A stretch of 64,000 nucleotides of DNA, taken from contig JAFEAQ010000011.1 in assembly GCA_018266295.1 (NCBI GenBank), positions 719,626 through 783,625 on the forward strand, in the 5' to 3' direction. The DNA is from Bdellovibrionales bacterium (GTDB lineage: Bacteria; Bdellovibrionota; Bdellovibrionia; Bdellovibrionales; Bdellovibrionaceae). Positions 1-64,000 of this stretch are shown here, one piece after another; within the stretch, counting starts at the first letter, position 1; every line of letters begins with the position of its first letter. The notes under the pieces were generated by a model. It saw nothing but the letters and a program-made list of their open reading frames with translations. It was not told the DNA's origin and searched no databases. Position numbers and translations under genes: made by a program.

Positions 1-963
1 GCAGTAAACGATCGCACCGGATTCCAAATGAAGCTTACGTCCTTTGGCCTCCGTATTTTTCATCAGGTCATCTACTTTTGGGCGCGCGCCCTGATCGCGT
101 TGACTCGATTCAAAGGTGCTTTTCTCGAGCTTTACAATCTCTTCCACAAGGATCTTACGGCGTTCTTCAGTCCCCTGAACTTTGTTCGCAGCCTGCTTGC
201 CCTTTTCAAAAACCATTTCGATATTGGCAAAAAGTTTCTGCTTAAAATCTAGAAGTCCGTGCCACTCCGTCGGAACTTTTTTCGGAGTGAAGTCTTCAGG
301 CGAAATAGATTTTAAATAACTCCCAAGCTCGTAGTATTTTTCGGAAGAATTCTCAGCCAGCGTCCTTTCGATTTCTTCAAGAGCTTTGCGCTTTTTCTCA
401 AGATCTTTGGTTTTCTTTTTCTCCCACTGCGCGCGCGGATCAATCGACGGACGTGCACCACCTTGGAACTCGGCAAGCCACTCTTCGTGGATTTCTCCGA
501 TATCGCGAGGCTCGGGAAGCTCACCGGTTTCAGTCTGTACTTGCAACTCGCGGGGTTTTTCCCAAGCGATACTTTTACCCTCGGACTCAACCAACATATT
601 GGCTTGTCGTGGGATGAGAATCAGCTTGAGTTCGCAAACTTTCTGGCTATTGGCGAGTTCTATATGCAGGACGCGGCCGTAGTCCTCCGCGAGCCATATC
701 TTGCGAAAGTACAGGTTTTTTCCATGGGAATTCAGGAATAATGCGATCGGTTTAGGCTTAGATCCTTTTTTGAAAGGACAATAGTCGGCAAAAACCAGAC
801 AAAAGGGATTCGAAGGATTCATGTCGAGGGTCAGCCAGAAGTGCTGGGTCCCACGAAAGCCTAGAGCCAAGCCACGGTCATTGGAAATCACGTCCTGAAG
901 TTGGGCATCCTCCAGCAGGCTTCCCAACTCGGTGACCAAGGTCCTAAGCTCTAATAAACTCAT
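1..963 (-). CDS. NFACT-family protein (RqcH/fibronectin-binding-like), C-terminus cut by window edge
   Basis: Reading the minus strand from an ATG at 963 gives an open frame of 321 codons that leaves the window at position 1. The first ~130 residues resemble a reduced NFACT-N domain. Residues ~170-300 are rich in charged heptads (EKKKTKDLEKKRKALEEIE) and look like the coiled coil. The last visible segment (GRKLHLESGAIVYC) looks like the start of the NFACT-R domain. Family members bind 60S/50S-peptidyl-tRNA complexes in ribosome rescue or act as adhesin-like proteins. The N-terminal part is shorter than in RqcH (~570 residues in full) and I see no helix-hairpin-helix segment, so this may be a reduced relative. 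It is divergent from the small gene at 1007. Family fairly likely, function inferred. Confidence 0.6.
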   Translation of the reverse strand, partial: MSLLELRTLVTELGSLLEDAQLQDVISNDRGLALGFRGTQHFWLTLDMNPSNPFCLVFADYCPFKKGSKPKPIALFLNSHGKNLYFRKIWLAEDYGRVLHIELANSQKVCELKLILIPRQANMLVESEGKSIAWEKPRELQVQTETGELPEPRDIGEIHEEWLAEFQGGARPSIDPRAQWEKKKTKDLEKKRKALEEIERTLAENSSEKYYELGSYLKSISPEDFTPKKVPTEWHGLLDFKQKLFANIEMVFEKGKQAANKVQGTEERRKILVEEIVKLEKSTFESSQRDQGARPKVDDLMKNTEAKGRKLHLESGAIVYC

Positions 964-1006
964 CGCTTTCATTCAGTTTCCCAACGCTTTACCGATAAAT
1001 CAGCAT

Positions 1007-1279
1007 ATGACAACAGATCTTCTCTTTCAAATCTTTCATCAGCATTTACATGATCCCGATTGCCAAATCGAGTCGCCAAAGGAACTGATCCAGAAGATCG
1101 TTGGCACTTACCTCGTTTTTATTTCCCGATCTGGAAATATTCCCGACGGCCATCTGCAAGATGTCATCGAAGACCTCGAAGCGGAAGTGCTAGAAATGTA
1201 CCGTAAAAAAACTTACGGCCATTACTCGCTTAAAGAATACCGCGACAGTGTTAAAAAAAAACTGGATGAGCAACCGTAA
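1007..1279 (+). CDS. hypothetical protein, 90 residues
   Basis: A 90-residue acidic protein that I do not recognise. The frame is open from 932, but an upstream start would overlap the 5' end of the divergent NFACT gene, so the ATG at 1007 is the better choice. It has no signal peptide or membrane segment. The C-terminal half is predicted helical and ends in a lysine-rich stretch (DSVKKKLDEQP). It converges on the regulator ending at 1294 with 14 bp between stops. Probably cytoplasmic; function unknown. Confidence 0.5.
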   Translation: MTTDLLFQIFHQHLHDPDCQIESPKELIQKIVGTYLVFISRSGNIPDGHLQDVIEDLEAEVLEMYRKKTYGHYSLKEYRDSVKKKLDEQP

Positions 1280-1293
1280 TCTTTTACCAAAGA

Positions 1294-2106
1294 TTAAACC
1301 TCGAACCAGTCTAAGTTTAAACACGCCAAAGCCTCATCCTTAGAATCTTTCACACGATCGATCGCTTCTTCCAACAATACGGAAAGCCGTTCGCGCAGCC
1401 ACTCATAGTCATCCTTAGAAAGACTGATGACTCCGGAATAAAAAAGATCCGCGCTACGACGCCGCTGAATTGCATCGATGGCCTTTAAACGCCACTGAGT
1501 GTGATGCTGAGCCATCAGAGGCGACTCACGCTCGAGATGCAGAACTGGTTTTAAAACACGGAACTTTGAGCGATGCTCTTCAATCAATCCATGCTCAGTC
1601 AAAAACTCCAGTGCATTCACAATCTGCGGCAGGCTCAAATTAAAATAACGCTGAAGCGCTTCAATGGTCTGCAATTGCGGGATCAAGCAGGCCATGTGAA
1701 TGGCGGCGTAATGCCAGTTGCTGTAATAGATCATCTGATCTTCAGCGCTCATTTTTTCTTGGATCCGCAGGCGTTTTTTAAGCACCGTCTCCGCTTCACG
1801 CCGCTGAGAGATCTGTTTATTGATAAGATTTTCAAGACTTTTCGTGCCCGCCCGTTGGCGCACGACCAATAAAACAAAGAACTCCGTTTCATTGTCGTTA
1901 AGCCCCATCCAGCGCGCGCAGGCCTCTGCCTGCTCTAAGCTGAAATGATAGTGCCCGGTCAAAACGTGAGTAATAAAAGGGGTTTGGCATTGAATTGCCT
2001 CAGCCAAAAGCTTTCGCTGCCCCCTTCCCTGGTTAGGAGCACGCTCCATCCATTGGAGGATAAACTTCTTATAATCCTGAAATTCAAAAACTGAGAGTTT
2101 TTCCAT
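1294..2106 (-). CDS. TIGR02147 family transcriptional regulator-like protein
   Basis: A 270-residue protein with the layout of the TIGR02147 family, which is abundant in Bdellovibrio and Fibrobacter. The N-terminus carries the YKKFILQWME-type opening and a putative helix-turn-helix (about residues 28-65, RKLLAEAIQCQTPFITHVL). A central winged-helix-like stretch follows (YFNLSLPQIVNALEFLTEHG, ~150-170), then the C-terminal helical domain. These proteins are presumed DNA-binding regulators; targets are mostly unknown. It is divergent from the secreted gene at 2202, and a perfect palindrome lies 3 bp upstream of its ATG, which suggests autoregulation and control of the neighbour. Family assignment is confident, regulon is inference. 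Confidence 0.85.
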   Translation of the reverse strand: MEKLSVFEFQDYKKFILQWMERAPNQGRGQRKLLAEAIQCQTPFITHVLTGHYHFSLEQAEACARWMGLNDNETEFFVLLVVRQRAGTKSLENLINKQISQRREAETVLKKRLRIQEKMSAEDQMIYYSNWHYAAIHMACLIPQLQTIEALQRYFNLSLPQIVNALEFLTEHGLIEEHRSKFRVLKPVLHLERESPLMAQHHTQWRLKAIDAIQRRRSADLFYSGVISLSKDDYEWLRERLSVLLEEAIDRVKDSKDEALACLNLDWFEV

Positions 2107-2108
2107 AG

Positions 2109-2123
2109 TTTAGTAATACTAAA
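2109..2123. promoter_or_regulatory. palindromic candidate operator between TIGR02147 regulator and secreted protein gene
   Basis: TTTAGTAATACTAAA is a perfect 6-bp inverted repeat with a 3-bp centre. It sits immediately upstream of the regulator's ATG (2106, minus strand) and about 80 bp upstream of the divergent start at 2202. Position and symmetry fit an operator for the adjacent regulator, but no second copy was found in the window. Confidence 0.4.
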
Positions 2124-2201
2124 TAAAAACCTTATTTTTTAGCAAATTGCAATGGCTTTCTAGAGTCCATGTATTATTGTATGTCCGTAGAGGGGGAACT
2201 C

Positions 2202-2744
2202 ATGAAATACCTGATGTCTCTGTTGTTACTCATAACTGTCAACTCCGCTTGGTCCTTTGAAGGCGGCGTCAGTGGCGGCGGCGGCAACACCCTTTCTCCG
2301 AGAGCTCCAAGTTACCCGGTAGATCCTGAAACCGCGGAACATATGATCTACAATGCTCGCGGTGTTTTAAAAAATTACCTGACATTGAAGAAACAAGCCT
2401 ACCTGGTCGGCGCCCTCCCTATTGAACAAATGGCCGCCTTTGCTCCAGTATTTAGTGCAAAAGCCAGAGTCGAAGACACCATCGAAAAGGCACACCTCCA
2501 TGTCAGTGATCGACACGCATGCAAGGATGAGAACAACAATCCTGTGGATGGCAGCACGATCACACCGACACCAAACTCAATTTGCATCAGTGCGTACAAT
2601 ATTTCTCGCAAAGTGGATGTCTCAGATATCACACCACAATCTGCGGCGCTGATGCTCCATGAGTATGGAGAGCTTGTGGGGCTCTCTGAAGACCAAGCTG
2701 TCAAAGTCCAATCAGCAGCTCTTTCCGAGCTGCGTGGAATGTGA
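2202..2744 (+). CDS. secreted protein with HExxE motif
   Basis: Start chosen at 2202, where GAGGGGGA lies just upstream and the product opens with a clean signal peptide (MKYLMSLLLLITVNSAWSF); the frame is open to 2169. The mature protein begins with a glycine-rich GGVSGGGGN stretch. Two cysteines occur in the middle region. Near the C-terminus is LMLHEYGELVGLSE, which has the look of a gluzincin or metzincin zinc helix but with Glu in place of the second His, so a standard HExxH site is absent. Related sequences are, to my recollection, common in Bdellovibrio secretomes without assigned function. It is followed after 26 bp by the cytochrome b562-like gene, probably in one transcript. Confidence 0.7.
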   Translation: MKYLMSLLLLITVNSAWSFEGGVSGGGGNTLSPRAPSYPVDPETAEHMIYNARGVLKNYLTLKKQAYLVGALPIEQMAAFAPVFSAKARVEDTIEKAHLHVSDRHACKDENNNPVDGSTITPTPNSICISAYNISRKVDVSDITPQSAALMLHEYGELVGLSEDQAVKVQSAALSELRGM

Positions 2745-2770
2745 AAAATTTTAGAACTAAGAGGGGATCT

Positions 2771-3193
2771 ATGAAAAAATTTGTTACAGCAACTCTGCTC
2801 ACTCTGGCTGTGATTACAGCCCACGCCCAAATCGAGACTTCCGCATTGCCTTCTTCACTGGGAAAGACAATGAAAGCAATGTCGAACGATTTGAAGACCA
2901 TCACGACCCAAGGAAGCAATCCACAAATGAATTCAAGCTCTGCGACTTTGGCAGATGAGTTCGTTCAGTTGACATTGCATGCAAAGGATTTTACGCCAGA
3001 CTCGATCAGCTCGCTTTCGAGTGATAAACGAGCGGCTGCCAAAGCCGAATATGATAAGCAACTGGATCAAGCTGCTGACTTAGGCCGACAACTTGCTGAT
3101 GCTTTCCGTAATAACAACAATACCCAAGCGGCTGCCTTGCTGAACCAACTTGTTCAGGCAAAAAAAGACGGCCACGATCAGTTCAAAAATTAA
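2771..3193 (+). CDS. periplasmic cytochrome b562 family protein
   Basis: A 140-residue protein with signal peptide (MKKFVTATLLTLAVITAHAQ) and a four-helix-bundle-like sequence. Start at 2771 follows GAGGGG; the frame is open to 2741. Aligned by eye with E. coli CybC, Met34 (in KTMKAMSNDLKTI) matches heme ligand Met7 and His135 (in KKDGHDQFKN) matches heme ligand His102, so both axial ligands of a b-type heme appear conserved. Family members are small periplasmic electron carriers of unclear partner. Here it sits just before a YceI gene and two c-type cytochrome genes, which supports a redox role. Good confidence in the fold, moderate in heme binding. Confidence 0.75.
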   Translation: MKKFVTATLLTLAVITAHAQIETSALPSSLGKTMKAMSNDLKTITTQGSNPQMNSSSATLADEFVQLTLHAKDFTPDSISSLSSDKRAAAKAEYDKQLDQAADLGRQLADAFRNNNNTQAAALLNQLVQAKKDGHDQFKN

Positions 3194-3292
3194 TTTTTAA
3201 AACCACAAAAAGCTTTTATTCAGAGAGCCGCTGCAGGCAAAAAACCCGCAGCGCGCCCCTTCTATTGTCAAAAATTTGTTCTAGGGGGATTT

Positions 3293-3850
3293 ATGAAGTG
3301 CCTTTTCGCTATTCTGTTTCTGATGTCCTCTGTGCAGGCTCAGGCCTCCACAACTACAAAATACAAAACAGGGCGTGACGATGGTCACCTGCAATTTCTC
3401 GCCATCGGCCGCCCCGCAATGATTCGCATCAAGGGTGAGTCACCGGGCCCACAAGGTCAAATCGACGTCGACGGCGGCAAAGCTCATGGCGAATTCACCT
3501 TGCTCCTCAGCGATCTAAACACCGGAATTGATCTTCGCGATGAGCATATGAAGAAAAAATATCTCGAGATCGATAAAAACCCAAGGGCGATACTCACCAT
3601 CACTTCCTTGAACTTACCCGCCAGCGATGCAGGAAGCGACCTGCCATTTGGCGGGGACCTGACTCTTCACGGAGTCACCAAAAAAATCGAGGGACATTTC
3701 TCTTATGAAACCAGCCAAGGGACTAAAAAAAGCCAGGTAGAATTTAAAATTCATTTGAGTGATTTTAATATCGCGATTCCAAATTATGCCGGCATGACAG
3801 TGGCTGATGAGGTTCAGGTAGAGGTTCGCACGAATCTCCGTCCGGAGTAG
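3293..3850 (+). CDS. YceI family periplasmic protein
   Basis: A 185-residue lipocalin-like YceI protein with an N-terminal signal peptide ending near VQAQAS. Family hallmarks are visible: SDLNTGIDLRDEHMKKKYLEID (~72-93), GDLTLHGVTKKIEGHFSY (~119-136) and the closing strand with FKIHLSDFNIAIPNYAG (~150-166). YceI proteins bind polyisoprenoids such as ubiquinone precursors in the periplasm and often sit next to cytochrome b561/b562 genes. AGGGGGA precedes the ATG. It is separated by 99 bp from the b562-like gene and by 2 bp from the following cytochrome-barrel gene, so it opens the second transcription unit of the redox block. Confidence 0.9.
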   Translation: MKCLFAILFLMSSVQAQASTTTKYKTGRDDGHLQFLAIGRPAMIRIKGESPGPQGQIDVDGGKAHGEFTLLLSDLNTGIDLRDEHMKKKYLEIDKNPRAILTITSLNLPASDAGSDLPFGGDLTLHGVTKKIEGHFSYETSQGTKKSQVEFKIHLSDFNIAIPNYAGMTVADEVQVEVRTNLRPE

Positions 3851-3852
3851 AT

Positions 3853-4944
3853 ATGAGAGCTATTTTACTTTTCGCCTTTTTTCTCGCACCCATTTTCGCA
3901 AAAGCGTTTCCGGAAATGATTCGATACGGATATGTAAACTGCACCGCCTGCCACACCTCCCCCGGGGGTGGCGGAGTGCTCACACCCTATGGACGGGGTC
4001 TTTCTGCGGAACTCCTCAGCACTTGGGGAACCGAGAAAGAAGCTCAGTTTCTTCATGGTGTCGTCAATCTTGAAACTGTGAACGAATGGCTTTCTGTCGG
4101 CGGTGACTACCGCGGTTTACAGTATCACTATGAAAACGATCAGGTTAAAGACGGTCAGTGGATCAATATGCAAGGGGCACTCGAGGCCGCTATAAGAATT
4201 AAAAACTGGGTCTTTGATTATGCCTTTGGCCGCTTCGAAGAAAATAGCTCCTGGAGCTCAGAAACCAACCATTATTACGTCCTATTTCAGGCGAACGATT
4301 ATTTTTCAATCCGCGCCGGGAAGTTCCTACCGCAATTTGGCTTGAGTATTCCGGAACACGTCTCACCGACGCGTGGCCCTCTTGGATTTGGCGCTTACGA
4401 CGAGCGCAATGCCGCCGAAGCTCAATTTGCCAACGAGAATTGGACCGTCACCGGAACCTATAGCATCGCCCCGAAGGATCATACAAATTCGGATGAAAAA
4501 GCCTGGGCTTTAAAAATTGAACGGGTTTTTGCTGACACTCTTAAACCCGGAGTCAGCTACTGGAGCGGCGACCTACCACAAAGCCGTCGTCAGATATTGG
4601 GCCTGCACGGTCTTCTCGGATTTACAAAAAAATTCTTCTGGCTCACCGAGTTTGACTGGCAAGAAGATACTGCCAAAAGCACTTCAGTGACCCAACACTC
4701 CGGCGCGACCTATCAAAAATGGGGCTACGAATTTTACAAAGGTGTGATCGGACTTTTGGTTGCCGATGCCCAGCGCACCACCTTAGAAAGTCCGGCGACA
4801 CAGACGGCTCACTATGGACTTGGCGTTCAATTTTTTCCACGCCCCCACTTTGAAATCGAAGGAGTGTGGATGAGAGAACGGGCTCCACAAATCACCGCTC
4901 AGGAGGGCGACTATGCGTGGCTTTTACTGCATTATTATCTCTAG
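3853..4944 (+). CDS. single-heme c-type cytochrome fused to outer-membrane beta-barrel
   Basis: A 363-residue protein. After a signal peptide (to about residue 18) comes a CxxCH heme site, C30-T-A-C33-H34, in the context RYGYVNCTACHTSPGGGG and then LTPYGRG. The remaining ~280 residues alternate polar and hydrophobic/aromatic residues with many Trp, Tyr and Phe at strand ends, and the protein ends LLLHYYL with aromatics near the terminus, as in barrels. This heme-then-porin order resembles Cyc2-type fused cytochrome-porins, but the heme context and the length differ, so I do not call it Cyc2. The next gene starts 32 bp inside it and encodes a diheme lipoprotein. An electron-passing outer-membrane role is inference. 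Confidence 0.7.
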   Translation: MRAILLFAFFLAPIFAKAFPEMIRYGYVNCTACHTSPGGGGVLTPYGRGLSAELLSTWGTEKEAQFLHGVVNLETVNEWLSVGGDYRGLQYHYENDQVKDGQWINMQGALEAAIRIKNWVFDYAFGRFEENSSWSSETNHYYVLFQANDYFSIRAGKFLPQFGLSIPEHVSPTRGPLGFGAYDERNAAEAQFANENWTVTGTYSIAPKDHTNSDEKAWALKIERVFADTLKPGVSYWSGDLPQSRRQILGLHGLLGFTKKFFWLTEFDWQEDTAKSTSVTQHSGATYQKWGYEFYKGVIGLLVADAQRTTLESPATQTAHYGLGVQFFPRPHFEIEGVWMRERAPQITAQEGDYAWLLLHYYL

Positions 4945-5635
4945 CTTATTGATTCTTGGATCCTGTAACTATCACGTCCTCAAAGATCCTGGTGCCTCTT
5001 CTCAAGATACATTTTCAGAAACAACAACTGTGGGTGCTGAGGTCGTGCAAAAAAGTGTTCTCGACACTTGCCTGCGCTGTCATAGTGGAAGCAACTCGCC
5101 GACGCTCAACACTCTCGATGCCATCAAAGCAAACATTAGCAAAATACAAGATGAGGTCCTGAGTAATTCTATGCCACCGGCAGATGCCGGCTATAAACCT
5201 CTCAGCGACTGCGAAAAAGACATTTTGCAAGAGTGGATCCAAGAAGGCATGCCGGACAACTCTAGCAAGAAGGTTTTTGATCTAGCCCACTGTCAAAGCG
5301 GCGTACCGCAAACTCCGCCTAAACCTCCTATTTTAGAGATGCCGCTGACTTATGAAACGCTCACCACAGAGGTCTTGCAGCCTCGCTGCCTGCACTGCCA
5401 TAACCCAAAAAGCGATGATCCAGATGCGAAAGACATCGCGCTCTATCCGTTTGCCGATCTGGTCGCGCAAAAGAACATGGTCATTGCCGCCGATGCGACT
5501 CACAGCAAGCTTTACAAATATGTCGCACGGACCGATGACGACCGAATGCCGCCTCCCGAAGACGGGGCATCTCTGACTGCCGACCAAATCGAATTTATAA
5601 AACGCTGGATCAATGCAGGGGCGCCGGAAAAATAG
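4913..5635 (+). CDS. diheme c-type cytochrome lipoprotein
   Basis: A 240-residue lipoprotein: the signal sequence ends LLILGSC (lipidated Cys17). Two heme-binding sites are seen, C53-LR-C56-H57 and C159-LH-C162-H163. Each is followed by a conserved MPP (SMPPAD, RMPPPED), likely the methionine axial ligand, and by a xxIxxWIxxGxP closing helix (LQEWIQEGMP, IKRWINAGAP). This is the tandem layout of Planctomycete-type cytochrome C-like domains. It overlaps the cytochrome-barrel gene by 32 bp, so the two are probably translated together and may be partners at the outer membrane. The stop abuts the convergent methyltransferase stop with no gap. Confidence 0.85.
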   Translation: MRGFYCIIISSLLILGSCNYHVLKDPGASSQDTFSETTTVGAEVVQKSVLDTCLRCHSGSNSPTLNTLDAIKANISKIQDEVLSNSMPPADAGYKPLSDCEKDILQEWIQEGMPDNSSKKVFDLAHCQSGVPQTPPKPPILEMPLTYETLTTEVLQPRCLHCHNPKSDDPDAKDIALYPFADLVAQKNMVIAADATHSKLYKYVARTDDDRMPPPEDGASLTADQIEFIKRWINAGAPEK

Positions 5636-6514
5636 TTACGGATTTTTTTCGATCACAGAATAATAAAGCGGTCCAAACCCACAACGGTCTGGCATAAACG
5701 CCACGCCGTACTGGGTTTTTTCACCGATGTCGGTGGTCTCTTGCGGAATCAGTGTCACGTAGTCTTTTTTCTTCTTTAAAAGCTTATGAATCACGCCGTC
5801 GTTTTCATCGGGGTTAATACTGCAGGTGGAATACACGATCCGCCCACCCGGCTTTGCCGCAAGTAAAGCCCCTGCTAGGAGGGCATATTGGCGAGTCGCT
5901 AGGTTTTCTCCGCGGCGAGGGCTCCACTCCTCCATGGCTTTCTTATTTTCAAGCACATGGCGCTCTCCCGAACACGGAGCATCCAACAGAATCTTGTCAA
6001 AGCTGTTCGGCTCTTTAAGACCAAACTGCACGCCGTCTTTGCCCGTGACCCACACGCGGTCACGAATATTTCGAGGTACGTATTGCTGAATCACTTTTTT
6101 CAAACGTTCCCGACGTTCAGGAGATAGATCGTTCGCAAAAATCTCGCCGGAGTTTTTAAGTCCTTCGATCAGAATCAATGTCTTACCGCCTGGAGCTGCA
6201 CACATATCCAAAACGCGGTCGCCCTCTTCCACTTCGAGTGCGCGTGCGACGATCACACTGGCCGGATCCATAATATAAACATTCAAAAGGTCTTCTGGCG
6301 TTCGCTCTGGCTGATAAAAGGCCTGCAACGGCAGCCAATAGGAATGATGAAGCGACGGATGTGCGGGAGCCGCGTCTTCTAAGACCACTGGCTGTGCCGA
6401 GCTTAAAAGATTTAAACGCGCGACTTGGCGCTCCGGCGCTTTGAGGGCGTCAAAGAGGTCGCCCCAACGCGAAACATAGATCTTTTCAAAATGCTGATAG
6501 AAAGTGTCTTTCAT
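5636..6514 (-). CDS. RsmB/NOP2-family tRNA/rRNA m5C methyltransferase
   Basis: A 292-residue class I SAM-dependent RNA cytosine-5 methyltransferase. Visible motifs are the SAM-binding loop D103-M-C-A-A-P-G-G-K111, the DAPCSG motif (C181, product-release cysteine), STCS with catalytic C231, and NPDENDG. It lacks the N-terminal NusB-like domain of RsmB and has no clear PUA domain, so it is a short NSUN-like member; the substrate cannot be read from sequence. It lies 8 bp downstream of phoR on the same strand and could be read through from the phosphate operon. An 18-bp palindrome lies in that junction. Confidence 0.88.
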   Translation of the reverse strand: MKDTFYQHFEKIYVSRWGDLFDALKAPERQVARLNLLSSAQPVVLEDAAPAHPSLHHSYWLPLQAFYQPERTPEDLLNVYIMDPASVIVARALEVEEGDRVLDMCAAPGGKTLILIEGLKNSGEIFANDLSPERRERLKKVIQQYVPRNIRDRVWVTGKDGVQFGLKEPNSFDKILLDAPCSGERHVLENKKAMEEWSPRRGENLATRQYALLAGALLAAKPGGRIVYSTCSINPDENDGVIHKLLKKKKDYVTLIPQETTDIGEKTQYGVAFMPDRCGFGPLYYSVIEKNP

Positions 6515-6515
6515 T

Positions 6516-6533
6516 CTAAGTCCTAAGACTTAG
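6516..6533. repeat. perfect palindrome across the phoR stop / methyltransferase start junction
   Basis: CTAAGTC and GACTTAG flank a 4-base centre (CTAA). The element overlaps the phoR stop (6523-6525) and ends 2 bp before the methyltransferase ATG, so it could fold in the mRNA near that gene's ribosome binding site. No T-tract follows, so it is not a standard terminator. Confidence 0.4.
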
Positions 6534-7962
6534 ATGAAACAGTTTTCAGAGGGAAAGTGCAAATAAATTCAGAACCTTTGCCCATTTCGCTTTTAACCTG
6601 CACAGAACCGCCGTGGCTTTGCATAATGTGCTTTACGATGGCTAATCCTAGCCCCGTGCCGCCGGCATCGCGAGAACGGCCTTTATCGATACGATAGAAT
6701 CTTTCAAACAAGCGATCGTGATGTTCCGCCGGAATTCCCGGGCCGTTATCAAGCACACGCAGGATGACTGCCCCATCGCTGGCTTTTTCCCAGCGGATTT
6801 GCACGGTTTTACCCGCACCGATGTATTTCACGGCATTAGAAACCAAATTACGCAAAACTTGCTCGACCTTACGAACATCGGCGTTGAAACTCGTCACATC
6901 CTGAGCCCCGACGACCATCACCACTTGGTTTTTATCACGCATCATCGGCGCAAACTCCGAAACGATGTGCTCAGAAACCTGCAATGGATTCACCGGCTCG
7001 AACTTAATCTCTGGATTGGACTCCAGAGTCGAAATGCTCAAAAGATCATTCACAAGGTCCGCAAGACGTTCGACATTGCGAGAAATAATATCAACAAATT
7101 TCGCCGCGTGATCAAAGTTGCCTTTATTGACGTCGGCCTTCAGCGTGTCAACATAACCCTTGATCGACGTCAGTGGAGTCCTCAGCTCATGCGAAGCATT
7201 GCCGACGAACTCGATGCGCACCAGCTCGGCTTTCTTAAGCTCCGTGATGTCGTGGAAGATCCCCATGGCACCATAGACTTCGTTGCTTTTGCTTTTACGA
7301 AGCGGATTGACCGACACCCAGAAATAGCGGACGTTTTTTTCGAGTTTCGTTTCAAGCTTTACCTGAACGCGAAAACCGCGGCCTTCATTCAAAGCCCGCA
7401 AGAACGCCTCATGGATTTCAGGATAGCGAAAGATATCCGCCAAAGTCATCGCGCTTTGAACTTGTTTCGAGTCCATAAACTGCGTCGCGAATTGTGAGTT
7501 GAAATACAAAACACGCAGATCCGTGCTGACGCTGACAATCCCCTCTTCAACCGCGCTCATGAAGGCTTGAGTCTCTTCGCGCTCTTGCTGAAGCTGATCA
7601 CGGCGTTTTTTCATTTTACGATGAATGCGGTTCAAGGCGTTTTCAATTTGCGCGTACTCACCAAGCTCTTCATCGAGGAGGTCTTCGTCGTCTTCACTCT
7701 GATTTTCAAATTTTTTACTGGCTACACGGAAAGCCTTGAGGATGATCTTATGCAATGGGCGCGTAAAACGCCAAGCGATGCCGGCTGCGAGCAACAAAGT
7801 GACAAAGCTGTATTGTAAAACGATGGACCAGAAGTATCCCGTGCCGAAAGGACGGTAGGTGCTAACGATTCCCAGGCTGACAACAAAAAGCAAGTTGTAG
7901 AGAACAACTTGAATAAAATAAAATTGCCAGAAAAGCTTCCATGGGAATCGTGCTAAATTCAT
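6523..7962 (-). CDS. phoR: phosphate regulon sensor histidine kinase PhoR
   Basis: A 479-residue inner-membrane sensor kinase. Two membrane segments (~11-33 and ~44-64) are followed by a HAMP-like stretch, an acidic linker (DDEDLLDEE) and a coiled region. A PAS domain follows (~130-240), then HisKA with phospho-acceptor His258 (GNASHELRTPL), and HATPase_c with N box (RNLVSNAVKY), DNGPGIP and GGTGLGLAI. The order matches PhoR. The ATG overlaps the phoB stop by one base (TAATG), implying translational coupling. Genes phoB and phoU lie directly upstream, which supports the phosphate assignment, although no pst transporter genes are present in the window. Confidence 0.85.
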   Translation of the reverse strand: MNLARFPWKLFWQFYFIQVVLYNLLFVVSLGIVSTYRPFGTGYFWSIVLQYSFVTLLLAAGIAWRFTRPLHKIILKAFRVASKKFENQSEDDEDLLDEELGEYAQIENALNRIHRKMKKRRDQLQQEREETQAFMSAVEEGIVSVSTDLRVLYFNSQFATQFMDSKQVQSAMTLADIFRYPEIHEAFLRALNEGRGFRVQVKLETKLEKNVRYFWVSVNPLRKSKSNEVYGAMGIFHDITELKKAELVRIEFVGNASHELRTPLTSIKGYVDTLKADVNKGNFDHAAKFVDIISRNVERLADLVNDLLSISTLESNPEIKFEPVNPLQVSEHIVSEFAPMMRDKNQVVMVVGAQDVTSFNADVRKVEQVLRNLVSNAVKYIGAGKTVQIRWEKASDGAVILRVLDNGPGIPAEHHDRLFERFYRIDKGRSRDAGGTGLGLAIVKHIMQSHGGSVQVKSEMGKGSEFICTFPLKTVSSKS

Positions 7963-8687
7963 TATTGGGTGTCCATTTTCACGCGATAACCGACACCACG
8001 AATGGTTTCGATGTTATCGCTCCACGCCCCCAGCTTCTTGCGAAGACCAAAGACGTGAGTGTCGATGGTACGGCCGGTGACGTTAATGCCTTCACCTTGA
8101 ATATTTTCAATCAATTGATCACGAGTCAACACACGCCCCTGACTTTCAATCAAATTGCCAAGAAGCTTGAACTCTGACGGCGTCAGATGCAAAGGCTCGT
8201 CATTTAGCTTTACTTCGTAGGTTTTGAAATTCACGCTCAAACCCGCAAGTTGGATAAACTCTGCATCTTTCGCAGCCGGTGCATTTTGCAGACTGGAGCG
8301 ACGGAGAAGCGCCCGGACACGCGCCATAAAGACGCCCGGATCAAAAGGTTTTGTGAGGTAGTCATCGGCGCCGCCCTCAAGGCCGGTCACGATGTCTTGG
8401 GGCTCAGTCTTTGCCGTCACCATCAAAACATTCGGAGCGCCGGCAGTTTGTTTAATCTGTTGCAGGAAGTCGTGTCCACTGATTCCAGGAAGCATCCAAT
8501 CCAGGATGACAAGATGAAACTTTTGTTTTTGGATTTCGCTTTGAGCCTCTTCAGCGGAAGAGCACTCTTTGACTTTAAAGCCCTGACGGAGCAAGTGCAA
8601 AGCCATCAGTTCGCGAATTTCCTGTTCATCCTCCACCACTAAGATTGCGGCGTTGGAATCATGTGTATTTCCCACCATGTCTGACAT
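7962..8687 (-). CDS. phoB: phosphate regulon response regulator PhoB
   Basis: An OmpR/PhoB-class response regulator: receiver domain with phospho-acceptor D63 (HLVILDWMLPG) and the conserved TKPF lysine, followed by a winged-helix DNA-binding domain (HLTPSEFKLLGNLIES, VTGRTIDTHVFGLRKKL, IRGVGYRV). I place the start at the ATG at 8687, just after AGGTAAGG. The ATG at 8678 has better SD spacing (9 bases) and is an alternative; the open frame reaches 8723 but overlaps phoU further. The gene overlaps the end of phoU by 29 bp and joins phoR through TAATG. It is expected to bind the candidate Pho box at 9435-9463. Confidence 0.88.
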   Translation of the reverse strand: MSDMVGNTHDSNAAILVVEDEQEIRELMALHLLRQGFKVKECSSAEEAQSEIQKQKFHLVILDWMLPGISGHDFLQQIKQTAGAPNVLMVTAKTEPQDIVTGLEGGADDYLTKPFDPGVFMARVRALLRRSSLQNAPAAKDAEFIQLAGLSVNFKTYEVKLNDEPLHLTPSEFKLLGNLIESQGRVLTRDQLIENIQGEGINVTGRTIDTHVFGLRKKLGAWSDNIETIRGVGYRVKMDTQ

Positions 8688-9321
8688 CCTTACCTGTGAA
8701 CGCAAAAATAACATCTTCAGCAATATTGGTCGCGTGGTCCCCGAGACGTTCTAGGTTTCGGGCCACAAGAATGAGATCCAAGGACGCTTCTACATCTTGA
8801 GAAGCCGTTTTCATGTGACTGAGTTGATCTTTGAAAACTTTGTTTTTCAAACCATCGACTTCGTCATCCATCATCAAAATTTTCTTAGCCAGCTCGACAT
8901 CGCCACGAACGAAGCAATCCAAAGATTCCTTCACCATCGCACGCACGACATTCGACATGCGGCTGATATCATCAAGGTTTTGCAGAGGCTTACGGCCACA
9001 ATAGTCTTTACCGGTGTAGGCGATGTTCACGCATTGGTCGCCCATGCGCTCAAGATCGGTATTGATTTTAACGATGGAAAGAATCAAACGAAGATCCTTC
9101 GCTACAGGGCCTTGTTTTGCAAGAACCGCCAAGCAGGCATTATCGACGGCGATGTGACCTTCGTTAATTTTTTTCTCGATGTCGTGTACTTGGGCGAAAC
9201 TATCGACATTGCGAGACATCAGAGCATTCGTGGCTTCGTTCAGAGCTCTTTCAACGTGACCACCCATTACGAGAATAAGTCTCTTGAGCTCGTCCAATTG
9301 CGAATCCATTGTTCTTTCCAC
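8659..9321 (-). CDS. phoU: phosphate signalling protein PhoU
   Basis: A 220-residue helical protein with two PhoU repeats. Hallmarks are LDELKRLILVMGGHVERAL at the N-terminus, RDVDSFAQVHDIEKKINE-like metal-binding segments in each repeat (IEKKINEGH; MDDEVDGLKNKV) and the closing NLERLGDHATNIAEDV (~192-207). The start is a GTG at 9321, preceded by AGGAG at a 5-base spacing; an internal ATG at 9309 is the alternative. PhoU connects phosphate transport to PhoR activity and restrains the regulon. It heads the phoU-phoB-phoR unit, an order different from the E. coli phoBR and pst-phoU operons. Confidence 0.92.
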   Translation of the reverse strand: MERTMDSQLDELKRLILVMGGHVERALNEATNALMSRNVDSFAQVHDIEKKINEGHIAVDNACLAVLAKQGPVAKDLRLILSIVKINTDLERMGDQCVNIAYTGKDYCGRKPLQNLDDISRMSNVVRAMVKESLDCFVRGDVELAKKILMMDDEVDGLKNKVFKDQLSHMKTASQDVEASLDLILVARNLERLGDHATNIAEDVIFAFTGKDVRHGGKYT

Positions 9322-9434
9322 GCTAACTCCTGACCTTTACTTACTGAAATTGATTTTAAAAAGCAAATACACTCAGGAGCGCCCCGCATTTCATTTTCTT
9401 CAAATGGAGTGCGTCAAGCGAACCTGAGAAAACC

Positions 9435-9463
9435 CTTACAGGATTCTAACAAAATCCTAACAT
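9435..9463 (-). promoter_or_regulatory. candidate PhoB binding site (Pho box) upstream of phoU
   Basis: Read on the minus strand, three 7-base units ATGTTAG, TTGTTAG and CTGTAAG are each separated by exactly 4 bases, giving an 11-bp period. This is the spacing and TGT-first orientation of the classical Pho box (CTGTCAT-N4 repeated). It lies between the porin stop and the phoU start, about 115-140 bp upstream of phoU. A clear -10 element at the expected distance was not found. Confidence 0.5.
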
Positions 9464-9470
9464 TTTTCCT

Positions 9471-10529
9471 CTAAAAACTGACCCTTGTTGCTAAAACTAG
9501 CTGGCTTTCGTCGCGAATAGATGGCGAGAAGTCCTCGCTGTAATCCGTATACTCGTAAGCCAAGGCCCAACGGATGTCTTCGCTCGAGTCATAAGACACC
9601 CCGCCCGAGACGGATTTCAGGTTTTTATTCTTCTCTGGCTTCACCGGCGTGAGGTAATCCAAACGGACAAAGAGATCTGCTTTTTCAGTCATATCCCAAC
9701 GCCCGAACAAACTTGCGCCCTCACCATCAACCACAGTTGCATGCAGGGCCGAAACATCGACTCCTGCCGCCATGTGCCCGGCCGTCATCGCGTCCGCTGG
9801 ATCTTGAGTCGCATAATACTCTAATGCGAGCAGGCCGGCAGTGAACTCATAGCTTAGATTCACGGCCAGACGAGTTTTCTTGTTAAAACTGCTGTCGTAG
9901 TCATCATAGGCACCGTAGGTGTACGCAAGCATCGCATAAAACGGTGCCGCTTTCGTAAAACCGAAAAGCAGCTGGGCCTGTTTACGCTGACCGGTTTCAT
10001 CGCTTTGATAACCCTCGCCATTGGTGAAACTCAAAGCCCACTGCCCCAAATCATCCGGCAGCTCGCTCTGGTACATAGCTCCCAGGTCGGACCATGCCGC
10101 ATACTTGTACTTAATCATCGGTACTTGGCTCGTGACGCCCCAGAAATCGTAGTCCCATTGCTCACGCTGAAGTTCAATGTAGAAATCCGGGATCAAACCA
10201 TAACGCAACTCAGAGCGAGGTGGCAAAATGCTAGTCAAGCTGAGATAGCCTTCTTTGAGCTGCGTATCGAAACGCTTCGAAGTGCTATCGCGATATTCAG
10301 AGGTCTCAAGCTGTATGAAAATTTCGTTATTATCACGAAGCGGGGCTTCAATATCGAGGTTCAATCGTGGAATTGTAAACGCGGTCACACCTTGATCGCG
10401 GGTTGGCAATTGCTTGTATGTGAAGGCAACATCCAGCTCTCCGGAAAAACCCACGTCGGTGACAGCAAATGACTTCACACTCAGACCCGAAAAAAGAGTC
10501 AAAAAGATATAAAATTTGATTTTTTTCAT
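9471..10529 (-). CDS. putative outer-membrane porin
   Basis: A 352-residue protein with a signal peptide (MKKIKFYIFLTLFSGLSVKSFA) and a beta-barrel-like remainder: alternating strands, aromatic girdle residues, short acidic loops, and a terminal Phe (LVLATRVSF) as required for Bam-mediated assembly. The N-terminal part (FSGELDVAFTYKQL, LNLDIEAPLRDNNEIFIQLE) resembles phosphate-selective porin O/P-type proteins, but I cannot confirm selectivity. It lies upstream of phoU on the same strand and divergent from ppx with only 44 bp between start codons, so promoters for the two must be very compact or overlap. Phosphate-linked uptake is a contextual inference. Confidence 0.7.
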   Translation of the reverse strand: MKKIKFYIFLTLFSGLSVKSFAVTDVGFSGELDVAFTYKQLPTRDQGVTAFTIPRLNLDIEAPLRDNNEIFIQLETSEYRDSTSKRFDTQLKEGYLSLTSILPPRSELRYGLIPDFYIELQREQWDYDFWGVTSQVPMIKYKYAAWSDLGAMYQSELPDDLGQWALSFTNGEGYQSDETGQRKQAQLLFGFTKAAPFYAMLAYTYGAYDDYDSSFNKKTRLAVNLSYEFTAGLLALEYYATQDPADAMTAGHMAAGVDVSALHATVVDGEGASLFGRWDMTEKADLFVRLDYLTPVKPEKNKNLKSVSGGVSYDSSEDIRWALAYEYTDYSEDFSPSIRDESQLVLATRVSF

Positions 10530-10573
10530 AAACTCATGCTGACACTGTTTAAACTCTGTCGCAAGCTATTCCC

Positions 10574-11488
10574 ATGGGCGCAAAATTTTCTGCTATCGAT
10601 ATCGGTTCCAATGCCATTCGCATGATCGTCGGCGAAGTGGATAACTCCGAGATGAAAATCGTCAAAAAACTTCGCGCCCCCGTTCGTCTTGGCAAAGATG
10701 TTTTCATGAACGGCAATATCTCTGACAAAACTTTGGCCGAAGCCAAAGATGCCTTCAAAACATTTGCAAAAACCAACCGCGAATTCAAAGTCACTCGCTG
10801 CCGTGCGGTCGCGACCAGCGCTGTTCGAGAAGCGAAAAACAAAGCGAACTTTGTTAAAAGTATTTTTGCGGCGTCCAAAATTCAAATCGAAGTCATTGAT
10901 GGCGTGGAAGAAGCTCGCCTTGTTCACAATGCTATTCGTAAAGAAATTGATTTAGAAAACAAACGCATCCTGTCTGTCGATGTCGGCGGTGGCAGTGTCG
11001 AAATCACCTTCTCCGAAAATGGAATGATGAGCGCTACAGAGAGCTTCCCGATGGGAACAGTGCGCGTTTTAGATCAAATGCACCGCCGTAAACTGAATGA
11101 GAACCAAATTAATGTGATTATGGGTGAGTTCGTGGCGCCGTTGACGAACTATATGGATTCCCATATCGCGGCGGGTCCGTTGCACTTTGCCGTGGGAACC
11201 GGCGGCAACTTGGAGTGCATGGCACAACTCAAAGCTCAGATTCTGAAGAAAACTCCGACAACTTACATCACTCTGCGCGAACTCAATGAGATCGCCGAGA
11301 AATTAAAGTCTTTGAGTTATAAAGATCGTATGGAAAAATTAGAATTGCGCCCAGACAGAGCCGATGTCATCCTGCCAGCAACACTGATCGTGTTGACGGC
11401 GCTCCGTCAGGCGCACGTAGAGAAGATAGTTATTCCCAAGGTAGGCCTTCGCGATGGATTGCTTTGGTCTACTGCGGGGCTGATTTAA
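10574..11488 (+). CDS. ppx: Ppx/GppA family exopolyphosphatase-like phosphatase
   Basis: A 304-residue single-module member of the ASKHA-fold Ppx/GppA family. The phosphate-loop signatures are AIDIGSNAIRMIVGEV at the N-terminus, SVDVGGGSVEITF (~138-150) and AVGTGGNLECMAQL (~206-219). It hydrolyses terminal phosphates from polyphosphate or (p)ppGpp; the short length without the C-terminal HD-like domain of E. coli Ppx fits the Aquifex and actinobacterial type. It is near ppk1 and phoBRU, making a polyphosphate role more likely than GppA. Confidence 0.85.
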   Translation: MGAKFSAIDIGSNAIRMIVGEVDNSEMKIVKKLRAPVRLGKDVFMNGNISDKTLAEAKDAFKTFAKTNREFKVTRCRAVATSAVREAKNKANFVKSIFAASKIQIEVIDGVEEARLVHNAIRKEIDLENKRILSVDVGGGSVEITFSENGMMSATESFPMGTVRVLDQMHRRKLNENQINVIMGEFVAPLTNYMDSHIAAGPLHFAVGTGGNLECMAQLKAQILKKTPTTYITLRELNEIAEKLKSLSYKDRMEKLELRPDRADVILPATLIVLTALRQAHVEKIVIPKVGLRDGLLWSTAGLI

Positions 11489-11517
11489 GCCCCGCCACAG
11501 AAAATCACTGGCTGAAT

Positions 11518-12141
11518 CTATTTATTGAAACGATCCGAGAGGCGCTTAGCGCCATTGCAAAGCTGCGGAAGCTCACCGGCTTTTGCAGAATTCACAACGA
11601 ACTCGCCGCGCTTAGCATCGTATGTTTTGCAACTGAGGCCATTAAAATCATTCCCCATCGTCGCGCAGAGATAGAATGCCCCGTCTGCGATGTTTTTTGA
11701 TTTATACTGAATTGATTTATTCAAATAGTTGCGAAGAGTTTTAATGTCGGTCTCGTATGATGTAGAGCAACGACCATCTTCATCAACATATTTAGAATAT
11801 TTTTTCGGAGCTGGAGTCGGCACAGAGGGATCCGTGCTTTTATTAACAAGAGGATTGCAAATCTCTTGAACCGTCGTATAGGAAACGGAGAACTCTTCGC
11901 CCGTGGAAATTCTTTGCGCTTTACAAGAACGGCCATTCAAAAGGCCTTGGATCTTTTGGCAAGAAGCTGTGACGTTGTTTTCGCCATCATACTTCATAAT
12001 ACCACGTGTGATAATATTGTTATAAGCATCCAACGTCGCCTGAGTACAGGCCCCATTATCGACGCCAGCATCTTTTTCATTTTTAGCACAAGCCGAAAGA
12101 GCCAAAGCTCCCGCCACCAAAACCAACACCCCTAAACGCAT
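11518..12141 (-). CDS. cysteine-containing lipoprotein with internal duplication
   Basis: A 207-residue lipoprotein; the lipobox is LSAC (Cys18) after MRLGVLVLVAGALA. The mature part contains two similar ~65-residue units: one from CTQATLDAYNN to EICNP, the second from CSTSYETDI to QLCNGA. Each has an opening Cys, an NG.SCK motif, GEF.V and a closing CN, so four cysteines per unit could make matched disulfides. A Pro/Thr-rich linker (STDPSVPTPAPKK) joins them. I do not recognise the family. GAGGGG is only 2 bases from the ATG, an unusually short SD spacing. The stop faces the ppx stop across 29 bp. Confidence 0.7.
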   Translation of the reverse strand: MRLGVLVLVAGALALSACAKNEKDAGVDNGACTQATLDAYNNIITRGIMKYDGENNVTASCQKIQGLLNGRSCKAQRISTGEEFSVSYTTVQEICNPLVNKSTDPSVPTPAPKKYSKYVDEDGRCSTSYETDIKTLRNYLNKSIQYKSKNIADGAFYLCATMGNDFNGLSCKTYDAKRGEFVVNSAKAGELPQLCNGAKRLSDRFNK

Positions 12142-12184
12142 AACCCCTCACTTTTTAATTTGAAGGGCTCACTATAAAGGAATG

Positions 12185-12216
12185 GACTCCACACTTAAAT
12201 GGAAATGGGTGGAGTC
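12185..12216. repeat. inverted repeat upstream of RAYT remnant
   Basis: GACTCCAC (12185-12192) pairs perfectly with GTGGAGTC (12209-12216) across a 16-base loop. It lies in the otherwise empty stretch between the lipoprotein start (12141) and the transposase remnant, and could be one flank of a former REP-type element. Confidence 0.4.
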
Positions 12217-12375
12217 TGCAAACACTCCTTGATCGTCAAAAAACTCGACACCGAAGCCTGCCGAAAACCATTGTCCCCCTGGCTAAAACAGTCCCCAGCA
12301 CGAGATAAAGAACACGCGACCGAGTCCGACCAAGAGTCCAAAACTCTTCCGCCCCTTCTCCTCACGCCCGCCCGG

Positions 12376-12651
12376 AATAAGTTTTCTCTAAATTGGTCAC
12401 ATATCCATATGGTGATGTTATTCCCATCAAAGAAAGCCTATTTAGCTTTTATTAGAACGCTTACTTCTCTTCTTGTAAGTTTACTCTCAAAGCTTAAAGG
12501 AAAATCCTTAAAAGGCCTTTTTAACCTTCGCCCCTTTACCAGGATTCTTTCCTGGGGAAGGGATTTTAGAAATGTCATTCACTATCATGAACTCAATGAT
12601 ATGGAGGCTCGTGGGTTTCAAAGACCCAAGAAGAAAGCAAAGACCTCTTAG
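12376..12651 (+). pseudogene. C-terminal remnant of a REP-associated (Y1/HUH) tyrosine transposase
   Basis: The frame ending at 12651 contains SLNWSHIHMVMLFPSKKAYL, where HIH is the HUH-type metal motif of Y1 transposases, then LRPFTRILSWGRDFRNVIHYH and LNDMEARGF, the conserved tail of delta-proteobacterial and Bdellovibrio RAYT-like proteins; the Tyr in HYHELN is the likely nucleophile. Homology starts abruptly near 12376. Upstream codons in the same frame (open from 12199) do not look like the expected N-terminal half of the family, so the gene seems 5'-truncated and inactive. Hairpins flank it on both sides. Confidence 0.6.
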
Positions 12652-12718
12652 CAGAAGCCTAAGAGCTTAAAAAACATATGCAGATGTAATGGTATAACTG
12701 ACTACCAGCCATCCCTCT

Positions 12719-12783
12719 CCCTCTGATTATGGTAAACCTATAAGTTGACCTTAATCAGAGGGTGAAGAAATAAATCTCTTCAC
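12719..12783. repeat. tandem hairpins downstream of the transposase remnant
   Basis: Two perfect inverted repeats lie back to back: CCCTCTGATTA (12719-12729) with TAATCAGAGGG (12752-12762), 11-bp arms and a 22-base loop, then GTGAAGA (12762-12768) with TCTTCAC (12777-12783), 7-bp arms and an 8-base loop. They fill non-coding DNA directly downstream of the RAYT fragment, the normal place for REP-like substrates. No poly-T follows, so terminator function is unlikely. Confidence 0.5.
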
Positions 12784-12851
12784 TTGCCGAAGTGGCGTAC
12801 TTTGATTCTTATTGGGGCTTTGAAAGAAAGCTTGTACTAAATGCCGAAAGG

Positions 12852-12868
12852 CCGGCCCGGATGGCCGG
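12852..12868 (-). terminator. GC-rich hairpin downstream of sixA
   Basis: CCGGCC and GGCCGG pair around a 5-base loop about 30 bp past the sixA stop; on the minus strand it is followed by CCTTTCGGC rather than a clean T-tract. Weak terminator candidate, or a third palindrome of the RAYT-associated block. Confidence 0.3.
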
Positions 12869-12898
12869 AGGCACCCACGGCGGAGCCACCACCAAACC

Positions 12899-13405
12899 TC
12901 ACCCCACAATATGTCGCGGCTGCATCAGCCAGAGCAATTTCGCGGAGCCTGGGGTCACCGTTTTGAAGCTCTCGATTTTTAAACAGAGCATTCCGCTCTT
13001 CTTTAGTTCCAGCAATGCTTCCGTCTGGCCCGACATCAGGAAGCTTGCCAGAATGCTCAGCTGAGGTTCGTGGCCGACAATGAGGATGCGCTTATGCTCG
13101 TCCCCATGGGCCCGGAGCCAGCGCTTAAAGGCATGGGGAGGACTTGTTGGCACAAGCTCGGCAGCCTCGACGACTTTGGTTTCAATAAAGATCTGCGACA
13201 CGAGTTCGGCCGTCTGACGGGCGCGAGTAAAAGGACTTGAAACGATGAGATCAATTTCATCAATCCAATCACGCAACTTCATAGCGACCTTTTGGGTGCG
13301 TTTACGGCCCTTCATGGTTAAAGGACGCAAAGCATCTTCGGCATTCTTCTTGGCAAATTCCTCACGGTCTTCAGCGAGACCGTGGCGCATAATAATCAAT
13401 TCCAC
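12899..13405 (-). CDS. sixA: phosphohistidine phosphatase SixA (histidine phosphatase family)
   Basis: A 168-residue member of the small histidine-phosphatase branch. MELIIMRHG gives the catalytic His8 in an RHG motif; SSPFTRARQTAE (~56-67) supplies the second phosphate-binding Arg, and ILIVGHEPQLS (~107-117) the second catalytic His. The family's best known member dephosphorylates phosphohistidine in Hpt domains or PTS proteins. It begins 6 bp after the ppk1 stop on the same strand, so ppk1 and sixA form an operon, a pairing that fits handling of phosphohistidine and polyphosphate. Family confident, substrate inferred. Confidence 0.88.
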   Translation of the reverse strand: MELIIMRHGLAEDREEFAKKNAEDALRPLTMKGRKRTQKVAMKLRDWIDEIDLIVSSPFTRARQTAELVSQIFIETKVVEAAELVPTSPPHAFKRWLRAHGDEHKRILIVGHEPQLSILASFLMSGQTEALLELKKSGMLCLKIESFKTVTPGSAKLLWLMQPRHIVG

Positions 13406-13411
13406 AACACC

Positions 13412-15589
13412 TCAAGATTCTCCGCTGGAATTGCTTTCTTCAATGTTTTTCGCGCGCTGCTTGGCAAGCTGCATGAGCACTTGCTGCACGCCCGGCTCAT
13501 TTGACTTACGTTGGATATAATTGCCTTCGGATGTCATTTGCCAGCTCTGGCGTTCGTCTTTCAAAGATAGTTGCAAAATTTCCCAGATTTTCTCACGAGC
13601 ACCACGATCGATGATCGGCACCACCGCCTCGACCCGCGCATGCAGGTTGCGATACATCCAATCGGCCGAGCCAATATAAAATTCTCCGTCGATAGGATCT
13701 GCAGCACCATTTCTGAAATAGAAAATGCGCGAATGCTCTAGGAAGCGGCCGATGATCGAAGTCACCCGCAAGCGTTCGCTCATGCCCGGAACTTTCGGAC
13801 GCAAACAGCAGAAACCGCGCACGATCAAATCAATCTCAGCGCCTTTTTGCGATGCTTGATAAAGCGAAATCGCAATATCGTTTTCTTCCATATTGTTAAA
13901 CTTAGCAATGATCTGCGCCGGCTTGCCAGCCTTCGCAAGCTCGCCTTCGCGCTCAATCATGGCTTTAAAGCGCGGGAACATATTCACCGGCGCTACCAAT
14001 AATTTCTCGTAAGAGTTTTTCAATGAACGACCCGTGAGGTAATGGAAGAACTCAACGATCTCGTTGGTCAGCTCCTCGCGCGCAGTCAGTAATCCTAAGT
14101 CCGTGTAAAAACGCGACGTCGTCACGTTGTAGTTGCCGGTTCCGATGTGCGAATAGCAATGCAGTCCTTCGCTTTCTTGACGAACGACCAACGCCGTCTT
14201 CGCGTGCGTCTTCAATCCCACAACTCCGTACACCACGTGAACGCCGGCATTTTCAAGCTCCTGCGCCCAGTAGATATTTCTTTCTTCATCAAAGCGCGCT
14301 TTCAGCTCAACCAAGCAAACAACTTGCTTACCTGCTTCCGCCGCACGAATCAGGGAGCGGATAAACGGCGAATTGTCGCCGGTACGGTATAAAGTCATTT
14401 TGATCGCTAATACTTTTGGATCATCCGAAGCCAAGCGAATAAACTTCTCGACCGTCGAAGAAAAGCTTTCATACGGGTGATGCAAAATATGATCTTGAAC
14501 TTTAATCGCACCGAAGAAACCATTGGCGTCATCCACCGCAAGTGTCGGCGGCACAACCGCTGTCCACGGCTCGTATTTAAGCTTCGGCAGATTCAAAGTA
14601 TCGTAGACCATGTTCAAATCCGTGTAATCAAGCTCGCCTTTAAGTTCGTATAGGAACTCTTCAGACAGCTCGAGCTCTTCCATCAAAAACTGAATCATCC
14701 ATGGATCTGGATTTGGCCCATGCTCCAAGCGCACCACTTCGGCAAAGCGACGCTGACGGAGTTCTTCCTCGATCGTCTCGAGCAAATCTTCACTGTCTTC
14801 TTGATCGTGCTCAGAGTCCGCATTACGAGTCAGACGAAATGCCATGGCACTCGTGACTTGCATTGATGGAAACAAATCCGCGAGATTTTCGCGAATGACT
14901 TCCACGAGACTCACGAAGCGATAATTCACGCCGTCTGGATTGGCACGAATCCACTGCGGCAACACTTTCGGAATCTTCACGCGAGCAAAAAGTTTTTCAT
15001 CGCGCTCTGGATGCTTCAGTGTCACACCCAGCGAAGTTGAAAGATTTGAAATAAATGGAAACGGATGTCCTGGATCCACCGACAGCGGCGTCAACACAGG
15101 AAAGACGTTTTTATGATAATACTTCTTTACCAGCTCTTTTTCTTTAACCGCGAGGTCTTTCCACTTGATGAGATGAATTCCCTCTTCAGCCAGGGCCGGC
15201 TTGAGTTTTTTTTCAAAGCAAGTGTCTTGCTCGGCAATCATCGGCGTTACGATCTGACGGATCGCCGTCAACTGCTGCTGCGGAGTCTGCGCATCGGAAC
15301 TTTTCGGCGCAATCCCGTAAGCCACTTGCCGCTTAAGGCCCCCCACGCGTTTCATGAAAAACTCGTCCATGTTCGAAGACGAGATGCTTAAAAAGCGCAG
15401 ACGCTCCAATAAAGGATTGCGAGAATCCTCGGCCTCAGCCAATACACGACGATTAAAATGCAACCAACCGACTTCACGGTTGGTGAAGAGTTTTTCAGAT
15501 GACAATGGGTGTTCAACAACCTTGGGCTTTCGCGTACTGCGTTTTTTGCTGGTTGTTTTCTTGCTGCTGGAAGGCTTTGGCCCTATCAT
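13412..15589 (-). CDS. ppk1: polyphosphate kinase 1
   Basis: A 725-residue PPK1. After a Lys/Ser-rich N-terminal tail (~1-25) come the N domain (LFTNREVGWLHFNRRVL), NMDEFFMKRVGGLKRQV, and two PLD-like catalytic domains. His481 in HIGTGNYN is the expected autophosphorylated residue and His619 in LEHSRIFYF the second conserved His. The C-terminal FYIGSADWMYRNLHARVE is also typical. The enzyme makes inorganic polyphosphate from ATP at the inner membrane. It is cotranscribed with sixA and divergent from thiL with 70 bp between start codons. Together with ppx and phoBRU it makes this region a phosphate-reserve locus. Confidence 0.96.
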   Translation of the reverse strand: MIGPKPSSSKKTTSKKRSTRKPKVVEHPLSSEKLFTNREVGWLHFNRRVLAEAEDSRNPLLERLRFLSISSSNMDEFFMKRVGGLKRQVAYGIAPKSSDAQTPQQQLTAIRQIVTPMIAEQDTCFEKKLKPALAEEGIHLIKWKDLAVKEKELVKKYYHKNVFPVLTPLSVDPGHPFPFISNLSTSLGVTLKHPERDEKLFARVKIPKVLPQWIRANPDGVNYRFVSLVEVIRENLADLFPSMQVTSAMAFRLTRNADSEHDQEDSEDLLETIEEELRQRRFAEVVRLEHGPNPDPWMIQFLMEELELSEEFLYELKGELDYTDLNMVYDTLNLPKLKYEPWTAVVPPTLAVDDANGFFGAIKVQDHILHHPYESFSSTVEKFIRLASDDPKVLAIKMTLYRTGDNSPFIRSLIRAAEAGKQVVCLVELKARFDEERNIYWAQELENAGVHVVYGVVGLKTHAKTALVVRQESEGLHCYSHIGTGNYNVTTSRFYTDLGLLTAREELTNEIVEFFHYLTGRSLKNSYEKLLVAPVNMFPRFKAMIEREGELAKAGKPAQIIAKFNNMEENDIAISLYQASQKGAEIDLIVRGFCCLRPKVPGMSERLRVTSIIGRFLEHSRIFYFRNGAADPIDGEFYIGSADWMYRNLHARVEAVVPIIDRGAREKIWEILQLSLKDERQSWQMTSEGNYIQRKSNEPGVQQVLMQLAKQRAKNIEESNSSGES

Positions 15590-15659
15590 CGCTGGACTCC
15601 TAAAGGATTATTTTCCCATTAAACCCTCTCATTTGGCAACGGGGCCTAAGGTCAACAAG

Positions 15660-16652
15660 ATGCAAAACACACCGCGCGAACACAATCTTATTCAAAACCT
15701 AAAAAAACTCGTGAACCGACACAGCCCCCGCACCGTCGTCCCACTGGGTGATGATGCTTTTGTGTTCAAAAGCTTTGCTGAAAATACGGTCATGGCCCAG
15801 GACATGATGGTCGAAGGTGTTCACTTTAAAACGAACTACTTCAGCCCAGCAGACCTTGGGTATAAGGCTCTTGCAGTGAACTTAAGCGATCTTGCGGCCA
15901 TGGGGGCAAAACCCCACTTTGCGCAGGTTTCCCTGGCCGTGCCGAAAGACGTGGACGAAAACTGGATCCTGAGTTTTTACTCGGGCATGACCGCTCTTGC
16001 GGACCAGTTCGGGGTGGAAATTGCCGGCGGAGATCTCAGCCAAAGTCCCGGTCCAATTATGGTCGATGTCAGTGTCATTGGCGAAGTCGGCGAAGCCTAC
16101 ACTCGCTCTGGCGCGGAACCCGGCGATTGGCTGGCGGTCACCGGCCCACTGGGGCTTTCTCAAACCGGCAGACTCGCGCTTGAAAAAGAACTCTACATTT
16201 ACGCTGAAGCGACACAAAAACATCTGCGCCCAAAGCCGCGTCTTGATGTCGCACTACTTTTGAAACAGCACAACCTCACGCGCACGCACATTCACGCACT
16301 CATGGATTGCAGCGATGGTTTAGTGAACGAACTTCTGCATCTCACTCGCGGCAAACTCGGTGTTGAGATCAACCAAGAAGATCTGCCGATTGATAGCGAT
16401 ACTGAGGGACTTGCAATGAGTCTCAAGCAATCACCACTCGACAGCGCTCTTTGGGGCGGCGAAGACTATGAGCTCCTCCTCGCCTTCCCTGCCAACAAGA
16501 AAGATGAAATCAAATACATTTTCGAGTCCGCAGATCTGGATTTGTTCCTTATTGGCAAATTCAACGACAGCGGTAAAATCACTCTGAAGAATCCACAAGG
16601 CGAGGTTGAGGAAATCCGCGAATTTAAGGGTTGGAACCATTTCTCAAAATGA
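15660..16652 (+). CDS. thiL: thiamine-monophosphate kinase
   Basis: A 330-residue ThiL of normal length. Metal- and ATP-binding motifs are present: VPLGDDAFVF near the N-terminus, NLSDLAAMGAKP, AGGDLSQSPG, LMDCSDGL and WGGEDYELLL. It phosphorylates thiamine monophosphate to thiamine pyrophosphate, the cofactor of E1 enzymes such as the one at 60-62 kb. The start at 15660 (ATG with AAGG eight bases upstream) gives the standard N-terminus; the open frame reaches back to 15354 but that part is antisense to ppk1. No other thiamine genes are nearby. Confidence 0.94.
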   Translation: MQNTPREHNLIQNLKKLVNRHSPRTVVPLGDDAFVFKSFAENTVMAQDMMVEGVHFKTNYFSPADLGYKALAVNLSDLAAMGAKPHFAQVSLAVPKDVDENWILSFYSGMTALADQFGVEIAGGDLSQSPGPIMVDVSVIGEVGEAYTRSGAEPGDWLAVTGPLGLSQTGRLALEKELYIYAEATQKHLRPKPRLDVALLLKQHNLTRTHIHALMDCSDGLVNELLHLTRGKLGVEINQEDLPIDSDTEGLAMSLKQSPLDSALWGGEDYELLLAFPANKKDEIKYIFESADLDLFLIGKFNDSGKITLKNPQGEVEEIREFKGWNHFSK

Positions 16653-16717
16653 GAATTTCTGAGGCTGGACCTGATTTGCCTTAGGTCTTGCTCATCCGTA
16701 GCCGATAAAAAGAGGGT

Positions 16718-17257
16718 ATGAATCAGAATCTTGCCCGCTACCACGCTCGCTCACCAAGATATATCCTCAACACCGAGGATGATTCGCTCATTCGAGTCGC
16801 CGGCCCTCGCCAAATTCCTTGGGAAGAAGGCACTGAAATCAAAAATGTTTCTCTGACCGGGTTGGCGTTCACAGCACCTGAAGATCTCTGCCCGGTTCTC
16901 GGCGAGATCATCAAAATTCAATTCCAGGCCCCAGGCGGAAAACAGATGGCGAGCTATGCTATCGTCACTCGCTTGGATCCAATGGCAGACACCGCGAAAA
17001 TTTTAGTCGGTCTGCATTTCTATAAAATGGAGATGGGGCACCGCGTGGTTCTGGCACAGGGACTTGCACGAAAACTCAAGGACATCTCAGACCGTGAGAA
17101 GATCATGCAAATGCAAGAGGGCACTCGCTTTTCTTTTGTGGACTCCTTTCCACAACTCATGCTGATGGCAAATTATTTCGTGCTCTGGGTGCTTTTAATG
17201 CAAGTTCTTTCGCATGAAAACTGGCTGCAAACTTTCAAGATGTGGCTCGGTCTTTAA
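16718..17257 (+). CDS. PilZ-domain protein with C-terminal membrane segment
   Basis: A 179-residue protein with a PilZ-like domain over residues ~5-115: the N-terminal arginine region (RYHARSPRY) and IKNVSLTGLAF, which supplies the D/NxSxxG part of the cyclic-di-GMP motif, followed by barrel strands (GEIIKIQF, ILVGLHFYKM). A single hydrophobic segment (LMLMANYFVLWVLLMQVL, ~145-163) sits near the C-terminus, so the domain is probably anchored to the inner membrane. Cyclic-di-GMP binding is likely but the RxxxR spacing is not perfect. It stands alone between thiL and the lipoprotein operon. Confidence 0.7.
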   Translation: MNQNLARYHARSPRYILNTEDDSLIRVAGPRQIPWEEGTEIKNVSLTGLAFTAPEDLCPVLGEIIKIQFQAPGGKQMASYAIVTRLDPMADTAKILVGLHFYKMEMGHRVVLAQGLARKLKDISDREKIMQMQEGTRFSFVDSFPQLMLMANYFVLWVLLMQVLSHENWLQTFKMWLGL

Positions 17258-17385
17258 GACGATATAAAGCTCATATTTCCCCTCTTTCCTTGCAAATGCA
17301 AGATTCGCAAAGCTCGAACTAAAACAAGTGTTTATGTCATCTTTTCACTGACGAAGTCGATTCGTTTTCCTTGCTATGCCAAGAG

Positions 17386-17414
17386 TTGACAAGTGACATA
17401 CCCGGGTCTATCTG
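17386..17414 (+). promoter_or_regulatory. sigma-70-like promoter for the lipoprotein-barrel-TolC operon
   Basis: TTGACA (17386-17391) and TATCTG (17409-17414) are separated by 17 bases and lie 38 bp upstream of the ATG at 17452. The -35 is a perfect consensus match and the -10 a 4/6 match. Confidence 0.5.
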
Positions 17415-17451
17415 TGAGGGGCTTTCTATAGTCTCAATCGAGGGGCCCTCA

Positions 17452-18858
17452 ATGAAAAACTCTGTCTGTGCGTCTCTATCTTCGACTCTTTTTTCTGTTC
17501 TTCTTTCAGCTGTTCTAGTGGCCGGTTGTTCTAACAACAACAAGAGCGTTGCCCTTCGCGATGGCACTGCCACTCCTGCTCCGGGCGAGCAACCAAAGCC
17601 CTCAAATCCTGGTGAAAAACCTGGATCAACTCCAGTACCATTGCCGTCTCCAGGCGATGTGACAAACCCGGGCGCTCCTGGCACTCAGCCGACTCCGACA
17701 CCTACACCGGCCCCTGTCGCAAAACGTGTCGCGCGCTTCATGTGTGAAGGTGCGATGTCAAAATCTTTCAACACGCTTCGTTCAGATGCAGCGTCAAACT
17801 TCCAAATGCCATCCCTTACTCCAACAATGAGCGATTTCCCAATGTATTGGGTATCTACAGCAGTGCCTTTGCAAAGCGACGGCAACACGGTGTTCTTTGT
17901 CATGCAAGGACAAGAGCAACTCGGAAGTCCGCTAAAAATCTACCGTTCTACTGGAAACCTGTTGTCAGGCGCTGCGAATGCTCAAGTTCTTTCTAACTTT
18001 GCGGGTGTTCCATCTCAAGGTGGCTTCCCTTACGAAAATCTAAAGCTAAGCAGACATGTTCTGAGTGCCAACTGGAAACGCACGGCATACCTCTATCCTG
18101 CAACAGATGGCACATACACTTGGGAAAGTCTCAAGGGTAGTAAGTTCACCGTTCCATTCAATGCCAATGATTCCTTCAATCCGGAGTTCATCGGCGGCGA
18201 TGACTATCTCCGCTTTGAACAAGAGCGCACGGGTTACGGCACGCTCACTCAGAAGTTCTATAACTTCGATACCAAGAAAACATTCTCTTTGCCGTCGCCC
18301 CTGGACGACAAGGACTCTCAACTCTTTGGCTTCATTGATGGTGCCAAAAAGAACGTGTTTTGGGTTGAAGGCCGTCTTGAAGGCACTTGGAAAATCCGCA
18401 TGGCGAGCCTCAACTCGCCTTCTAAAGGCATGACCGTAGGGACGCTTTCTGGCTCAGCGATTCGCTTGCCAATGACATTTGTGAATCGTGATGGCGAAAC
18501 TGTTTTGACTTATCTTGAAGAGCAATTTGCAACAGACAGCAGAGGCCGCCTTTTTATGAAGTCCGGCGCGATCCACGTCGTGAAAGCAAGCGCTTCTCAA
18601 GTTAAAATCACTTCTGACAAAACAGTTTCTTACTCGGAAGAGATTAAAAACGGGTCGGTCAACCCGACTGTTCTTGCCGGTGGCGTTCTCAACGGACTTT
18701 TTGTAGATCCTATTTCTGGCCGTGTGTTCTCTTCATTTAGCGCTGTCGGCGGATTGGTAAGTTTTGATTTAAATAGCTATAGCTGGCGTACTCACGGAGC
18801 GATCAGTGGTTCTGCTTGCTATAATCCAGCATGGGGAATCGAGGTAACAAATGAATAA
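17452..18858 (+). CDS. surface lipoprotein with Pro-rich linker and beta-propeller-like domain
   Basis: Start set at 17452 (GAGGGG upstream; open frame from 17371), giving a lipoprotein signal with lipobox VAGC. A ~45-residue Pro/Gly/Thr linker follows (GEKPGSTPVPLPSPGD..., TPTPTPAP). The ~380-residue C-terminal part has repeating strand motifs ending in W, Y or F with D/N-rich turns (LKIYRSTGNLL, RTAYLYPATDGTYTW, KNVFWVEGRLEGTWKIRMA), as in TolB-like propellers, but I cannot name a family. Its stop overlaps the next gene's ATG by 8 bp. It is the first gene of a four-gene envelope operon that includes a TolC-like channel. Confidence 0.7.
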   Translation: MKNSVCASLSSTLFSVLLSAVLVAGCSNNNKSVALRDGTATPAPGEQPKPSNPGEKPGSTPVPLPSPGDVTNPGAPGTQPTPTPTPAPVAKRVARFMCEGAMSKSFNTLRSDAASNFQMPSLTPTMSDFPMYWVSTAVPLQSDGNTVFFVMQGQEQLGSPLKIYRSTGNLLSGAANAQVLSNFAGVPSQGGFPYENLKLSRHVLSANWKRTAYLYPATDGTYTWESLKGSKFTVPFNANDSFNPEFIGGDDYLRFEQERTGYGTLTQKFYNFDTKKTFSLPSPLDDKDSQLFGFIDGAKKNVFWVEGRLEGTWKIRMASLNSPSKGMTVGTLSGSAIRLPMTFVNRDGETVLTYLEEQFATDSRGRLFMKSGAIHVVKASASQVKITSDKTVSYSEEIKNGSVNPTVLAGGVLNGLFVDPISGRVFSSFSAVGGLVSFDLNSYSWRTHGAISGSACYNPAWGIEVTNE

Positions 18859-19663
18859 ATTTATCGTAACATCAGTTGTATTTGCATCATCATTGACGGT
18901 ATTTGCTGCTCCGAAGTCTTCCACCAAAGTAAAAGCTCCCGCAGCAGAAGAGCAAGCTTCTATTCGCGCGGAAGCAGTTAAAGAAACTGAGTCTCTCGAT
19001 ACGAAAGCTTATAAGAAGACCATCCAAGCTTCGGAAGCTCAACAAGCCAATGTTTCTACATTCTTGAAGTTGCAAGATCCGGCTCCAGAACTCCGTAACC
19101 GTCCTTGGCTTTGGACTTTCGCATTCAAATTGCAGAGCATGCAGCCCCTCGGCACCGGCACTGTCGCTAGCTACAACTTCGACTTGGACAGCTACGGCAC
19201 AGGCGTCATGCCTTCTTTGGAATTTGGATTTCTTGTAAACACTGTGGAAGGCTCGAAAGCGACTTGGGCTTCCGGCTTGTCTGCTCACGCAGGTTATATG
19301 TCTCAGAAGACAGACCTCGTGGCTCCAAATGGTTACAATTTCAAGGATAGCCGTTTGACGACGACTCTAGTCAGCGCTGTTTGGAACAATCGCATTAAAA
19401 CTGGTTTTGCTCCCAAAGTTGCTTTCTTGTTCAATCCAGAAATTGGTTTCGTGAACTATACTCAGACAAATAATAGCTCGACTCTTGCTAACTTTTCCCA
19501 GCAAAATAACTTCTGGGGGGTTGGCGTTGGAGCAGAATACTCATTTACTCCAAAGTGGGCTCTTTTGGCCCAGTATAGCTACCGCGATGCTGAAGCCAAG
19601 AAAGCCGAGACCTCAAATCTTCAAAAGAATAACGTAGAAATCGGAACACAGGTCACATGGTAA
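18851..19663 (+). CDS. outer-membrane beta-barrel protein
   Basis: A 270-residue protein. A signal peptide (MNKFIVTSVVFASSLTVFAA) is followed by ~60 polar, Ala/Glu/Lys-rich residues (periplasmic extension) and then an apparent 8- to 10-stranded barrel from about residue 85, with amphipathic strands and a terminal aromatic (VEIGTQVTW). It overlaps the upstream lipoprotein by 8 bp and the downstream TolC-like gene by 7 bp, so the three products are probably made in fixed ratio. Family unknown. Confidence 0.72.
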   Translation: MNKFIVTSVVFASSLTVFAAPKSSTKVKAPAAEEQASIRAEAVKETESLDTKAYKKTIQASEAQQANVSTFLKLQDPAPELRNRPWLWTFAFKLQSMQPLGTGTVASYNFDLDSYGTGVMPSLEFGFLVNTVEGSKATWASGLSAHAGYMSQKTDLVAPNGYNFKDSRLTTTLVSAVWNNRIKTGFAPKVAFLFNPEIGFVNYTQTNNSSTLANFSQQNNFWGVGVGAEYSFTPKWALLAQYSYRDAEAKKAETSNLQKNNVEIGTQVTW

Positions 19664-21114
19664 AAACACTCTTTCTTTCTCTCTTGCTGGGCTCTCAAGC
19701 GGCGTTGGCGTTGCCAACCGACTTGAGTTGTAAGCAAGGCATCTCACTCTCGCAAAAAGACGTTGCGGAGTTGGTCTTGAAACAAGGTCGACGTACGCAA
19801 GAAGTTAACTTGCAATACCAACAGCTCCGTCTCTCTGTCGCTCAATCATTGGTGCCATTCCAATGGGATTTAGTGGCAAGCTCAGGCCTATTGTTTGATA
19901 AATCTGTCGGCCTCACGACAACGGCTTATGATAAAACCGAAAGCCTCGTATCAGATGTAAAGCTAAGCAAAAGCTTTATCACTGGTACGGACTTGAGCTT
20001 TGAATACAAAAGAACTTCGTTCAAAGGTGATGTGAATGCGAATGGCACTGCCAATACTCGCAGCGTCGGCACGCAAGACTTGCTGGGCCTGAACATCACT
20101 CAAGATCTCTGGGCGAACTTCTTTGGTATCGCCAATCGTGGTGACGTCGATGCAGCAGCATTGAGCTACAAGGCTTCGACGATTCTAAGAACCAATGATC
20201 TTGAGAACCTCGTTCTGGATACGATCCGTACTTTCTGGACAGCTTACGTGTCTGAACAGAACTTCAAAGAAGCGATGAGCTCCCGCGATCGTTCTAAAAA
20301 GCTCACGGACGCTGTGAAAAAGAAAAGCGGTTTCGGTTACGCGAACCCTGGTGAATTGGCTCAGGCTCAAGCGGACTATGAAGCGCGCGTCCAAGACGTC
20401 AAAACGGCTTCGACAAACTACTTGGCGAATCTTGATACTCTGAACACCCTTTTGAGCTTGCCACAAAACTGCGAAGTGAAATTTGTTGTTTCCAACGCGG
20501 TTCCAGCGGTGCCTCAATTGCCAGAGAAAAACCAAGAAGACCTCCGCGTGATTCGTTCGGGCAAGTTGGCGGTAGAAGCCGCTCAACGTGCTTACGACTC
20601 AGCAAAGTCTAAAGATGCTCCTACACTGCAATTGGTTGGTAAGATCTATAGTTATGGCGTGCAAGACGACGGTAACGGCGCATACAGCGACATGGTTTCT
20701 GGCTCTCACCCGCAATACTATGCCGGTGTTCAGTTTGAGTATCCATTTGGTGCAGATATCTTGAGCGAAACGCGCTTGAATAAGAAGTATGCGAAGGACC
20801 TTGCGGAAGTTCGTTTGTCTCGCGTGGCTCAGGAAAATGCCGATGCTCAAGCTCAGGCTCAGCGCCAAGTTCAGGCGACTTACGCGGCCGTGCTCAGCAC
20901 AGCAGAGCAAAAAAAATATCGTGAAAAGGCATTGTCAGAGCTCAATCGCAGCTTCAACCAAGGTCGTACCGATATCAGCATCTACATCGATGCTATGAAT
21001 AAGTTTTCACTTGCGGAAATTCAATACAGCCGGGCTATTGGCGACTACCAAACAGCCTTGAACGAATGGGCGGCGACTCGTGATGAACTCATCCCAGACG
21101 CGCAGGAAGAATAA
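19657..21114 (+). CDS. TolC-family outer-membrane channel/efflux protein
   Basis: A 485-residue protein with a signal peptide and the two-fold repeated helix-strand layout of the OEP/TolC family: long coiled-coil segments (~20-45, ~165-255, ~310-330, ~375-480) separated by barrel strands such as TGTDLSFEYKRTSF and YYAGVQFEYPFG. The helical repeats have typical features (GYANPGELAQAQADYEARVQ; INKFSLAEIQYSRAIGDYQ-like). No adaptor protein or ABC/RND pump is encoded nearby, so its inner-membrane partners must lie elsewhere, or it acts with the flanking lipoproteins and barrel. Family confident, substrate unknown. Confidence 0.85.
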   Translation: MVKTLFLSLLLGSQAALALPTDLSCKQGISLSQKDVAELVLKQGRRTQEVNLQYQQLRLSVAQSLVPFQWDLVASSGLLFDKSVGLTTTAYDKTESLVSDVKLSKSFITGTDLSFEYKRTSFKGDVNANGTANTRSVGTQDLLGLNITQDLWANFFGIANRGDVDAAALSYKASTILRTNDLENLVLDTIRTFWTAYVSEQNFKEAMSSRDRSKKLTDAVKKKSGFGYANPGELAQAQADYEARVQDVKTASTNYLANLDTLNTLLSLPQNCEVKFVVSNAVPAVPQLPEKNQEDLRVIRSGKLAVEAAQRAYDSAKSKDAPTLQLVGKIYSYGVQDDGNGAYSDMVSGSHPQYYAGVQFEYPFGADILSETRLNKKYAKDLAEVRLSRVAQENADAQAQAQRQVQATYAAVLSTAEQKKYREKALSELNRSFNQGRTDISIYIDAMNKFSLAEIQYSRAIGDYQTALNEWAATRDELIPDAQEE

Positions 21115-21128
21115 TAAGGGGAATTATT

Positions 21129-22019
21129 ATGAAGTCTCTTAAATGGTTATTAACAGGTTTTGTTGCGCTCAATCTCGCAGCTTGCGCGTTTGACAAGAAC
21201 AGCAACACTGACACTCAAAAGGAGCTCGAGAACCGCGCTGCCTTGATGGAAAAATACAGCCCTATCCTCGGCGTCTATCGCGGCACGATCCAAGCCGGTG
21301 TTTCTTCTCAAGCTGTTGAGCTTTCTTTTTACACTGTTGAAAAGAAAATCGGCCAAACTGCTAACGGCGAACCGAAGTTCTTGCCGGCTTTGATGGTTCG
21401 TTACCGTAATCTTTCAAACGTTGTTGATGACGTGGTGATGGAGTCCACTTATTTGGATCAAACATCTCAAGTGTTGATGTCTACTAACGACAACTCATTG
21501 GGCGTGAGCGGTATCTTTAATGGTGAAACAATCACTGGTAACGTCACTCGCAACGGTGGCATCTGGGGAACAATCAATGTTTCTCTCGTGAGCCGTGAAT
21601 CCTCAGCACCCAATGACGCCAACGATCGCGCAGAACGCAATGCTCGTTTGACGAAAATCTACGAAGGCGTTGTGGGTACTTACAAAGGTAAAGTGGATTT
21701 CCCTCACAATAGCTCTGCCAGCGATTTCAATGTCACTGTAACGATCGTGATCGACCAAGTTAAAGACAAGGACGGTTACTATGTTCCTGCTTTGAAAGCG
21801 GATTACACTCGCGAAAATGATCCTGCTAGAAACCTTGCTTTGGCGATGGACGTTGATTATAAGCCGGACACAGTTCCACCTTATATCAGCCTTGTTTCTA
21901 ATGAAGTTCGCGCGGAATACTCCGTAACAATCGCCGGCACAATCAACAACGGCGTGATCGACGGCACTTTCACGAACAAACGCGCTCAACGCGGAACTGT
22001 TCGTTTAGTAAAAAGATAA
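21129..22019 (+). CDS. lipoprotein with two tandem related domains
   Basis: A 296-residue lipoprotein (lipobox LAAC, Cys19) and last gene of the operon, 14 bp after the TolC-like gene. The mature protein has two similar ~130-residue units. Each opens with an Arg/Leu/Met helix and a YxGxYxG motif (KYSPILGVYRGTI; KIYEGVVGTYKGKV), continues with V-rich strands and FLPALMVRYR / YVPALKADYT, and closes with a GxxxGxIxxGxxxG turn (ITGNVTRNGGIWG; IAGTINNGVIDGTF). This reads as a duplicated beta-sandwich or small barrel. No family is recognised. A strong hairpin follows at 22037. Confidence 0.7.
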   Translation: MKSLKWLLTGFVALNLAACAFDKNSNTDTQKELENRAALMEKYSPILGVYRGTIQAGVSSQAVELSFYTVEKKIGQTANGEPKFLPALMVRYRNLSNVVDDVVMESTYLDQTSQVLMSTNDNSLGVSGIFNGETITGNVTRNGGIWGTINVSLVSRESSAPNDANDRAERNARLTKIYEGVVGTYKGKVDFPHNSSASDFNVTVTIVIDQVKDKDGYYVPALKADYTRENDPARNLALAMDVDYKPDTVPPYISLVSNEVRAEYSVTIAGTINNGVIDGTFTNKRAQRGTVRLVKR

Positions 22020-22036
22020 TTATCTATATTAAGAAC

Positions 22037-22061
22037 GCTGCCTAGATAAACTCTAGGCAGC
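22037..22061 (+). terminator. hairpin after the TolC operon
   Basis: GCTGCCTAGA pairs perfectly with TCTAGGCAGC across a 5-base loop, 17 bp past the stop of the last operon gene. The following bases (AGTTGACCG) lack a T-tract, so it may be Rho-dependent, an RNA-stability hairpin, or a site read through into the gene at 22210. Confidence 0.45.
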
Positions 22062-22209
22062 AGTTGACCGAAAAAAGTCCCTGTCTCAATCTGAGACGCC
22101 ATTCTCCTTCTTTGATCCTCTTAAAACGAATGTGCTCTCCGGCAACACGAGCGCCGTGGCACCCTCCTTGCCTTAGATCTTTCCAGGAAGATCCTGAGGA
22201 GGAATTTCT

Positions 22210-25200
22210 ATGCGTCCATATTCTGCCACTTTCCGCTCCGTTTTATTGGCTGCCATCGCTGTTGCAACTGGCATGGGTTCGGTTACGGCCCACGCCCAAG
22301 GAGTTGGCCGACTAGGCGCTTTGACCGCGGCGATTTCAAGCAAAGCCTCCTCAAAAGAGCAACCGGCCCAGGTCGAAACCATCGTCTTGGCGGCAGACGG
22401 CCTTAGCTACAACGCTTTTAAAGCGGCCCAAGCACAGGGTCTTTTTAAAGAATTCACCAACGTCGGAGCTCACGTAGCACCCTTTCCATCGATGACCGAC
22501 CTTTCCTGGTCAACAATCATGCACACCGCTGAGATCTTCGGTGCCGCCGGCCGTATCAAATCCGTCGAAGCTACTTACTTTGACGAATCGACTCAATCCG
22601 TTCAGGGTGACCCACGCGACTACTATCGCCGCTTGGCTTTCCCCAAATATTATATGGGCGGCTTCGGCGCTTATTTTAATCCTTATGTTGAAGGCCTCAT
22701 GTACTTCCCAACCGAGGAAGTTCCTAAACTTGAAGTAAAATCTGTAATTGATGACTTGGCGGCCGCGAAACCTCGTAAGGTTTTGACGGGTTATGTGGGT
22801 GCGATTGATTCTATGGCACACACTCAGAAAGATCGCCTCTTTCCGACGATGAAGCTTTTGGATGCAGAAGTAAAACGTCTTATTAAATCTTATAAAGACA
22901 AGGGCCGCGATGTTGAAATCGTACTCTTGTCGGACCACGGTAATATCGGCCGCTTTGCGGAAGGTAAACCAGAGCAAGAATTGGTTGGGGTCGATATCAG
23001 CGCTCCATTAAAGCGCGGCGGTTTCAATTTCGTTCAGCAGCTTCGTGAAGATAACGATGTGACTTCACCACTAATGGCCTTGGGCTCTTGGGGGCCAATG
23101 TACCTGAAGAACCGCAAGAACATGCCTGCAGTGATCGCCGAGTTCCGTAAAGAGTCTTGGTTTGATCTCGCGGTTTATATCAACCGCAACAATAGCACAG
23201 ACACGATTATGACCGTGGTTTCAAGCCAGGGTGAAGCCCAGGTTCAATACGACAAAAAAACGAAGCTCTATTACTACTATGATGTGAAAAACAATCCGTT
23301 GCAGATTCCTGCGACGGCGATTTCAACAAAAGCAGCCTTAAAACCATTGACTGCCGAACAAGCTATGGCTGTTGCCGCAAAGACTTCCTATCCAGATTCA
23401 CTCTTCCGCATTATCGAGTCGGCATCTGAAAGAAACTTCGACTTCCCTGATTTCATTCTGACGCTAAAAGACGGTTTCTATATTCAATCTTCTCTCGGCG
23501 CTTTCACCAAGATGATTCGCACACACGGTTCTTTGTCTGCGAACTCAAGCTTCGGTTTAATGGCTTCCACAAAGCGCACAATACCTGGCCAAGTTCGCTC
23601 TAAAGACATCATGCCTTTGCTCGGCGTTGACACACGCACTCTCTTCGGCCGTACTTACGAGTCCGACGCCAGCAACACCGGTACAAACGTTAGAGAAGCC
23701 ATGAGAAATTATCAGCGCGGTGTTGAAACCGACGCCAAGGATCTTTCTCAACAGCGTATTTTCCAATACCTGACTCGCTTTGTATCTGATACTCGTCCCT
23801 ACTTCGTAGTTTCTGAAATGAAGAGTTTTATGGATGCCTTCAAGTTTGACCCGTTGAAACAACCAGGCGTTCAGACCTTGTCTCCTATGAACTTCGATAT
23901 CTCTAAGTTTGATGTTCAGGGCATGATTAGCCCGGATGATATTGGTCAAGTGACGGATGCTGTTTTGACTGCAGGTTCCGCTGAGAACCTGATGAAAGAT
24001 CCACGCATCAATAAGCTTAAAGATAAAGTGAACTCTCTCCGCGGCATCAAAGAAGCCTCGGTTGAACAGAAAGAACTTAAGCTGGATGATAGCTACGTTT
24101 CTAAACTTCGCAATTATGTTTTGCCAGCGAAGCGCAGTGCTATGAAGCTCTACCAGATCCCGTACTTGCTTGAGAAATCCCTGATCGTTCAGGAAAAACC
24201 ATTTATTAAGGACACACGCGATCTTCGCTTTGCTCAAGATTGGCTAAACGGTCGTGACAGTGATATCAAAACATTTAAAGCCCTCAACAAGATCGGCAAC
24301 ACTCAAGAGCGCGTGACAAAAGTGCAGGCGTTGATGAAAGAAGCCATCAAAGAAGCGGAGCTAGAAGACCGCATCTTCCCGACGCCGCTTAATAAAGCTT
24401 ATAACCGTAAAAACATGGATGGTCTGACGATCGTCTATGTTCCTGGAATTTATAACAGCATCTTCGATAAAGAGATTTTCAGTCTTGGCTTGAATGCTCT
24501 TTCTGATGAAATGGGCCTTCGCGTGATTCAGCCGCCAGTTGAAGCTACGTGCTCAGGTGATTTCAATGGCGATATCATCGCGGACTTCCTCAAGCAGGAT
24601 ACAAAAACCCGCATCGCCCGTGGTCAAGTGGCTCCGAAGTACATGATTCTCGGTTACTCAAAAGGAGCCGTTGATACATTGAATTTCATGGTGAAAAATC
24701 GCCAGTTCACGTCAACTTACGTGAAAGGCTTTGTCGCGATCGCAGCCCCACTCCACGGCTCTTCGATCCTCAACAAGACGGACCTGCCATTTGCACTCGT
24801 GTCGGCGCTGTCTGAAAAAGACGGACCTGAAGTTTGCAAAAACGAAAAGGCCGCTGCGAAATCACTTGTTCCAAGCGCGATGCAAAGCTTCTGGAGAAAG
24901 AACGAAAGATCTCTGATTGGTCTGACTCGTTACTACTCTGTGACTTTCGAAAGTGATCCTGAAGATTCTCATATCTTTATGAAAGCAACAAAGCTCATTG
25001 CACAGTTTGACGAGAACAACGACGGTGTTGTTACGACATCTTCTTCGAAATTCCCGGATAATTTGGCTGCGTTGGATCTTGGCACCATGAAAGCTGATCA
25101 CTTGGCAGGCATCTTGGCATCTCGCTTTAACCAAAAAGCCTTTATGAAAGGCCTTGTGAATACGTTGGGCGAGTTGGATGCGAATAACGACCAAGCAAAT

Positions 25201-26244
25201 ATGCAGTGGAATACAAATACGATCTTGTCGGTTGCAAATGCTCACCCTGTTCGTGACCGCATGTATTACCGTGTGACTAAAAATGGGCTCATTCAACGCG
25301 TTCACTTGGATTCAAGCATCGTTGCTGAGCGCGGCGACGTCTTCCCATTCTCACAAACTTGGGAATTAAACCGCTTGCTCCTGCCACCGGTAAACGATCC
25401 GGCAGACGACTATCAACCGCAAGTGACTCTGCCACAGTCACAAATTAAGTATGACCCTTATGGAATCCTCGATGTCCAAAAGTTACCGGATATCATGTCG
25501 GCGACGAGCGTGACTCCCGTGAGTGTTAAAAACATGCCTCAAGGGATCAACATGGAATTCCATCATAAAAACATGGTGCACTTCCGCATGGATCACCAGT
25601 TCAACTATGAATCTCGTTCGCCACTCGGTAACGATGACAACAAGAATTATGGTTACATTAATTCTGATTTCAACGGCGAAAAAGACTGGGTTGCAATGAG
25701 AAGCGTGAACAACTCGATCCGCATGACGACTCTGTCTTACAGATTCTCACCGGTTGAGTTCAGCAAGATGTCTTTGAAGCTTGCTGTCACTAAAGGCGTG
25801 AAAGGTGCGGACCCCGTAAAAGGTCACACTGGTAAAGATGACTCTGCTTTCCAGGTATGGTTCACAATCCGCGATGGCCGCGCCAATGGCAACCGCGCTT
25901 TGGTGGATACAAAGAACGACAAGGTGTTCTTGTTCGGTTACTACTGGAGTGATCCAGTACCAGGTGAAAACCGTAAAGCTGGTGACATCTTTGAAAACTG
26001 GTACTCGAATAAAAACATCGTGGTTGCGACATTGCCAGAAGCAAAACAGCTGGTACTCAACAACCCAGATATGCTCGGTAAGCCGCAATTGTTCGAGCGC
26101 AATCTTGCTGAAGACTTAAAGCATGCGTTCCCGAATAAGAAAGTCGAAGATATGGACATCGTGGGTATCACGATCCAACACGACTCCAACGACACTGAGG
26201 ACTCTTCAGAAGCTTACTTCAAATGGCTGAAATTCATGCCATAA
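22210..26244 (+). CDS. secreted dual-hydrolase: AP-superfamily phosphodiesterase + alpha/beta hydrolase + DUF3047-like domain
   Basis: A 1344-residue protein with a signal peptide (cleavage near TAHAQ). Residues ~55-450 match the type I phosphodiesterase/nucleotide pyrophosphatase fold with a complete two-metal site: D63, nucleophile T96 (PSMT), D200, H204, D242-H243 (LLSDHGN) and H439 (RTHGS). Residues ~738-1000 form an alpha/beta hydrolase with VYVPGIYNS, nucleophile S817 (GYSKG), D938 (NNDGVV) and H964 (ADHLAG), the lipase order. Residues ~1095-1344 resemble DUF3047 (ending with HDSNDTEDSSEAYFKWLKF). GAGGAGG precedes the ATG. Likely periplasmic or exported; lipid, teichoic-like or nucleotide phosphodiester substrates are possible. 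The domain fusion is the notable point; substrate unknown. Confidence 0.8.
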   Translation: MRPYSATFRSVLLAAIAVATGMGSVTAHAQGVGRLGALTAAISSKASSKEQPAQVETIVLAADGLSYNAFKAAQAQGLFKEFTNVGAHVAPFPSMTDLSWSTIMHTAEIFGAAGRIKSVEATYFDESTQSVQGDPRDYYRRLAFPKYYMGGFGAYFNPYVEGLMYFPTEEVPKLEVKSVIDDLAAAKPRKVLTGYVGAIDSMAHTQKDRLFPTMKLLDAEVKRLIKSYKDKGRDVEIVLLSDHGNIGRFAEGKPEQELVGVDISAPLKRGGFNFVQQLREDNDVTSPLMALGSWGPMYLKNRKNMPAVIAEFRKESWFDLAVYINRNNSTDTIMTVVSSQGEAQVQYDKKTKLYYYYDVKNNPLQIPATAISTKAALKPLTAEQAMAVAAKTSYPDSLFRIIESASERNFDFPDFILTLKDGFYIQSSLGAFTKMIRTHGSLSANSSFGLMASTKRTIPGQVRSKDIMPLLGVDTRTLFGRTYESDASNTGTNVREAMRNYQRGVETDAKDLSQQRIFQYLTRFVSDTRPYFVVSEMKSFMDAFKFDPLKQPGVQTLSPMNFDISKFDVQGMISPDDIGQVTDAVLTAGSAENLMKDPRINKLKDKVNSLRGIKEASVEQKELKLDDSYVSKLRNYVLPAKRSAMKLYQIPYLLEKSLIVQEKPFIKDTRDLRFAQDWLNGRDSDIKTFKALNKIGNTQERVTKVQALMKEAIKEAELEDRIFPTPLNKAYNRKNMDGLTIVYVPGIYNSIFDKEIFSLGLNALSDEMGLRVIQPPVEATCSGDFNGDIIADFLKQDTKTRIARGQVAPKYMILGYSKGAVDTLNFMVKNRQFTSTYVKGFVAIAAPLHGSSILNKTDLPFALVSALSEKDGPEVCKNEKAAAKSLVPSAMQSFWRKNERSLIGLTRYYSVTFESDPEDSHIFMKATKLIAQFDENNDGVVTTSSSKFPDNLAALDLGTMKADHLAGILASRFNQKAFMKGLVNTLGELDANNDQANMQWNTNTILSVANAHPVRDRMYYRVTKNGLIQRVHLDSSIVAERGDVFPFSQTWELNRLLLPPVNDPADDYQPQVTLPQSQIKYDPYGILDVQKLPDIMSATSVTPVSVKNMPQGINMEFHHKNMVHFRMDHQFNYESRSPLGNDDNKNYGYINSDFNGEKDWVAMRSVNNSIRMTTLSYRFSPVEFSKMSLKLAVTKGVKGADPVKGHTGKDDSAFQVWFTIRDGRANGNRALVDTKNDKVFLFGYYWSDPVPGENRKAGDIFENWYSNKNIVVATLPEAKQLVLNNPDMLGKPQLFERNLAEDLKHAFPNKKVEDMDIVGITIQHDSNDTEDSSEAYFKWLKFMP

Positions 26245-26328
26245 AACAAGCGTGAAGAGAATATCTTGGTCTCGCTGAATTAATCTCACAAAAACTCAAT
26301 ATGCTGGCTCCAAAAAAAGGAGCCAGCT

Positions 26329-26880
26329 ATGGATTTACAGCCCCCTACGTCCACCCCTGAGCCAACACCCGAGCGACAACGAAGACCGACCACTCAAGGT
26401 CCACTTCCCGAATTGCCAGCACCTAATAAAGTCTCGCCTGCGAACCAAACCTGTTGGTACCTGGGGGCGATCGTTCTTGCCACAGGCCTTGTGGGCTTTG
26501 TGGTTCCAGGCTTATTTTTATTACACTTAAATCCGGTTCACAATTTACTGTTCATTGTTTCAGGAGCCCTTGCCGTTTGGTGTGGAATCACCGCCCCCGA
26601 CTATACGGCGAAAAAGTTCTGCGGTTGGCTCGGTGCTGTTTACTTTGTTGTAGGCCTTGCCGGATTTGCCTTCGGCCACCGTGCGATTTCTTTAACTCGT
26701 CCGACCTCGACGGGAATTGCCGAAGAGACCTCGTTCCTATGGCAGTTAGTTCCGGGACGTTTTGAACTTGGTACGGCCGATCACGTTCTCCATCTGATGA
26801 TCGGCACTATTTTCCTGGCAGCGGCCTTTATGACTCTGCGAGGAGTCCGACGCAGCAAAGAGAAAATCACTTGGCACTAG
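26329..26880 (+). CDS. DUF4383-type integral membrane protein
   Basis: A 183-residue protein with a Pro/Thr-rich cytoplasmic N-terminus (~1-40) and four membrane segments (~44-65, ~70-90, ~100-120, ~150-170). The LNPVHNLLFIVSGALAVWCG and TADHVLHLMIGTIFLAAA stretches are the characteristic paired motifs of DUF4383 proteins. Function unknown for the family. It is monocistronic and ends at a strong bidirectional terminator. Confidence 0.75.
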   Translation: MDLQPPTSTPEPTPERQRRPTTQGPLPELPAPNKVSPANQTCWYLGAIVLATGLVGFVVPGLFLLHLNPVHNLLFIVSGALAVWCGITAPDYTAKKFCGWLGAVYFVVGLAGFAFGHRAISLTRPTSTGIAEETSFLWQLVPGRFELGTADHVLHLMIGTIFLAAAFMTLRGVRRSKEKITWH

Positions 26881-26888
26881 TCACAAAA

Positions 26889-26926
26889 TAAAAAAGGCGT
26901 CGGAAACCCAACGCCTTTTCTTTTTA
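26889..26926. terminator. bidirectional terminator
   Basis: AAAAGGCGT and ACGCCTTTT form a stem with A-tract and T-tract on either side, placed between the convergent DUF4383 gene (+) and the OmpW-like gene (-). Works for both strands. Confidence 0.85.
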
Positions 26927-26941
26927 AATTTAATATCTCAA

Positions 26942-27520
26942 TTACAAAGTAAAGCGAGCCATCAAGTTCAGATTCGTTGAATCTGTTTTGAGGTCGTTAC
27001 CAGAAACCGGAGAAATATTCTTAGAACCTTTTTGGTACTCAACTTCCGCGCTCAAAGTCAGCAATGTGAAGCTAAAGAAGTCATAACCAACACCCAAATT
27101 TGTTCTAGTGTCGCTCCCCGCTTTGCCATTTGTATCTGGATCTGTTTTTTGATTCGATACGAAAACAGCTCCTGCAAATGCGTATAGGCCCACAACGGGG
27201 AAATGAAACTGAAGGTCCACTGGGATTAACATATTGTTCAAAGTCGTATCAGAAGAACCCAAGATCGAGTTGGTCTCAAATTTTGCGCTTTCATAAGCGA
27301 CGCCACCGCGAATCGAGAACCACGGAAGAACCGGAATAAATAACAACGCACCGAAAGTGTTGCCACCCTTACTTTTAACGCTGTCAATACCTGTGCCTGT
27401 TGCAGTGTAATTAGTTGAAAGCGGATAAGAGCCAAATACGCCTACGCCAAGTTCTGCGTGAGCCGCACTGACAAAACCAAGAGACAAAACCATTGCACAA
27501 ATCAAACGAAGTTTTTTCAT
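26942..27520 (-). CDS. OmpW-like small outer-membrane beta-barrel
   Basis: A 192-residue protein: signal peptide (MKKLRLICAMVLSLGFVSAAHA), then about eight amphipathic strands and a terminal Phe-x (LMARFTL). Strands such as GVGVFGSYPL, WFSIRGGVAYES and LQFHFPVVGLYAFAGAVFV fit an 8-stranded barrel of the OmpW/OmpA-like class. It has its own sigma-70-like promoter and shares a bidirectional terminator with the convergent neighbour. Ligand unknown. Confidence 0.75.
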   Translation of the reverse strand: MKKLRLICAMVLSLGFVSAAHAELGVGVFGSYPLSTNYTATGTGIDSVKSKGGNTFGALLFIPVLPWFSIRGGVAYESAKFETNSILGSSDTTLNNMLIPVDLQFHFPVVGLYAFAGAVFVSNQKTDPDTNGKAGSDTRTNLGVGYDFFSFTLLTLSAEVEYQKGSKNISPVSGNDLKTDSTNLNLMARFTL

Positions 27521-27539
27521 TTAAACCACCTTTAAATTA

Positions 27540-27568
27540 ATTAACTTATGCCTGTGCAAATTTGTCAA
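27540..27568 (-). promoter_or_regulatory. sigma-70-like promoter for the OmpW-like gene
   Basis: On the minus strand TTGACA (27568-27563) and GTTAAT (27545-27540) are 17 bases apart, 20 bp upstream of the ATG at 27520. Confidence 0.45.
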
Positions 27569-27588
27569 TGTGCTTGTCGCAAGATGTG

Positions 27589-29406
27589 TTATTCACCCTT
27601 TGCGATTTTCTCAAGTTCCGCCCAGCGAGCATATGAAGTTTCGATCTCGGTTTGCAGTCTAGACATCTTCATATGAAGCTCCTGCAGCCGCGTGGCATTA
27701 CTAATGACCTCTGCAGAGATGGATTCAGCTTCCATTTTTGCGAGGTCCTCTTCCATGCCCAGGATTTTTGCTTCCATTCCCTCAAGTTCATTTTTGAGCT
27801 TAAAGGACATTCGTTGCACTTTTGCCGCAGGTTTCGCCGCCTCAACAGGCGCGACGACGTCGGCTGGTTTTACTTCGCCCGACTCTTCGGCGAGCCAAGC
27901 TTCTTCCCACTGTAAATATCCAACAAAGCGTTCGAGTTTTTTCGAAGGGTTGTCTTTTCGCGGGAAACTCAAAATATCCGTCGCGACTTGATCCATGAAG
28001 TAACGATCATGCGTTACCAAAATCACAGCCCCGTTAAAGTTCTGAATGGCGTCACTCAAAACTTCCAAGGTTGCTACGTCCAAATCATTCGTCGGTTCAT
28101 CGAGCACCAAAACCGAAGCCTCTTGCAACATCAGCTGCGCGATACGCAAACGGCTTTGCTCACCGCCTGAAAGGCGGCCCACTGGTAAATCCATCTGCTG
28201 GCGCGAGAATAAGAAGCGTTCAAGGTAACTGCGCGCAAAAACGTACTGTCCTTGGAAGGAAACATAGTCTCCATCCGGGCAGATATTTTTGAGTACGCTT
28301 TTTTCCATATTCAAATTGCCGCGATTTTGCTCGAAGTAGGAAACCTTCACTTTGTCGGATAAAAAGACGCTGCCGCTGTCCGGCTGTTCATAGCCGAGCA
28401 TCATCTTAATCAGCGTACTCTTCCCGCTGCCATTTTCACCTAAAAGAGCCAACCGTGTTTTGGGTGTGATCAAATAACTGAAGTTTTCAATCAGAGCACG
28501 ATGATCGTAGCTTTTGTAGACGTCTTTAATTTCAATCAGCTTCTGCGGATTTCTCTCGGCATCACCAAAATTAATATTCGCAACGCGGTGACGGTTTTTT
28601 TCAACAAGGTTCTCAACGTCGTCCTTCAGATCGCCCGCACGATTGATACGAGCTTTCTGTTTTGCCAAACGCGCGATCGCTCCACGGCGAAGCCATTCAG
28701 TTTCACGACGAAGAGTGTTCTTCATAACTTGCTCATGCTTTGCTTGCGCCGCTAAAAGCTGCTCTTTCGTTTCAAGATACTGAACGTAGTCCCCGTTCAC
28801 AGATAGCAAATTATTTGGATTGCGAGGATCCAGGTCGAAGACCTTATTCACCACACGCTGGAGAAACAAGCGGTCATGCGTGACCATTAAAAAAGCAAAC
28901 GGTGCTTTCTGCAAAAACTCTTCAAGCCATAAAATACTGACAACGTCCAAGTGATTCGTCGGCTCATCCAGAAGCAACAATTCAGGCTCTGTCACCAATT
29001 CGCGCGCCAAGGCTACGCGCTTTTGCCAGCCACCGCTCAAATCCGACACGAGAAAATCTTCTCCGAACTGAGTCAGATCCAAACGCGCCAGCCACTCATA
29101 GGCCAGTCCCAAAGCTTCGTCTGGATCATGAGCATGGCTTAGCAAAGCCTGCATGATCGTTTCGCGCTCGGCAAACACTGGCGTCTGCGGCAAGAAACCG
29201 AGGCGCAAGCCTTTCTTTGGCGTGACTTTACCGCCGTCAGCTTGGCTCTTGCCAGCCAAGATCTTCATCAATGTCGATTTACCAGCCCCATTAGGACCCA
29301 CGAGACCGACTTTATCGCCGTCCTCGATACCGAGGCTGACGCCAGAAAACAAAGTTTTACCTGCAAAGGATTTTTCGAGCTGATGAGTACTGATAAGCAA
29401 AGCCAT
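27589..29406 (-). CDS. uup: ABC-F family ATPase, Uup type
   Basis: A ~605-residue soluble ABC-F protein with two nucleotide-binding domains. NBD1 has Walker A GPNGAGKST, signature LSGGWQKRVALAREL and Walker B LLLLDEPTNHLD; NBD2 has GENGSGKST, LSGGEQSRLRIAQ and VLVLDEPTNDLD. The linker between them and a C-terminal coiled coil (~545-605, KNELEGMEAKILGMEEDL) fit Uup, which acts on ribosomes or branched DNA. The ATG at 29406 lies inside the end of aat; a GTG at 29421 is an alternative start. Last gene of the four-gene operon starting at 31430. Confidence 0.9.
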   Translation of the reverse strand: MALLISTHQLEKSFAGKTLFSGVSLGIEDGDKVGLVGPNGAGKSTLMKILAGKSQADGGKVTPKKGLRLGFLPQTPVFAERETIMQALLSHAHDPDEALGLAYEWLARLDLTQFGEDFLVSDLSGGWQKRVALARELVTEPELLLLDEPTNHLDVVSILWLEEFLQKAPFAFLMVTHDRLFLQRVVNKVFDLDPRNPNNLLSVNGDYVQYLETKEQLLAAQAKHEQVMKNTLRRETEWLRRGAIARLAKQKARINRAGDLKDDVENLVEKNRHRVANINFGDAERNPQKLIEIKDVYKSYDHRALIENFSYLITPKTRLALLGENGSGKSTLIKMMLGYEQPDSGSVFLSDKVKVSYFEQNRGNLNMEKSVLKNICPDGDYVSFQGQYVFARSYLERFLFSRQQMDLPVGRLSGGEQSRLRIAQLMLQEASVLVLDEPTNDLDVATLEVLSDAIQNFNGAVILVTHDRYFMDQVATDILSFPRKDNPSKKLERFVGYLQWEEAWLAEESGEVKPADVVAPVEAAKPAAKVQRMSFKLKNELEGMEAKILGMEEDLAKMEAESISAEVISNATRLQELHMKMSRLQTEIETSYARWAELEKIAKGE

Positions 29407-29414
29407 GAGACGTC

Positions 29415-30110
29415 TTAACACGTCCAGGGGAAGATTGCATTCTCATTCTCGTCCTGAGTGTGAGCGAGTTTATATAAAAACTCTTCACGCTCAAGGTATT
29501 TGCCACCAAAGGATTTTGTCACCGGCGTCACCATCTGGATATCCATCCACTCAAGGCCCCAGGACTCTAAAAGCTTAATCAAATGAAACAAAGCGAGCTT
29601 CGACGCATTCGGCGTCTTATAAAACATGCTTTCGCCACTAAACATCCCTTTTACGAAGACACCGTAGATACCGCCCACTAACTGACGTTTATGCCAGACC
29701 TCCACACTATGAGCATAACCCGCATTGTGAAAGTCGATATACGCCTTTATCATCGGCGGCAAAATCCAAGTGCCTTCCTGGCCGGGGCGTGGCTGCTTCG
29801 CACACTCGCGAACGACTTGTGCGAACGCCTGATCGACAGTGATTTCAAACTCATCACCATGCTGGCGCACAAATTTATCGAAGCTGCGGCTGATATGCAG
29901 ATCTGAGAACTCGATGATCCCGCGCTTTTCAGGCGAAAACCACAGTAATGGATAATCGGGATGCGGCCACGGAAAGACACCGAGGCTGTAAGCAGTATAA
30001 AGAGTGCCTACGTCCAAGAGGCCTCCCACGGCCAAAACTCCTTCGGCCATGGCGTCTCTCGGATCTGGAAAGTCTACGGTTGATTGAAAACTTTTTTTTC
30101 TGCTCACCAT
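29415..30110 (-). CDS. aat: leucyl/phenylalanyl-tRNA--protein transferase
   Basis: A 231-residue Aat of standard size. Diagnostic segments are FPDPRDAMAEGVLAVGGLL, AYSLGVFPWPHPDYPLLWFSPEKRGII and GIYGVFVKGMFSGESMFY with NASKLAL following. The enzyme adds Leu or Phe to N-terminal Lys/Arg of proteins, creating N-end-rule degradation signals for ClpAPS. The ATG at 30110 overlaps the stop of the upstream gene (TGATG), so it is probably translationally coupled; a GTG one codon upstream is less likely. It lies upstream of uup and overlaps it. Confidence 0.95.
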   Translation of the reverse strand: MVSRKKSFQSTVDFPDPRDAMAEGVLAVGGLLDVGTLYTAYSLGVFPWPHPDYPLLWFSPEKRGIIEFSDLHISRSFDKFVRQHGDEFEITVDQAFAQVVRECAKQPRPGQEGTWILPPMIKAYIDFHNAGYAHSVEVWHKRQLVGGIYGVFVKGMFSGESMFYKTPNASKLALFHLIKLLESWGLEWMDIQMVTPVTKSFGGKYLEREEFLYKLAHTQDENENAIFPWTC

Positions 30111-30778
30111 CACTGTTCTTCAGACAAATCTAAAGTCAGCGGCTGGTCAAGAAGGGAAATGATTTCGTAGCCGTCCATCGCGATACTTTCTTGGTCATTG
30201 GACAATTTCACCCCAACAACGTTCCAAGCAGTCGGCCACTCATTGTATAAAAACTGTGCAGAAACCATAAAGCTGTCGCCACGATCCCCGAGTGGAACTT
30301 TCCACATCGGATTCTGGCGGACATTCTGATAAAGGCCCTTCAACGGAAGCGGCAAAGCCTGAATGGTTTGACCGTCATCAGAGTTCAAACAAGGGCCGCG
30401 CACGATGATCGTCGGAATACTTCCGGAATAAGCAACACCCTCTGCTTGCAAAGTGATTTCCAAATCAGGATACACTTCACACGCGTACACTTTTGAACCT
30501 TGAGAATTCTTGACGAGAAAATTACCAACAGTCAGTCCCGCGGTGGCGGCTCCGCGCTGAACTTGCAACCCCTGGGACATCGCAACCTTCGCGGACTTCG
30601 AGAACGAAGGCCCCGTCAGATCACTCAAATCATAATAGCTCGTCCCGTTGCTCGTCGTGATTGTTCCATCAAAAGAAGCAACATGGCGCTTTTGCAGGAA
30701 CAAGCGGTCACCGAGGTAAATTCCCCCGACAAGTAACAACGCGAGTCCGAATAAAAAACGACTTTTTGATGTTTTCAC
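30110..30778 (-). CDS. membrane-anchored hypothetical protein
   Basis: A 222-residue protein with one N-terminal hydrophobic segment (FLFGLALLLVGGIYLGDRLFL, ~8-28), either an uncleaved anchor or signal peptide. The rest is a polar, strand-rich extracytoplasmic domain with two cysteines (VYACEVYPD; RGPCLNSDD) that could pair. I do not recognise the family. It starts 7 bp after the metzincin-like lipoprotein and overlaps aat by one base, so it belongs to that operon. Confidence 0.65.
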   Translation of the reverse strand: MKTSKSRFLFGLALLLVGGIYLGDRLFLQKRHVASFDGTITTSNGTSYYDLSDLTGPSFSKSAKVAMSQGLQVQRGAATAGLTVGNFLVKNSQGSKVYACEVYPDLEITLQAEGVAYSGSIPTIIVRGPCLNSDDGQTIQALPLPLKGLYQNVRQNPMWKVPLGDRGDSFMVSAQFLYNEWPTAWNVVGVKLSNDQESIAMDGYEIISLLDQPLTLDLSEEQ

Positions 30779-30785
30779 AAAACTC

Positions 30786-31430
30786 CTAATTATATTCGCA
30801 CTTCAAGTTAGCGATATCTTCAGCGGTCGGAATTTCCCGCTTCACTAGATAATCAAGCACAGATAACATCACAGACGAACTTCCGTTAGCGAGATGCTTC
30901 AGGCCCAACACATGACCGAGCTCATGCACAAGCAAGCTCAGCAAGTGCACATCCGTATTCGAATTCGGATTAGTCACATAATAAGTATAAAATTGAGCAT
31001 CAACTTTGACGTCGGCTTCAACCAACTGATTATTGGTCCATGATAAGGAACTCATCGCTTGGAGCTTCGTATCTGTGTTGTTCCAAGGATTCATCCAGTA
31101 AATAACGTTGCGATTATCCTTAGCAGGTGTAGATGTCGCCGCCGCTCGTTCGAAAACAAACAACGTGCGCCCCAAGACATCTTCCCACTTTTTCGCAGCA
31201 TCGCGCAGAACAGAATCGTATTCGGTCGGCACCGTCGGATCTATATAGATCTTTACCGGAAGACTTTGCTTCCAAGAAACACGTTGCCCGTAACTGTTTT
31301 GGACAAAACCGCAATCCTTCTCGGACGCGGTCGCGATTTTTTCGTCGGTCTCTGGCCCCACCTTCGGTACACGTCCGCAGGCAAGGAGCACATTTGCTGA
31401 TAACAGACCTAGTAAGAGATATTTTTTCAT
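30786..31430 (-). CDS. metzincin-like zinc metalloprotease lipoprotein
   Basis: A 214-residue lipoprotein (lipobox LLACG, Cys18). The zinc site HELGHVLGLKH (His169, His173, His179) is a full HExxHxxGxxH motif, followed by SSSVMLS, a plausible Met-turn, which is the matrixin/M10-like layout. The catalytic domain covers residues ~45-214 and there is no obvious propeptide. Predicted to be an outer-membrane-anchored peptidase. First gene of the operon that continues through the 222-residue protein, aat and uup. Confidence 0.85.
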   Translation of the reverse strand: MKKYLLLGLLSANVLLACGRVPKVGPETDEKIATASEKDCGFVQNSYGQRVSWKQSLPVKIYIDPTVPTEYDSVLRDAAKKWEDVLGRTLFVFERAAATSTPAKDNRNVIYWMNPWNNTDTKLQAMSSLSWTNNQLVEADVKVDAQFYTYYVTNPNSNTDVHLLSLLVHELGHVLGLKHLANGSSSVMLSVLDYLVKREIPTAEDIANLKCEYN

Positions 31431-31532
31431 CTTCTCTTAGTTTAAATAAAGTCCCCGCGAAATATAAGTACCCCAGACCTTTCAGCTTAAAAGCTGCACG
31501 CAGCGCGGTAGGTACGGCCCTTGCTTAGTACA

Positions 31533-31564
31533 GTGTCGGACCTGGACTTAGGTCAATGTGACAC
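31533..31564. repeat. nested inverted repeat upstream of the subtilase operon
   Basis: GTGTC (31533-31537) pairs with GACAC (31560-31564), enclosing GACCT (31539-31543) with AGGTC (31550-31554). It ends 18 bp before the GTG start at 31583. Related GGACCT/CTTAGGTC sequences occur upstream of 16718 and 56283, so it may be a regulator site. Confidence 0.35.
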
Positions 31565-31582
31565 CACTGCGGAGGGGTATTC

Positions 31583-34500
31583 GTGAACACTTTAAGAAGT
31601 CTTTTTGTCTTAGTCGCCTTTTTCTTGAGCGCTCAAGCACATGCCGAAAGCGTCTCTATCCCACTTAAAGTAGTTAAGAAGCCCGCTTCCGACCTCGTTG
31701 CCTCGAATGGTGCGGTTTTGGACGTTGGTCAGGCTGCGAGCATGGCTCAAGCCGGGCAAGACCTAAGTGTTCTGAATCCCCAAGAAAATAAGATGTGGCA
31801 GAATCAGAAGTACCCGCTGACAGATGCTTCGCAACCAAAAGAAACAGCAGTCCTCTATCAGTCTTCTGAAGCCCAGCTGCCATTCACGTTCATGGCCCGG
31901 GTGCAATCAAACACCAACCCTGCACTTTTTTACCGCCTGAGCTTGAGCCGCATGACCCATACGACACTGATGCGGGCCGCTCTCTTAAAGAAGCTCGGCT
32001 ATTTTGTACCAACTCCGCAGTATTCAAAAAATCTACGTGTTTATTTTAAAACAGAAGCGGACAAAGAAGATTTCTTAAGAATGGCCCAAGAGACCATGAT
32101 CTCGGATTTCGACAGCCGTGGCTGGGTGACTGAGAACGACACAAAAAATCACTCTCTTGTTTTCTCAGATGCAGTTCTTGAACAAGCAACTGCGGACTAT
32201 TTCGATATTCAGTGGGGTTATGCTCCAGATCCAAATGATCCTGCACAAGTCTCTGTGGTGCAAAGATTCTCTCGTTATCGTGCTTATCGTGCCTTGATTA
32301 TTCCTTTCTCTCTCGTAGATCTTCCTGAGAGTGTGAACCGTTTCTCTCCTAAATATGCTTCTGTCCTTTCTAACTACATCGTCATCACTCACCCTTCTGC
32401 AGAGTCTTTCTCTGCGTGCTCTTATGAAGACGCTCGTTGGTTGCTTCGCCGGTTAAATCAATTTACTGAGCAAGACTTCATGGAGATCGTCAGAGCCGGC
32501 GCCTTCCCTGCCGAGCTTGAACAACTCATCTATACAAAGCTTCTTTATCGCGCAAACAACGCGATGGAACTTTTCAACCTTTCAAAGCCTTGGAAATTGC
32601 CAAGCCTGAAAATCAACTCTCCGTCTGGCCTTGTGAAAGACGGTAAAGTCACGAAAGAATTGGTTCCAGGTTATCCTCAGCGTTTTGCCCACGGCGATCG
32701 TGAATCCCCGTTCAAAGACGGCGACTTCGAGCGCTACCTTGGTATCCGCGGACGTTCTGCGGCGATTTCTACAGTGATGAATCACATCAATGAGAAATTG
32801 GATCTGTTGAGCGTTGGCGATCTCGCGAACAACCGCCGCATGGACATTCAGAATAGAATTGCCCAGCACATCTCTCAGCACCCGGATCAGCCACTCTACC
32901 AAAACGTAGAGGCTTGGGGCGGACCTGTTGGTGGTTTCAATCTTTCGGCAACTCGCAATGTGACAACGGGTACTTACTACGGAAGTTCTGCGGCGATTCA
33001 GCTTGTCGACAACGTGTCTGTGGCTGCTCGTCTTGGTTTCTTCCTCGCTCTGGATGGTGTTCCAAACATCACTCCTGTGGGTGGCGCCAATGTGATGATT
33101 CAACGTGATTACACTCACGTTCGCCCGTTGCTTTCTATTACTGAAGGTACAAAAGTTTCTTGGAAAGACCTTGTTATTCCAAAATTCATGAAGGGCCTTA
33201 CCAACGTTCTTGCCCGAGAAAAAACAGAGGATGGCAAATACGCCGTCGACGTGATGTTGAACGATCTCCGTGAGGGAGAAGTTTTCACGATCACTGATTC
33301 AGTGACTCTTGCCGGCTATGCACAGATCAATGCGCCTTTAGATGCCTTAATGGGTATCACGCCGTTGAATTTTATGAACTCGGTCAGTATCGGTGCAGAC
33401 GGAGCTCGCGCAATCCTTCGTCAAACAAGCTTCATGCGTACAGCTCAAGGCATTCAAGTCTATGTTCGTGAACAAAATAACAAAGTCTTCGGTCTGAGCT
33501 TTGACTTGAACTACTTCATTAACATCGTCAACATTCGCGCAAGTACAAACACGGCGGATCTTCACACAGATGCTTTCGTCATCGACTACAATCCAGCTTT
33601 GGGCGATATGATCGATGATGGCTCTGCGGATCAGAAGTACGCAAAGGATTTCCTCCAAACTCGTGAAAACCTTCGCCCGGCGTTGATTGCTCTCTTCCGC
33701 GGAAACGATACAGAGATTCTGTACTCGCGTTTCAAATACCAGAAGTTTGAAATCACGCACGAACTGAAAACAAAAGAAGTTCGCAGTAAGTTCTTGGCAA
33801 TGCGCCTGGATAACTTCAACGAAGATCATCTTGTAAAGATTCTCTACCCGCGCAGCCCGGATGCTCCTGAGCTTGATCCAAAAGATGAAGAAGTGATCTT
33901 GCTCTCGAACAAACGTGGTGAGCTCGTAGGTCGTGACCTCCTTGGTTTTGCGACAGACTGGATCCAAGCGATCATCAACAAAAAATGGAGCAACTCAAAA
34001 GTCGATTTGGGCGGTTCCGACGATCCAAATCCAGCGAACACTCCATTCGGTAAAGCTTACTGGCGTATCATCAACACCGAAGGCGACTTGAGCCCTAACG
34101 GAACTCAGTATCCCAACGTGGCTGTTCTTCAGCACGTCTGGGGCGGCTGGCACTTGAACTCGAAAAAGTTCTTCAAATTGATCGACGAAGTTCAAGCGCA
34201 GTTTAAAAATACTCCGCTAGCTCCGTACCGCTTGATCGAGCCTGAAGCATTTGCGAATACAACAGCCATCAACTTCTATCGTATTACAGCTCAGTTATCG
34301 GTTTTACCTGGCGGTCTTGATAAGCTCCGCGACTTGCTGATCCAGCCTGAATGGGAAGGCAAGCCAATGCCGAAGCAAAACTTCCTCGGCAAACTCGCCC
34401 AGAAACTCAGTGAGAAGATCGGCCGCCCAGGCCGTCCTGGCGACAAAGAGTTCTTCCTCGACTTGATGACAATCCTCGGTAACGGCGATCAAAAAGCAGG

Positions 34501-34951
34501 TCTTGCGAACTACAATGTTCAATGTCAGGCCGAAAAACAACAAAGCCGTGGCGACACAAGCTACCGCCCGGATGACACTGGCATCTGGTGGAATGGCACT
34601 TACTACGACTGTTTGAACGGTTGGACTAAAAAGCTGATTGACCTCGCTGGCGAATATCCAAAGGACAAAGCAGAACAAGTGCGTTGGACGACGAAGGTCC
34701 TCTACGTTCTTGACGAGCAAATCCCATTGCCACAATTGCTGAAGTACTTGGGCGATGAGAATTACATCTTTGTCATCCGCATCAACGGCTTCCGTGAAGG
34801 TGATGAGGACGGTGACCTTGAGTACTTCTCTAACAGCTTGGGCGATCCAAAATCAAACATCGAGTACGCAAACGGTTTGATCAATATGTATGCGAACAAG
34901 ACACGTATTTCTCCGATCGAAATGGACAGATCACAGGCAGGTTTCCGATGA
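31583..34951 (+). CDS. large secreted protein of unknown function, coupled to subtilase
   Basis: A 1122-residue protein with GTG start (GGAGGGG upstream) and signal peptide (ends AQAHAES). An N-terminal region (~95-140) includes FYRLSLSRMTHTTLMRAALLKKLGYFVP, and residues ~275-330 contain DARWLLRRLNQFTEQDFMEIVRAGAFP. Both remind me of large uncharacterised secreted proteins of delta-proteobacteria; a kinase-like or toxin-like fold cannot be shown. The middle and C-terminal parts are mixed alpha/beta with no repeats. Four cysteines lie near the C-terminus. Its TGA overlaps the ATG of the subtilase gene (ATGA), so the two are translated together and may act as a pair (chaperone, inhibitor or substrate). 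Function unknown. Confidence 0.75.
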   Translation: MNTLRSLFVLVAFFLSAQAHAESVSIPLKVVKKPASDLVASNGAVLDVGQAASMAQAGQDLSVLNPQENKMWQNQKYPLTDASQPKETAVLYQSSEAQLPFTFMARVQSNTNPALFYRLSLSRMTHTTLMRAALLKKLGYFVPTPQYSKNLRVYFKTEADKEDFLRMAQETMISDFDSRGWVTENDTKNHSLVFSDAVLEQATADYFDIQWGYAPDPNDPAQVSVVQRFSRYRAYRALIIPFSLVDLPESVNRFSPKYASVLSNYIVITHPSAESFSACSYEDARWLLRRLNQFTEQDFMEIVRAGAFPAELEQLIYTKLLYRANNAMELFNLSKPWKLPSLKINSPSGLVKDGKVTKELVPGYPQRFAHGDRESPFKDGDFERYLGIRGRSAAISTVMNHINEKLDLLSVGDLANNRRMDIQNRIAQHISQHPDQPLYQNVEAWGGPVGGFNLSATRNVTTGTYYGSSAAIQLVDNVSVAARLGFFLALDGVPNITPVGGANVMIQRDYTHVRPLLSITEGTKVSWKDLVIPKFMKGLTNVLAREKTEDGKYAVDVMLNDLREGEVFTITDSVTLAGYAQINAPLDALMGITPLNFMNSVSIGADGARAILRQTSFMRTAQGIQVYVREQNNKVFGLSFDLNYFINIVNIRASTNTADLHTDAFVIDYNPALGDMIDDGSADQKYAKDFLQTRENLRPALIALFRGNDTEILYSRFKYQKFEITHELKTKEVRSKFLAMRLDNFNEDHLVKILYPRSPDAPELDPKDEEVILLSNKRGELVGRDLLGFATDWIQAIINKKWSNSKVDLGGSDDPNPANTPFGKAYWRIINTEGDLSPNGTQYPNVAVLQHVWGGWHLNSKKFFKLIDEVQAQFKNTPLAPYRLIEPEAFANTTAINFYRITAQLSVLPGGLDKLRDLLIQPEWEGKPMPKQNFLGKLAQKLSEKIGRPGRPGDKEFFLDLMTILGNGDQKAGLANYNVQCQAEKQQSRGDTSYRPDDTGIWWNGTYYDCLNGWTKKLIDLAGEYPKDKAEQVRWTTKVLYVLDEQIPLPQLLKYLGDENYIFVIRINGFREGDEDGDLEYFSNSLGDPKSNIEYANGLINMYANKTRISPIEMDRSQAGFR

Positions 34952-37900
34952 GATATTTGAAGCTTCTTCCGCTAGTTACGTTCGCCGCTCTTTCAGCTCA
35001 TGCCGCCGACCTTTTTGAGAAAAATCAATGGGGTCTTCATAATGACGGTACAGCTCAGATCATCGACTTGGATCCGATGCACACTTATAAAGTGCCTGCT
35101 CGCACTGGTGAAGACGTCGATATGCCAGCACCTGTTCAAGCATCTAAAAAGATTCTTGTAGCGGTTCTTGATACCGGTATTCAAAAAGATCACCCGGATT
35201 TGAAAGGCATCATTCATCGCAACCCGACGGAGTGCGCGGCCCTCGAAAAATTCCTCGCCTGCGTTCAAGATGGCGATCGCAAAGCGTGCGAAAAGAAATG
35301 GATGGATTTAAAAAATCCAGAAGTTGACCAAGATCACAACGGCTATCCTTTAGATTGTGAAGGATGGAGCTTGCTCGGTGGTAAAAACGCCGCCAACATC
35401 ATGGGCCGTCCGGACTTTGACGACGATCAAGGTCACGGAACTCACGTAGCCGGTATCATCGCAGCGATCGCTGGTAACGGCATCGGTGTTCGCGGCATCA
35501 GCAACAACGTAGAAATTCTTCCGGTTCAGGTTTTGGGTGAACAGCCTTCTGAGCCGATCAAGCCTTACTCTGTCGACATTGCGCCGACAGAAGACAATCG
35601 CACACCTCCGCGCAGTCTTGGTGACAGCGTGGCTCGGGGTGTGATGTACGCCATTCACTCAGGCGCAAAAGTCATTACTTTCTCAATGGGTTGGCCGGCA
35701 GGACAAGACTCGCAAATCATGCGTGACACGATCGCCGAAGCTCAGCGCCGCGGCATTATCATTGTTGCCGCCGCGGGTAACGATTCAACTCGCGCGCTTC
35801 TTCGTCCTTGCACATACCCAGGTGTTATCTGCGTCGGTGCCACAGGTCCGGATGGCGCGCTTGCGCACTTTTCAAACTTCGGCAGCGGTGTTGATATCGC
35901 AGCTCCGGGTGTGAACATCCTTAGCACATTCCCTGAAAGCATCCGCCCCGTCAGATTTAGATCTACTCTCGGCTATGAATACTTGTCTGGGACTTCTCAG
36001 GCGACACCCTTCGTAACAGGCGCCGTGGCTGAAATGCTTGCCCGCGGAATTCCAGCAAACGAGATCATGCCACGTTTGGTCTTGGGCTCTCGCCCACTTC
36101 AACAAAGCCTCAACTTGATTGAGAACCTGATCGGCGGACAAAAGATCACGGTGAATACCGATGCAGCTCCGAGATATCTTTTGGCAGGTCAGTTGGATGT
36201 GAAGAAAGCTCTTGCGGTCAGCGCACAGCCATTGATCGTTCCTGCGACAAAAGAAAAAATTGAAATCCAGTGGAACCGTCAAGCTTCAAGCATCGACGTT
36301 GAAGTCAGTCTTGTGAACAGATGGGCTTCCGTAGATGCTTCAAAAGTACAAACGCAGTTCTATTTCTCTAAGCCGCATGCTGAAGCGATTCGCCCAGCGG
36401 TCTTGGCTGTGAATCCAAAACAAAGTTATGGCAGCACTTGGGCCCAAGGCGAAGTTCGCACTTATGTGGTGCGCTTGCAGACAGCTCCGCGGATGCCGGG
36501 CGAATTAGATCTCATTGGTCAAGTCAATTTGCCAAACGGTTCTCAGCGCCGTTTCATCCTCGATGTCGACGTCACAGTCCCTGTTTCGCCGACAATCAAA
36601 GATGCAGAGATGCAAGTTCTGCCGATCAAAGGCATGCCTCAGCGTGACCGCCTTGACTTCCTTCCGATTGACCAAAACTTGGATGGCCAACCAACAGGTC
36701 GCGATTACGTCGCCTACTCTGAAGACGGCAACAGCCGTGAGCTCTGGTTAGTGCGCCAAGAAAAAAATCAGTATCAAGTTCGTGGTACGACAAAAATCGA
36801 TCTTGACGAGCCTGTCGGCGATCCAGATGCGTTCCGTGAGCAAGTGGCTGCCCGTCTCGACTGGGATGGCGATGGTCGCAGTGAATACGTGATCGGCTAT
36901 TTGGACGAATCATCGGACGATGAAACAAAAACCAACATGCAGTTCTTCATCTTTGATCAAGACATGCACGTGGTGAAGAAGTTCAAATACACGAGTGAAA
37001 AAGCTTTGATCCCTTACGATATCTACTGGCACACAAGCCACGGCAAGAAATTCCCGGCGTGGGTTGGCGGCGGTAAAGATCCGCAGAAAAAACGCGGCCT
37101 CAAAGATCGTTGGGAAAATCCAGACAATATTGAAGGCAACAAAACCCGTTTCTACTACCTTGAGAACGAAACGACTTTGCGCAGCCTTGATGAGTACCAA
37201 GGTTACCGCTTCGTCGACGTGATCGAGGCCCGCCCAGATCAAATCCAGCGCGGTGCAGTTCCGGTCTTGCTTGCAAAGAACGAAGGAACAGAAGCCAAAG
37301 CTTCTTACCTCTATAAGTTCGCAGTGGCTGAAGTTCTTGACGGCCAAGTGATCAACTTCTCAGAAATGGGCAGCTTCGGTCAGGCCGGCAACTACCGCAA
37401 CATCTTCGAAACCCGCGTCGATAAAGTGTACAACACATCTACCGACAACCGCGTATTCGCCGGTAACTTCTGGTTCGGTGAAGGTCTGCTTCGCGAGCAG
37501 CGTCTGTCGATCTTCGACAATAAGAACCTCGATATCATCGACAACACTCTGCAAGCTCAGAACACGCAAACGGACTCTGCACTGTGGGTGCGCGCGGCAT
37601 TTGCCGGAGACAACCGAAACGGCGCCTTTGTGCTCACGAACAGCGAGATTCAGTATCACGATTTGGATCATCACCAGGTCGCATCGCATAGCATGGAGCG
37701 CTACACGTTCTATCCAGACATGCTCATGACGAACTTGTATTTCCCAGTGACTCTCGGAGATACGAAAAATCCGTCAACGCGCTTGCCGGCTCTCTTCACA
37801 ACCGAGAGATCGGGCCTCAATCGCGGTGTCAAAATGCTTGTCCCAGTTTTTGCAAAGGATTCCAAGGTCATTGAAGTGGTGTCACCAGCGCGCTTGAGAT

Positions 37901-38016
37901 TCGATACGGTCGGATGCACGCCGCTTGCGACACCGGTTTTTGTGGGCGGAGCGACGGGCCATGCCCTCGACTTCCACTGCAAAGACACGATTTTGAGAAT
38001 GCCTTTAACCTATTAG
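34948..38016 (+). CDS. secreted S8 family serine peptidase (subtilase) with long C-terminal region
   Basis: A 1022-residue protein with signal peptide MRYLKLLPLVTFAALSAHA. The subtilase domain (~65-425) has a full triad: D75 (VAVLDTGIQ), H163 (GHGTHVAGI) and S350 (LSGTSQATPF), plus the oxyanion-hole Asn in AAAGND. A Cys-rich insertion (~92-130) lies between D and H. There is no recognisable I9 propeptide; the mature part starts QWGLHNDG. Residues ~430-560 look like a beta-sandwich, and ~560-1022 contain Asp-rich turns (DQNLDGQ, DWDGDGRSEYV) as in FG-GAP/VCBS propellers. Coupled to the upstream 1122-residue protein. Likely an exported predation or envelope protease; role inferred. Confidence 0.92.
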   Translation: MRYLKLLPLVTFAALSAHAADLFEKNQWGLHNDGTAQIIDLDPMHTYKVPARTGEDVDMPAPVQASKKILVAVLDTGIQKDHPDLKGIIHRNPTECAALEKFLACVQDGDRKACEKKWMDLKNPEVDQDHNGYPLDCEGWSLLGGKNAANIMGRPDFDDDQGHGTHVAGIIAAIAGNGIGVRGISNNVEILPVQVLGEQPSEPIKPYSVDIAPTEDNRTPPRSLGDSVARGVMYAIHSGAKVITFSMGWPAGQDSQIMRDTIAEAQRRGIIIVAAAGNDSTRALLRPCTYPGVICVGATGPDGALAHFSNFGSGVDIAAPGVNILSTFPESIRPVRFRSTLGYEYLSGTSQATPFVTGAVAEMLARGIPANEIMPRLVLGSRPLQQSLNLIENLIGGQKITVNTDAAPRYLLAGQLDVKKALAVSAQPLIVPATKEKIEIQWNRQASSIDVEVSLVNRWASVDASKVQTQFYFSKPHAEAIRPAVLAVNPKQSYGSTWAQGEVRTYVVRLQTAPRMPGELDLIGQVNLPNGSQRRFILDVDVTVPVSPTIKDAEMQVLPIKGMPQRDRLDFLPIDQNLDGQPTGRDYVAYSEDGNSRELWLVRQEKNQYQVRGTTKIDLDEPVGDPDAFREQVAARLDWDGDGRSEYVIGYLDESSDDETKTNMQFFIFDQDMHVVKKFKYTSEKALIPYDIYWHTSHGKKFPAWVGGGKDPQKKRGLKDRWENPDNIEGNKTRFYYLENETTLRSLDEYQGYRFVDVIEARPDQIQRGAVPVLLAKNEGTEAKASYLYKFAVAEVLDGQVINFSEMGSFGQAGNYRNIFETRVDKVYNTSTDNRVFAGNFWFGEGLLREQRLSIFDNKNLDIIDNTLQAQNTQTDSALWVRAAFAGDNRNGAFVLTNSEIQYHDLDHHQVASHSMERYTFYPDMLMTNLYFPVTLGDTKNPSTRLPALFTTERSGLNRGVKMLVPVFAKDSKVIEVVSPARLRFDTVGCTPLATPVFVGGATGHALDFHCKDTILRMPLTY

Positions 38017-38073
38017 ATTTTTATTTAAATTAAAGGTCTCATAAAACTAGAGACCAAAAGAGGAGGAAACCAC

Positions 38074-38979
38074 ATGAAAAAACAAATCACGACAGCCCTG
38101 ACAGGGATGGTACTTGCGACTCTCGCAGCTTGCGGTGGCGGCGGCGGTGGTGGCGGTGGTCACAGCAGTGACGTACTTTACTACCCATATGAAACTGTCT
38201 ACGGCGACGTATGTACAACTCAACAGCCAACTCCGGGTTGCACATTCTTAACTAAAAACGGTCAACGTATCAAAGTAACTGAAGATACTGACTACGGCAA
38301 AAACGGCCACGGCTCTGATGACATGTGGTACGTCAAGTTTGACGGTGCTGGAACTGCTGCGGTTTATGACCAATACGGCCGTTTCCAATACTACGCAAAC
38401 CCTAAAGACTTCGCAGGTTACATCGGCGGTACAACAATCGGTGTTGGTACTACGGGTCTCTTCTGGGAAGACATCACTGGCGGCACCTACTGGCTTGGTA
38501 AAAACGGCGTTCTTTACAATGCGAACCCAGGCGAGTCTAACTACGGTCAAGCGATCAACGATAAGTCTTCTTCAAAAGCATCTGATTCAAACTTCGCAGC
38601 CCTTAAGTCAGACACGAACAAAAAACTCGTGAAGATGGCAACTGATAAGTTGATGAAAGAATACGGCTTCAAACAAGACAAAGCTGTTGCTGTTGCTTCT
38701 GCTTTGAACTCTTGGGCTGTTGCTGCTGCTGAGCGCGGTCAAACAACTCCTGCAGATATGGACAAAACTTTCAAATCTGTATTCGGTGTTAAGTTCGCTG
38801 ACGCTTTGACGGCAGTTAAAGAATTGCAGAACGGTAGCACTGCGGGCATGGCTGATTTGACAAACAGATCTGCTGCGGCTCTCGGTTTGAAACCAGACCA
38901 AGCGCAAAAATTCGTAAAAGGTATGTATCGTAAATCCCTCGCTAGCTGGGGTTACGATGTAGACCAAGTGAACTGGTAA
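38074..38979 (+). CDS. Gly-tract lipoprotein in the subtilase operon
   Basis: A 301-residue lipoprotein: lipobox LAAC followed directly by nine glycines and HSS, a flexible tether. Residues ~30-165 are rich in Gly, Tyr and Asp with strand-like repeats (YYPYETVYGD, MWYVKFDGAG, TYWLGKNGVLY). The C-terminal ~130 residues are helical (LMKEYGFKQDKAVAVASALNSW). AGAGGAGG lies upstream of the ATG and the gap to the subtilase stop is 57 bp. Not recognised; location in the operon suggests it works at the outer membrane with the protease. Confidence 0.7.
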   Translation: MKKQITTALTGMVLATLAACGGGGGGGGGHSSDVLYYPYETVYGDVCTTQQPTPGCTFLTKNGQRIKVTEDTDYGKNGHGSDDMWYVKFDGAGTAAVYDQYGRFQYYANPKDFAGYIGGTTIGVGTTGLFWEDITGGTYWLGKNGVLYNANPGESNYGQAINDKSSSKASDSNFAALKSDTNKKLVKMATDKLMKEYGFKQDKAVAVASALNSWAVAAAERGQTTPADMDKTFKSVFGVKFADALTAVKELQNGSTAGMADLTNRSAAALGLKPDQAQKFVKGMYRKSLASWGYDVDQVNW

Positions 38980-39004
38980 TCAGTTTTAACAAGGAAATAT
39001 TTTT

Positions 39005-39559
39005 ATGAAAAAATTATTACTCATTCTCACAGCCGCGTTGACTCTGTCAGCGGTTGTTGCTGAAGCCTACATCACTCCAGGCAACCCACCGGGCCCTGGA
39101 TATGGTCCTGGCCGCGGCCCAGGTTACCCGGTTCGTCCGGGCCCGGGCCCTCGCCCTCGTCCACCAGTCAGACCTGATCCGGGTCCGGCGCCTTACCCAG
39201 GCAATCCGTATCCGCCAAATCCAGGTTACGGCACAATCAGCGTTCCAGTTTATGTAGACCGCTACATGATGGGCAACGATCGCATTGATATCGGTCAGTA
39301 CGTCAATTTGTACCAATACCAAGGTTACAGATTGGTTGCTGTCGATTTCACAGCGAATGCTCAGTACAACACGGCGCTCATCGATGTTTTGATCAACGGT
39401 TTCCAAGTTGCTCCAACGATCAACTTGAACGCTTATCCTAACAATTTCCGCATTTTCCCTAACCAAGCGACTTATATTGGTTATGGCGCGGATAGCATCG
39501 TGATCTACGGAAACGGTAACTTGTATATCAGAAATGTGTTCTTACAGCTTTCTCGCTAA
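39005..39559 (+). CDS. beta-sandwich protein with Pro/Gly-rich N-terminal arm
   Basis: A 184-residue secreted protein. After the signal peptide, residues ~22-75 are almost entirely Pro, Gly, Arg and Tyr (PPGPGYGPGRGPGYPVRPGP). The ~105-residue C-terminal part has the VPVYVDRYMMGNDRIDIGQY / LYQYQGYRLVAVDF pattern of small beta-sandwich domain proteins that, as I recall, are common in Bdellovibrio. It is the last gene before a strong terminator at 39594, 25 bp after the lipoprotein. Probably periplasmic or surface-bound; function unknown. Confidence 0.7.
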   Translation: MKKLLLILTAALTLSAVVAEAYITPGNPPGPGYGPGRGPGYPVRPGPGPRPRPPVRPDPGPAPYPGNPYPPNPGYGTISVPVYVDRYMMGNDRIDIGQYVNLYQYQGYRLVAVDFTANAQYNTALIDVLINGFQVAPTINLNAYPNNFRIFPNQATYIGYGADSIVIYGNGNLYIRNVFLQLSR

Positions 39560-39593
39560 TCCGCAGGTGTGGAGCTAACGTAAGATCTCATGG

Positions 39594-39627
39594 AGCCTCG
39601 GGGGTTTACCCCCCGGGGCTTTTTTTG
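39594..39627 (+). terminator. Rho-independent terminator of the subtilase operon
   Basis: AGCCTCGGGGG and CCCCCCGGGGCT fold around TTTA and are followed by seven T. It closes the unit that starts at 31583. Confidence 0.92.
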
Positions 39628-39685
39628 CTTGATTCATGGGATCTCCTTTGTGTAGCTTCAAAAAAACTTGCGGAGGTTTTAATCA

Positions 39686-40003
39686 ATGAAGTTCTTGTTT
39701 GTTCAGGTTCTGCTCGGGATCAGCGTTCTATTTAGCTCTATGTCTTTTGCTCAAGATTTGAACTTTACTGAGTACAGAAAGTTCCTCATGAACGGCAGCA
39801 AGACTTCTGGCGGCAAAATGGCGATCCAAACGACTTGCACAACAACCACAGGCCAAACTTACCGCATCGGTGAAACCGGCTACGATACATGCCTTGCAGC
39901 TCTTAAAAATCAGCATGAAATGAAACAAATCACGGGCGGCAAAGATAGCAATCAGCCTGTAAATTCAACCGGCGCAACGACGACAATCCATATCGGCAAC
40001 TAG
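39686..40003 (+). CDS. small secreted protein
   Basis: A 105-residue protein with a signal peptide (ends SMSFAQ). The mature ~83 residues are polar, Thr/Gly-rich, with two cysteines (TTCTTTT; YDTCLAAL) that may pair, and no known domain. GGAGG sits 10 bases upstream of the ATG. Monocistronic, ending at the bidirectional terminator shared with the convergent gene at 40118. Confidence 0.6.
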   Translation: MKFLFVQVLLGISVLFSSMSFAQDLNFTEYRKFLMNGSKTSGGKMAIQTTCTTTTGQTYRIGETGYDTCLAALKNQHEMKQITGGKDSNQPVNSTGATTTIHIGN

Positions 40004-40063
40004 TTTTTCAAGCCGATCATTCGCACCAGACATTTGCAGAGTCACGATGCCTACGTGACAAAT

Positions 40064-40097
40064 AAAAAAGCCTTCGATTTCTCGAAGGCTTTTTTTA
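40064..40097. terminator. bidirectional terminator
   Basis: AAAAAAGCCTTCGA and TCGAAGGCTTTTTT form a near-perfect stem between two convergent small secreted-protein genes; A and T tracts make it work on both strands. Confidence 0.92.
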
Positions 40098-40117
40098 TTG
40101 TTTGTCCGCAATTCAAA

Positions 40118-40375
40118 CTATTTATTGTGGGCCATTTTCTTTGCTTTACAAGCAGACACAACATCCGCACCAACGTTGACGCCAGCAACAGATTGACCAG
40201 CCAAGATAGGCTGAACGCAGTCTTTATAAAGACCCTTTTTCTCTTTATGGTCGCCTTTTTTGAAGCCAGCAGATTGGCAAGCGAGGTTGATTTCTTGGCA
40301 AGGCTTTGAGCCTTCGTGGCCAGCAAATGCAGAAACAGAACCCAAAAGAACCATTGCAGTAATAAGACTTTTCAT
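40118..40375 (-). CDS. small secreted four-cysteine protein
   Basis: An 85-residue protein with signal peptide (MKSLITAMVLLGSVSAFA) and ~66 mature residues that are Lys-rich and contain four cysteines (KPCQEINLAC; KDCVQP; SACKAKK), suggesting two disulfides and a helical fold. AAGGAG lies 6 bases before the ATG. Not recognised beyond the general class of small basic exported proteins. Confidence 0.65.
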   Translation of the reverse strand: MKSLITAMVLLGSVSAFAGHEGSKPCQEINLACQSAGFKKGDHKEKKGLYKDCVQPILAGQSVAGVNVGADVVSACKAKKMAHNK

Positions 40376-40561
40376 ACGAACTCCTTGTTTTTTTCGTTAG
40401 GACTTATTGCTTATAAAAAAATCTTACTCCGGACGGATTAAGAACCTATGAGAACCCGATTAACTTTTTTTAATTCCTCTGATACTGTGTTTCCATTCGA
40501 GAAATAAGCTTCAACAAAATCGAAAAGGGCGTCCTCTCTGGCTAAAATCGTTTTAAACTTT

Positions 40562-41215
40562 ATGGATTTATTTCCACAATTGCCGGAGGCTTCTCATTCT
40601 TACACGGAGGCCCAGGAGCATGCCGTCATGGTTGATGCGCATCTTGGATTTCAAACCAAAGAAATCGAAAAAAGTCTGCTCAATGAGTGGGGACCAAAAA
40701 CTGTTTCCTCGGATGTCCAAGCATGGGTGGGACTCCCTGTTCAAGCAATGCAAACTCCCTACACGGAGTTGCGCCAGATTTTGGCTTTACTTTCGCCTGA
40801 AAACGACAGCACTGTCGTCGATCTTGGCTGTGCCTATGGGCGCATGGCTCACGTCATTGGTCATCACTACCCCCACGTGAATTTCATCGGCTACGAACTC
40901 GTCGACGAGCGCGTGCAAGAAGGTCGCAGAGTTCTGGCGAAATTCGATTACCCACGCTGTCGTCTTGAGACCGCGGATCTCAGCGCTTCAGATTTCATTC
41001 CGCCACTGGCAGAGTATTATTTTATTTTTGATTTTGGCAGCCGGCCGGCTATTGAGAAAACTCTCGAAGATCTTAAAAAGATTTCCCTGCAAAAATCTAT
41101 CACAGTGGTGGCCCGTGGACGTGGCATCCGCAACTGGATTTATCAAGGTCATCCATGGCTGTATGCCATGAATGAGCCTCAGGTCTTTGATCATTTCAGT
41201 ATTTTTCGCCCTTAG
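40562..41215 (+). CDS. SAM-dependent methyltransferase-like protein
   Basis: A 217-residue protein. The central region holds a class I SAM fold: motif I VVDLGCAYGRMAHVIG (~85-100) and the acidic end of strand 2 in NFIGYELVDERVQEG. After these come a RCRLETADLSA strand and FDFGSRPA. The ~80-residue N-terminal helix-rich part includes an aromatic QAWVGLPVQAMQTPYTELRQILALL. Closest in look to DOT1-like or cyclopropane-type methyltransferases of unknown substrate. Its stop overlaps the convergent exporter stop by 4 bp. Confidence 0.7.
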   Translation: MDLFPQLPEASHSYTEAQEHAVMVDAHLGFQTKEIEKSLLNEWGPKTVSSDVQAWVGLPVQAMQTPYTELRQILALLSPENDSTVVDLGCAYGRMAHVIGHHYPHVNFIGYELVDERVQEGRRVLAKFDYPRCRLETADLSASDFIPPLAEYYFIFDFGSRPAIEKTLEDLKKISLQKSITVVARGRGIRNWIYQGHPWLYAMNEPQVFDHFSIFRP

Positions 41216-42150
41216 TGAATCCAGCCGGCCTCAATGGCACCGAAGGTCGCGGACGCCGCGATAATCCAAAGCAAGACCCCTTGAAAGAAAGGCCGCGCCC
41301 CAACACTGCGAAGAGTTTCCCGCGTCAACCCACTGCCAATCAGAAACAAAGTCAAAACCAGCAAGCGCTTTGCAATCGATTCAATCACATGTCCCGCTGG
41401 CTGCAACACCGGGACCCATGTCACCAAGGCTGCCGCAAGAATAAAACCCAGAATAAACCACGGCTTTTTGCCTTTCCCCGCAGCGCCCGTTTGCTGATTG
41501 CGAGCCACAACCCAGCCGATCGCAAATGCAATTGGTACGATCCAAAGCGCGCGCGCCAATTTCACTGTGGTCCCTACCTGCAAAGCTTCAGCACCGTATT
41601 GAAGAGAGGCTCCGACGACAGAGCTTGTGTCGTGAATCGCCAGCGCACTCCACAAGCCAAACTGATGTTGAGTGAGACCGAAATAATGCCCCAGAGGTGG
41701 AAACAGAAACAACGCCACAGCATTCAGCACAAACACTGTGCCCAAAGCCACAGACACCTCATGGGACTTTGCGCGAATCACCGGCGCGACGGCTGCAATG
41801 GCGCTACCACCGCAAATCGCAGTTCCCACCGAAACTAAGATAGAAACATTGCGATCAGTTTTCAGCAGTTTACCGATAAAATATCCCAGAGTGAGTGTGA
41901 GCGAAATCCCCGCGATGGTGTAACCGATCCCCTGCAGGCCCACACGGCCAATCACCGCGAGATCCATTCCGAATCCCATCCCAACAACTGAAATTGCGAG
42001 CAGTCGGTGGGTATATTTACGTGCAAGATCTAAATAAGGATTTCCGAAAATCAGAGCCAGCGCCACACCCATAAAAAGCGCGGTTCCGGAAGAAATAAAA
42101 GGAGCCAAACAGAGAAGCCCAGCCAATGGAAACAGAATTCGAGCTAACAT
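41212..42150 (-). CDS. YeiH/UPF0324 family putative sulfate exporter
   Basis: A 312-residue inner-membrane protein with about ten hydrophobic helices. Diagnostic segments are SVVGMGFGMDL, GTAICGGSAIAAVAPVI and AIHDTSSVVGAS, shared by the YeiH/UPF0324 family. Members are annotated as sulfate exporters, though experimental support is limited. The gene is convergent with the methyltransferase, and the preceding RRM gene on the same strand is separated by a terminator. Confidence 0.88.
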   Translation of the reverse strand: MLARILFPLAGLLCLAPFISSGTALFMGVALALIFGNPYLDLARKYTHRLLAISVVGMGFGMDLAVIGRVGLQGIGYTIAGISLTLTLGYFIGKLLKTDRNVSILVSVGTAICGGSAIAAVAPVIRAKSHEVSVALGTVFVLNAVALFLFPPLGHYFGLTQHQFGLWSALAIHDTSSVVGASLQYGAEALQVGTTVKLARALWIVPIAFAIGWVVARNQQTGAAGKGKKPWFILGFILAAALVTWVPVLQPAGHVIESIAKRLLVLTLFLIGSGLTRETLRSVGARPFFQGVLLWIIAASATFGAIEAGWIH

Positions 42151-42198
42151 AAGACCTACTTTCGAAATCAGTATCGGCCGATTCTCTGAAAAGGCAAT

Positions 42199-42229
42199 AA
42201 AAAAGGGCCGGTGTTTCCGGCCCCTTTTT
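42199..42229 (-). terminator. terminator after the RRM gene
   Basis: AAAAAGGGCCGG and CCGGCCCCTTTTT fold around TGTTT. It sits 21 bp past the RRM stop (minus strand) and has a T-tract in that direction. Confidence 0.88.
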
Positions 42230-42250
42230 CTATTTACAATTTAAAATTTT

Positions 42251-42583
42251 CTAACCGCGCATGCGGTTTTGATCACCACCGCGATGCTCACGATGGTCGC
42301 GGTGATCGCGTGGCCCACGCCCCCCTTCACGCGGCATCATGGGCTTTGCTTCGCTGACATTCATCGCACGTCCTGCCAGCTGAAAACCATTGAGTCTTGA
42401 GATCGCTGTCGCGGCCTCATCGTCTGTGGCCATTTCAACAAAGGCAAAACCTTTGCTGCGACCGGAATCACGATCCATGATAATGCGAGCAGATTGCACA
42501 CTACCAAACTCAGAGAACACATCCATCAAAGATTGATCGTTCAAAGAATAAGACAAATTTCCTACGTAGATTTTTTTTCCCAT
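42251..42583 (-). CDS. RRM-type RNA-binding protein
   Basis: A 110-residue protein with one RRM domain (~1-78): RNP2 KIYVGNLSY at the N-terminus and RNP1 KGFAFVEM (~44-51). A basic, low-complexity tail follows (GGRGPRDHRDHREHRGGDQN). This is the layout of bacterial glycine-rich RNA-binding proteins, often cold- or stress-induced and acting as RNA chaperones. It is monocistronic with a ~285-bp divergent upstream region and its own terminator. Confidence 0.92.
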   Translation of the reverse strand: MGKKIYVGNLSYSLNDQSLMDVFSEFGSVQSARIIMDRDSGRSKGFAFVEMATDDEAATAISRLNGFQLAGRAMNVSEAKPMMPREGGRGPRDHRDHREHRGGDQNRMRG

Positions 42584-42868
42584 TAAAAGCCTCCTTTAAC
42601 CTGGCGTTTGGGGAGCCGCTTAAGAGAAACCGTGGCCCCACGCCCGTACCCTCCCAAGGACTGATAAGAAATATCTTTGGGTCGCCGTAAACGTATTTCA
42701 ATCGAAAAAACCGATTGGAGAAAAACAGGAACAAAACCCGACAGGTTTCTCCAAAATCTCTCTCGCAAAGTCCAGGACAACGCCAATTAATAATTCTAAT
42801 GCCGTCATCAGATCTATTAATTTTACAGTTTCCTCACATCGACCTACAAAGAGTGCGGAGGTTTTATG

Positions 42869-43558
42869 ATGAAGTCATTCTTATACCTAGCCTTGAGTTT
42901 CTTAACCGAATTCAGCTATGCGCAAGTTCTACATCATTCTTCACACTCCTCCGACCGTCCTTCTACTCACGGTATGGCGGTTGTAGGCACTCAGCATATT
43001 TACCTGTCCCACCTACCGATGTTTCATTCACCGCACGATTACCAAGTGATTTTAGAAGTCACGCTGGATACCGCGTCTCAGGCTCAGTATCTGAAAATGA
43101 AAGCGACGACCGGCAGTGAACTGATCACCATGGTGCCTGAAACTTTTGTTTTACCAGAAATGGTGGCTCACCCACGCCCGTTTAAGGCAGCTTTCTACAG
43201 AGGTCACTTTGAAAGAGGCGGCAGCGTTTTCATCGATGAAGCCAGCGTCACCATCAGCAAGGTGATTTACTTCAATAAATTTTCACCCACCGAGAACAAA
43301 CATACGGAAGCCAGATTCATTTTATTTGGCGATAAGAAGGAGCAGTTCCTTGCTCATCAAATCACAGTAAAGCCGGATTTTGATCAGCTTCTCAGCGTTG
43401 AAGCTCAAGGCTTTCAAGAAAAAAACAATGGGGATGTCTTAGTCTTCAAAGACCGCAACAATGACCAAGCTCTCAATCCCGGTGAAATTGAAACGCCGGA
43501 CATAAAAATCCAAGTAAAAACAAATCTCTATTTGGAATTCGGCGATCTGGCTATTTAG
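42869..43558 (+). CDS. secreted protein of unknown function
   Basis: A 229-residue protein with signal peptide ([19 protein letters not shown]) and a His/Ser-rich mature N-terminus ([16 protein letters not shown]). The rest is strand-rich, with repeated HP/F/Y motifs and a late Asp/Asn turn ([12 protein letters not shown]) resembling a calcium loop. GGAGG is 4 and 7 bases from the two consecutive ATGs; I take the second. Its 3' end overlaps the convergent recQ-like gene by 8 bp. The many His residues near the N-terminus hint at metal binding, which is inference. Confidence 0.65.
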
Positions 43559-45002
43559 CATTCCCTGCGAGGCACACATCACAGTGCCCGCACTTGCTGG
43601 CACCTTGGTAACCAAAATATTCATAAACCTGCAACAAGCGACACTCGTCTTCGCGAGTGGCGTAGCGAACGATGTCATAGAGCTTTTGGTTTTGACTCTT
43701 CAGCAGCGCCGGCGAGTTTTCTGCCGCAAACATTTCCGGCGTGGGTTCACGAACCGCAATGTATGGGAATGGCATATCCGGCGCGGCCTCCAGACAATCC
43801 CAGCGTTCCAGGATACGCACGGCGCTCTCAACTCGAAAGTCGCGGCGGTTTCTAAAGCTCATCTGCCCGCGCAGATAATCGAAGCCCTCTTGGTCGAGGG
43901 GCCCGCGGTTTTTCACAATCAACTGGTAAACCTGATTGATGAACTCAGGCTCCGGATGCGACCACTTCAAGAACTCCATCTGAATTGAGACATCGTCTTG
44001 ATCATAGAGCAAATGACACTGCGAAGGCAGCCCATCGCGGCCGGCACGCCCCACTTCTTGGTAGTAGGCCTCCACTGAGCCAGGAATCTCCACGTGCACA
44101 AGCAAACGCACGTTCTCTTTGTCGATCCCCAAGCCAAACGCCGGCGTTGCCACCATCAGCGGCGCTTCTTCAGAAACGAAGCGCTTCAGATTGCGCTTAC
44201 GGTCCTGCCCCGGCAAATCGCCATGATAAACCAGATGTTCCACCCCTAGGCGGCGGAGATCACTAGATACTTTTTTCAAAGTCTGAATCAGCGAGCAATA
44301 AATAATAGCCGCCCCCGGCGTCTGATGATGAAGACCAATGATCGCGCGGATCTTCTCATCGATCCCATAGACATCATGCACGCTGAGCTGGAGATTCGGA
44401 CGCTCGAGCCCTCCGAAGATGATTTCCCCGGAGTTTTCCATATCGAGCTGCTTCAAAATGTCTTTCTGCACAGCCGGCGTCGCGGTCGCAGTCAAAGCCA
44501 GAACTGGCGGGTTCCCCAAAAGCTTCCGGAACTCGCCTAAGCGCGAATAATCGGGACGGAAATCATGGCCCCACTGGCTAATGCAATGGGCCTCATCAAC
44601 TGCCAGGCAAAAAAGTTTTCGTTTTTGAATGGCTTCAAGAAATTCCGATTTGCGAAAGCGCTCGGGCGTCACATAAAAGAGCTGGAACTCTCCGGCGGCG
44701 AGGCGTTTTTGGCGGGATTCGCGGTCTTCGCGACTCACGGTTGAACTTAAATACGTCGCTGAAATGCCCAGCTTCTGGGCTTTTTGGACCTGATCTTCCA
44801 TCAAAGCGATCAGGGGCGAGATCACTAGCACGAGGTCTTTTTGCACCTTTGCCGGAAACTGGAAGCACAGGCTTTTTCCCATCCCTGTCGGCATGAGTGC
44901 CAACGTGTCTTTCCCAGCCATGACCCTTTCCAGGATCTTTTCCTGTTCACCTCGAAACTGTTTATAGGGAAAATTTTCAGCTAAAAGTTGGGAGAGAATC
45001 AC
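43551..45002 (-). CDS. recQ: RecQ-family ATP-dependent DNA helicase, short form
   Basis: A 483-residue helicase. Motifs in order: FRGEQEKIL (Q-like motif 0), [16 protein letters not shown] (Walker A), [19 protein letters not shown] (DEAH box), LTATATP, and [16 protein letters not shown] / VGRAGRDG in domain 2. The C-terminal four-cysteine zinc site is present ([19 protein letters not shown]). The protein stops there, so the winged-helix and HRDC domains of E. coli RecQ are missing. The start is a GTG preceded by AAGGA. Unwinds 3'-tailed DNA in recombination or fork repair. Confidence 0.92.
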
Positions 45003-45144
45003 TCAATAAATCCTTGCCTGATTAAACACTGCGCAAAAGGCCTGTCGTCACGGATTCGTCACATTCTTCTTTTGCAATGGGGGCCGAATAATGATAACTC
45101 CTTAGGCTCTTTAAGCAATCATTAACACACAAAAGGGTATAGTT

Positions 45145-47253
45145 ATGTCCAAAAAATGGAATATTGATACGGTTAGAAATATCGGTATCTCGGCTCACAT
45201 CGACTCGGGAAAAACGACAACTTCTGAGCGTATTTTGTTCTATGGAGGTCGTATCCACGCTATCCACGAAGTTAAAGGTAAAGACGGCGTGGGCGCAACG
45301 ATGGACTCCATGGATCTTGAGCGTGAAAAAGGTATTACAATCCAGTCTGCTGCGACTCAGGTACAGTGGAAAGATTATACCATTAACTTGATCGATACAC
45401 CGGGGCACGTGGACTTCACCGTTGAGGTAGAACGTTCATTGCGCGTTCTTGATGGTGCGGTCTTGTTGTTGTGTGGTGTTGCGGGCGTTCAATCTCAGTC
45501 AATCACAGTTGACCGTCAGATGAAACGTTACAGCGTACCTCGTTTGGCATTCGTGAATAAGTTGGACCGTCAAGGTGCTAACCCATTCCGCGTTGCTGAT
45601 GCGTTGGTTGATAAATTGAAATTGAATGCAGTGATGATCCAAATCCCAATCGGTTTGGAAGATCAACATCGCGGTCACGTTGATTTGACTGATATGAAGT
45701 CTTACATCAACGAAGGCGAAAACGGCGAAAAAGTTGTTGTTGGTGAAATCCCTGCTGACTTGGTTGAGCAAGCGAAAGAATACCGTCAAAAAATGATCGG
45801 CAAATTGGCTGATATCGATCCTAAGATCGAAGAAAAGTTCTTGATGGAAGAAGAGCCAACGACTGAAGAAATCCGCGCGGCGATCCGCACTGGTACTATC
45901 GGTTTGAAATTGGTTCCTGTTCTTTGCGGTTCAGCGTTCAAAAACAAAGGCGTTCAGCGCTTGATGGATGCAGTGACTTACTACTTGCCATCTCCTGCTG
46001 AGAAAAAAGAATACGCATTGGATTTGACTAAGAACGAAGAAAAATTCGAATTGTTCCCAGACAACACGAAGCCATTGGTTACTTTGGCGTTCAAATTGGC
46101 TGAGACTCCATTCGGTCAGTTGACTTACATGCGTCTTTACCAAGGTAAGATGGCGAAAGGTGATTTCATCATCAACCAAACGAACAAGAAATCTGTGAAG
46201 ATTCCTCGCTTGGTGCGTATGCACTCTGACAAAATGGAAGATATCGACGTAGCTTACGCGGGTGACATCGTTGCCTTGTTCGGTATCGATTGCGCATCTG
46301 GTGACACTTTCTGTGACGATAAAATTGAAGCTTCTATGCAATCAATGCACGTTCCAGACGCGGTTATCAGCTTGGCGGTTGCTCCTAAGCACAAAGAAGG
46401 TGCGAACAACTTCTCTAAGGCACTCCAAAAGTTCCGTAAAGAAGATCCTACCTTCCGTGTACACCGTGATGAAGAATCTAACGAAACTATCATCTCTGGT
46501 ATGGGTGAGCTCCACTTGGAAATCTACGTTGAGCGTATGAAGCGCGAATTCAACTGTGAAGTTGTTGTCGGTCAGCCTCAAGTTGCTTACCGTGAAACAA
46601 TCGCTGTTGAAGCTCCTTATGACTACACTCATAAGAAGCAAACAGGTGGTTCTGGTCAGTACGCGAAGATCGTGGGCGCGATCCGTCCATTGCCTCCGCA
46701 AGAAGATGGTTCTGTATTCAAGTTCTCTAACAGCGTTGTCGGCGGTCGTATTCCTAAGGAATTCATCCCAGCTGTTGAAGAAGGTTTCAAAGAACAAACG
46801 GTGAAGGGTCCACTCATTGGCTTCCCTATCGTTGGCGTAGAAGTAGAATTGACTGACGGTGCTTACCATGATGTCGACTCCTCTTACATGGCCTTCAAAA
46901 TCGCGGCGATGGCTGCACTTCGTGAAGTGTACCCTGCTGCGAAACCAACTGTTCTTGAGCCGATCATGAAGCTTGAGACAACTGTTCCAGATGAATACCA
47001 AGGTTCAGCGGTTGGTCAAATCAACCAACGCCGTGGTGTTATCGTTGGTACAACTTCTTTCGAAGGTAGCTGCGTAATTGAAGCAGAAGTGCCGTTGACA
47101 GAAATGTTCGGTTACTCAACAGATTTGCGTTCTGCAACTAAAGGTAAAGGTGAGTTCTCTATGGAATTCGCTAAATACCAAGCTGCTCCTCGCAACATCC
47201 AAGAGGAACTCGTTAAGAAATACCAAGCGAAGCGCGCAGCTGAGCAGAAGTAA
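45145..47253 (+). CDS. fusA: elongation factor G, spd/mitochondrial-like type
   Basis: A 702-residue EF-G with the usual five domains. G motifs are AHIDSGKTT (G1), DTPGHVDF (G3) and NKLD (G4). The switch-I region reads [20 protein letters not shown] and continues [11 protein letters not shown]. Ser in HIDSGK and the KGKDGVGA insertion are features of mtEFG1/spdEFG1 proteins of spirochetes, planctomycetes and delta-proteobacteria, not of the classical EF-G (HIDAGK). It stands alone, outside an rpsL-rpsG-tuf operon, and ends in a strong terminator. It catalyses ribosome translocation; a second EF-G is expected elsewhere in the genome. Confidence 0.95.
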
Positions 47254-47276
47254 TCTTTGCGATAAAAGCGAAATTC

Positions 47277-47307
47277 AAAAAGCCGGTGGAAACACCGGCT
47301 TTTTTTA
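47277..47307 (+). terminator. fusA terminator
   Basis: AAAAGCCGGTG and CACCGGCTTTT form a GC-rich stem with a GAAA loop, followed by seven T, 24 bp past the fusA stop. Confidence 0.95.
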
Positions 47308-47346
47308 TGTCCCCAGTTCCACTTTGTGAAGACTCCGTGACTTGCA

Positions 47347-47390
47347 GGACCTCCTGAACGAAGCTAGACAGATAGCTCTCACGGAGGTCC
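47347..47390 (+). promoter_or_regulatory. hairpin masking the Shine-Dalgarno of the M3 peptidase gene
   Basis: GGACCTCC (47347-47354) is perfectly complementary to GGAGGTCC (47383-47390), which contains the GGAGG ribosome binding site and ends one base before the ATG at 47392. A smaller nested stem, AGCTA (47362-47366) with TAGCT (47373-47377), closes the loop. In the mRNA this would hide the SD, suggesting translational control by temperature, ligand, sRNA or a protein. Confidence 0.55.
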
Positions 47391-47391
47391 C

Positions 47392-49167
47392 ATGACTACA
47401 TCCCCTGCTTGGAATATTGAATCTGAATACGCATCTCTCGAAGCGCCGGCTTTCAAAGCCGATTATGCCGCTGTTGAAAAAGGGATTGCTGATATCGAAA
47501 AACGCAATAGCGCGAAAGACGTTGCAACAGTTCAGGATCTCTTTGTCTTGCGTGAGCAGACTTCTGTTTTAATTGGCAACCTTTTTACCTATGTGAACTG
47601 CATCCTGTCCGTCGATGCTTCCGATCAAAATGCAAAGGCCGTGAACTCGCAAATCGCAGTGCTGCTCTCACGCCTGTCTCAAGCCTGCACTCCACTTGAA
47701 ATTTTGGTGAAGACTGCCGACGAGAGCTTTTTAAAACAGCTTTTGGATCATCCTACACTCTCGGCTTACAGCTTTGCCTGGAAGCAAGACCGCGCTAAAT
47801 CTCCGTACCTGCTCTCCGAAGGTGAAGAGACTTTACTCACAGCTGTCGGCGTTTCAGGCCACACGGCATGGGAAACTCTTTATACAAATCTTTGCGGCAC
47901 TATTAAGTGTGAAATGAAGTATCCGGACAAAACTGAAACCGTGGGCCTTGCCCAAGCTTTGGGTTCATTCTTTCAGAAAGACGAAGTCTTACGCAAAACT
48001 GCATGGCATGCTGTTCAGGAAGCTTGGACTGAGCACCAAGAAACTTCGGCGGCGATTTTGAATTCTCTCGCAGGCTGGCGCCAAGAGGTGAATAAAAAAC
48101 GCTCGCACACAAAACCTGTGCACTTCTTGGATACTCCCCTGCATGAGAACCGCATTCAACGCGCCACCCTCGATGCAATGATGAGCTCGCTTCACAGCAA
48201 CGTTGGCAACACTCGCAAAGCACCTGCTTTAATGGCGAAGATTCTTAAGAAGAAGCAGCTCGATCCGTGGGATTTGCTCGCCCCAAGCCCGCTCGGCGAA
48301 GAAGGTAAAACCATCGAGTTCTCTGAAGCTGTGAAGCTCGTACGCGAAGCCTATGGCGCCGTGGATCCACAGATGGCGGACTTCGTCGACATGATGGTGA
48401 AAAATAACTGGATCGAAGGACGAGTCACGCCAAATAAAACCACTGGCGCTTACTGCACATTCTTCACAAAGAGCAAACAGCCCCGCGTGTACATGACTTA
48501 CATGGGCTCTGAGCACGATGTGACGACGTTGGCGCATGAGCTCGGCCACGCCTTCCACTCTTGGTCGATGCGTGATCTTCCGCAAGTGCAAATGAACTAC
48601 CCGATGACGCTGGCAGAAACTGCGAGTGTCTTTGGTGAAACGGCTCTTCGCGATATGCTTTTACAAAAAGCTAAAACCAACGCTGAAAAGCTCGATCATT
48701 CATGGAACGAGCTCGAAGCCGCTTCGGCATTCTTGATCAACATCCCTGCCCGTTTTGATTTCGAAAAAAGCTTCTATGAGAAGCGCGAAGAAAAAACCCT
48801 CAGCCCCGCGGAGCTTGGCACATTGATGGATGAGGCTTGGACGAAGTGGTATGGACCTGTGCTTTCAAAGAACGACAAGCTCTTCTGGGCGCATAAGCTG
48901 CATTTCTCGATTGCAGGTGATAATGGGTTCTATAACTTCCCGTATGCGTTCGGGTATTTGTTCAGCCTCAGCATCTATGCTCGCCGCAAAGAGCTCGGTT
49001 CGAATTTCATGAAAACTTACGTGGATGTTTTGCGTGATACAGGCCGTATGACGGCGGAGGATTTGATCCAGAAACACTTCGGCGAGGATATCACCCAGCC
49101 GAAGTTCTGGCAGAAGTCTTTTGATCTCGTCGCAAGCAAACTTACGGCGATTGAGGCGCTGGCGTAG
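47392..49167 (+). CDS. pepF: M3 family oligoendopeptidase (PepF-like)
   Basis: A 591-residue cytoplasmic zinc peptidase of the M3B/oligoendopeptidase F group. The zinc helix is LAHELGHAFHSW with H382, E383 and H386; the downstream ETASVFGE gives the third ligand Glu. The N-terminal ~200 residues are helical as in PepF, and KTTGAYCTFF before the site is typical. It digests oligopeptides of about 7-17 residues in relatives, which would suit a bacterium living on prey protein. The SD is masked by a hairpin. The last 26 bp overlap the convergent lipoprotein gene. Confidence 0.92.
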   Translation: MTTSPAWNIESEYASLEAPAFKADYAAVEKGIADIEKRNSAKDVATVQDLFVLREQTSVLIGNLFTYVNCILSVDASDQNAKAVNSQIAVLLSRLSQACTPLEILVKTADESFLKQLLDHPTLSAYSFAWKQDRAKSPYLLSEGEETLLTAVGVSGHTAWETLYTNLCGTIKCEMKYPDKTETVGLAQALGSFFQKDEVLRKTAWHAVQEAWTEHQETSAAILNSLAGWRQEVNKKRSHTKPVHFLDTPLHENRIQRATLDAMMSSLHSNVGNTRKAPALMAKILKKKQLDPWDLLAPSPLGEEGKTIEFSEAVKLVREAYGAVDPQMADFVDMMVKNNWIEGRVTPNKTTGAYCTFFTKSKQPRVYMTYMGSEHDVTTLAHELGHAFHSWSMRDLPQVQMNYPMTLAETASVFGETALRDMLLQKAKTNAEKLDHSWNELEAASAFLINIPARFDFEKSFYEKREEKTLSPAELGTLMDEAWTKWYGPVLSKNDKLFWAHKLHFSIAGDNGFYNFPYAFGYLFSLSIYARRKELGSNFMKTYVDVLRDTGRMTAEDLIQKHFGEDITQPKFWQKSFDLVASKLTAIEALA

Positions 49168-50398
49168 ACGACGCCTGCTCCGGTGCCGGCGTTGCTGTCG
49201 GCGCTGGCCAGTAGATCTCTTTGAGCTTGGCCCAGTGGCGTGCTAGCACAGTCCCTTCAGTGGAGTCCGACATGAGGTCTCCGCTATTACTTTGGAAGGT
49301 ATAAGCACAAGTATCCGTGCTCCAAGTCGTATAGTAGTTATCGTAGAAACCCAGAATATGTCCGAACTCATGGGTTATGGTCTTAAATCGACCCCAGTTG
49401 TGAAGTTGCATAAAAAGTTTATTCCAGTTTACGAAGGCTCGGCCGCCTAGTTCATTATCTACAAGAATTTTATAAGAGGACTTTTCTACGCCAGTGACAG
49501 ATTCAACCTTCAATGAGTACTTAGAGTCGATATTCCACGTCTTTTCGATAAGAGCCGCAAACTTTTGCGCTCCCTCCACGCCAAGATCAGAAAGGTCGAG
49601 TGGAATTATCAATGTTTTGCCCTCTGTTCTGATCACCGGATTTTTAAAAAATCCGTAGCTCGAGGCATCGTCTTGCACTCGCTTTAAAAAACGATCTAAA
49701 ACATCACGCTTTTTCGCGGAACTCGCAGAGGACCCATCAAGGATACCCATATAATACTTATAGATAGGATTTGTTTTAAGATAAACCCACTCATCATCCG
49801 TCAATCCAGGGTTTGTACAAACAAGGTCCTTTTGGCAGTTCTCTAGTTTTTCTTTAATCGCGATAATGACTGGCCCAGAATCCTTCGTCAGGCCATAAAA
49901 AGATCCATACGAAATACGACTTTGATCGTCCGCCACCATACCACGAGCCTTGCGATTTAAATTAACCCAGTATGGATTTTGCGGATTATCTTTAATGATT
50001 TCGTAATCCCGAACTATTTCACTCCAAGAAGAAGTAAAAGTCGTCCACTCATCTTTTCCTGGCGGATTGCTCATATCATCGATGAACTTAAAGGAACCAA
50101 AGTCAGTTCCGACAATATTATTTTCAGAATTTTTCTTCTTTGCGAGAGCTTCAATGTCTTTACGCTTTTCTTCGAGGACACGGGCGATTTCTAAAATTTT
50201 CGGACGCCATTGCAAGTCACAAACGTCCATTCGCGGCTCATTCTCTTGAGCGTAGATCTCGTTCATCTTCTTATCAAGATCGCCAAGATAAAGAGGCTTT
50301 ACGGCCTCATTATTTGCCGGTGTATCGCTTGATTTCTGGCAGGCAGCCAATGTAAAAAGGAAAGACCCCACCAATAAAATAGACAGTGCTTTAGACAC
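49142..50398 (-). CDS. snapalysin-like zinc metalloprotease lipoprotein
   Basis: A 418-residue lipoprotein (lipobox LAAC, Cys20). The zinc motif is HEFGHILGFYD starting at His343, the HExxHxxGxxD form seen in snapalysin-type metzincins, with SGDLMSDS downstream as a possible Met-turn. The long region before it (~30-330) is unrecognised, Lys/Asp-rich and may be a pro- or substrate-binding part with two nearby Cys (LENCQKDLVC). The C-terminus is a Pro/Ala/Thr tail (PAPTATPAPEQ). A second zinc-protease lipoprotein in this window after 30786. Convergent with pepF, overlapping by 26 bp. Confidence 0.8.
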   Translation of the reverse strand: MSKALSILLVGSFLFTLAACQKSSDTPANNEAVKPLYLGDLDKKMNEIYAQENEPRMDVCDLQWRPKILEIARVLEEKRKDIEALAKKKNSENNIVGTDFGSFKFIDDMSNPPGKDEWTTFTSSWSEIVRDYEIIKDNPQNPYWVNLNRKARGMVADDQSRISYGSFYGLTKDSGPVIIAIKEKLENCQKDLVCTNPGLTDDEWVYLKTNPIYKYYMGILDGSSASSAKKRDVLDRFLKRVQDDASSYGFFKNPVIRTEGKTLIIPLDLSDLGVEGAQKFAALIEKTWNIDSKYSLKVESVTGVEKSSYKILVDNELGGRAFVNWNKLFMQLHNWGRFKTITHEFGHILGFYDNYYTTWSTDTCAYTFQSNSGDLMSDSTEGTVLARHWAKLKEIYWPAPTATPAPEQASSTPAPQSP

Positions 50399-50516
50399 GA
50401 AAAACCCCTCAATGCTTTAAACGATGTGAGGGAATCTACAGCAATGCCGGGGCCAAAACCAGCGTGCAAAAGAAATAAACTGTTTTCCCGTGATGACTCG
50501 ATAAAATCGATTCGAA

Positions 50517-50912
50517 TTATTTTGTAACCGGCTTAAAGCAGCCGCCCTTTGCCTGCACCCATTTTACAGAGACAGTATAAGGCTTGCCTTGGTTTTCAAG
50601 GGAGATTTCGACTGGCTTTTCCCAGTCTTTTTCCATCTCATTCATCTTTACAGAGATGCGATGAGGATAGCTTCTCATTTGGCCCTTTTCGAGGACTTGC
50701 AACCCTGACATCACTGTCAGCATGGGCTTGCCTTTCGGGCCAGTCGCTTTGATAGACGTAATCTTTGGCAGCTGAGTGCCGCCATCGAGAATGATCTCCT
50801 GAGACTTATCGACTTCAAGCGTGTAATTCTTGGTGGGTGTCAACACCAGCGGTGCTAACTCCGTCCCCATACAAGCCATCGCATTCATTGAAATCAATAA
50901 GCCCAAGATCAT
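50517..50912 (-). CDS. small exported protein
   Basis: A 131-residue protein with a short hydrophobic N-terminus (MILGLLISMNAMAC); the Cys14 could be a lipidation site, but AMAC lacks a normal preceding residue set. The mature part is strand-rich with a KxTSIKATGPKGKP turn and one C-terminal Cys. Not recognised. It starts 9 bp after the S1-domain gene on the same strand and is probably cotranscribed with it. Confidence 0.6.
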   Translation of the reverse strand: MILGLLISMNAMACMGTELAPLVLTPTKNYTLEVDKSQEIILDGGTQLPKITSIKATGPKGKPMLTVMSGLQVLEKGQMRSYPHRISVKMNEMEKDWEKPVEISLENQGKPYTVSVKWVQAKGGCFKPVTK

Positions 50913-50921
50913 GGTGTGCTC

Positions 50922-52118
50922 TTACTTTTTATTAAGATTCAAATTTTTGAACTGATCCGCCAAAGTGCCGAGGCCTTTGCCGCCGCCACTCGTGCTGTTT
51001 GAAGTGAAACCCTGCCAAGAAGTGTCTTCTTGTTCTTTAGGGAACGACAAAGAGATCTTCTTTTCAGCCGTGTTTACGTTCTGGATTTGAACTTTCAAAG
51101 TTTCACCTGGATTTTTCTTTTCCATCTCACGCTCATCCGCGACTTCGCGGAAAGCACTCTTTGGCAAAAGGCCGACGATGCCTGGTTTCAACTCCATCAA
51201 GAAACCGAAGCGCTCTTTGCTGCGGATCTTGCCTGTGTGCACGCTGCCCACTGGGAAATCTTTGTATGCGAGCATCCAAGGATCCTCCTCAGCCTGCTTA
51301 CGAGACAATGAAATCTTCAAGCGGCCGTTGGCATCTTCTTCGATTTTCAAAATCTTCACAGAGATCTCTTGGCCAAGTTCGAGCGCTTCAGAAGGATGAG
51401 CTAAACGAGACCAGCTGATTTCAGAAATGTGAACCAAGCCATCGATACCAGAAGCAAGCTCTACGAAAGCACCGTAAGCTTCGATACGGGTCACGCGGCC
51501 GTTCATGATTTCACCGGCCTGATGCTGATCCATGAACGTGCCTTGGTTCTCAAGTTTTTCCATGTCCATCATACGACGGCGAGATACCACGATGTTGCGG
51601 CCGCCTTTTTCGAACTTCGTGATCATGAAGTCGAATTTCTTATCGATGTAGCTTTCAGGCTCCGTAATCATCTTTGTGTCCATCTGACTGATTGGACAGA
51701 AAGCCAATTTACCCATGATGTTCACGCGGAAGCCACCGTTCACAACTTCAGTGACTCGGCCCTCAACCGGAGTTTCGAAATCGAAAGCGTCTTCGAGATC
51801 GTCAGCCAGCGCTTTACCGGAAGCTTTCGCAGAAAGAACCAAAAGACCTTCCTGAGACTTTACAACGTAAAGAGTGATTTGATCTCCGACTTGCACTTTC
51901 AATTGGCCGTTGGCATCGAGAAGCTCGGTTCTATGAACCATGCCGTCGCGGCCGCTCACGTTCACGAACACTTCTTCCTTACCTAGAGTGACAACTTCAG
52001 CAGTAACTTTGTCGCCTTTGCCATAGGATTTTGTGTAACCTTGAACGGACTCCTCGAACATCGCCGCGAAGTCATTTTTCTTATTCTGTGAATCGTCGTC
52101 CCCGAACATGTCTCTCAT
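50922..52118 (-). CDS. four-S1-domain RNA-binding protein (RpsA-like)
   Basis: A 398-residue protein with four S1 repeats, at about 35-105, 115-185, 205-275 and 290-365. Each has the G-x-V-x...F-V/G-x-x-G-x-x-G pattern; repeat 3 is the most canonical (GEIMNGRVTRIEAYGAFVEL then GLVHISEIS). The last ~30 residues are Ser/Gly-rich and charged. It is shorter than the six-domain E. coli S1 (557 residues) but close to the short S1 proteins of some other phyla. It may be ribosomal S1 itself or a paralogue; I cannot decide. Divergent from the OmpA lipoprotein across ~200 bp. Confidence 0.85.
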   Translation of the reverse strand: MRDMFGDDDSQNKKNDFAAMFEESVQGYTKSYGKGDKVTAEVVTLGKEEVFVNVSGRDGMVHRTELLDANGQLKVQVGDQITLYVVKSQEGLLVLSAKASGKALADDLEDAFDFETPVEGRVTEVVNGGFRVNIMGKLAFCPISQMDTKMITEPESYIDKKFDFMITKFEKGGRNIVVSRRRMMDMEKLENQGTFMDQHQAGEIMNGRVTRIEAYGAFVELASGIDGLVHISEISWSRLAHPSEALELGQEISVKILKIEEDANGRLKISLSRKQAEEDPWMLAYKDFPVGSVHTGKIRSKERFGFLMELKPGIVGLLPKSAFREVADEREMEKKNPGETLKVQIQNVNTAEKKISLSFPKEQEDTSWQGFTSNSTSGGGKGLGTLADQFKNLNLNKK

Positions 52119-52319
52119 AGTTAAACCTCAGTTTGAAAGGCTCCTATTTGATCTAGTTTCCCCCCTTTTGTCTATGACCGAGCAATGCAGAAGGGGCCGA
52201 AAGTCTGGGCCGCCCCCCTCGTTCACGATTAAGACGCAGCGAATCCTGACTGGATCTTTTGGGATGAAAACTTCCATAATAAATCCATTCGATTTCACGA
52301 AACTAAAGGAGCTTGAACT

Positions 52320-52973
52320 ATGAAAAAGCAAATCATTCTTATTGCCACGGCAGCAGCGATGCTTTCTGCGTGCGCATCTGGCGACAACAAAAACACGATC
52401 AACAAAGCAGGAATCGGTGCCGCTGTCGGCGCGGTTGCTGGTGCTGTTATTGGTCACCAGACTGGCCATCGTAACGAAGGTGCGCTTATCGGTGCAGCTT
52501 TAGGTGCTGGCGTGGGCGGAGCCATCGGTCACCGTTTAGATAAGCAACAAAAAGAACTCGAAAAAATTGCTGAAACAAAGCGTACAGAGCAAGGTCTTAT
52601 CACGAAGTTGAAAAGCGATATCTTGTTCGATACGGGCAAAGCTGATTTGAAACCAGCGGCAAAAACGAACATCAACGAACTTGCGGCTATCATGAAGAAG
52701 TATCCTGAGAACGTTTTGACGATCAAAGGTTACACAGACTCTACAGGTTCAGACAAAGTGAACAAGCCACTTTCTGAAAAACGTGCGAAAGCTGTTCGCG
52801 ATGCTTTGGTTTCTGGTGGTATCCCAGAAAACACTGTGAGCTTCGTAGGTATGGGCTCAGAAAACCCAGTTGATCCAGGCAAAACAAAAGACTCTTTGTC
52901 TAAAAACCGTCGCGTTGAAATCGAAATCACTGTCGACGAAAGCAAAGTTCCTAAGCAAGCTGCTAACGACTAG
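52320..52973 (+). CDS. OmpA-family lipoprotein with glycine-zipper segment
   Basis: A 217-residue lipoprotein (lipobox LSAC, Cys18). Residues ~27-78 form a glycine-zipper (AGIGAAVGAVAGAVIG, GALIGAALGAGVGGAIG), likely a membrane-interacting hairpin. A short helix leads to the OmpA C-terminal peptidoglycan-binding domain (~100-205) with FDTGKADLKP, TIKGYTDSTGS and LSKNRRVEIEI. This is the YiaD-type layout and should anchor the outer membrane to the wall. SD AAAGGAG; ends at a strong bidirectional terminator. Confidence 0.92.
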   Translation: MKKQIILIATAAAMLSACASGDNKNTINKAGIGAAVGAVAGAVIGHQTGHRNEGALIGAALGAGVGGAIGHRLDKQQKELEKIAETKRTEQGLITKLKSDILFDTGKADLKPAAKTNINELAAIMKKYPENVLTIKGYTDSTGSDKVNKPLSEKRAKAVRDALVSGGIPENTVSFVGMGSENPVDPGKTKDSLSKNRRVEIEITVDESKVPKQAAND

Positions 52974-52995
52974 TTTGCAAAGGTCCGCAAAAAAC

Positions 52996-53025
52996 AAAAG
53001 GCTGGTTCATCACCAGCCTTTTTTT
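52996..53025. terminator. bidirectional terminator
   Basis: AAGGCTGGT and ACCAGCCTT pair around a short loop, followed by seven T on the plus strand and A-rich on the other side; it separates the OmpA lipoprotein from the convergent gene at 53024. Confidence 0.9.
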
Positions 53026-53482
53026 ATTTCTTCGTCCAAGCCATTTCGATCTTACAAGAAACCGGTCTGTCATCACCCTCGCCATCTTTGACGGTCAGGC
53101 TGACAGCGGTCTTCGTCTTGGCCGTGTCTCCCATATCGATCTCTTGAACGATTTTGTAGGTGCCGGATTTATTGCGCGAAAGCACGTTCAATGACTTATT
53201 GAAAGTTCCGTTCGCGGCGCGCGGCCAGATCATGTATTGGCGCTCGGACCCAAACGTCAGAGCTTGGTTTCTGCCAACATTCGCAACGTATTTCACCTCA
53301 TCCAAAGTACGTCCGTTGCTGACAAGCTTTTGCTTGTTATGAATGACGATACCGTTGGCTTGGCAAGAGTACTTCGTTTGCAGAGCGAAGTCTTTTGGAG
53401 CACCCGCCGGAACTGCGTTCGCAGTGGTGAAAGTGCCGAAAATGAGGCCTAAAGCCAAAATTGGGCTAAATAGACGTTCCAT
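53024..53482 (-). CDS. secreted protein of unknown function
   Basis: A 152-residue protein; the ATG at 53482 has AGGAG eight bases upstream, preferred over the TTG at 53488. The signal peptide ends TTANAVPAG. The mature part is ~130 residues of alternating strands with two distant Cys (KYSCQANG; PVSCKIEM) likely forming one disulfide that closes an Ig-like or lipocalin-like fold. Not recognised. Confidence 0.65.
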   Translation of the reverse strand: MERLFSPILALGLIFGTFTTANAVPAGAPKDFALQTKYSCQANGIVIHNKQKLVSNGRTLDEVKYVANVGRNQALTFGSERQYMIWPRAANGTFNKSLNVLSRNKSGTYKIVQEIDMGDTAKTKTAVSLTVKDGEGDDRPVSCKIEMAWTKK

Positions 53483-53766
53483 AAGCAAATCTCCTTGAGC
53501 CGGAGCTCAGTATGTCTCAAATTAGCACAATCAGTGCCAGCATTCTCAAAACTGGACGCTCCCAGAGCCATTCCTCAGCCTAGGCCCAGCAAACAACCTA
53601 TTGTGTCGCTGGTTTTTACATCTGATCATGAAGATGTATACACCGGTATCCATGACAGCCCGTTTTTAGGTCTTAAATCCATCACGGTTGCGATGACGGT
53701 TTTTGTCACCTGGTGCCTGGTTTGCATTAAATCTTTTCGGGAGCTAACTTTTTTCGGGGGGAAACC

Positions 53767-55236
53767 ATGGGAATTCATAAACTGAATTCTTCAGTTGCAA
53801 CGGTCATTGTTGGATTGACCATTATCACGTTCGGATTCCAGAACTGTACCAAAGCGAGATTCGTTATCGATGAAGCGGCAAAGCAAAAAGCCCTCGGTGA
53901 CGGCAGCGTTTTCGGAACCACTCCTGGTGACGACGGCCAAATCGCAGGCGGTGGAAACACTCCGGGCGACGACGGTAATACTCCAGGCTCACGACCTGGT
54001 GATGATGGCTCCGTTCCTGGCGGCATGAACCCAGGTAACGACGGCTCTATGCCGAAATTCCCAGGCATGGGCAACGATCCAAACATGCCAAAATTCCCGG
54101 GCATGGGTAACGACCCAAATATGCCGGGCATGCCAACAACTGGTAACGACCCAAGCATGCCACGGATGCCGAGTGTTCCTGGTATGCCTACAACTGGTGA
54201 CGACACCGCTGTTCCAGGTGATGGTACTGCTATCACGGTGGTTCCAAATCCAGTTTGTGGACCAAGCATCACTTCAGGCCAAGCTTCTTTGCCGACTTCA
54301 AGCAAAGTGGTTGCGGTGCTCTTTAAGTCCGATAACTTCTCTGCAGGTGGCGCAACTGTGATCCAAGCTTGGGATGCAGAGCCAGATGTAACAAACATCC
54401 GTACGCAGCTCGCCTCTTTGAAGCCATTGTCTCTGAAATTATCTAAGACATTGGCGGCGGGTACTTACTCAGTAGTTATGTTTGATGCGAGCAAAGTAAA
54501 AGCTCCTTACAAATACGACTGGAGCGCCGGCCAGAATGTGATCGCACCTTTGCAGGATTCTATCGCGCACTTTGTCGATATGAATTCTACTTTCAAAGTT
54601 GATAGCTCTGGAAAACAAAAGGCCGTGCAATCTATGAACCTCTTAGTAGGTAAGCAAGGCGATGCCGCTTGCGCGACAGCGGGTTCTATTGACCCATTGT
54701 TGATTCAGTTGAAAACATCGACTCCACAGCCGATTGCTTTATCAGCTCCGGAAGATGGCGTGATGTTTGACTTGCTCGGCAACCGCTTGAACCACAAGAA
54801 AGTTCAGACTGCTTGGTTTGAATCTTCTAAGACAGAGAACTACTACTTAGTATTGCCTAATAAAGACGGCCTTGTTCTTGGCATCGATCAATTGTTCGGT
54901 GACGCGACTCTCGGTCCAGATGGCAAGTACGCTTCTCACGGTTTCGCAGCTCTCGCTAAGTACGACGACAGCGGTGATAAGGTCATCAGCGAAGACGACG
55001 AAGTGTTCTCACAACTCCGTCTGTGGAAAGACGACAACCTTGATGGTATCGCTCAACAATCTGAGCTGTACACTCTCGAAGAAAAAGGTGTTGTTGCCAT
55101 CGACTTGAGATTTGATAAGCGCTACAGAGAAACGGACAAACACGGTAACGTTACAAAATATAAATCCGTGGTTGTCATGAAAGATGGTCAATACGGTCTG
55201 GTCTATGACTTGTACCTGAGATACATCAACAAGTAA
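53767..55236 (+). CDS. secreted repeat protein with calcium-type loops
   Basis: A 489-residue protein with an N-terminal hydrophobic signal ending FGFQNC; the Cys27 context is not a standard lipobox but resembles other Bdellovibrio lipoprotein candidates. Residues ~55-95 carry PGDDG-type repeats, ~96-131 three 12-residue units (PKFPGMGNDPNM twice, then PGMPTTGNDPSM), and ~132-155 degenerate copies. The folded C-terminal part (~165-489) includes EF-hand-like loops (DDSGDKVISEDDE; LWKDDNLDGIAQQSEL) typical of Ca-binding VCBS/RTX-associated proteins. SD GGGGGG is 4 bases from the ATG. Probably a surface protein with a collagen-like stalk; function unknown. Confidence 0.75.
   Translation: MGIHKLNSSVATVIVGLTIITFGFQNCTKARFVIDEAAKQKALGDGSVFGTTPGDDGQIAGGGNTPGDDGNTPGSRPGDDGSVPGGMNPGNDGSMPKFPGMGNDPNMPKFPGMGNDPNMPGMPTTGNDPSMPRMPSVPGMPTTGDDTAVPGDGTAITVVPNPVCGPSITSGQASLPTSSKVVAVLFKSDNFSAGGATVIQAWDAEPDVTNIRTQLASLKPLSLKLSKTLAAGTYSVVMFDASKVKAPYKYDWSAGQNVIAPLQDSIAHFVDMNSTFKVDSSGKQKAVQSMNLLVGKQGDAACATAGSIDPLLIQLKTSTPQPIALSAPEDGVMFDLLGNRLNHKKVQTAWFESSKTENYYLVLPNKDGLVLGIDQLFGDATLGPDGKYASHGFAALAKYDDSGDKVISEDDEVFSQLRLWKDDNLDGIAQQSELYTLEEKGVVAIDLRFDKRYRETDKHGNVTKYKSVVVMKDGQYGLVYDLYLRYINK
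54052..54159 (+). repeat. 36-bp tandem repeat encoding a 12-residue unit
   Basis: Three 36-bp units (54052-54087, 54088-54123, 54124-54159) encode PKFPGMGNDPNM, PKFPGMGNDPNM and PGMPTTGNDPSM. The first two are identical in protein but differ at several third positions, so the duplication is not recent. Confidence 0.8.
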
Positions 55237-55263
55237 GACGGAAACAGAATCTAAGGGTAAAAT

Positions 55264-55296
55264 AAAAAAGGGTCGTTCGGAGAACGGCCCTTTTTC
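55264..55296. terminator. bidirectional terminator
   Basis: AAAAAGGGTCGTTC and GAACGGCCCTTTTT form a long stem (one G-T pair) between the repeat protein (+) and the dienelactone hydrolase (-). Confidence 0.88.
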
Positions 55297-55316
55297 TTTT
55301 TTACTGACGGCCTCAA

Positions 55317-56102
55317 TTATTTCGTAATCGGCGCCACCTCATTGAGGAAATCCAGGAACGCCACCATCGAGCGACGGTCAGAAACCGGGTTGTAAGCCGC
55401 ACCCTTGCTCATGTCATTGCCGGCTTGAGGGTTGGTAAAGGCATGAACCGTGCCGCTATAGCTGATGAATTGATAATCCACCTTCGCATCGTCCATCTCT
55501 TTTTGAAATCCAGGAACCTCTGGCTTCACGTTTGGATCCAAAGCTCCGTGCAACACTAACAACTTCGCTTTGAAGTTCTTAGCTGCGTCTTGTGGATTCG
55601 GAGTTGAAAGTCCACCGTGGAAACTCACAACACCCGCCAGAGGCAAGCCCGCACGACCCATCTCGAGCGCCACAGTTCCGCCAAAGCAGTAACCCATTGC
55701 GATCATCTTACTGGAGTCAACATAAGGCTTTGTCTTGATAAAATCATATCCCGCTTTTGCTCGCTCACGCATCAGCTTGCGATTGTCTTTGTACTTGCTT
55801 GCTTCTTTCGCGGCCTCAGGTCCTTGCGCAGGACGCACGCCCTTACCATAGATATCCATGGCAAACGCCACGTAACCTTTTTCAGCAAGCTCTTTGGCGC
55901 GGCCTTTGACGTAATCACCAAGCCCCGTCCACTCATGAACAATCATAATCACGGGACGCTTGCCCTTAATACTGCTGTCGTAAGCAATATAGCCTTCGAG
56001 AGTCGTGTCGCCTTGTTTGTATTCGACAGTTTCAGTTTTGATCTCTGCACGGGCAACAAAGGCACCGAGGAGAAGGATGAGTGTTAGAAATGCATGTTTC
56101 AC
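55317..56102 (-). CDS. secreted dienelactone hydrolase family protein
   Basis: A 261-residue alpha/beta hydrolase. I set the start at a GTG (56102) because AAGGAG lies six bases upstream and it gives a clean signal peptide (KHAFLTLILLLGAFVARAE); the open frame goes to 56159. The DLH triad is visible: nucleophile C139 (MGYCFGG), D189 (HGALDPNV) and H220 (GTVHAF), with E57 (VHEW) as the Cys partner. Relatives open lactone rings or cleave esters; the true substrate is unclear. Predicted periplasmic. Monocistronic, with a terminator in the downstream gap. Confidence 0.88.
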   Translation of the reverse strand: MKHAFLTLILLLGAFVARAEIKTETVEYKQGDTTLEGYIAYDSSIKGKRPVIMIVHEWTGLGDYVKGRAKELAEKGYVAFAMDIYGKGVRPAQGPEAAKEASKYKDNRKLMRERAKAGYDFIKTKPYVDSSKMIAMGYCFGGTVALEMGRAGLPLAGVVSFHGGLSTPNPQDAAKNFKAKLLVLHGALDPNVKPEVPGFQKEMDDAKVDYQFISYSGTVHAFTNPQAGNDMSKGAAYNPVSDRRSMVAFLDFLNEVAPITK

Positions 56103-56282
56103 GCTGAACTCCTTTTGTATGCTAAATAAGGAAGCATTCCGCGCCGGAGATGTAAACAACTAGCCTAATTTCTGTGCTTTTTTTGATTTTCCGCAGAATG
56201 GAGTGCTTATTTACTGGGCGCTGGACCTAAGTCCCGCGTCAAGGGTCAAGGACCACTAGACAAAGTTTTGCTGTAGCGTGGT

Positions 56283-57338
56283 ATGATACATCCTACATCT
56301 ATGACCACAATCCTTCTCTTATTTTGCGTTACTCTCCTCATTTCATTCACGTGTTCACTCTTGGAAGCTGTGATCCTTTCCGTTTCACCTGCTTACGTGG
56401 CAGTGGCTGTGCAAAACAAAAAGCGTAGCGGTTTACTTCTTCAGCATCTGAAAGAAAACCTCGACCGTCCTCTTTCCGCGATTCTGACTTTGAATACGAT
56501 TTCTCACACTCTGGGATCTTCGGCGATTGCTTTCAAAGTTCAACAGCTTTACGGCGAAGACTTTGTCACATTGTCTTCTTTCATTCTGACATTCATGATC
56601 TTGATCGTGTCTGAAGTTTTGCCAAAAAGTATTGGTGCTTCTTACTGGAAAGTGATTGCACCTTTTGCGGCTTATTTGATCCAAGCAATGATCTTCGTTC
56701 TTTACCCGCTGGTGAGCTTTTCACAATTCGTCGGCAAACTTGTTTCAAAGCCTGACGTTCCTGAGGTCACTCGTGAAGAGATGATCATGACGGCCGAGCT
56801 CGGTGCTGAAGAAGGTACTCTCAAGACAAAAGAATCTAATGTTATTAAGAATCTTTTGATGCTCGATAAGATCTACGTTTCTGATATCATGACTCCGCGA
56901 TCTGTTTTCTTTGCGCTGGAAGCCGATATCACGGTCGATGAAGTTGTGAATAAGTATGTCCCTCTGCGCTTTTCACGTATTCCGGTTTATCGCGACAGCT
57001 TGGATAACATTATCGGTATTACTCACCGTTATAAAATCCTTGAAGCTTCGTCAGATGATCAGCACACGCGAAAAGTTTCAGATCTCGTGACGCCAATCGC
57101 TTCTGTGTCTGAGCGTCTAACAGTGGCTCAGGTTTTAGATTTCTTCATTAAAGAAAAAGAACACTTGGCGCTTGCAGTAGATGAATACGGCGTGACGACG
57201 GGTCTTGTCACTCTTGAGGATGCTGTTGAAACCCTTCTGGGTGTTGAGATCGTTGATGAATTCGATAATATCGAAGACATGCGCAAATACGCGTTGGACC
57301 AGTGGCAGATTCGCAAGAAACAACTCCGCCGTAGCTAA
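56283..57338 (+). CDS. CNNM/CorC-type transporter-associated protein with CBS pair
   Basis: A 351-residue protein. The N-terminal ~160 residues form a CNNM domain with three to four membrane segments (LLLFCVTLLISFTCSLLEA, ILTLNTISHTLGSSAIA, FMILIVSEVLPKSIGA). After a linker with REEMIMTAELGAEEG come two CBS domains (~200-320): VSDIMTPRSVFFALEAD and LALAVDEYGVTTGLVTLEDAVETLLGVEIVDE. The CorC_HlyC domain is absent, so it is a short form. Relatives are linked to Mg2+/Co2+ transport. No clear SD lies before the ATG; Met7 (56301) is an alternative. Followed by cutA after 8 bp. Confidence 0.88.
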   Translation: MIHPTSMTTILLLFCVTLLISFTCSLLEAVILSVSPAYVAVAVQNKKRSGLLLQHLKENLDRPLSAILTLNTISHTLGSSAIAFKVQQLYGEDFVTLSSFILTFMILIVSEVLPKSIGASYWKVIAPFAAYLIQAMIFVLYPLVSFSQFVGKLVSKPDVPEVTREEMIMTAELGAEEGTLKTKESNVIKNLLMLDKIYVSDIMTPRSVFFALEADITVDEVVNKYVPLRFSRIPVYRDSLDNIIGITHRYKILEASSDDQHTRKVSDLVTPIASVSERLTVAQVLDFFIKEKEHLALAVDEYGVTTGLVTLEDAVETLLGVEIVDEFDNIEDMRKYALDQWQIRKKQLRRS

Positions 57339-57346
57339 GGGGATTT

Positions 57347-57667
57347 ATGGCCGACGATATATGCCTGTACTACGTCACCTGCCCCGATACTGAGACCGCA
57401 AAGAAAATCTCGATGACAATGCTTGAAGAAGGCCTCATTGCCTGCGCAAATATTTTACCGGGCATGGAGTCTTTGTATTGGTGGGAAGGCAAAATCGATT
57501 CTGCCAAAGAAGTGGTTTTGATTCTGAAATCCACCACTGCCCTTTCTGCGCGCATTACTGCTCGCGTTGAGTCTCTGCACCCCTATAACACGCCTTGTAT
57601 TCTGACTCTTCCGATTGAAAAAGGTTCTGAAGCATATATAAGATGGCTCAAAGGGAGCCTCTTTTAA
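57347..57667 (+). CDS. cutA: divalent-cation tolerance protein CutA
   Basis: A 106-residue trimeric CutA1 protein: YVTCPDTETAKKISMTMLEEGLIACANIL at the N-terminus, the YWWEGKI signature (~44-50) and HPYNTPCILTLPI near the C-terminus. Family members are linked to copper tolerance, although the mechanism is disputed. SD AAGGGGA. It lies between the CNNM/CBS gene and pyrE and shares a TAATG overlap with the latter, so the three form an operon. Confidence 0.95.
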   Translation: MADDICLYYVTCPDTETAKKISMTMLEEGLIACANILPGMESLYWWEGKIDSAKEVVLILKSTTALSARITARVESLHPYNTPCILTLPIEKGSEAYIRWLKGSLF

Positions 57668-58191
57668 TGCACAAAAAAGAACTCGCACAAAAGATCTACG
57701 AAGTGGCCCATCTCACGGGCGAATTTAAACTCCGATCCGGTACAACTTCTAACGAATACTTCGACAAATATCGCTTCGAAGCTCGTCCTGAATTGCTGAA
57801 CGAGATTGCCTTGCACATGCGCGCACTGATTCCTCCCGGAACTCAAGCTCTCGCGGCGCTTGAAATGGGTGGCATTCCTGTGGCGACGGCTTTATCGCTC
57901 ATTACAGGCATTCCTTGCGTCTTTGTTCGCAAAAAGGCAAAGGATTACGGCACTTGCCAGTTTGCCGAAGGGCTCGATATTAAGGGCCTTCAGCTCTGTA
58001 TCATCGAAGACGTCGTTACCACCGGTGGCCAGGTTTTGCTCAGCACGGAAGATTTGCGTTCAATGGGCGCAAAAGTAGCTGACGTTTTGTGTGTGATTCA
58101 CAGAGGCGGCGGCGAAGAAAAACTCAAGGCGGCGGGTTTGAAGCTCGGTGCGCTCTTTGAATCTGAAGAACTCAAAGCTCATTTAAAATAA
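57667..58191 (+). CDS. pyrE: orotate phosphoribosyltransferase
   Basis: A 174-residue OPRTase. The PRPP-binding loop is LCIIEDVVTTGGQ (~113-125), and the N-terminal FKLRSGTTSNEYFDKYRF and VRKKAKDYGTCQFAEG segments bind orotate and PRPP. It converts orotate to orotidine 5'-phosphate in pyrimidine synthesis. The ATG at 57667 overlaps the cutA stop (TAATG) and gives the standard N-terminus; the open frame extends to 57643. No other pyr genes are near. Confidence 0.94.
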   Translation: MHKKELAQKIYEVAHLTGEFKLRSGTTSNEYFDKYRFEARPELLNEIALHMRALIPPGTQALAALEMGGIPVATALSLITGIPCVFVRKKAKDYGTCQFAEGLDIKGLQLCIIEDVVTTGGQVLLSTEDLRSMGAKVADVLCVIHRGGGEEKLKAAGLKLGALFESEELKAHLK

Positions 58192-58302
58192 ATCCCTGGA
58201 CTAAAGCTCAGGCCGGAACAGTTTCACCTGGAACCCGGCCTTGTGAGAGCAGACCACTCTAAAGCATACTATCCTTATAGAATCTTTCATGAAGGAGACG
58301 TC

Positions 58303-59175
58303 ATGCTTCGTTTCGCAAAATCCGTAGCCGCGGCTAGTCTTATCGTTTTACCTGCAATTTCTTTTGCGGCTCGCGATGGTCAATTTTTAGATACCGCAGA
58401 ATTAAAATGCATTTCTGATGGTATGGAAGTCGCTACTTCTCAAAATGGTGGACTTGGCCTGACTCCTTCTCCAAAATTTTTAGCACTCGTTGGCTTTGGC
58501 ATGCAGAGATTCCAAAAAGACACGAATGGAAACGCCGGCTTGGACCGCGAGACCTATCAGCAAAAAGTGATCGAGTTCATTCAGGCTAATGGTTACTGCC
58601 TAGCAGAGGCTGTGGATGGCGCTGGGCAACCTACAAAGCGTGATGGCTACGGCGGCATCAAAGGCAGCGATCAAAAAGAGCCTGACCGCTTGGCCTTGAT
58701 CGTTCTTGGCACCGGGACAAAACGTGTGAACGACAATCTCTCTCAGAACCAGTTTACAACAAAAGAAATTGACCAAACAGTGAAGCTTTTGGGCTTTAAA
58801 GACATCGATCAAATCAAAGCAATCTTCCAAAATGATAATTTCTCAGGTCAAACACCGGCGCAACGCCAGGAGTTTTTCCAGAAAGCGATCGCTGATAATG
58901 GCCGCTATAGCGACGGCTTGAAAGAGTGCTTTAATCAAATGAAAAACATGGAAAAGCTCAGTCCTGTCTACAATCACAACGGTAAACGTAGCCCACAGAG
59001 CATCAAGGTTTGTGAAACCTTGGCAGACGAGTGCGGCTTGCCAGACAAAAAATTCTGCTCTCTGAGCGTTCAGATCAATAGAAAGTCTGTGGGTGGCCAG
59101 CCTGTGAAAACGGCGCCAGCGAAAACCGGCCCAAGCATCTATGACGGCGTGGGCGGCAGCGGCGGCGCTCAGTAA
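58303..59175 (+). CDS. secreted protein of unknown function
   Basis: A 290-residue protein. The start at 58303 follows AAGGAG and gives a signal peptide (MLRFAKSVAAASLIVLPAISFA); the open frame begins at 58243. The mature protein is helix-rich with six cysteines, four of them clustered in the C-terminal third (KECFNQM; VCETLADECG; FCSLSV). A region resembling EF-hand-poor helices (QKDTNGNAGLDRETYQQKV) contains a DTNGNAGLD loop that could bind calcium. The C-terminus is a Gly/Ser/Pro tail (YDGVGGSGGAQ). Not recognised. Its stop abuts the convergent methyltransferase stop. Confidence 0.65.
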   Translation: MLRFAKSVAAASLIVLPAISFAARDGQFLDTAELKCISDGMEVATSQNGGLGLTPSPKFLALVGFGMQRFQKDTNGNAGLDRETYQQKVIEFIQANGYCLAEAVDGAGQPTKRDGYGGIKGSDQKEPDRLALIVLGTGTKRVNDNLSQNQFTTKEIDQTVKLLGFKDIDQIKAIFQNDNFSGQTPAQRQEFFQKAIADNGRYSDGLKECFNQMKNMEKLSPVYNHNGKRSPQSIKVCETLADECGLPDKKFCSLSVQINRKSVGGQPVKTAPAKTGPSIYDGVGGSGGAQ

Positions 59176-60018
59176 TTATTTTTCAGCTACGATATAGGCG
59201 ATCCAGCTGTCGCAGGATTCGCCTTTTTCAGTGCGGGTGAAAACACCGTCACCTGACCCGTCTTTCGCAGTTCCTTCCCAGTACACATGAGTTTTCTTGA
59301 AACCCACTTCGCTCATAATTTCGCGAAGTTCAGGAATAGACCACAGACGCCAGTCGTAAGTGAAAACCTTTTCGATCTTCTGCCCACCAACTCTGAAATG
59401 AATATAGAAAAGAGCTTCGCCACTCACTGGATCGTAATTGCTCTGATCCCAGTAGTAAGTAAAGCCATCAAGTTTGATTGTATCTTCAATCGGCCCCTGA
59501 CATTGTGAACCGCCGAAACAGTCCACCAAAAAGATGCCCTCTTTACCGAGCGTCTTGTAAACATTGGCAAAGTATAGCTTCATCACTTCACGGGATTTAA
59601 AACAGAAGTAAGAAAAATTCATCGCTGCAACGATATCTGCCTTCGGCAAATTCGGCTGAAGCACATTGCGCTCATGAAGAGTCATGCGCTTTTGCTGCTC
59701 GGGTTTTAGCTTCGACAGATAATGAGTTTTTCCGTAAGCCATTGGCTCCGGATCAAGATCAATACCGATTGCCTCGTGACGAGGATTCAGCTTAATCCAT
59801 TCTGTCGACAACGCAAAAGTTCCGCAAAAGTCTTCGCGGAACGTCCGTGCATTGCGCTTTTTCAATTCTTTGTAAGTATCACGGATAAAGACTACGTCAT
59901 TTTCCGCGGATTGAACCGCACGACGATAAAAATCGTATTTATCAAACACGATGCGTGCGCGTTTTTTATTTACGCGACGACGCACTTTCTTACGGTGAGG
60001 TTCAATCTTCACTGCCAT
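59176..60018 (-). CDS. SAM-dependent methyltransferase coupled to the E1 genes
   Basis: A 280-residue class I methyltransferase. A very basic N-terminus (HRKKVRRRVNKKRAR) precedes the fold. The SAM-binding region is FREDFCGTFALSTEWI (~60-75, atypical motif I) with AIGIDLDPEPMAYG (~83-96); DIVAAMNFSYFCF (~128-140) and GIFLVDCFGG follow. Substrate unknown. The ATG overlaps the E1 beta stop (TAATG), so it is translated with the dehydrogenase; this may reflect modification of the enzyme or only operon economy. Confidence 0.85.
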   Translation of the reverse strand: MAVKIEPHRKKVRRRVNKKRARIVFDKYDFYRRAVQSAENDVVFIRDTYKELKKRNARTFREDFCGTFALSTEWIKLNPRHEAIGIDLDPEPMAYGKTHYLSKLKPEQQKRMTLHERNVLQPNLPKADIVAAMNFSYFCFKSREVMKLYFANVYKTLGKEGIFLVDCFGGSQCQGPIEDTIKLDGFTYYWDQSNYDPVSGEALFYIHFRVGGQKIEKVFTYDWRLWSIPELREIMSEVGFKKTHVYWEGTAKDGSGDGVFTRTEKGESCDSWIAYIVAEK

Positions 60019-61073
60019 TATGGAACTTCCGCTACGATCTCACGGATCGCTGTTTCGATGTCTGCCATTTGAGGAACTGAATTCTTCTCGAGGTTCGGCG
60101 ACAAACCGATGCCTGGAAGATTCTTACCCGCTACAACGCGAGGACGAGCCATCAAGCTATAGAAACATTCTTGAGTCGTTCTGTAAGCCAAATGCTCACC
60201 GAAGTTTGTCACTTCAGTGTCTTCATTCACAAATAATACGCGGCCTGTTTTTTCAACAGACGACTTAATCATTTGCCAGTCGTATGGATAGATAGAACGA
60301 AGATCGATCACTTCAACAGAGATGCCTTCGTCCGCCAATTTCTTAGCAACATCATCACACAAATGAACCATGCGGCTGTAAGTAACAACCGTGATGTGCT
60401 CACCCGCATGAGTGATTTTACCTTTACCGATAGGTACGATGTATTCTTCGAGCTCCGGCCATTTCGCTTTCCAGTTGGCAAAGTTCTGAACTGGTTTATC
60501 GATCATCGACTTAAGCTCTTTTTCATCCGCAGGTTCGCCAGGGATCAATTCATCACCTTTATGGCGCATCAAAGCTTTTGATTTAAGATATAATACTGGA
60601 TTCGGATCCTGAATCGCCGCCAGCATCAAGCCGTAAGCGTCGAGAGGATTTGAAGGCATCACGATCTTCCAGCCTGGCAAGCGAGACGCCCACGCATCGA
60701 AAGAGTGCGAGTGGTAAACGGAACCAAAGATTCCTGCGCCCACTGGAGTCATCACAACCATCGGTAATTCAACTTGTCCGTTCGTCACCCACAAAGTATT
60801 GCCGGCGATTTTGAGCAAATCGATGGTATTGAAAATATAATCTGCAAATTGGATCTCAGCCACGCAACGGTCACCCGTCATCGCAATACCCATCGCCATG
60901 CTGATGATACCGCGTTCATCCAGCGGAGAGTTCCAAGCTGTCTTCAAACCTTGAGTCGCTGTGAAAACACCGCCGAGAGGCGCGCCCACGTCTTGACCGA
61001 AGATATCTTTAACACCGAGATGTTTTTCACCATAGTGAAGGGCCATTCTGATGGCCTGTGCTACGCTAGCCAT
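60018..61073 (-). CDS. 2-oxoacid dehydrogenase E1 component, beta subunit
   Basis: A 351-residue E1 beta subunit of the pyruvate or branched-chain 2-oxoacid dehydrogenase family. Domain 1 (~1-180) has LGVKDIFGQDVGAPLGGVF, SPLDERGIISMAMGIAM, CVAEIQFADY and PVGAGIFGSVYHSHSFDAW; the C-terminal transketolase_C domain (~225-345) includes VVTYSRMVHLCDDVA, VEVIDLRSIYPYD and NFGEHLAYRT. The start at 61073 uses a TAATG overlap with the alpha gene. It works with the alpha subunit to decarboxylate a 2-oxoacid on thiamine diphosphate. E2 and E3 are not in the window. Confidence 0.92.
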   Translation of the reverse strand: MASVAQAIRMALHYGEKHLGVKDIFGQDVGAPLGGVFTATQGLKTAWNSPLDERGIISMAMGIAMTGDRCVAEIQFADYIFNTIDLLKIAGNTLWVTNGQVELPMVVMTPVGAGIFGSVYHSHSFDAWASRLPGWKIVMPSNPLDAYGLMLAAIQDPNPVLYLKSKALMRHKGDELIPGEPADEKELKSMIDKPVQNFANWKAKWPELEEYIVPIGKGKITHAGEHITVVTYSRMVHLCDDVAKKLADEGISVEVIDLRSIYPYDWQMIKSSVEKTGRVLFVNEDTEVTNFGEHLAYRTTQECFYSLMARPRVVAGKNLPGIGLSPNLEKNSVPQMADIETAIREIVAEVP

Positions 61074-62179
61074 TAGAACTTCCTCCAATCAGCATTTTCG
61101 TTTCCTACATAAACATGATCCCACACAGAGTCTGCAGAAGGGCTTGGCTCACTACGAGCTTGCACTTGAGCTTCAACGCCCTCAGCCTCATATCCTTCCC
61201 AGATTTTCGCCGATTCTTCTTTTGTCAAAATACCCGCATCGATCAAGCGCTTTTCGAAAGCGAAGACGGGATCGACAAGTTCTGTCTTACGGTTCGCACC
61301 GTCCGCAGAAGAGTGACCGTACAAACGAGAAACATAAACTTCAATGAAAGAGGGCTTACCGGTTTTACGGATGTATTCCATCTCTTCTTCAAGGGCCAAA
61401 TATGCTTCAACAGGATCATTCCCGTTAATGACGCGTGAACGGATGTTGAAAGCTTTTGCACGATCCGCGATTTGCGTCTCACCATGCTGGCCTTCATACG
61501 GAGTCGAAATACCGAAACCGTTATTTTGAACTGTAATCAAAACCGGAAGTTCTTGGCCCTTACGAGAGGCCCAAATCAAACAGGTCGCGAAATCACCTTC
61601 CGCAGTTCCGGCATCACCACCGGTCACGATGCTGATCGCTTTGTGACCCGCGCGCTTTTGCGCGTGAGCCGTTCCGCAGGCCAAAGGATACTGAACTTCG
61701 ATCGGAGAAGTCACAGGTGCTACGTTCCACTTAGGGAAGCAATAGTGACCTGCGAAGTTACGGCCACCTGTCGATGGATCCGTCACGCGGTTCATCATCA
61801 ATCGAGTTGCATCGATCATCGGCATACCGAGAGCCACCATGGTAGGCGTGCAACGGTAGTGCAAATGGAACCAGTCATAGGCAAGGCCTTGGCCTTTACG
61901 TGCTAGCAAACCGAGTGGAACGCCGAAAGCTTCCTCACCTGGCCCACCGATCCAGAAGTAACCTTCACCGGCTTTGTAAATCTTGATCACGCGCTCTTCA
62001 AGCACGCGAGACTTAACCATCAAATTATGCATTTTCAGCAAAAGTTCTTCAGACAATCCGCCAAAATCAGATTTGGATTTTTTAGGAGCAGCCTTCTTAG
62101 CCTTCACCGCTGACTTGGCTACAACAGCCTTCGCCGGCGCCTTAGCTTTGGCACTGGATTTCGTGGTCTTTTTAGACAT
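61073..62179 (-). CDS. 2-oxoacid dehydrogenase E1 component, alpha subunit, with Ala/Lys-rich N-terminal tail
   Basis: A 368-residue E1 alpha. The TPP-binding motif is GGDAGTAEGDF with QNNGFGIS as its end (~195-235); YFWIGGPGEEAFGV and VSRLYGHSSADG (phosphorylation-loop region) are also visible. Residues ~2-38 form an unusual tail of Lys, Ala, Pro and Val (KAKAPAKAVVAKSAVKAKKA), like histone-H1 or AlgP-type tails. The ATG at 62179 has GGAGG nine bases upstream; the frame is open to 62272. Coupled to the beta subunit gene by TAATG. Substrate (pyruvate or branched-chain) not decided. Confidence 0.92.
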   Translation of the reverse strand: MSKKTTKSSAKAKAPAKAVVAKSAVKAKKAAPKKSKSDFGGLSEELLLKMHNLMVKSRVLEERVIKIYKAGEGYFWIGGPGEEAFGVPLGLLARKGQGLAYDWFHLHYRCTPTMVALGMPMIDATRLMMNRVTDPSTGGRNFAGHYCFPKWNVAPVTSPIEVQYPLACGTAHAQKRAGHKAISIVTGGDAGTAEGDFATCLIWASRKGQELPVLITVQNNGFGISTPYEGQHGETQIADRAKAFNIRSRVINGNDPVEAYLALEEEMEYIRKTGKPSFIEVYVSRLYGHSSADGANRKTELVDPVFAFEKRLIDAGILTKEESAKIWEGYEAEGVEAQVQARSEPSPSADSVWDHVYVGNENADWRKF

Positions 62180-62234
62180 TTCTATGAGCCTCCAAAAGTA
62201 GAAATATCTAAGCGATAACGAGGGCTTTTGTCGC

Positions 62235-62258
62235 GCAATAATCGCAATAATGCAATAA
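62235..62258 (-). promoter_or_regulatory. triple GCAATAA direct repeat upstream of the E1 operon
   Basis: GCAATAA occurs three times (62235, 62244, 62252), 56-79 bp upstream of the E1 alpha ATG. Spacing of 9 and 8 bp could form a regulator site. The rest of the ~330-bp gap between 62179 and 62509 shows no other clear signal. Confidence 0.3.
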
Positions 62259-62508
62259 GTCGTCACCCCCAAAACCTACCCGGAAAGCCGATTAAGCCGC
62301 CAAAGAAGAGTAAACAAGCACTGAGCCCAAGAAAATTTATGGGGCTGATGTAAATTTAGAGTAAAGGCCTTGGGGAACTGCCTTGCAGTCCAGGTTAATC
62401 AAAAACTTCTCAAGATCTTAGGCTCACGTAAGGGTCTAGATTCCGTGCATAAATCTAATTTATTTATAGAACTATCCGATAAAAAAGAGACAGGTCATGG
62501 AGAGAAAA

Positions 62509-63087
62509 ATGAAACTAATTTCAACTTTGGCCCTAATACTCCTATTCTCAGTTGCGTGTGGAAAATTGAAAACTTCCGACGAAAGCTCAAACTCAACTGA
62601 GAATATGAACACGGCAATCAAAGTCTATACCAAAGACGGCGTACTTCTTGGAAAGTATATCGGTATGTTAGTAGGCTCCAACGCGTCGGTCGTTTTACAA
62701 TTCACAGATGGCGGTTTGGGAAATATCGACACTACACTGGGCACCCCTACGGGCTACTTTTCGACCTATTTCGATATTTCAACTACATTCTCTTGTTTCT
62801 ATAAAACATCTAACGCCTCTGGGGCTTGCTACACGCCTGTTGATACACTCGGCTCCGTTCAAAGAAATGCAATTTTTTTTGATGGCACAAGCTTTTACAA
62901 ATATACCGGCCAAGAACCTACCGAAAGTATCACGTACGCATATATTTGTTCTTACTATCCATATAATACAACACCAAGTTGTGGTGCTGCGACGGGAACT
63001 ATTACGAAAGCTGCTCATCTTACGACTCCATGGTCGCTTCCAAGTGGTCTAAGCTTTCCTCTGTATAATCTCATTATCGGATTTTAG
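62509..63087 (+). CDS. lipoprotein of unknown function
   Basis: A 192-residue lipoprotein (lipobox SVAC after MKLISTLALILLF, Cys17). The start at 62509 follows GGAGA; the frame is open from 62497. The mature part starts with a polar Ser/Asn/Glu tether and then a Tyr/Thr/Gly-rich strand region with four more cysteines (FSCFYK, GACYTP, ICSYYP, PSCGAA) that could form two disulfides. Not recognised. The next gene starts directly after its stop, and the pair is probably an operon. Confidence 0.7.
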   Translation: MKLISTLALILLFSVACGKLKTSDESSNSTENMNTAIKVYTKDGVLLGKYIGMLVGSNASVVLQFTDGGLGNIDTTLGTPTGYFSTYFDISTTFSCFYKTSNASGACYTPVDTLGSVQRNAIFFDGTSFYKYTGQEPTESITYAYICSYYPYNTTPSCGAATGTITKAAHLTTPWSLPSGLSFPLYNLIIGF

Positions 63088-63594
63088 ATGAAGTCTCTGG
63101 TTTTTTTCCTTTTCGTTGCCATTCCAAGTTTCGCGCTCGCAAGTCAGCAGATTTCGACAAAAGCCATTCCTGAAAATGGATTCTTAGTACGTCTTAGTTA
63201 TCTTGATATAGGCCAAAACAACGGAGGCCATCTATCAACAGGCGTCGTTGAAAGTGGAGTGCGTGGTTGGTTTAATCCGAGCTACTATTACGCAGGGGTT
63301 ATAGGTGCCTATCCGCTACAACTCGATGATAAAGAAGGGAACGTTGTTGGTGGCACGTTCTCGCTAGGCCTTGGTTGGAGTTGGGATCGTAAGATTTTAC
63401 TAGAGTCGGGCCTCGACTATCACACATGGGGCGGAGCTATTAATGCAACAACGGGTCTGTACGGCAAAATCATCATGCCTTTCAAGACCGACGGCTCAAC
63501 GGATTTCTTTATCGGCCTCAGCGTTTTCGGCAGCACTGCTCCGATAGCACCGCAGTCACTCATTCAACTCGGTATTAGCCAAGTTTTTAAATAA
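63088..63594 (+). CDS. small outer-membrane beta-barrel protein
   Basis: A 168-residue protein with signal peptide (MKSLVFFLFVAIPSFALA) and about eight amphipathic strands with Gly/Tyr/Trp-rich ends (FLVRLSYLDIG, SYYYAGVIGAYPLQL, TFSLGLGWSW, KILLESGLDYHTWG). It ends LIQLGISQVFK, with a penultimate Phe. Probably an 8-stranded barrel. Its ATG directly follows the stop of the lipoprotein gene, so the two may form a lipoprotein-barrel pair. Confidence 0.7.
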   Translation: MKSLVFFLFVAIPSFALASQQISTKAIPENGFLVRLSYLDIGQNNGGHLSTGVVESGVRGWFNPSYYYAGVIGAYPLQLDDKEGNVVGGTFSLGLGWSWDRKILLESGLDYHTWGGAINATTGLYGKIIMPFKTDGSTDFFIGLSVFGSTAPIAPQSLIQLGISQVFK

Positions 63595-63596
63595 CC

Positions 63597-63627
63597 AAAA
63601 AAAAGCCCCAGGATCACTCCCAGGGCT
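63597..63627 (-). terminator. terminator of the Prc-like gene
   Basis: AGCCCTGGGA and TCCTGGGGCT (minus strand) pair with two G-T wobbles around GTGA and are followed by eight T in the minus direction; it also lies at the 3' end of the plus-strand barrel gene. Confidence 0.85.
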
Positions 63628-63655
63628 TCACAAGTTTTACTTTATCTACCAGCTC

Positions 63656-64000
63656 TTAATTCGCCGCCTGCTTGCCAGTGGGCTGAGCCGCCTCCGACTC
63701 CATCAAATCCATCAACACATTCGTTGCTTCATTGATATCCGGACGCTTCAGGTATTCTTTGTTCTTCTGATCTTTATTGCCGTAACGAGCCACTTTTTCT
63801 TTTTCTTTTTTATTCTTAGTCTCGTTTTTATCTTTCAGAACTTCGCTCACTTTGATCAACTTGCCGCGAGCTTTTGCCTTCTTCAACTCATCTTCAATCT
63901 TCTTGAAGTCTTCGCTTTTCTCAACGCGAGCCACTGACTTTTCACGCAGAGATTTGATCCACTCAGGCTTGAGCATTGACCAAGCGCCTGGACCTTCTTT
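63656..64000 (-). CDS. C-terminal part of a Prc/tail-specific-protease-like protein (partial)
   Basis: The frame is open on the minus strand from the right edge (KEGPGAWSMLKPEW...) to a stop at 63656, so the protein is cut by the window; the internal ATG at 63976 is unlikely to be the start. The 114 visible residues are highly charged: WIKSLREKSVARVEKSEDFKK, a Lys/Glu-rich helix, then RPDINEATNVLMDLME. This resembles the C-terminal helical domain of periplasmic tail-specific proteases (Prc), where xLxxxSxARVxxxxEF is conserved. The PDZ and Ser-Lys catalytic parts would lie outside. Moderate confidence. Confidence 0.6.
   Translation of the reverse strand, partial: KEGPGAWSMLKPEWIKSLREKSVARVEKSEDFKKIEDELKKAKARGKLIKVSEVLKDKNETKNKKEKEKVARYGNKDQKNKEYLKRPDINEATNVLMDLMESEAAQPTGKQAAN

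Follow-up and report, generated by a model that had tools for sequence, protein, structure and literature searches.

A conserved cassette of a heme-barrel fusion, a YceI lipocalin and a heme lipoprotein in Bdellovibrionota: a candidate Cyc2-like electron-transfer module

The window, which is the whole 64,000-nucleotide (64-kb) stretch of Bdellovibrionales DNA that was analysed, contains a locus encoding a cytochrome b562-like protein, a YceI-family lipocalin, a fusion of a monoheme cytochrome with a predicted porin barrel (hereafter the fusion) and a diheme c-type cytochrome lipoprotein (Table 1). The four genes and their heme ligands had been listed in a preliminary description, together with a 32-bp overlap between the fusion and lipoprotein genes (4913-4944), and all were confirmed.

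Table 1. Features of the locus, with positions counted from the first nucleotide of the window.
Feature	Positions	Strand	Remarks
Cytochrome b562-like secreted protein, 140 aa	2771..3193	+	M34 and H135 at b562 heme-ligand positions; accessory, not core
YceI-family lipocalin, 185 aa, divergent cassette-linked subfamily	3293..3850	+	PF04264, E 1.4e-19
Monoheme cytochrome-porin fusion, 363 aa	3853..4944	+	16-strand barrel predicted by AlphaFold; Cyc2-like heme segment
CxxCH heme-attachment site of the fusion, residues 30-34	3940..3954	+	C30, C33 and H34 invariant in 121 fusions
Met106 of the fusion, mid strand 2 (strand 99-116)	4168..4170	+	Identical in 121/121 fusions
His169 of the fusion, segment 159-184 between strands 5 and 6	4357..4359	+	Identical in 121/121 fusions
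Two-domain diheme c-type cytochrome lipoprotein, 240 aa	4913..5635	+	PF13442, PF07635

Among open reading frames of at least 80 aa in the window, CxxCH was found only in the fusion and the diheme lipoprotein, and a cytochrome c assembly protein (PF01578) is encoded in the genome. The lipoprotein carries two CxxCH sites (C53-H57 and C159-H163), with an MPP motif after each, as well as a lipobox-like LGSC. Its matches to PF13442 (E 1e-7) and PF07635 (E 7.9e-7) are both over the cut-offs, as is the match of the YceI protein to PF04264. The b562-like protein was matched by Pfam Cytochrom_B562 (PF07361; E 3.9e-6, residues 30-139) with 27.9 bits, just under the curated cut-off of 30, which a paralog at C19:203559 passes with 35.3. 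The protein resembles cytochrome b562 in its full-length Pfam match and in having a heme ligand, Met or His, towards each end of what is predicted to be a helical chain; these ligands (M34, H135) are aligned in all six cassette-linked b562 copies, and the two b562 genes of the genome each have a fusion no more than about 2.2 kb away. A phmmer search of the b562-like protein against PDB sequences returned nothing meaningful. Promoter and terminator scans of the locus gave no excess over shuffles, and the 3194-3292 gap folded no better than its shuffles (z -1.14).

The fusion comprises a signal peptide (about residues 1-18), assigned by eye as a hydrophobic leader before CxxCH, a heme segment (about 19-60) with one CxxCH (C30-x-x-C33-H34), and a predicted 16-stranded barrel (80-362). 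The AlphaFold model, which contains no heme, reached a pLDDT of 88.6 and a pTM of 0.85, with 16 confident strands from residue 80, and its closest structural matches were OprO (Z 24.3 over 289 residues) and OprP (Z 24.2). A 16-strand porin is thus predicted where a barrel after the heme site had been proposed, and the contrary outcome named with that proposal, a model lacking the barrel, did not occur. Pfam and NCBIfam profiles gave no match on the fusion, and phmmer against PDB sequences gave nothing meaningful; a profile of the fusion family had Porin O as its best PDB match, which was not significant (E 0.083). A tblastn search of P0003 against plasmids produced no match. Each of 121 fusions has a single CxxCH. 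Two barrel residues, Met106 and His169, are candidate second heme or metal ligands, and His169 occupies the position of the porin constriction loop L3 in the secondary structure of the AlphaFold model.

Cyc2 is the outer-membrane iron oxidase of Acidithiobacillus, Mariprofundus and others. Six Cyc2-type proteins were retrieved by means of a short consensus probe, and the heme segment of the fusion was aligned with them in register (hhalign E 1.6e-7, leader included). Against Cyc2 the mature heme segment scored 42.6, compared with 27-30 against other cytochromes, and column shuffling of this segment gave a maximum score of 33.5, with 0/200 shuffles reaching 42.6. The Cyc2 likeness claimed in the preliminary description was accordingly upheld: the heme segment is closer to Cyc2 than to generic cytochromes, and the predicted barrel is of the OprO/OprP kind, these porins also being reported as top structural matches for Cyc2. 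As for the Cyc2 motifs given in PMC8406198, the strict AxPxFAR[QK][TY] upstream of CxxCH was present in 0/121 fusions and PxL within 8 residues after CxxCH in 0/121, while a looser P-x3-[RKSQ]-x5-CxxCH pattern was present in 101/121. With 363 residues, the window fusion falls below the FeGenie Cyc2 filter of at least 365.

A sample of 192 genomes from the phylum Bdellovibrionota contained the fusion family in 135 cases, so the suggestion that such a set would be unexpected in a predator fails for the phylum. A YceI gene lies within 3.5 kb of 74/95 non-redundant fusions (random control stretches, 1/40), a heme protein homologous to the lipoprotein within the same distance of 77/95 (controls, 0/40), and neither of them near 8/95. 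The genome that holds the window has four fusions, and next to each of them are both a YceI gene and a gene for a CxxCH protein, in varying orders and on varying strands. Conservation of the cassette neighbourhood far exceeds chance expectation. The association of the fusion with YceI and the diheme lipoprotein, proposed from the window, recurs throughout the phylum; fusion homologs are linked to other cytochromes, and the second contrary outcome named in the preliminary description, the lack of such linkage, did not occur either. Because cytochrome b562 lies beside only 4/95 non-redundant fusions, it is an occasional accessory and not core, and the "four-protein set" of the preliminary description reduces to a conserved unit of three proteins. 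A putative DUF5777 barrel/YceI cassette of Bacteroidota, which we had taken to be a candidate parallel, was dropped because its sole match in the same genome was weak and fell on an unrelated barrel (about 19451-19681) with no cytochrome adjoining.

With the gene content, the conserved linkage, the likeness of the heme segment to Cyc2 and the invariant residues established, and the barrel fold predicted, we regard the cassette with moderate confidence as a Cyc2-like trans-outer-membrane electron-transfer module in which YceI is a partner; what we infer is the covalent heme of the cassette, together with the flow of electrons and the direction it takes. The fusion would form a 16-stranded outer-membrane porin, and its heme segment would, as has been suggested for Cyc2, cap or enter the pore on the periplasmic side. 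The single heme would receive an electron from a small donor able to reach the pore, for which Fe(II) or some other reduced metal is the most plausible choice; Met106 and His169, both located in the barrel, may serve to complete heme coordination or to hold the metal. From the heme, the electron would move to the lipid-anchored diheme cytochrome, then to b562 where present, and finally into the respiratory chain. YceI, for its part, would carry a quinone-type lipid, as a redox link to the membrane or as its protector. A bolder version, which we consider rather unlikely, would have Cyc2-like heme-barrels conduct electrons across the outer membrane phylum-wide, with Met106 or His169 providing the second heme ligand within the porin and a dedicated YceI coupling the route to a quinone-type lipid as an obligatory carrier, possibly on the cell surface or inside prey.

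The main alternatives to this reading are lipid-peroxide defence and Fe(II)/Cu(I) oxidation. In the former, the cassette would be an envelope antioxidant: the quinone of YceI would quench lipid peroxyl radicals of the outer membrane, the heme proteins would re-reduce or discharge this quinone, and the heme-barrel would serve as electron sink or source. There is precedent in Burkholderia, where BcnA (YceI family) and LcoA (cytochrome b561) guard against lipid peroxidation; linkage of the two is seen in many genomes, and now and then they are fused (PMC9113575). The AlphaFold model of the cassette YceI (pLDDT 90.9) matches the folds of 1wub, BcnB/BcnA and E. coli YceI (1wub, 5ixg, 1y0g), and heme lipoprotein and YceI form one ORF at loci L065 and L125, which belong to one lineage. 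This explanation nonetheless leaves the conserved heme-barrel unaccounted for, and the partner cytochromes of the cassette are c-type, not b561. Moreover, 36/65 of the low-scoring, divergent YceIs have a fusion within 3.5 kb, whereas this holds for 1/85 of the high-scoring ordinary ones, which their Pfam scores place nearer to the BcnA type. We consider the antioxidant role possible at best.

Metal handling, by which the heme-barrel would oxidise or reduce toxic or scarce Cu(I)/Cu(II) or Fe at the outer membrane for detoxification or uptake rather than for energy, seems to us somewhat less likely still. Soft metals are typically bound by Met and His, and the invariance of Met106 and His169 is in keeping with such a role, as are the CsoR-type repressors, multicopper oxidases, CopC and P-type ATPases that adjoin some cassettes (L054, L056, L059, L060, L123, L124 and L128). 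However, a CsoR-type gene was found at 6/122 cassette loci against 0/40 controls, which is no significant excess and too weak for copper linkage as a general rule, which was rejected, and none of the genes around the window cassette was recognised as a metal gene. That the fusion is a diffusion porin whose CxxCH heme acts as a structural plug or sensor, with no electrons crossing and the linked cytochromes on a separate periplasmic path, appears improbable: one heme alone cannot span the membrane and the nearest solved folds are ordinary substrate porins, but the linkage to multi-domain c-type cytochromes is persistent, the heme segment is Cyc2-like, and Cyc2, also with a single heme, reportedly oxidises iron (PMC8406198).

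In the literature searched, three papers mention both Bdellovibrio and Cyc2, none was found that links Bdellovibrio with cytochrome c and YceI together, and no trans-outer-membrane electron device was found described for the Bdellovibrio phylum. What is known of fused heme-porins comes mainly from Cyc2 and iron oxidation. If the cassette is an electron-transfer module as we propose, a second, sequence-divergent heme-porin branch in a phylum best known for predators would widen the search space for electron transfer across the outer membrane, and the conserved YceI partner would offer a concrete genetic system for the question of the YceI lipocalin role. According to a 2026 study, FeGenie at its defaults detected no iron-related genes in MAGs of Bdellovibrionota recovered from an iron-rich spring (PMC13200544), an observation that bears on the cassette only if those MAGs hold it. 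Given that result, the missing motifs and the length of the window protein, surveys using the Cyc2 motifs or the 365-residue filter likely miss the family.

With Cyc2, the fusion has in common a signal peptide, one N-terminal CxxCH and a 16-stranded OprO/OprP-like barrel, predicted here. The window fusion has the Cyc2-like A-x-P-x-x-x-R-x5-CxxCH spacing, followed by an L-T-x-Y-G-R block, and c-type cytochrome genes lie close to all six retrieved Cyc2-type genes, as they do to most of the fusions. Unlike Cyc2, the fusions carry a glycine-rich insert after CxxCH and are usually shorter, Met106/His169 have no counterpart among the invariant columns of the six Cyc2-type proteins, and YceI, linked to the fusions, is absent from the retrieved Cyc2 loci. 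Cbp2D of Cellvibrio japonicus joins the YceI-like domain X158, which binds quinone, to two single-CxxCH c-type cytochrome domains (X183/X132) in one polypeptide and is comparable to the natural fusion at L065; it is, however, a secreted cellulose-binding protein tied to LPMO reduction, with no barrel partner reported. In BcnA-LcoA, as in the cassette, a YceI lipocalin is linked, and sometimes fused, to a heme electron-transfer protein, but this is a membrane cytochrome b561 instead of a c-type lipoprotein and a heme-barrel, and the YceI subfamily differs. MtrAB, MtoAB and PioAB likewise combine a barrel with c-type cytochromes that move electrons over the outer membrane, using a 26-strand barrel and a separate decaheme cytochrome, whereas the cassette would employ 16 strands, one fused heme and a diheme partner.

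The window (G000:C11:719626-783625, where G000 is its 4.22-Mb genome and C11 the contig) carries the four adjacent genes of the preliminary description, whose ligand positions were read correctly, namely M34/H135 in the b562-like protein, C30-H34 in the heme-barrel fusion, and C53-H57 and C159-H163 in the lipoprotein. Searches of the fusion against Pfam and NCBIfam returned zero matches. Among ORFs of at least 80 aa within the 64-kb window, only the fusion and the lipoprotein contain CxxCH, and a cytochrome c assembly protein gene is present in the genome. The table also lists neighbouring genes, including a second predicted barrel with a weak DUF5777 match, which spans the barrel's end plus a stop codon and probably reflects general barrel likeness.

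Features of the cassette, its surroundings and the extended cassette
Feature	Position	Strand	Remarks
TIGR02147/DUF4423 protein	window 1294-2106	opposite to cassette	upstream
Secreted protein, 180 aa	window 2202-2744		directly upstream of cassette; no family match
b562-like protein	window 2771-3193	+	weak Pfam match, 27.9 bits (cut-off 30)
YceI protein	window 3293-3850	+	strong Pfam match, 71 bits
Heme-barrel fusion	window 3853-4944	+	starts 2 bp past YceI; CxxCH at C30-H34
Diheme lipoprotein	window 4913-5635	+	32-bp overlap with fusion; two class-I-like cytochrome domains by Pfam
Predicted outer-membrane barrel, 270 aa	window 18851-19663		
Extended cassette	L093 (G000:C19:212000-231999) 7538-14557; also L081/L135, L083, L134		order: PBP/PstS-like, ~860-890-aa multiheme, YceI (not always), diheme lipoprotein, heme-barrel, Porin_5 barrel

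The fusion was modelled with AlphaFold from 44 sequences, comprising the window protein and relatives from other loci, which yielded a mean pLDDT of 88.6, a pTM of 0.85 and 16 strands over residues 80-362. Foldseek matched the model to chitoporin, OprP and OprO, and VIA-align ranked OprO first (Z 24.3; 289 residues, 2.8 Å), followed by OprP (Z 24.2), with other 16-strand porins about 1 Z unit below; these matches span residues 64-363 only, with the N-terminal heme segment outside them. By this prediction, the fusion is a porin bearing a heme segment. Across 121 fusions from divergent loci, with identities down to 24%, the fully conserved residues include Tyr27, Cys30, Cys33, His34, Gly39, Tyr46, Met106, Gly163, His169, Gly297 and Pro329, and the contexts MQ and [FY]G[LIV]xxx[DEN]H align without gaps. 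Besides CxxCH, the only invariant residues of the usual heme-ligand kind are Met106, in the middle of strand 2 of the model, and His169, between strands 5 and 6 at the site of constriction loop L3 in porins; both may be heme or metal ligands.

Of 192 genomes sampling the phylum, 135 contain the fusion family, and named relatives with the same fusion are nearly all Bdellovibrionota/Oligoflexia MAGs. One MAG titled Streptomyces griseus (L086, CALQIT020000086.1) holds a YceI and heme-barrel pair, its title or binning being probably wrong. The window's genome holds four fusions, each with YceI and a CxxCH protein encoded next to it, in four different arrangements, one on opposite strands; two of these cassettes lie ~17 kb apart on one contig (L092 and L093, G000:C19:204700-225342). 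Among 95 non-redundant fusions (<85% identity), a YceI gene lay within 3.5 kb in 74, a heme protein in 77, both in 64 and neither in 8, as counted with profiles built from a subset of these loci; these figures are a lower bound because some loci stop at contig borders. Forty arbitrary 13-kb control stretches from the same genome set, mostly from the window's own family, contained YceI once and neither heme protein nor b562. A tandem pair of fusions with a short heme protein between them was observed at L085:5932-8641.

The YceI partner appears distinct from ordinary YceIs. The window's genome has nine YceI genes, and the four lowest-scoring are those adjoining fusions. Over 61 genomes, 36 of the 65 listed YceIs below 85 bits, a threshold picked after the scores had been seen, lay within 3.5 kb of a fusion, versus 1 of the 85 that scored higher (Fisher p 1e-15, the genomes being related and not independent). 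In these genomes the phylum's YceIs form two groups: ordinary high-scoring proteins, which hardly ever lie near a fusion, and low-scoring ones, most of which are or may be cassette-linked. At L065:4764-5936 and L125:2713-3885, possibly from the same species, heme lipoprotein and YceI form a single ORF. The cassette YceI was matched, as a structural model, to BcnB, BcnA and E. coli YceI.

Both b562 genes of the window's genome lie within ~2.2 kb of a fusion; among 31 b562 places in 120 genomes, only this pair and one in G098 are equally close, and the HMM set adds G034/L043, so b562 stands beside 4 of 95 fusions. The extended-cassette loci, and in part L136 and L080, share a second accessory set: a PBP-like (PstS-type) protein, a multiheme protein of 860-890 aa and a barrel of the Porin_5 family. 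A link of the extended cassette to phosphate or oxyanions is conceivable.

Based on sequence, linkage, predicted folds and invariance, we lean towards the cassette being a trans-outer-membrane electron-transfer module, for which we infer covalent heme, membrane placement, direction, donor and YceI cargo. An outside donor would pass an electron to the barrel heme, which would deliver it to the diheme lipoprotein, plus b562 where present, with YceI as carrier of a quinone-type lipid. Antioxidant and metal-handling roles are serious rivals because YceI lipocalins hold ubiquinone-8 or other isoprenoids, the YceI protein BcnA acts together with LcoA, a cytochrome b561, to counter lipid peroxyl radicals (PMC9113575), and Cbp2D joins YceI-like X158 and c-type cytochrome domains in one chain (PMC8981238). 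Copper and heavy-metal genes, coding for a CsoR-type repressor, multicopper oxidase, CopC, RND efflux or P-type ATPase, adjoin some cassettes (L054, L056, L059, L060, L063, L087, L123, L124, L128); metal-resistance genes showed no significant excess at cassette loci.

A literature search of incomplete coverage found no paper naming a heme-barrel/YceI/heme-lipoprotein cassette. For comparison with Cyc2, six proteins were retrieved from plasmid records (Caballeronia, Methylocystis, Ideonella, Polymorphobacter, Paraburkholderia, Acidithiobacillus) using a self-written 35-residue consensus probe, and are termed Cyc2-type by sequence, for sharing the published motif form. In profile comparison, the N-terminal segment alone aligned (E 1.6e-7). 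Mature heme segments, signal peptide excluded, scored 42.6. Shuffling the columns 200 times while keeping CxxCH in place gave at most 33.5, and scores were 27-30 for the partner cytochromes of the fusion and for cytochromes near Cyc2. The resemblance consists of A-x-P-x-x-x-R-x5-CxxCH, then L-T-x-Y-G-R, and reported structural homologs of Cyc2 are likewise OprO and OprP (PMC8406198). Since strict Cyc2 motifs occurred in 0 of 121 fusions, the family is considered Cyc2-like and not filed as Cyc2. Cyc2 already embodies the general kind, in which a porin fused to a single heme segment goes with partner cytochromes. What sets the cassette apart from it as a new variant is its branch of sequence, the invariant Met and His of the barrel, and the presence of YceI as a partner.
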